This document shows, in pieces, positions 1 through 20,492 of a DNA stretch of 20,492 nt. Where the stretch lies: positions 1 through 20,492 of the IMG/VR virus record IMGVR_UViG_3300040751_002956. One strand, written 5' to 3'. Within the stretch, counting starts at the first letter, position 1, and each line of letters begins with the position of its first letter. The DNA comes from a virus. The position numbers and the translations under genes were made by a program. The notes beneath the pieces were generated by a model, which saw nothing but the letters and a program-made list of their open reading frames with translations, was not told the DNA's origin and searched no databases.

Positions 1-1793
1 CTTCTAATGTAGGTGCGTGGATACCCAACGAATATTATGTTTGGTTTGCAGAAGGTTATTCAGGAAATTTTCCAAAAACAGCCGCCGAACTCAGTGCCAA
101 CAAAGGCAGATGGAAAGCCCATGTTGAACGTATGCTTGGTCAAGCATTACCTCCCGCTCAATCGGATCAAAATCTATCTGATCCAGCATTTCAAAATAGA
201 TTTGGTCGTGCTGGCCTAAATGATGCAACAACTCCTTCGTCTGCTATAAATGTTGGTGTTTATGAATCCGCATTACAGGACGCCAGCGATAATTTAAGAA
301 AAATTAACACAAAAGTTTCTAGTAAAAAGCGTCAGATTGACACATACATAAGAATTATTAATAGACAACGAGAAAGTCTTGCAAGGCTACAAGAAGGGAC
401 ATATGGTGACCCGGCCAGGGATAGAGAAACTGATCTAGTACAGGATTTAACAGTAGGTTCTGATACAAAAGCAGACGAATTGTTATCTGAAACACAAAAA
501 GTCACAGATGAAGGAATTCAATTAGCAATATCACTGGCAGGTAACGGTCCTGATCCGGTACCACCTGCGAATACAAACCTTAGTCCAGATGAACTAGCCG
601 CAGTAGTATTAGCAAGGGATCAACTAAAACTAGCACAAGAAGAAATAGTAAAATTATCAGGCGAACTTGCGGATTTACAAATACAACAAACCGCGGCACA
701 AACAGCAGTCGATGATGTTAGAGCACAGGGGAGAGAAGGATACAACCTTGGTGCATCTGGCGTGAGATGGAATTTTAGAAAAGGTGCAAGTTTATTTGGT
801 GTAATAGATACAATGATTATTAACAGCCAAGTAATGGACCAGTTTCAAAATGAGGGACAATTAAATGCTATGGCAACTTCTGAATACATTCCTTGGTATA
901 AAACAGAAATTGTTCCTAACATAATTGGCTTCGATGTCGCTACAATGAACTTTGTTTATGAGTTCCACTATATTATTTCGCCTTATTCAGTTCATTATAG
1001 TAAAATGCCTGGAGTTAATATTATTTTTAGCACAGACAGATTGAGAGAACTTGCGGTAAGAGAATATAACTATACCTACACTGGAAAAAATATTGATGTT
1101 TTAAAATTTGACATCAAGTATAATAACCTATTTCAAACACCTTTACTTTTGTCTCCACCAAGTGAAAGTTCACTTCAGGGTCAACGAGGAAGAGAACAAG
1201 TTGTAAACAGCAACATACCAGAAAATGTATATGAAGAAGCAATTAATAATTTGCAAAATAAAATTTCTAATAGGTTAGGTACTACAGGATTTACTCCTGC
1301 TCAGGCAGTTGAAAAGATGAATTATAGAGATCTAGAAATTACCAACAGGTCCCATATTGGCCTTGCTCTTAAAGAGTTTTTGTACAATCCGCCTGCAGAA
1401 CTTGCACTAATAAGAGCAGATGTTGAAATAATTGGCGATCCTGTTTATATAGTAGGAAGTGGTATTGCTGAACGACCAGTGTTGTCTAATACAGATATAT
1501 TAACACCAGACGGTGAAGTTAATGGATTTACAAGAGAGCCTGATGTAATTTTTAAATTTAGATTTCCAGACGATTTGCCCTCCAAAGACCAACTTCAAAA
1601 AGGAGTGAGTCAACAAAAAATTAAAGAAGGTGCATATAATGGATTGTATCAGGTTATAGGTGTAGAAAACAGATTTAGCGAGGGTGCGTTTACACAGAGA
1701 TTACAACTGCTAAGACGAAAAAATCAAGTTCAAGATTATAAAGTTGACGAAATTTATAAAACAGAAGGAATAGATAATTTAGGTAGTACCTAA
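1..1793 (+). CDS. Probable gp27-type baseplate hub protein, 5'-truncated by window edge
   Basis: The frame is open from base 3 with no stop, so the gene begins upstream of the window; 596 residues are visible. The ATG at 132 is internal, because the preceding codons read as ordinary protein (e.g. GAWIPNEYYVWFAEG). Two heptad-rich helical stretches (about bases 280-400 and 575-735) look like the two arms of a coiled-coil hairpin. The C-terminal half is beta-rich. It contains DVLKFDIKYNNLF (near 1100-1140), a GDPVYIVGSGI segment (near 1435-1465) and a terminal block GLYQVIGVENRFSEGAFTQ (near 1640-1700). The last two resemble the closing domains of gp27/gpD-type hub proteins, whose trimers connect the tail tube to the spike. 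Position just before the gp5 spike fits, since the two proteins form one complex in T4. The family call rests on motif memory and context rather than a search; another baseplate structural protein is possible. Confidence 0.6.
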   Translation, partial: SNVGAWIPNEYYVWFAEGYSGNFPKTAAELSANKGRWKAHVERMLGQALPPAQSDQNLSDPAFQNRFGRAGLNDATTPSSAINVGVYESALQDASDNLRKINTKVSSKKRQIDTYIRIINRQRESLARLQEGTYGDPARDRETDLVQDLTVGSDTKADELLSETQKVTDEGIQLAISLAGNGPDPVPPANTNLSPDELAAVVLARDQLKLAQEEIVKLSGELADLQIQQTAAQTAVDDVRAQGREGYNLGASGVRWNFRKGASLFGVIDTMIINSQVMDQFQNEGQLNAMATSEYIPWYKTEIVPNIIGFDVATMNFVYEFHYIISPYSVHYSKMPGVNIIFSTDRLRELAVREYNYTYTGKNIDVLKFDIKYNNLFQTPLLLSPPSESSLQGQRGREQVVNSNIPENVYEEAINNLQNKISNRLGTTGFTPAQAVEKMNYRDLEITNRSHIGLALKEFLYNPPAELALIRADVEIIGDPVYIVGSGIAERPVLSNTDILTPDGEVNGFTREPDVIFKFRFPDDLPSKDQLQKGVSQQKIKEGAYNGLYQVIGVENRFSEGAFTQRLQLLRRKNQVQDYKVDEIYKTEGIDNLGST

Positions 1794-1805
1794 TTTGTTA
1801 AAAAC

Positions 1806-1810
1806 AGGAG
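1806..1810 (+). promoter_or_regulatory. Shine-Dalgarno AGGAG for the 233-residue ORF
   Basis: AGGAG ends 7 bases before the ATG at 1818, a standard spacing. It supports that start and is the only ordinarily placed ribosome binding site among the five gene starts in the window. Confidence 0.75.
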
Positions 1811-1817
1811 AATAGCA

Positions 1818-2519
1818 ATGCCATTTTACAGTACTAGAACTATACCTGCAAGTGTTCCTGCAGATGAATCAGAATTAAGTAGGCACACTCAACCCACAAC
1901 TGTAAGGGTTCCACAAAACGCCCATAGATATGCTGGCATGAATGAATCAGGTGAGGCCACAGGAACTAACAGTGTAGGTAATGGACAAATTAGTGCAAGT
2001 AAAGCGGCGTCTAAAGGTGTGCAAGAAATTAGTAGTGCTATTTCTGATGCGTCCAGTAAAGTACAAAGCGGTATTGCACAAGCACAATCAGCCGCGGCAG
2101 ATCCTGTAAGTTTTGTAGCCGGTTTAGCACAACAAGCCACAGGTTTTAGTGTTCCAACAAGCCCCGAAGGTCTTGTTGCATTGCTGTCTAAATTTTCTAA
2201 GCCTAAAGTTACAGGAGACGGAACAACTGATATTTCTAAACGCAAAAGCGAAGGCGAAAATGTAATAGAAGAAATCGGTGATGTTGCTAGTGTTGTAGCA
2301 CAAGGACCTGGCGCACTTGCTAGTAAAATTTCTAGTGTAAGTTCTGCACTTGCTCCGGTTACAGAAGCCGCTAGTGCGGTTACAGAATTAGCAAGTCTAG
2401 GTGGTGTTCCTGTTGATAACGTTATTAGCCAATCAATTTCTAAGGTAACACAACCGGTGCAAAGTAGTTTAACTAAAGTAACAAATGTTACGGATCAAAC
2501 TAGAGGAATAATAACATAA
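1818..2519 (+). CDS. Ala/Ser-rich protein of unknown function between hub and spike genes
   Basis: 233 residues. I do not recognise a family. The first 50 residues are polar with several prolines. From about residue 58 the protein is dominated by Ala, Ser, Val and Thr in stretches that could form amphipathic helices (e.g. ISSAISDASSKVQSGIAQAQ). No Cys or Trp is present, and there is no signal peptide or clear membrane segment. A good AGGAG precedes the start, and the stop overlaps the gp5 start as TAATG, so it is probably translated together with the spike. Its location between hub and spike genes suggests a virion or assembly role such as a spike or hub accessory, but this is context only. 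The 118-residue antisense frame over the same bases is a shadow. Confidence 0.85.
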   Translation: MPFYSTRTIPASVPADESELSRHTQPTTVRVPQNAHRYAGMNESGEATGTNSVGNGQISASKAASKGVQEISSAISDASSKVQSGIAQAQSAAADPVSFVAGLAQQATGFSVPTSPEGLVALLSKFSKPKVTGDGTTDISKRKSEGENVIEEIGDVASVVAQGPGALASKISSVSSALAPVTEAASAVTELASLGGVPVDNVISQSISKVTQPVQSSLTKVTNVTDQTRGIIT

Positions 2520-2521
2520 TG
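2503..2521 (+). promoter_or_regulatory. Translational coupling site: GAGG plus TAATG stop/start overlap into gp5
   Basis: The stop TAA (2517-2519) and the gp5 start ATG (2519-2521) share one base. GAGG at 2503-2506 lies inside the upstream gene, 12 bases before the ATG, which is longer than usual. The arrangement suggests that gp5 is translated by ribosomes finishing the upstream gene. Confidence 0.6.
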
Positions 2522-4471
2522 GTATTCACTCGCGGCCAAAAATCTGCTCTACCATCAAAGGTTAGTAGAAGAGAAGAAGTAGCAGATGCGGCCTTTCATT
2601 ATATAACACAGGCAGAAGTTAGAGAAACAGGCGGCCAGGGTTCGTTTGAAGTTAAAATTTTAGGTAATGAACACAGCGGTCGCAGAAACATTACAGTAAG
2701 AAGTTTATCTCCACATGCTTCTTATAAACCACCAACAGCCGGTGGCGATGATGTTAACAATTTTGAAGACAGTCAGACTGCAAGTGCTATGGTAACTCCT
2801 ACTCCTCAAATTGGAACTAGAGGCATTGTTGCTATGGCTGATAAAAATTCTACAACAGGATTTTGGCTAGGTGCAATTATTCCTCCAGGATTAGGACAAA
2901 CTTTTCCTGAGTTTGGTAGAAGCGACAATGCAGTTGGAGAGCAAAGTGATCTAGATGATCTTGCAAGTCCTGTAGGATTACCTGCAAGTGAAATTAATGG
3001 CGCAAGTTTTGACGGAAGAGTTCCTCGAGATCGTGCTAGACGTGCAGTTCATCCTTTTGCAAGAGTACTACAAAGGCAAGGATTGCTAGTTGATACTGTT
3101 AGAGGCCAAAGTACAAGTAGTTTTTTACGTGACGGTGACACTAGCATGATAGGATTTAACACGCCCGGAGGTGTTGGTACTTCCAGAGATATTGTTTCTA
3201 ATCCTGGTCCTGGTGGTGAAGCCTCACGAAACGCTAGACCATTAACACGTTTAGGCGGACATACATTTGTAATGGACGACGGAGATAACGAAGGAAGGAA
3301 TAATCTTGTAAGAATACGTAGTGGTAAAGGTGCACAGGTTCTAATGCATGACACTGCCGAATTAGTTTACATTACAAATCAATCAGGTAGTGCATGGATA
3401 GAAATGACCGCTGATGGAAAAATTGACATATATGCTAAAGATAGCGTTAGTATTCATACAGAAGCAGATTTTAATTTTAGGGCAGATAGAGATATCAATC
3501 TAGAAGCAGGCAGAAATGTTAATTTAAGAAGCATTGAAAAAACATATATCGAAGGTAACCAATTAAGGGTTTTAGGAAAAGAAGACGGTATTATAGACAT
3601 TAGAGGAGATCTTGATTTTGTTAGCACCGACATGCGTATCGGTACAAACGATTTAAGCATAAGTTCTTCAAATTTGAATATATCTAATAGAATTAATACT
3701 AAAATACGATCGGGAGAACTTGATCTTGTAACACAGTTTGGCATGCGTCAAAGTCATGGTACAGGTTTAGAAATAAAAACAAATGTTTTAGAAAACCAAG
3801 TTTGGAATGCACAAACTTACAATCCAGGAAAAATTTACAACAAGGGGGAAACTGTTATTTTTGCAGGAGTTTTCTATCAAGCACTAAGGACAACTGCTCA
3901 ACCAAACACGCCAAGTGTTCCTGTTCCTCCTGCACCTGGCATTTTTTGGATTGTTGTACCACCGGTCGTTCCTGAAACATTGCATCCTAACTTCAAAGTA
4001 GATACAAATTTAACAGGACCGTTACCGGGTCAAATTCAAATGTTTAGTAAAGATGCAATCAGCATTACATCAGCCGAAAGTACAATAAATCTTAAATCAT
4101 TAACAGAAGACATTAATGTGCAAACTCCTAAAACAGTTTATATAGATGGAACAAGTGCAGTACACTTAAACAAACCGGGCCCGGGCGCCGCTACAGCCGA
4201 TCAAATAATAGTATCCTCTCTTGCTACAAATATACCATTCCCGTTTGATACAGATGCAGAAGGAACAGCGAATGTATCACAAATTGGTGTATTTGAAAAT
4301 CCTATTACAGATCCTAGTTTACCGTGGAATGAAGGTTATTATGCAAGTGAAGATACATTGTTTAGTATTATGAAACGTATACCTATGCACGAACCATGGG
4401 CATTGCACGAAAGTACAGATAAAGAAGCCACAAGTTCAAGTAGAACTGACATACAAACCAGTGGACAATAA
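2519..4471 (+). CDS. gp5: gp5-type baseplate central spike protein, lysozyme-less
   Basis: 650 residues; forms the trimeric membrane-puncturing spike under the hub. An N-terminal OB-fold-like region spans about residues 30-135. A block at about 165-220, with R175-A-V-H178-P-F, QRQGLLVDTVRG and FNTPGG, is what I recall from gp5 of marine T4-like phages. From about 255 to 400 comes a beta-helix-like run of short alternating strands (IEMTADGKIDIYAKDSVSI, then NLEAGRNVNLRS), like the C-terminal helix of T4 gp5. This is interrupted at about 428-480 by a CBM5/12-like module and resumes at about 500-560 (GQIQMFSKDAISITSAES). T4 gp5 carries a lysozyme domain between OB-fold and helix; here that interval holds no lysozyme-like catalytic motif I can see. 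The start is fixed by TAATG coupling to the preceding gene. gp25 follows 17 bases downstream. Confidence 0.9.
   Translation: MVFTRGQKSALPSKVSRREEVADAAFHYITQAEVRETGGQGSFEVKILGNEHSGRRNITVRSLSPHASYKPPTAGGDDVNNFEDSQTASAMVTPTPQIGTRGIVAMADKNSTTGFWLGAIIPPGLGQTFPEFGRSDNAVGEQSDLDDLASPVGLPASEINGASFDGRVPRDRARRAVHPFARVLQRQGLLVDTVRGQSTSSFLRDGDTSMIGFNTPGGVGTSRDIVSNPGPGGEASRNARPLTRLGGHTFVMDDGDNEGRNNLVRIRSGKGAQVLMHDTAELVYITNQSGSAWIEMTADGKIDIYAKDSVSIHTEADFNFRADRDINLEAGRNVNLRSIEKTYIEGNQLRVLGKEDGIIDIRGDLDFVSTDMRIGTNDLSISSSNLNISNRINTKIRSGELDLVTQFGMRQSHGTGLEIKTNVLENQVWNAQTYNPGKIYNKGETVIFAGVFYQALRTTAQPNTPSVPVPPAPGIFWIVVPPVVPETLHPNFKVDTNLTGPLPGQIQMFSKDAISITSAESTINLKSLTEDINVQTPKTVYIDGTSAVHLNKPGPGAATADQIIVSSLATNIPFPFDTDAEGTANVSQIGVFENPITDPSLPWNEGYYASEDTLFSIMKRIPMHEPWALHESTDKEATSSSRTDIQTSGQ
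3800..3958 (+). other. CBM5/12-like module inserted in the gp5 beta-helix
   Basis: Residues about 428-480 of gp5. The pattern is W429, then YNKGETVIFAGVFYQAL, a Pro/Thr-rich loop, and a closing F-W477. This matches the layout of small CBM5/12 (chitin-binding type) domains: an opening Trp, Tyr-x-x-Gly-x-x-Val, an aromatic Tyr-x-Ala, and a closing Trp. Beta-helix-like sequence lies on both sides, so the module would project from the spike. Two similar modules occur in the giant downstream protein. Ligand binding is not established; related folds are common as structural decoration in phage tail proteins. Confidence 0.55.
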
Positions 4472-4475
4472 TATG

Positions 4476-4483
4476 GGTAAATA
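4476..4483 (+). promoter_or_regulatory. GGTAAATA octamer 5 bases before the gp25 start (possible late promoter core)
   Basis: GGTAAATA is followed by GTAGC and ATG. It resembles the T4 late promoter core TATAAATA. The same octamer with the same spacing precedes gp6 (4952-4959). If used as in T4, the transcript would begin at or next to the A of the ATG, giving a leaderless mRNA. Alternatively GGG at 4475-4477 is a weak, distant ribosome binding site. Confidence 0.4.
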
Positions 4484-4488
4484 GTAGC

Positions 4489-4920
4489 ATGGGACAGTAT
4501 AAAGAAATAGTAATTGCACAACCAAAGTCGACAAATCCTATAGAACAGCAAAAAAGCCAAGTCTATAGGGGCGTTAGCAGTATCAATGAAAATAGCAAAA
4601 GTTTTGCATTATATGACATTGAATTAATTAAACAAGATCTTATAAATCACTTCAATATACGCAAAGGCGAAAAAATATATAATGCTAACTTTGGTAGCAT
4701 ACTACATGATGCTATCCATGAACCTCTGACGTCAGACGTTCGTGAGCAGATTGTGGCAAATGTGCAAGAAATTATAGATTCTGATCCTAGGGTTACAGCA
4801 ACAAATATTGATATTGTTGAAAGAGAATACGGTATACAACTTGCTATAGAATTAGAATTTGTAGACTATTCGCAAGTAGAAACAATAGTGTATAGTTTTG
4901 ATAAAGCAAGCGGTTTGTAA
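4489..4920 (+). CDS. gp25: gp25-type baseplate wedge / sheath initiator protein
   Basis: 143 residues, close to the 132 of T4 gp25. The GPW/gp25 family domain covers about residues 35-140. It shows the helix DIELIKQDLINHFNIRKGEK, then NFGSILHDAIHEPL, then a helix with VREQIVANVQEIIDSDPRV and a closing beta strand LAIELEFVDY. In T4-type tails this protein sits at the inner baseplate ring with gp6 and gp53 and provides the strand onto which the first sheath subunits join. The older label 'lysozyme-like' for this family does not imply enzyme activity. It lies between gp5 and gp6 with short spacers (17 and 44 bases), as expected for a baseplate operon. The first residues (1-34) are polar and look like a flexible extension. 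The start follows a GGTAAATA element. Confidence 0.93.
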   Translation: MGQYKEIVIAQPKSTNPIEQQKSQVYRGVSSINENSKSFALYDIELIKQDLINHFNIRKGEKIYNANFGSILHDAIHEPLTSDVREQIVANVQEIIDSDPRVTATNIDIVEREYGIQLAIELEFVDYSQVETIVYSFDKASGL

Positions 4921-4951
4921 AACAAAATTATATACGCAGTTTATAATTTAA

Positions 4952-4959
4952 GGTAAATA
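4952..4959 (+). promoter_or_regulatory. GGTAAATA octamer 5 bases before the gp6 start (possible late promoter core)
   Basis: GGTAAATA is followed by TTTGC and ATG, in the 44-base gap between gp25 and gp6. It is identical in sequence and spacing to the element before gp25. The overlapping TTAAGG (4948-4953) could instead act as a Shine-Dalgarno sequence 11 bases from the ATG. Confidence 0.4.
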
Positions 4960-4964
4960 TTTGC

Positions 4965-7900
4965 ATGGCAAGTTATGATAGACAAAACTCACTTTTAGTT
5001 AACGAAGATTGGAGCAAGATCTACCGATCTTTTACAGACGCAAACTTTAGTTCTTACGATTTTCCAACAATACGTAGGACTATGATCAACTATCTTCGTA
5101 AGAATTATCCAGAAGATTTTAACGATTATATTGAATCAAGTGAATATCTTGCACTAATTGATGTCATAGCATTTTTAGGCCAAAGTTTAAGTTATAGAAT
5201 TGATCTAAATGCTAGAGAAAATTTTATTGAAACAGCACAAAAAAAGGAAAGTGTACTAAAACTTGCACGATTAGTTGGGTATAACAACAAAAGAAACGAG
5301 TGTGCTAGTGGGTTATTAAAAATTACAGGAGTGCAAACAACACAATCACTCAATGATAGTACAGGTACGCCTTTACGGAACCGATTTATTTTATGGAACG
5401 ACGATGCTAACGTAAATTGGCTTGAACAAATAAACACAATTTTTAATAATGCATTCCAAGGAAATATTCAATTTGGTAAACCAAACGCTTCTGAAGTTAT
5501 AGGCGGAATTCAAACAGACGTATACAAATTAAATTCTAGTAATAGTGATATTCCTTCCTACAACTTTTCTAAAACTGTAAACGGTACTCAAACACAGTTT
5601 AATATTGTAAGCAGTAGAATTAGAAATGGTGAAATTGAAGAAGCAACACCATTACCTGGTAATACATTTGGTTTACTTTACAGAAATGATAAAAGAGGTA
5701 ATAGTTCAGAAAATACAGGATACTTTTTGCAGTTTAAGCAAGGAGAAATTTACACTTCTGGATTTAGAATTGACAATCCTACAACAAACGAAATAGTAAA
5801 TCTTAACACTCCAAACATTAACAATACCGATGTGTGGCTTTGGGAGTTAGACCAGAGTGGTAATTTTTTATATGAGTGGACTAAACTTGAAAGCACTGTA
5901 GGGTCTAATGCAATTTACAATTCCTTATCTTCTAATAACAGAAAAATTTACACGGTTGTTTCTAGAGATCAAGATCAAGTTAGTTTAAATTTTGCAGATG
6001 GTAGTTTTGGTGACTTACCTAATGGTAATTTTAGAGTTTATTACAGACAATCTAATGGATTAACATACACAATTAGGCCTGCAGATTTACAAAATATATT
6101 CATCGATATTCCATACACTAGTAAGTCAGGACAGCGTAACACATTAACAATTCAATGTGCATTACAGTCAACGGTTACAAATGCAAGTTCAACTGAGTCT
6201 GTTGCAGAAATTAAAAGAAATGCTCCGCAAGCATTTTATTCTCAAAACAGAATGGTTACTGGTGAAGATTACAACACTTTACCACTTACATCAAGTCCTC
6301 AAATTGTAAAAGCAAAAGCAATTAATAGAGTAAGCAGTGGTGTTAGCAGACAGTTTGAAATTAAAGATCCGACAGGTAAGTATTCATCTACTAATATTAT
6401 GGCTGATGACGGAATTTTATACAAAAATGACTTTGAAGTAGATTTTACATTTACGTTTAGCACAAGAAATGATATATTAGGTGTATTGCGTAACACAGTA
6501 GAGCCTATTATCGCTTCAATTGGCACAAAAAGTTTTTATTATGATAAATTTCCTAGAATTAATACAGAAGGATTGAATATTGATTGGACATTATCAACTA
6601 ACTTATCAAACGGTAGTACAGGTTATTTTAGAAACAATGTTAACGGTGCTCCTATTACAGTTGGTGCATTCACAGGAAATAATTTTAGATTCATTGCTCC
6701 GGATTCAATGATAAAATTTGTACCACCAACTGGTAGATATTTTTTACCTAACGGCGAGTTAACAACAACAAAAACAAAAACAACAAAAGATTACATTTGG
6801 ACTAAGGTTTTAAATGTTGTAGGCGACGGTTCTAATGGAGGATTAGGAGAACTTGATGACGGTTCAGGTCCTGTAACACTTAGTGAAAAAATTCCAAGCC
6901 TTGCAGTACCTAGTCAAATTGTTCCAAATATTGTCACAGATCTACCAAGTGATATTGAAACTGAGATTGTTGATCTTGCTTTTAACTACAAAAACTTTGG
7001 TATTAGATATGATCAACCGACGTTGACTTGGAAAATAATTACAAATGCAAATGTTAATACTATTGATCCTTTTAGTTTAGATAGACAAGGTGACTTGTCA
7101 GGAACAAAATCAGACAAAAGTTGGTTTGTACTATTTGAAACAGACGGTGAAACGTATAATGTAACCTATAGAGGGTTAGACTATAGATTTGAAAGCGAAG
7201 ACTTTGTGCAGTTTTATGTCGATGCAAGAGGAAAAACTTATGATCCTAAGACCGGTACAGTAATTAAAGATCAAATTAAAATTTTAAAAGTAAACGAAGA
7301 TCCAATTCTGGATACATCTTTGGATAAGGATTACCAATGGGAAATTACAGGATCGATTAGAAACAATGATGGATTTGAAGATACAAACAGAATAGAAGTT
7401 AACCTATATGATTCTGACGACGATGGAATGATCGATGATCCGGATAGTTTTTTAAATGTTGTTGCTCCTAATAGCGTAGATATAAGAGGTTATAGAGATA
7501 AGTTTGTATTTTTCCAAACAACACAGGTTGAAAATTATTCAATTGCTCAAAAAATTAATGCAAGTAATTTTGTAATATTTGATCGTGAAACAAGTATTCC
7601 TGCACTAAGTGATTACACAGATGGTCAACTATTTTATTTTTATGCGTCGACAGAAAATGTTATAAAAAGTTATAATGCTACAACTGGTGCTTTAGCATTA
7701 GAAAGTTCTTATTTTGCAAAGCCTGGAAGAGATAACCTAAAATTCCAATATATTCATAATGCAGAAAATGACAGAAGATTAGATCCTAGTAAAACAAATA
7801 TTATTGACCTGTATATGCTTACAGAAGCATATGATAGCGATTATAGAACTTTTGTACAAAATGGCGGTTCAATACCAGCGGCACCTAGCAGTGAACAACT

Positions 7901-8435
7901 TAGGTCACAGTTTGAACCTGAATTAGAAAAAGTTAAAAGTATAAGTGACACGATAATTTTTCATAGCGTTAAGTATAGACCTTTATTTGGAACAACTGCT
8001 GATACAAGCCTACAAGCACAATTTAAATTAGTAAGATCGTCACAGAGCGTAATCAGTGATAATCAACTTAGAAGCGGAGTAGTAGGAGCAATTAACGATT
8101 ACTTTAATATTCAAAATTGGGATTTTGGTGACACTTTTTACTTTACAGAACTTGCAACATATATTCATAATGTTATGGCTCCTGATCTAGCAAACATAGT
8201 AATTGTTCCGAGATCTAATGCACAAAGTTTTGGTAGTTTATTTCAAATTACCAGCAAAGCAGATGAAATTTTTATCAGCACCGCAACTGTAGACAATGTT
8301 GAGATTATTGATAGTTTGACTGCAACTAATTTACAAGCATCAGGAAACGTTATTAGTAGCGTTGAATCAATAGGTACGGTCTCCGTTACTTCGACAAGTT
8401 CTACTACAGTAAGTAACGGAGGTTCTATCTACTAA
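4965..8435 (+). CDS. gp6: gp6-type baseplate wedge protein, enlarged
   Basis: 1,156 residues against 660 for T4 gp6. gp6 dimers form the continuous inner ring of the baseplate and drive its change of shape on contraction. The N-terminal helical block has DFPTIRRTMINYLRKNYPED and ESSEYLALIDVIAFLGQSL. The baseplate_J-type core includes FADGSFGDLPNG at residue 343 and AP-x-A-F-Y-S-Q-N-R-M-V-T-G-E-D-Y from residue 420, both typical of gp6/gpJ proteins. Residues after about 560 have no T4 counterpart that I can place and are beta-rich. They include an EF-hand-like acidic loop at 816-827. The last 30 residues are Ser/Thr/Val-rich. The stop overlaps the next start as TAATG. Confidence 0.92.
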   Translation: MASYDRQNSLLVNEDWSKIYRSFTDANFSSYDFPTIRRTMINYLRKNYPEDFNDYIESSEYLALIDVIAFLGQSLSYRIDLNARENFIETAQKKESVLKLARLVGYNNKRNECASGLLKITGVQTTQSLNDSTGTPLRNRFILWNDDANVNWLEQINTIFNNAFQGNIQFGKPNASEVIGGIQTDVYKLNSSNSDIPSYNFSKTVNGTQTQFNIVSSRIRNGEIEEATPLPGNTFGLLYRNDKRGNSSENTGYFLQFKQGEIYTSGFRIDNPTTNEIVNLNTPNINNTDVWLWELDQSGNFLYEWTKLESTVGSNAIYNSLSSNNRKIYTVVSRDQDQVSLNFADGSFGDLPNGNFRVYYRQSNGLTYTIRPADLQNIFIDIPYTSKSGQRNTLTIQCALQSTVTNASSTESVAEIKRNAPQAFYSQNRMVTGEDYNTLPLTSSPQIVKAKAINRVSSGVSRQFEIKDPTGKYSSTNIMADDGILYKNDFEVDFTFTFSTRNDILGVLRNTVEPIIASIGTKSFYYDKFPRINTEGLNIDWTLSTNLSNGSTGYFRNNVNGAPITVGAFTGNNFRFIAPDSMIKFVPPTGRYFLPNGELTTTKTKTTKDYIWTKVLNVVGDGSNGGLGELDDGSGPVTLSEKIPSLAVPSQIVPNIVTDLPSDIETEIVDLAFNYKNFGIRYDQPTLTWKIITNANVNTIDPFSLDRQGDLSGTKSDKSWFVLFETDGETYNVTYRGLDYRFESEDFVQFYVDARGKTYDPKTGTVIKDQIKILKVNEDPILDTSLDKDYQWEITGSIRNNDGFEDTNRIEVNLYDSDDDGMIDDPDSFLNVVAPNSVDIRGYRDKFVFFQTTQVENYSIAQKINASNFVIFDRETSIPALSDYTDGQLFYFYASTENVIKSYNATTGALALESSYFAKPGRDNLKFQYIHNAENDRRLDPSKTNIIDLYMLTEAYDSDYRTFVQNGGSIPAAPSSEQLRSQFEPELEKVKSISDTIIFHSVKYRPLFGTTADTSLQAQFKLVRSSQSVISDNQLRSGVVGAINDYFNIQNWDFGDTFYFTELATYIHNVMAPDLANIVIVPRSNAQSFGSLFQITSKADEIFISTATVDNVEIIDSLTATNLQASGNVISSVESIGTVSVTSTSSTTVSNGGSIY
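7410..7445 (+). other. EF-hand-like acidic loop in the gp6 C-terminal extension
   Basis: Residues 816-827 read DSDDDGMIDDPD. They match the 12-residue calcium-loop pattern with Asp at positions 1, 3, 5, 9 and 12, Gly at 6 and Ile at 8. No flanking paired EF-hand helices are evident, so if calcium is bound it would be in a TSP3/dockerin-like isolated loop. Confidence 0.5.
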
Positions 8436-8437
8436 TG
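8418..8437 (+). promoter_or_regulatory. GGAGG plus TAATG coupling site into the giant ORF
   Basis: GGAGG (8418-8422) lies inside the end of gp6, 12 bases before the ATG. TAA (8433-8435) and ATG (8435-8437) share one base. This fixes the start of the giant frame and ties its translation to that of gp6. Confidence 0.65.
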
Positions 8438-8930
8438 GCTTATAGCGATAATAACAACGTTCCAGTAAACGCAGAAAACAAAGATCAGTACAGAAATAGT
8501 GCTAATCTTTTACCTTTGTTTTTTAGAACAGAAGCCAATAAAAAGTTTTTAGGGGCTACATTAGATTCACTTATTTCTAAAGGCCAACTAGAAAAAGTTA
8601 ATGGTTTTGTTGGTTCTAGATATGCACGTTCTGCAAAAACTTCTGACAGATATTTAACAGAGCCTACGTCCAATCGTAGAAGATATAATCTATTACCAAG
8701 TGCTGTAATCAGAGATGATTTTGATAATAGAACAGATTGGTTAGCAACATACGACGATTTAATTAATCAAATAGATTTTTTTAATGGCAAAACTAACAAT
8801 CATGACAGACTATTTTCAGGAAATTATTATGCTTGGAATCCGCATATTGATTTTGATAAGATTGCAAATTACAGACAATATTATTGGCTACCACAAGGTC
8901 CTAGTCCTGTAACCGTTACAGGTTTAGCAG
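8435..8930 (+). other. Conserved N-terminal block of the giant protein (possible baseplate anchor)
   Basis: Residues 1-165. It begins with a polar tail, then a helical segment LLPLFFRTEANKKFLGATLD with ISKGQLEKVNGFVG. Next come aromatic stretches RLFSGNYYAWNPHID and NYRQYYWLPQGPSP. I recall this kind of opening at the start of large structural proteins of marine myoviruses. An N-terminal end that docks on the wedge while the C-terminal modules point outward would be the usual polarity for tail fibre-type proteins, but here that is inferred. Confidence 0.5.
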
Positions 8931-11900
8931 AAGGAACTGTAAGTTCGTTTAATGTAACAAATCAAAATAGTAATGCTTGGGTTTTTACACCCGACGGCAG
9001 TAGTGCTAATCCTGTTATAAAATTATATAGAGGTGCAACATACAAATTTGAAGTAAATGCTCCGGGTCATCCTTTTTATATTAAACTTGCTAGAACCACA
9101 GGTGACTTAGATCAGTATGAAGAAGGAATTACAAACAACGGTACAGAAAATGGTGCAGTTGTGTTTACTATTCCAAAAGGTGCTCCTGATATTTTATATT
9201 ACGTTTGTGGCAATCATCAAGAAATGCAAGGTATTTTTGAAATTAAAAATGCAGTTGATGAATTAAACATTGATATTCCTACGGAAATTTTAGGTAAAAG
9301 AGAATATACAAGTGCAAATGGTGTAGAATTTACAAACGGATTAAAAGTTAATTTTACAGGCGATGTAACTCCGTCGACCTATAAAAATAAAAACTTTTAT
9401 GTTGATGGTGTTGGCGATAAAATTAAACTTCTACCTGTTACAGAATTTGACACACCGGAAGGATACAGTCAGAATTTTGACTACGAATTTGATATTGAAA
9501 GTTTTGATGAAACTCCATACGATGATGCAGAAAGTTCGCCAACAATTTCTGAATATGTAACAATCAATCGTGCAAGCATTGATAAAAATCCGTGGAGTCG
9601 CTATAATAGATGGTTCCATGTTGATGTTATTGAAGCAACAGCAAAATATAATAATACCAGTGCGGTATTAGATGAAAATACTAGGGCAAAAAGACCGATT
9701 ATTGAATTTAAGCCTAATATACAATTACATAATTTTGCCACACAAGGAATTGGTAACATTGATGTTATTGATACTGTTACTACAGATGCATTTAGTGATG
9801 TTGAAGGACAGATAGGTTATTATATTGATGAAATTGATTTAGTCAAAGGTATGAGGGTTACATTCAATGCAGATACTGATATCACAGTTCGAGGCAAGAT
9901 TTATGAAGTAGATTTTGTAAGTCATGGCGGCAAATCTAGACTACATTTAATTGAAAAAGAAACACCTGTTAACGGGCAAGGAATTGTAGTTAATGACGGT
10001 AGAAGTGAAAAAGGCACAAGTTGGTATTTTGACGGAGTACATTGGATTCGTGGACAACAGAAAACTACTATCAATCAAGCACCTCTATTTGAATTGTATG
10101 ATAATAATAACACATCATTTAGTGATTCAACATATGGGGTCAATGCGTTTCAAGGAAATGAATTAGTAAGTTATAAAATTGGCACAGGCGGAAATGATAA
10201 TATTTTAGGTTTTCCACTCGAATATCAAAACGTTGCTAATATTGGCGATATAGTTTTTGAGTTTGATTGGGATGATCAGAGTTTTACATATAATAATGGC
10301 GATCAAAATGTTGTCCAAGATACTGCAAGTGGGAATGTAAAAGTTAGCGAAGATTTAACAACTTATGTTTTTGAATCTGGTTGGTCTATTGTAGATGAAG
10401 ACATTAGACAAAAAATTATACAAATAAATGATACAGTTATTACTACACCGTTTATAGAAATAACATCAATAATTGATCCTGGATTATATTTACAGCCTCA
10501 AGATATTGTTGTAGAATACGAAAGTAACATCTTAAAATCAAATCATGGATTTAGTTTTAGAGCAGAGAACAAAAGACTTTTCTTAGATTTTGCAGAAAGC
10601 ATTCCTGGTGATGTAAGAGTTACAATTAAAATTTTAACAAATCAAACACCGACACAGTTTGGATTTTATGAACCTCCTATTAATTTAACTAATAACAGTG
10701 AAAATAATGACTTAAAAACATTTACTTTAGGTAGTGTTACAGATCATGTAAAAACAATTTTTTCAAATGATCAGCGTGTTGTAGGACAATTTAATCGTAC
10801 TTCTAATGCACGTGACATTAAAGATTTATACAAATTTGGTAGAAGGTACGTAAAACATCAAAGCAGTGTACTACCTGCTATCTTCGGTTTAGTAGATAGT
10901 GAAACAAATGTTATTAAAGCAATTAGAAAAAATGCTTTAGATTATAATGTATTCAAACAACAGTTTATAAAAGTTTTTGATAAAACTGAAATATCTGGTA
11001 ATCCTCGCGATGACGTAGACGCAATATTGTACAGCATGGCACTGAATACGCAACCAGATAGTCAATATTTTTATAGTGACATGTCTGGGTTTGGGCGTTC
11101 ATTAACTAAAAATGAATATACTGTCAATGCATTCGAACAACAGATATTTGGAATCCAATCAAACTTTAATTTAAATCAAATATCTAACAGAAGTATATAT
11201 GTTTATTTTAACGGTGAGCATTTAATTAATACTAAAGATTATGAGTTTGATCCTACAGATAACACTGTAACTATTTTGAGACCAACAAGTATTGGGGATA
11301 CAGTTGTAGTTTACGATTATGACACAACAGGTAATGTTATACCTAGCACACCTACTAAGTTGGGATTGTATCCAAAATTTGAACCTAAAATTTATGTAGA
11401 TGACACGTATGTTACTCCAACAAAAGTGATCCAAGGTCATGACGGTAGTAAAGTAGTAGCCTATGACGATTATAGAGATGACATTATTCTTGAACTGGAA
11501 AAAAGAATTTACAACAATATAAAAGTAGATTATGATAGAAGTGTATTTGATAGCAATAAATTTATTCCTGGTGCTTTTAGAAATAACAGTTATACTACAC
11601 AAGAATTTAACGAAATATTAGAAGACGATTTTAACTACTGGTCAAATTTATATAGTATCGAATATTTAGAAAATACCACAAGCGTTGAAGGAGATGTATT
11701 TTCTTATAACTTATCGTCAGGCAACGACGTTATTAATAATGAAAGTTTACCTGGATACTGGCGAGCAATATATAAAAAGTTTTATGATACTGATCGTCCG
11801 CATACTGCACCTTGGGAAATGCTAGGATATTCGGAACAACCTAGTTGGTGGAAAGGTCGTTATGGCCCAGCACCTTACACTAAAGGAAATAATATTCTTT

Positions 11901-14900
11901 GGGAAGATATTGAAAAAGGTTTTGATTATGGTATTGGAAAATCAAATCCAATTTATGCAAGACCCGGATTGAGTAAAATTCTTCCTGTAAATGATTATGG
12001 AGATTTATTAAGTCCAATAGAAGCAAATTTAGTTAGTGGATTTATTACAACAAATCTTAACCAAGATTGGGTATTTGGTGACACCGGTCCTGCAGAGTAT
12101 GCTTGGAGATCTAGTAGTTGGTATCCATATGCACTTCAAGTGGCACTAGCATTAACAAAACCTGCAAACTATCTAACTACACAGTTTGACACAAGTCAAA
12201 ATTTACAATCAGCAAGCGGAAACACAATTTATAAATCAACTGGTAAAATTATAGATTTTACAGATATTAAAATTCACAATCTATTTTACAATCGTGTAAG
12301 ATACTTTGGTGCAGGATATCATGTGTTTGTTGTTGATTACTTAAAATCTAAAGCACAAGATGTTGTTATTGGATATCACGAAAGACTAACAAACATCAGT
12401 ATGAATCTATCATACAAAACAGGTGCATTTGTTAACAAAGAACGATTAAAAGTTTTACTAGAAAGCAGTAATCCTAATCAACCAGACAAAAGTATTTTTT
12501 TACCAGATGAGAATTATGAAGTTACATTTAGAAAAAGCAATCCGGTCTTTACTGCAAACATAAGCGGTGTAATTGTTGAAAAGACTGATAGAGGATATTT
12601 GGTTAAAGGATATAACAAGTATCAACCAAGATTTCAAATTTACAAGCCTATTCTTTCACAGAGAGATCAAGCGGTAAACATTGGTGGAACTTCTGCAAAA
12701 TTTATTCTTTGGCAAGAACAAAAATTTTATGGTATCGGCCAAATAGTTCAATATGATGGATTTTATTATAGAACAAACCAAGATCACACTAGTGATACAG
12801 TCTTCGACCCGACAAAATTTTCTAGATTAGCAGAACTTCCACTTACTGGCGGAGCAAGTGTTCAAAAGCCAATTAGATTCGAAGAAGTTGTATCAACTGT
12901 TCCATACAATACTGTTCTACCTAATATTCAGGAAGTATATAACTTATTATTAGGATACGGAAAATATTTAGAAAGTATAGGATTTGTGTTTGATGAAAAA
13001 ATCAACGAACTCGGAGAACTTTCAGATTGGGATTTAAGCGGCAAAGAATTTTTATACTGGACTACACAAAACTGGAATGTAGGAAGTGTTATTACATTAT
13101 CTCCTTTTGCTGGCAAAATTAAATTTAAGTTTGCAACAGGCCAGGTAGATAATGTTTTAGATAGTTTTTACGAATATTCTATCTATAATGCCGCAGGAAA
13201 TATTATTGGTAGAAATAATATCAGCACTATTAGAGAAAGCGGTTCTTTTCAATTAATGCCAAAAGATACACTAGAAGGTATCTTTAATGCACAACTAAAC
13301 TTAGTACAAAAAGAACATGTTCTAGTGTTTGACGATAAGAGTGTTTTTGGTGATGTTATATATGATCAAGAAGCAGGATACAGACAAGAAAGATTAAAAT
13401 TAATTGGGTTTAAAACTACTGAATGGGACGGTGATTTGTTTAGTCCAGGATTTGTTTTTGACGAAGCAAAGATTGCTCCGTGGACAAGTTATAAAGATTA
13501 TAATTTAGGTGATGTTGTAAAATATAAATCTAAATTTTATAGTGCAAAAACTTTTATTGCTGGCAGTAGTGAATTCGAATATTCAAAGTGGATTTATTTA
13601 GAAAATGAACCCAAGGCTGAATTGTTGCCTAATTTAGATTTTAAAATTAGTAATTTCCAAGACTTTTATAACCTTGATACAGAAACATTTGATGATGCAA
13701 CAACTAAATTATCACAACACTTGATTGGCTATCAAAAGCGTTTTTATTTAGATAATCTTATTCAAGACAGCACAGCACAATATAAATTTTATCAAGGATA
13801 CATCAAAGAAAAAGGAACCAAAAATGCTGTTGACGGGATTGGTCGTTTACGCATTGACGGTGTAACCACAAATGTAGAACTTGACGAAGAATGGGCCTTT
13901 AAGGTAGGAAGTTATGGTAGTACATCTACTGTAAATGAAATTGAATTTGTTCTAAATGAAAAAGACAACTTAGATAATCCTCAGGCGTATGACTTTGTAA
14001 GTGCAGTTACAACAAATACATCACCGGGTAATAATATTCAATTGCTTGCTAATAGTATTGCAATTAAGCCATCGAACTATGATAACAACCCATGGCCGAT
14101 TACAAATTTAAGTGCCGATGATGGAATAACAAGCGATTATATTAACAAACTACCGGTAGCAGGCTATCCAAGAGTAGATGATATTCCTACAACAGCATTT
14201 AGATATAGTGATATGATCGGAAGCAGTATCATTAATCAGTTAGATGATAGTGATTTAATTTGGGTGGCAAAAGACAGAGATAATGATTGGAATGTATATC
14301 AGTTGCAATCAATACCTGCAAGAATTATTCAAACCGATGATATCAAAACACAATTTTTTGATGGGGAAATTACTTTCTTTACAGATATACCTCATAATCT
14401 ACAAGTAGGACAAATTATAAGTATTAAAAATTTCGGTGATGATATTGATAATGTTTATGAAGTAAAATCAATACCAAATACAACTTCTTTTAAAGTCGCA
14501 GGAGAAGATTCGAGTGCATCTTTACAAGATAGTTCAGCAGGAACTATTTTAGAATTTATTACTAATAGAGTCAGCAATCCTGATGGAATTAACAACATAA
14601 AAAATGTTACTACAATTGAGGACGATAGTTTAATCTACGCCGACGATGACGGTACCGGCAAATGGGCAGTATACCAAAAAACTAGAGCATTTAAAGAAAA
14701 CAAATGGGGAAGTCCGAATGAAATACTAGGACAAAAGTTTGGCTACAATATTACTACTGCTAATCAAGGAAGAACTATAGTCGTTGCGGCTCCTACATTC
14801 GGAGATGAGGGACAAATATATGTTCTAAACAGAGAATTTAACACAGGTATTGAAACACTTCAAACAACACAAGGTTTTAGTGTCTCATTTAATGCTAGTG

Positions 14901-17900
14901 ATAACATTGTAAGTGATGCAGGAAATCCTGCATTAGGATCGAGTTTAGCATTAAGTAATGATGGAACAGTTTTAGCGGCCGGTGCACCTGAATCTAGTAA
15001 TTTTAAAGGTGCAGATGATAGCACATACGGTAATGGATTTAGAGTTAGCATAGGGGACTTCACTGTAGATCCAAGCCCTTACAGCAGAGAAGGTGTAGTA
15101 ACACTTCATACTTATGACACACAAGAAAATCTTTTTAAATTAAATTATATAATTGGATCAAGTGAACCTGAAGACGATCTACATTTTGGTACTAGCGTAT
15201 TGGTATCTAATACTAAATTGCTTGTAGGTGCTCCAGGCAAAACAAACTATCAAGGTAAAGTTTATATCTACGATAAAACTACTAGACCAGACGGAAGCAC
15301 ACTCGATTGGGATCTAAGCGATCATCACATTTTGTCTATTCCTAATAGTAGAGATGGTGATAGATTTGGATCTACTATGACTGCAACTAGTGACCTAAGC
15401 ATAATTGCAGTTAGTGCGCCGGGATACGAAGAACAAGGCGATGATAGCACAGCAAACAAAGGTGCAGTATTCATTTATAGTTTGAACAACAACGAATATC
15501 AACTTTTACAAACAATTAGCAGTGCAACATTTAATGAAATAGATTCAGGTGATAGTTTTGGCTATGCGATGGATATGAGCAGTGACGGAACTACACTTAT
15601 TATAAGTGCACCATATGACGATGCAAATACAGTTAATAGCGGCGCAGTTTATTACTTCAAAAAAACAGGCGATGATAGCAGTCAAGACCTGTACACATAC
15701 CAGCAAACTATTTTTAGTCCTCTAAAAGCAGTTCAAGAACAGTTTGGTGCTAATCTATCTTTAAATGCAGAAGGTAATGCTTTTGCAGTATGGAGCCAAC
15801 ATGGACGTAATAGGTTAGAAACAACATTTGACAAATTTACTATACTAGAAGATAGCACAATAGGCCAAACTAGTGCAGAAACAACCTTTGATGCAGGGAC
15901 ATTAGGTATTGTCGATGAAAATTATGCAAGTGGTACAGTTTATACATACACTTTAATTAATACTAAGTTTGTTTTCGGACAAAATATTAGTTCTATTACC
16001 ACAAATGAATTTGATGAGTTTGGCAGAGGTCTTGCTTATACAGGAAATTCTCTTGTTGTAGGATCTCCTAATAGCAAAAATATTGATAATGAATCTATTG
16101 GAAGTTTGTTTGTATATCAAAAAACAGGTAGCGGCGGCTGGAATAAATTAAGAACACAAGATGATCCAGTAGATCCGTATAGTGTTAAAAAGGCATTCAC
16201 TTACAATCGTGCCACAAACAAAGTTAAAGACTTTTTAGAAACAATCGATCCTGCAAAAGGAAAAATATCCTACCTTGCAGATGCAGAAGTCAAATATAAA
16301 ACAGATGTAGATCCAGCAACGTATACTTTTGGTACAGATACTGTTAATGTCAAGCCAACAACTGCATGGACAAACGAGCATGTAGGAGAAGTTTGGTGGG
16401 ATTTGTCAACTGCTAGTTTTATTTGGTATGAACAAGGTGATACTGAGTATAGAAAAACAAATTGGGGATCATTATTTCCAGGATCTACTGTAGATGTGTA
16501 TGAATGGGTTGAGTCTAGTTTATTGCCTAGCGAATGGTTAGAGTTATCTTCAACTCAGCAAGGATTTGCACAAGGAATTAGCGGAACACCTAAATATGGT
16601 GACGATGTGTTTACACAGAAAAATATCTATAATAGTGTTTCGGGTGGGTTTGAATCTAGATATTATTTCTGGGTAAAAAATAAAGTTGACGTTCCTAATT
16701 TACCGGATAGAAATATTCCTGTGGTTGAGATTGCAAATATTATTACAGACCCGCAAGCCTACGGAGTAAAAAGCATTCAATTGTTAAGTAAAAATGCACT
16801 AAGCATTAGTAATGTAAAAACAACATTAGATGACAGTAATGTTTTCCTTAATATTCAATATAGAAATATTGAAACTGATATTCCTGAACACAATGAATGG
16901 CAATTAATAGGAGAAAATCAATATAAGAAAATTGATAACGAACTTCTTATTAAAAAACTTGTTGATAGTTTAACAGGATATGACAGCACCGGAAATCCAG
17001 TACCGGATACAGCATTACCATTGCAACGCAAATACGGGATTCAAGTTCGTCCTAGACAAAGCATGTTTGTTGATAGACTAAAAGCCTTAGAAACTTTGAT
17101 TATATACACAAATCAAATAATGCTTGGGGAAAGAATTGTTGATACTAAAAATATTCAACCATTATTTGAAAAAGATCCATTACCAGCACAAGGGACAGGT
17201 AAATGGGATATTACTATTGATGAAATTGAAGATTTAGATAATGTCGGAACACAAGATTTAGTACAAGCAAGTGCTACAGTAAATCTAGTCAATGGTAGAG
17301 TAACATCTGTAAAAGTAGTAAATTCTGGCTTTGGATATAAAAATCCTCCAGAAATACAAATTACAGGAAACGGAAGTGGTGCCAAACTAAAAGCAAATAT
17401 TAATGCTAACGGAGAAATAACGTCAATTGATGTTGTAAAACAAGGAACAAATTATAGTTTCTGTAATATCTATATTAGACCTTTTAGGGTACTAGTTCAA
17501 GTTGATAGTACTGCTAATAATAACTGGGCAATTTACGAATGGCAAACTGCAACAAAGTTATGGTCAAGAACAAATACTCAAACTTATGATTTAAGACGTT
17601 TTTGGAGATATGCGGATTACATTGTTCCAGGTTTTAATATTGATACAATTATAGATTATAAAATCAGTGCTCCTTACGAATTGAATACAATTAATCCGCA
17701 AGAAGGAGATATTGTAAGAGTTGAAAATGCCGGCGATGGTAATAGCATGATCTTGAAAAAAGTTATTACTAATGGTACATTTAATAATGATTATGACTTG
17801 ATGTACAAAGCAAACTCAACGATTCAAATAAATTCAAACATATACAATTATGAAGAACTAAACTTTGGTTATGCTGGTTTAGAAAACTATGATGTTAACT

Positions 17901-20492
17901 TGTTTGACAGTGAACCTATTACTGAAACAAGACGTATTATAGAAATCATTAAAGATAACATTTTTGTAGACGATCTAAAAGAAAACTGGAATAAATTATT
18001 CTTTATTGCAATTAGATATGTTTTTAGTGAACAGAGTTTTGTTGATTGGGTATTTAAGAGCAGTTTAATTACAGTTAAAAATAAACTTGGCGGCCTTTCT
18101 AAGAAAATAAATTACAAAATTAGTAATCCTGGGTATGTTGAAAGATATATTGAAGAAGTCAAACCATATAAAACAGTTTTACGTAATTTTGTTAATCAAT
18201 ATGAAAGCACTGAAAGATCGAATATCGGTAATACTGATTTTGATTTGCCTAGTTATTGGGATGACGAACTTAAATCGTTTATTGCACCTAAAATTACTAG
18301 TGATATAATTACACAAAGTCCGTATGTAAACTGGTTTGACAATTATAAATTTAAAATTGGAAGCATTAATGTAACTAGTGAAGGTGCGGGATATACTGAG
18401 CCCCCTATTGTTGTTATTAGTGGCGGTAGAACAAATAAACCTACAATTACAGAAACACAAGAATTTAGACCTCTTGTTACTACAGATTATACAGATAATA
18501 GATTTTTTATAAAAACTACAAGTATACCAGATCATGGTTTCGCTAGAAACCCTGGTGTTAATACAGTAACAGCACAAGACTTTACTTTTGAAATTACAAG
18601 AACTCCGGTTGAAGCACTTGACAAAGTTACTACGCCATTAGGCACTATTGGTGTTGCTGTTAATGGTGTCGTATTTTTTAATCCAAAAGCCGCACTGACA
18701 GAAAAACGCGGCAATGTTGATTACGAAGTTAACGCAGTATTCAGCCATGATGAGTTGGGGATTGATGACGGAAGTGGGCATCCACAACAAGACGGTGTAT
18801 ATCATTATCATAGCGATCCACGTTTGATGTATGATAAAGATCCTACACAGCATTCACCGTTGTTAGGTTATGCACTTGATGGATTTCCAATTTATGGACC
18901 ATATGGTTGGGACACACCTACTGGTAGAAGCAATCCTAGGGTAATGAAATCTAGTTATAGACTTAAAACTACTCCTAGAACTGACGGAAGCGATCCTGAT
19001 GGAAGATATGTACAAGATTTTGAATATGTAGCGGGTCTAGGAGACCTAGACCAACATAACGGTAGAACCTGTAATACCCCAGAATATCCAAATGGAACAT
19101 ATGCTTACTTTGTAACTGTAGATCCTACTGATACAGATGTTGCAGTTTATCCTTACATTATTGGTCCTACCTATTATGGAGCACCTATACTACCAAACGG
19201 TAACAAAACACTGCCTGGCGAAGCATTTACTGATGCTACTGCGGTAGCATATACCTCTAGAGGTATTGTAAGGGAAGTGGTTGTAACAAATGAAGGTAGT
19301 GGGTATGTAAGTGCGCCAACAGTAACACTTGCCGGCGGCGGTGGAGAAAGTGCTGTTACAAAAGAAGCAACTGCTTACGCAGTACTTGAAAATAAAAAAG
19401 TTCGTATTAATACAGTTAACATGAAGTTTGATAGAATTGCAACCAAGAAATTAATTCAATCACAAACACAAACTGATACATTTACAGCAGGTGCTGGACA
19501 GGTCAAGTTTAAACTAACCTATCTTCCAACACTTGATAAGCGTAAAATTGATATTAACATCGAAAATGAAACAGTTTATATTGAAAATTATGAAGTTAGC
19601 ATTGTAACGGTTAAAGATAGAACTTATAAAAAGCAAGAAGGTTACATTATTTTCAATACACCTCCGGGTGCAAATGCAGATGTAAGCATTACATATGAAA
19701 AATCGATCAATCTAATGCAGGCTACTGATAGAATTGATTATTATTATCAACCAACAGCAGGCATGCTTGGTAAAGATCCAGCACAGTTAATGGCAGGTGT
19801 TGAGTATGACGGCGTTCAAGTACAGGGATTAGAGTTTGATATTAGTGTTGGCTGGGACGGTCTTCCATGGTTTAGTCATGGTTGGGATACATTCTCAGGT
19901 ACTAACACCGATTATGCTTTCCGTGCAGATGGTACAACAACTACATTTACATTACCATATACACCAGAAAGCGGACAAGAAATAAATGTTTACTTTGATA
20001 GTGTAAGACAAGACCCAACAAATACACCTACTATTGTTGGTGACGGTAATACGGATACATTTACACTAGGAGTTGCGGCACAGGATGGCACACTTGTTGT
20101 GTTTAGACAAAAAGAATCAGATGGATCACTTGTTCCGACTGATGTAAACAACCTTGATGCAATAATTCAAGGTGGTAACTTCAGTTATTCAACAGCAACA
20201 GGTACTAAACCAGAAGATATTAACATCGACGGTGACGGATTTGTAACACCAGATACTAGCCATGCTCCAGAAGAAATTGTTCCAGGTCAGTGTTTTGATA
20301 GTTTAAGCATGAGCATTTATAATGCACCTGCAGATGGTTCACCATTGATTGTTACAAACAGATATTTTGGAAATAGTTTGCTAAGACGTTATGGTTTTGA
20401 TTTATATCCAGGTACAGAAGATAGTGTATTTGTTACAGTAGCAGGCAACTATTTAGAAAACGGAACAGATTACACAATTGACTATCAAAATA
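8435..20492 (+). CDS. Giant multidomain virion/tail protein, 3' end beyond window
   Basis: One uninterrupted frame of 4,019 complete codons that runs off the window; the real length is unknown. I read it through in frame and met no stop. Order of recognisable parts: conserved N-terminal block (1-165), cupredoxin (172-272), beta-rich stretch, Trp/Tyr-rich block (about 1085-1240), CBM5/12-like modules (about 1424-1465 and 1683-1722), FG-GAP propeller (about 2099-2565), G-x-G-Y module (about 2953-3010), helical block with EEVKPYK (3240-3246), second G-x-G-Y module (about 3309), YHYH domain (about 3400-3565), third G-x-G-Y module (about 3610-3650), then beta-sandwich modules to the edge. No signal peptide or membrane segment. 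Only four Cys were seen (258, 3010, 3546, 3953). It lies directly after gp6, where T4 has gene 7, so a wedge-attached baseplate or fibre-like role is likely. Similar giant structural proteins occur in marine T4-like phages as I recall; no specific function is known to me. Confidence 0.95.
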   Translation, partial: MAYSDNNNVPVNAENKDQYRNSANLLPLFFRTEANKKFLGATLDSLISKGQLEKVNGFVGSRYARSAKTSDRYLTEPTSNRRRYNLLPSAVIRDDFDNRTDWLATYDDLINQIDFFNGKTNNHDRLFSGNYYAWNPHIDFDKIANYRQYYWLPQGPSPVTVTGLAEGTVSSFNVTNQNSNAWVFTPDGSSANPVIKLYRGATYKFEVNAPGHPFYIKLARTTGDLDQYEEGITNNGTENGAVVFTIPKGAPDILYYVCGNHQEMQGIFEIKNAVDELNIDIPTEILGKREYTSANGVEFTNGLKVNFTGDVTPSTYKNKNFYVDGVGDKIKLLPVTEFDTPEGYSQNFDYEFDIESFDETPYDDAESSPTISEYVTINRASIDKNPWSRYNRWFHVDVIEATAKYNNTSAVLDENTRAKRPIIEFKPNIQLHNFATQGIGNIDVIDTVTTDAFSDVEGQIGYYIDEIDLVKGMRVTFNADTDITVRGKIYEVDFVSHGGKSRLHLIEKETPVNGQGIVVNDGRSEKGTSWYFDGVHWIRGQQKTTINQAPLFELYDNNNTSFSDSTYGVNAFQGNELVSYKIGTGGNDNILGFPLEYQNVANIGDIVFEFDWDDQSFTYNNGDQNVVQDTASGNVKVSEDLTTYVFESGWSIVDEDIRQKIIQINDTVITTPFIEITSIIDPGLYLQPQDIVVEYESNILKSNHGFSFRAENKRLFLDFAESIPGDVRVTIKILTNQTPTQFGFYEPPINLTNNSENNDLKTFTLGSVTDHVKTIFSNDQRVVGQFNRTSNARDIKDLYKFGRRYVKHQSSVLPAIFGLVDSETNVIKAIRKNALDYNVFKQQFIKVFDKTEISGNPRDDVDAILYSMALNTQPDSQYFYSDMSGFGRSLTKNEYTVNAFEQQIFGIQSNFNLNQISNRSIYVYFNGEHLINTKDYEFDPTDNTVTILRPTSIGDTVVVYDYDTTGNVIPSTPTKLGLYPKFEPKIYVDDTYVTPTKVIQGHDGSKVVAYDDYRDDIILELEKRIYNNIKVDYDRSVFDSNKFIPGAFRNNSYTTQEFNEILEDDFNYWSNLYSIEYLENTTSVEGDVFSYNLSSGNDVINNESLPGYWRAIYKKFYDTDRPHTAPWEMLGYSEQPSWWKGRYGPAPYTKGNNILWEDIEKGFDYGIGKSNPIYARPGLSKILPVNDYGDLLSPIEANLVSGFITTNLNQDWVFGDTGPAEYAWRSSSWYPYALQVALALTKPANYLTTQFDTSQNLQSASGNTIYKSTGKIIDFTDIKIHNLFYNRVRYFGAGYHVFVVDYLKSKAQDVVIGYHERLTNISMNLSYKTGAFVNKERLKVLLESSNPNQPDKSIFLPDENYEVTFRKSNPVFTANISGVIVEKTDRGYLVKGYNKYQPRFQIYKPILSQRDQAVNIGGTSAKFILWQEQKFYGIGQIVQYDGFYYRTNQDHTSDTVFDPTKFSRLAELPLTGGASVQKPIRFEEVVSTVPYNTVLPNIQEVYNLLLGYGKYLESIGFVFDEKINELGELSDWDLSGKEFLYWTTQNWNVGSVITLSPFAGKIKFKFATGQVDNVLDSFYEYSIYNAAGNIIGRNNISTIRESGSFQLMPKDTLEGIFNAQLNLVQKEHVLVFDDKSVFGDVIYDQEAGYRQERLKLIGFKTTEWDGDLFSPGFVFDEAKIAPWTSYKDYNLGDVVKYKSKFYSAKTFIAGSSEFEYSKWIYLENEPKAELLPNLDFKISNFQDFYNLDTETFDDATTKLSQHLIGYQKRFYLDNLIQDSTAQYKFYQGYIKEKGTKNAVDGIGRLRIDGVTTNVELDEEWAFKVGSYGSTSTVNEIEFVLNEKDNLDNPQAYDFVSAVTTNTSPGNNIQLLANSIAIKPSNYDNNPWPITNLSADDGITSDYINKLPVAGYPRVDDIPTTAFRYSDMIGSSIINQLDDSDLIWVAKDRDNDWNVYQLQSIPARIIQTDDIKTQFFDGEITFFTDIPHNLQVGQIISIKNFGDDIDNVYEVKSIPNTTSFKVAGEDSSASLQDSSAGTILEFITNRVSNPDGINNIKNVTTIEDDSLIYADDDGTGKWAVYQKTRAFKENKWGSPNEILGQKFGYNITTANQGRTIVVAAPTFGDEGQIYVLNREFNTGIETLQTTQGFSVSFNASDNIVSDAGNPALGSSLALSNDGTVLAAGAPESSNFKGADDSTYGNGFRVSIGDFTVDPSPYSREGVVTLHTYDTQENLFKLNYIIGSSEPEDDLHFGTSVLVSNTKLLVGAPGKTNYQGKVYIYDKTTRPDGSTLDWDLSDHHILSIPNSRDGDRFGSTMTATSDLSIIAVSAPGYEEQGDDSTANKGAVFIYSLNNNEYQLLQTISSATFNEIDSGDSFGYAMDMSSDGTTLIISAPYDDANTVNSGAVYYFKKTGDDSSQDLYTYQQTIFSPLKAVQEQFGANLSLNAEGNAFAVWSQHGRNRLETTFDKFTILEDSTIGQTSAETTFDAGTLGIVDENYASGTVYTYTLINTKFVFGQNISSITTNEFDEFGRGLAYTGNSLVVGSPNSKNIDNESIGSLFVYQKTGSGGWNKLRTQDDPVDPYSVKKAFTYNRATNKVKDFLETIDPAKGKISYLADAEVKYKTDVDPATYTFGTDTVNVKPTTAWTNEHVGEVWWDLSTASFIWYEQGDTEYRKTNWGSLFPGSTVDVYEWVESSLLPSEWLELSSTQQGFAQGISGTPKYGDDVFTQKNIYNSVSGGFESRYYFWVKNKVDVPNLPDRNIPVVEIANIITDPQAYGVKSIQLLSKNALSISNVKTTLDDSNVFLNIQYRNIETDIPEHNEWQLIGENQYKKIDNELLIKKLVDSLTGYDSTGNPVPDTALPLQRKYGIQVRPRQSMFVDRLKALETLIIYTNQIMLGERIVDTKNIQPLFEKDPLPAQGTGKWDITIDEIEDLDNVGTQDLVQASATVNLVNGRVTSVKVVNSGFGYKNPPEIQITGNGSGAKLKANINANGEITSIDVVKQGTNYSFCNIYIRPFRVLVQVDSTANNNWAIYEWQTATKLWSRTNTQTYDLRRFWRYADYIVPGFNIDTIIDYKISAPYELNTINPQEGDIVRVENAGDGNSMILKKVITNGTFNNDYDLMYKANSTIQINSNIYNYEELNFGYAGLENYDVNLFDSEPITETRRIIEIIKDNIFVDDLKENWNKLFFIAIRYVFSEQSFVDWVFKSSLITVKNKLGGLSKKINYKISNPGYVERYIEEVKPYKTVLRNFVNQYESTERSNIGNTDFDLPSYWDDELKSFIAPKITSDIITQSPYVNWFDNYKFKIGSINVTSEGAGYTEPPIVVISGGRTNKPTITETQEFRPLVTTDYTDNRFFIKTTSIPDHGFARNPGVNTVTAQDFTFEITRTPVEALDKVTTPLGTIGVAVNGVVFFNPKAALTEKRGNVDYEVNAVFSHDELGIDDGSGHPQQDGVYHYHSDPRLMYDKDPTQHSPLLGYALDGFPIYGPYGWDTPTGRSNPRVMKSSYRLKTTPRTDGSDPDGRYVQDFEYVAGLGDLDQHNGRTCNTPEYPNGTYAYFVTVDPTDTDVAVYPYIIGPTYYGAPILPNGNKTLPGEAFTDATAVAYTSRGIVREVVVTNEGSGYVSAPTVTLAGGGGESAVTKEATAYAVLENKKVRINTVNMKFDRIATKKLIQSQTQTDTFTAGAGQVKFKLTYLPTLDKRKIDINIENETVYIENYEVSIVTVKDRTYKKQEGYIIFNTPPGANADVSITYEKSINLMQATDRIDYYYQPTAGMLGKDPAQLMAGVEYDGVQVQGLEFDISVGWDGLPWFSHGWDTFSGTNTDYAFRADGTTTTFTLPYTPESGQEINVYFDSVRQDPTNTPTIVGDGNTDTFTLGVAAQDGTLVVFRQKESDGSLVPTDVNNLDAIIQGGNFSYSTATGTKPEDINIDGDGFVTPDTSHAPEEIVPGQCFDSLSMSIYNAPADGSPLIVTNRYFGNSLLRRYGFDLYPGTEDSVFVTVAGNYLENGTDYTIDYQN
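8948..9250 (+). other. Cupredoxin-like domain with type-1 copper ligand set
   Basis: Residues about 172-272 of the giant protein. LYRGATYKFEVNAPGHPFYI supplies His212. LYYVCGNHQEMQGIFEI supplies Cys258, His261 and Met264. The C-x2-H-x2-M loop equals that of amicyanin (Cys92, His95, Met98), and the 46-residue His-to-Cys distance is close to plastocyanin's 47. All four canonical ligands are present in the right order at the end of a beta-sandwich-like stretch. Electron transfer, copper binding or a purely structural role cannot be told apart from sequence. Confidence 0.7.
11690..12160 (+). other. Trp/Tyr-rich block of the giant protein
   Basis: Residues about 1085-1240. It contains LPGYWRAIYKKFYDTDRPH (W1109), PWEMLGYSEQPSWWKGRYG (W1138-W1139) and AEYAWRSSSWYPYALQVALA. 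The density of Trp and Tyr is far above that of the neighbouring regions, and the motifs look strongly constrained. I do not recognise a named domain. A folded core involved in assembly or in ligand stacking is possible. Confidence 0.4.
12704..12829 (+). other. CBM5/12-like module A in the giant protein
   Basis: Residues about 1424-1465. It opens with ILW1426, then YGIGQIVQYDGFYYRT, and closes at FDPTKF with Phe in place of the usual Trp. It has the same layout as the gp5 insert and as module B. Confidence 0.5.
13481..13600 (+). other. CBM5/12-like module B in the giant protein
   Basis: Residues about 1683-1722. It opens with W1683, then YNLGDVVKYKSKFYSAK, and closes with W1719. It matches the W ... 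Y-x-x-G-x-x-V ... Y-x-A ... W layout of small CBM5/12 domains better than module A does. Confidence 0.55.
14729..16135 (+). other. FG-GAP (integrin-alpha-type) seven-repeat beta-propeller in the giant protein
   Basis: Residues about 2099-2565. Repeats begin at F2102-G (QKFGYN), a degenerate GSSLALSNDG, F2251-G (LHFGTS), F2311-G (DRFGST), F2375-G (DSFGYA), F2437-G (EQFGAN) and F2529-G (DEFGRG). Most are followed by a strand ending in A-P or S-P (VVAAP, LAAGAP, LLVGAP, AVSAP, IISAP, VVGSP) and then by G-x-V-Y/F or a similar strand. Seven repeats equal the count needed for one closed propeller. Such propellers commonly mediate protein or glycan contacts. The calcium loops of integrin blades are not obvious here. 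Confidence 0.75.
17291..17464 (+). repeat. G-x-G-Y beta module 1 in the giant protein
   Basis: Residues about 2953-3010: VTSVKVVNSGFGYKNPPEI, then a Gly/Ala-rich turn and GEITSIDVVKQGTNYS. Two strand-turn-strand units face each other. The pattern (V-x-V-x-x-x-G-x-G-Y-x-x-x-P-x-V/I) recurs near 18359 and 19262. Confidence 0.6.
17900..18220 (+). other. Helical block with EEVKPYKT motif in the giant protein
   Basis: Residues about 3156-3262. It is predicted to be mostly helical by composition: TRRIIEIIKDNIFVDDLKE, LFFIAIRYVFSEQSFVDWVF, and a closing VERYIEEVKPYKTVLRNFV. It is the only clearly helical stretch in this otherwise beta-rich part. I recall the E-V-K-P-Y-[KH]-T signature from other phage structural proteins, without a known role. 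Confidence 0.4.
18359..18430 (+). repeat. G-x-G-Y beta module 2 in the giant protein
   Basis: Residues from 3309: GSINVTSEGAGYTEPPIVVI followed by SGG. This is a single unit of the same module as at 17291, placed just before the YHYH domain. Confidence 0.55.
18640..19130 (+). other. YHYH domain in the giant protein
   Basis: Residues about 3402-3565. It contains the signature Y3456-H-Y-H, followed by LLGYALDGFPIYGPYG and, further on, LDQHNGRTCNTPEYPNGTYA. These are the hallmark segments of the YHYH domain family (Pfam YHYH). The family is named for its motif, and its biochemical role is not established to my knowledge. The clustered His and the nearby Cys3546 could bind metal, but that is inference. 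It sits between G-x-G-Y modules 2 and 3. Confidence 0.8.
19262..19390 (+). repeat. G-x-G-Y beta module 3 in the giant protein
   Basis: Residues from 3610: GIVREVVVTNEGSGYVSAPT, then a run of four Gly and an Ala-rich strand. This is the third copy of the module seen at 17291 and 18359. Confidence 0.6.
19420..20492 (+). other. Beta-sandwich modules at the right edge of the giant protein
   Basis: Residues about 3663-4019. The segment has short units alternating a T-x-T-x-F-x-L strand with an I-x-V-Y-F/D strand (e.g. TTTFTLPYTPESGQEINVYF and TDTFTLGVAAQDGTLVVF). It also has KDPAQLMAGVEYDGVQVQG and a dockerin-like NIDGDGFVTPD segment before PEEIVPGQCFDSL. I recall such motifs from large marine phage structural proteins. 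The gene continues beyond the window, so further copies are likely but unseen. Confidence 0.45.

Follow-up and report, generated by a model that had tools for sequence, protein, structure and literature searches.

Whether a phage tail protein can hold a complete type-1 copper site, and what such a site would do on a virion, is the question raised by a very long open reading frame in IMG/VR virus record IMGVR_UViG_3300040751_002956. The window, meaning the whole stretch of DNA analysed, is 20,492 bases long and comes from an uncultured, probably marine, phage. All positions below are those of the window, and all features lie on its plus strand.

Locus and fold of the domain

The plus strand of the window carries a phage baseplate cluster, identified from the open reading frame list and from Pfam and PHROG matches, in the order gp5-like, gp25, gp6 and giant open reading frame. 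The gp5-like protein (2519-4471), which has a weak CBM_5_12 match, is followed by a gp25-like baseplate wedge protein or sheath initiator (4489-4920; Pfam GPW_gp25, E 1.8e-7) and a gp6-like baseplate wedge protein (4965-8435; PHROG 10646, E 5e-299), the latter with 35% identity to the baseplate wedge subunit of Agrobacterium phage Atu_ph07. The giant baseplate-region structural protein (8435-20491) has 4,019 residues and is open at the 3' end of the window. It was assigned using PHROG 10938 (virion structural protein), PHROG 2885 and PHROG 708 (baseplate wedge subunit), and tblastn, by which its relatives are virion structural proteins adjoining gp6 in jumbo phages. For gp6 and the giant protein together, the relatives are baseplate wedge or virion structural proteins of jumbo phages such as Atu_ph07, GAP32, RaK2 and PA5oct at 30-35% identity. 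The giant protein also contains a CBM_5_12 (chitin-binding type) match at residues 1426-1455 (12710-12799) and FG-GAP repeats near residue 2370.

After a conserved N-terminal segment (residues 1-165, 8435-8929), which is also present in jumbo phages without the following domain, a domain at residues ~172-270 (8948-9244) was recognised by an iterated family profile at E ~1e-44 (match at 172-270) and by the C-terminal region of PHROG 677 (E 3.2e-22 over ~107 residues, profile positions 303-411 of 412). It contains His212 (ligand 1, 9068-9070, in a GHPF signature), Cys258 (ligand 2, 9206-9208), His261 (ligand 3, 9215-9217) and Met264 (ligand 4, axial, 9224-9226), in the order H...C-x2-H-x2-M, and C-x2-H-x2-M occurs only once in the giant protein. 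The sequence-only reading had pointed to these four residues as a type-1 copper site in cupredoxin order with amicyanin-like spacing, and had argued against chance from one of only four cysteines in 4,019 residues lying at the ligand position. Order and spacing were confirmed at 9068-9226 in the open reading frame at 8435-20491, and the cysteines are indeed those at 258, 3010, 3546 and 3953, with no others. The motif is far beyond chance because it lies inside a profile-recognised domain, its spacing is fixed and its four residues are retained or lost jointly.

Residues 160-285 were modelled using AlphaFold2 from 70 natural homologues. The model has a mean pLDDT of 91.2, a pTM of 0.83 and a pLDDT of about 98 around the ligands; its strands span model residues 10 to 112, and the Cys-His-Met loop lies between strands E94-99 and E106-112. 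All 50 of the 50 matches listed by Foldseek against the PDB were copper proteins or their engineered or apo forms, including AcoP, rusticyanin, pseudoazurin, CuNIR, multicopper oxidases (laccase, CueO and Fet3p) and CuA domains, and one listed match was a pseudoazurin with an engineered amicyanin loop. E-values reached 1.3e-5 at a probability of 1.00, with TM-scores of only about 0.5, and the domain was therefore taken to be a distinct branch of the cupredoxin fold. The model and the Foldseek matches place the domain in this fold, a Greek-key beta-sandwich. On this model, residues ~172-270 form a true cupredoxin domain.

Sequence profiles pointed the same way at modest E-values. With an 18-member homologue profile, nearly all matches among PDB sequences were plastocyanin, CuNIR, amicyanin, rusticyanin and pseudoazurin (best E 6e-4, to plastocyanin; others 1e-3 to 1e-2), and the C-x2-H...M-x-G end was aligned with that of the copper proteins; a wider 70-member profile gave weaker matches. 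No Pfam copper family, including PF00127 (Copper-bind), was over the cut-off for the window domain alone, and PF00127 matched 5 of the 18 homologues weakly (best E 1.4e-4). HMMER paired the Pro of the family with the Pro of the plastocyanin PHN, which shifted the first His by two residues. This shift was treated as an alignment artefact because, in 59 of 83 representatives, the strand Gly and the first His are 12 residues apart, which we take to be the distance in pseudoazurin.

Ligand set, conservation and loss

The His, Cys, His (plus Met) set of a type-1 site is present in the domain, with the last three ligands together on the loop that precedes the last strand. Among 90 representatives at <70% identity, the C-x2-H-x2-M spacing, followed by x-G, was found in 89, and Y-x-C and M-x-G are conserved around the ligand loop. 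The first His is followed by Pro in 87 of the 90, giving an HP[FLI] signature. Between the ligands, the exposed residues of the loop vary across the representatives, among which no conserved patch for docking was therefore found.

The domain shares the cupredoxin fold and the order H...C...H...M with amicyanin, pseudoazurin and plastocyanin (PF00127), and its C-x2-H-x2-M loop is common to amicyanin. The small blue copper proteins have His-Asn at the first ligand, and this amicyanin-type PHN is not matched by the phage domain, which has His-Pro-[FLI]. They are also free carriers, whereas the phage form is a domain inside a structural protein, falls below the PF00127 cut-offs and is not known to have a redox partner. 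In multicopper oxidases (laccase, CueO and Fet3p), the T1 His begins an HPFH motif whose first His is on T1. The H-P-F start of the first-ligand strand is shared with these enzymes, and we take the HP[FLI] of the phage domain to resemble their T1 His; however, they have a trinuclear copper cluster, its His pairs and a longer loop, all of which are missing from the phage form, a single domain with C-x2-H-x2-M. In Fet3p, a single strand that connects the T1 and T2 sites carries both His413 and His416 (PMC5796215), which fits such a motif. The site in the phage domain would be type-1-like, with a colour or potential that may not be that of a classical blue site.

For the census of ligands, homologues found in viral contigs, in cultured phages and in cellular genomes were aligned with the iterated profile, and distinct complete copies were counted. 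Two large viral scans gave at least 600 matches each, and the census is of copies among the matches listed. All four ligands (HCHM) are present in 225 of 255 such copies, which are viral with some cellular; none has lost one or two ligands, 10 have lost three and 20 have lost four. After reduction to <70% identity, the copies among the matches listed with 0, 1, 2, 3 and 4 ligands lost number 90, 0, 0, 4 and 11. His212 is invariant in all copies that keep the Cys, His and Met, and synonymous codon changes occur at the His and Cys positions, with the residues unchanged. Control quartets were drawn from similarly conserved columns; none of 1,820 behaved like the ligand quartet, and in each of them 14 copies or more show a partial loss. 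A search bias from ligand-containing peptide patterns was considered and rejected, as the result was unchanged when only the 167 copies that ligand-free patterns can reach were counted (161, 0, 0, 1 and 5 copies with 0, 1, 2, 3 and 4 ligands lost). A chance motif was ruled out by the all-or-none census and the control quartets.

The sequence-only reading had counted homologues that keep the fold and lose one or more ligands against the site. To the letter, 30 of the 255 copies do so, but each has lost three or four ligands jointly and none one or two, among the matches listed. In the giant protein, one change on the tree of the flanking segment accounts for all ligand-less orthologues, and the copies are for that reason not independent. 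Further joint losses were found in a fibre of phage RN05-S (L028) and in a verrucomicrobial contig (L249), so that there were at least three separate joint losses. The case rests on the absence of partial sites among the matches listed and not on the number of losses. As far as alignments can tell, all-or-none loss is what a real site would show if it were given up as a whole. The domain very probably carries a real metal site, and the metal is likely to be copper in a type-1-like site.

Occurrence and accessory character

The domain was found at E below 1e-3 in at least 286 of 50,697 phage records, nearly all of them cyanophages, with a few marine and pelagiphage records. Its commonest place is the C-terminus of gp9, which adjoins the giant protein in cyanomyophages, and it also occurs in tail fibres, in small podovirus tail-region genes and in a pelagiphage fibre. 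The similar endings in marine virion proteins mentioned in the sequence-only reading were thus borne out in gp9, fibre and tail proteins of marine phages. PHROG 677, which groups the gp9 form under the name 'baseplate wedge tail fiber protein connector', without mention of a metal, is homologous to the window domain, and the same four ligands are present in every cyanophage gp9 examined; there the domain ends a short protein, whereas in the window it is inserted after residue ~165 of a giant one. Viral predicted structures like the model (BFVD) were mostly phage structural proteins, many of them from cyanophages. Cellular homologues mostly have lipoprotein-type signal sequences, consistent with an extracellular role, and are from Flavobacteriaceae (with CHRD or Lipoprotein_15 domains) and marine archaea.

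Several less typical copies were also seen. In four cyanomyophage loci (L026, L032, L035 and L038), the baseplate wedge protein encoded by the second open reading frame after gp9 has a divergent cupredoxin-like copy (HPMQ, HPIQ or HPIR ... C-x2-H-x2-M-x-G) together with YHYH pieces. Two cupredoxin copies are present in viral loci L135, L136, L141, L195, L061 and L033, in the last of these within one protein. The 'Rickettsiales' MAG contig NZIN01000059 (L198) has the domain behind a T4 gp9/10-like N-terminus and is therefore probably phage sequence. Three fold-like BFVD entries (A0A481Z6J5, A0A481Z7Q7 and A0A481YXP1; TM ~0.65) are small 'beta-sandwich' or uncharacterised proteins from pithovirus- and marseillevirus-like genomes.

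By alignment, the domain is absent between the conserved flanks in the cultured jumbo phages Atu_ph07, GAP32, SCTP-2 and PA5oct, where the flanks lie close together. A sister clade of the giant protein keeps the fold at the same place without the ligands, and so provides a natural control for the contribution of the metal. The domain is accessory to baseplate function, given that the site was lost at least three times and that the domain is absent from cultured jumbo relatives; it is, on these comparisons, an inserted and dispensable accessory module of the baseplate protein. What stood of the proposed complete copper site in a tail protein is therefore a complete type-1-like ligand set in the cupredoxin fold of a baseplate protein, qualified in that the site is accessory, with three or four ligands absent in 30 of 255 copies. 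Activity of a new kind for a tail, as put forward in the sequence-only reading, is kept as a hypothesis.

Proposed role and alternatives

The preferred reading is of a cupredoxin with a type-1 copper site, acting as a self-contained baseplate module with a copper-locked role in host contact, and it is given about an even chance. If copper is taken to sit in the type-1-like site, a role in host contact or adsorption is in itself judged equally likely to be right or wrong. The site would be empty during protein synthesis in the reducing, copper-poor host cytoplasm and, as the cytoplasm holds little free copper, would be filled once the cell lyses or the particle is in sea water. Copper, when bound, would lock the Cys-His-Met loop and the adjoining strands into a rigid tip with one exposed His, and the loaded tip could then dock to, or be oriented by, components of the host envelope. 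Such an adsorption aid would be dispensable when the host or habitat changes.

Cupredoxins, phage-carried plastocyanin (PMC3037559) and iron in tail fibres (PMC11705849) are already known. In the open-access journal literature searched, no paper was found that links a cupredoxin with a baseplate or reports a type-1 copper domain for virions, those of cyanophages included. The phage-borne plastocyanin (petE), a cyanophage auxiliary metabolic gene (PMC3037559), is also a cupredoxin carried by cyanophages, but it is a free, host-like electron carrier from another branch of the fold. With the domain recurring in tail proteins of hundreds of marine phages, and its four ligands retained or lost jointly, copper is probably present on marine virus particles. 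It is a tentative and rather doubtful extension that marine phages in general have blue-copper centres in the machinery of adsorption, as a copper counterpart of the iron 'Ferrojan horse', with redox-gated or copper-dependent docking at the host surface, the metal being taken up from sea water or from the host as it lyses, and with virions carrying copper in the ocean. If copper is bound, cyanophages, pelagiphages and their kin, which rank among the ocean's most numerous particles, would carry type-1 copper centres in their tails; copper dependence of adsorption would be directly testable, marine copper would have a new class of ligand, and many unannotated gp9 and fibre domains could be named.

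Type-1 sites are usually electron-transfer sites, and the domain could instead be a redox module, with Cu(I)/Cu(II) cycling passing electrons from a host-surface donor to an acceptor or sensing redox state so as to trigger contraction. A candidate acceptor is the YHYH domain (PF14240) at residues 3385-3565 of the same protein (18587-19129; Pfam E 4.5e-51, intact GVYHYH motif), a domain predicted to be a metal-dependent hydrolase of the tail (PMC7824862). Its AlphaFold2 model has a pLDDT of 68 with a confident core and gave no fold match in the PDB, and matches to it in the phage collection (455 records) were from marine phages only. Among relatives of the window protein, 11 of 13 records with an intact site have YHYH in the same protein, and 19 of 21 ligand-less records are without it. 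This association follows one split of the tree, however, and may be shared ancestry. YHYH is absent from the podoviruses P-SCSP2, P-GSP1 and HTVC028P, which carry the cupredoxin domain, and in 80 independently sampled YHYH loci no cupredoxin lies within ~1.5 kb; these two results rule out YHYH as an obligate partner. Motif and site are also not strictly coupled, one relative that keeps the copper ligands (L293, locus L315) having YNYV in place of YHYH, and the surface of the loop is variable. A redox module is accordingly considered unlikely.

Also unlikely, and put somewhat lower, is that the metal serves as a staple whose sole effect is to stabilise a small, cysteine-poor beta-sandwich of an extracellular particle, with a part in neither contact nor electron transfer. 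With four cysteines in the giant protein, disulphides cannot serve, and the fold recurs as a module in many tail proteins that are otherwise unrelated, as this explanation would have it. Against it, the fold is retained in orthologues that have no metal site, so that stability is independent of the site, and partial or substituted ligand sets would be predicted, of which none was seen among the matches listed.

A real site with a natural metal other than copper (Zn, Fe or Co), for example as an iron-type Trojan-horse ligand, is improbable. Cupredoxin ligands do bind other divalent metals in vitro. HxH iron sites in marine-phage tail fibres have been described, with a proposed importance where sea water is poor in metals (PMC11705849). 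Such fibres (T4 gp37, alterophage R22Y) have metal at the host-contacting end of the tail, as is proposed for the copper-type domain. Their sites are His-only, octahedral iron sites in trimeric fibres, in contrast to the Cys-His2-Met cupredoxin site of the window domain, a globular beta-sandwich in whose sequence and model no HxH motif was found. Cys, Met and two His form a copper-type set that differs from the HxH iron geometry, and the relatives by fold and by profile are copper proteins. That the ligands are chance or relic residues in an Ig-like beta-sandwich, with no functional metal site, would fit the weak per-sequence E-values to known copper families but is very improbable given the all-or-none conservation in the 255 copies among the matches listed, for which no control quartet was comparable.

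The YHYH motif itself varies among relatives. In two ligand-less relatives (L283 and L286, loci L312 and L337), YSYR replaces YHYH, and the giant proteins of cyanophages vary at YHYH while the HS and DG-x-PIYGP core stays.
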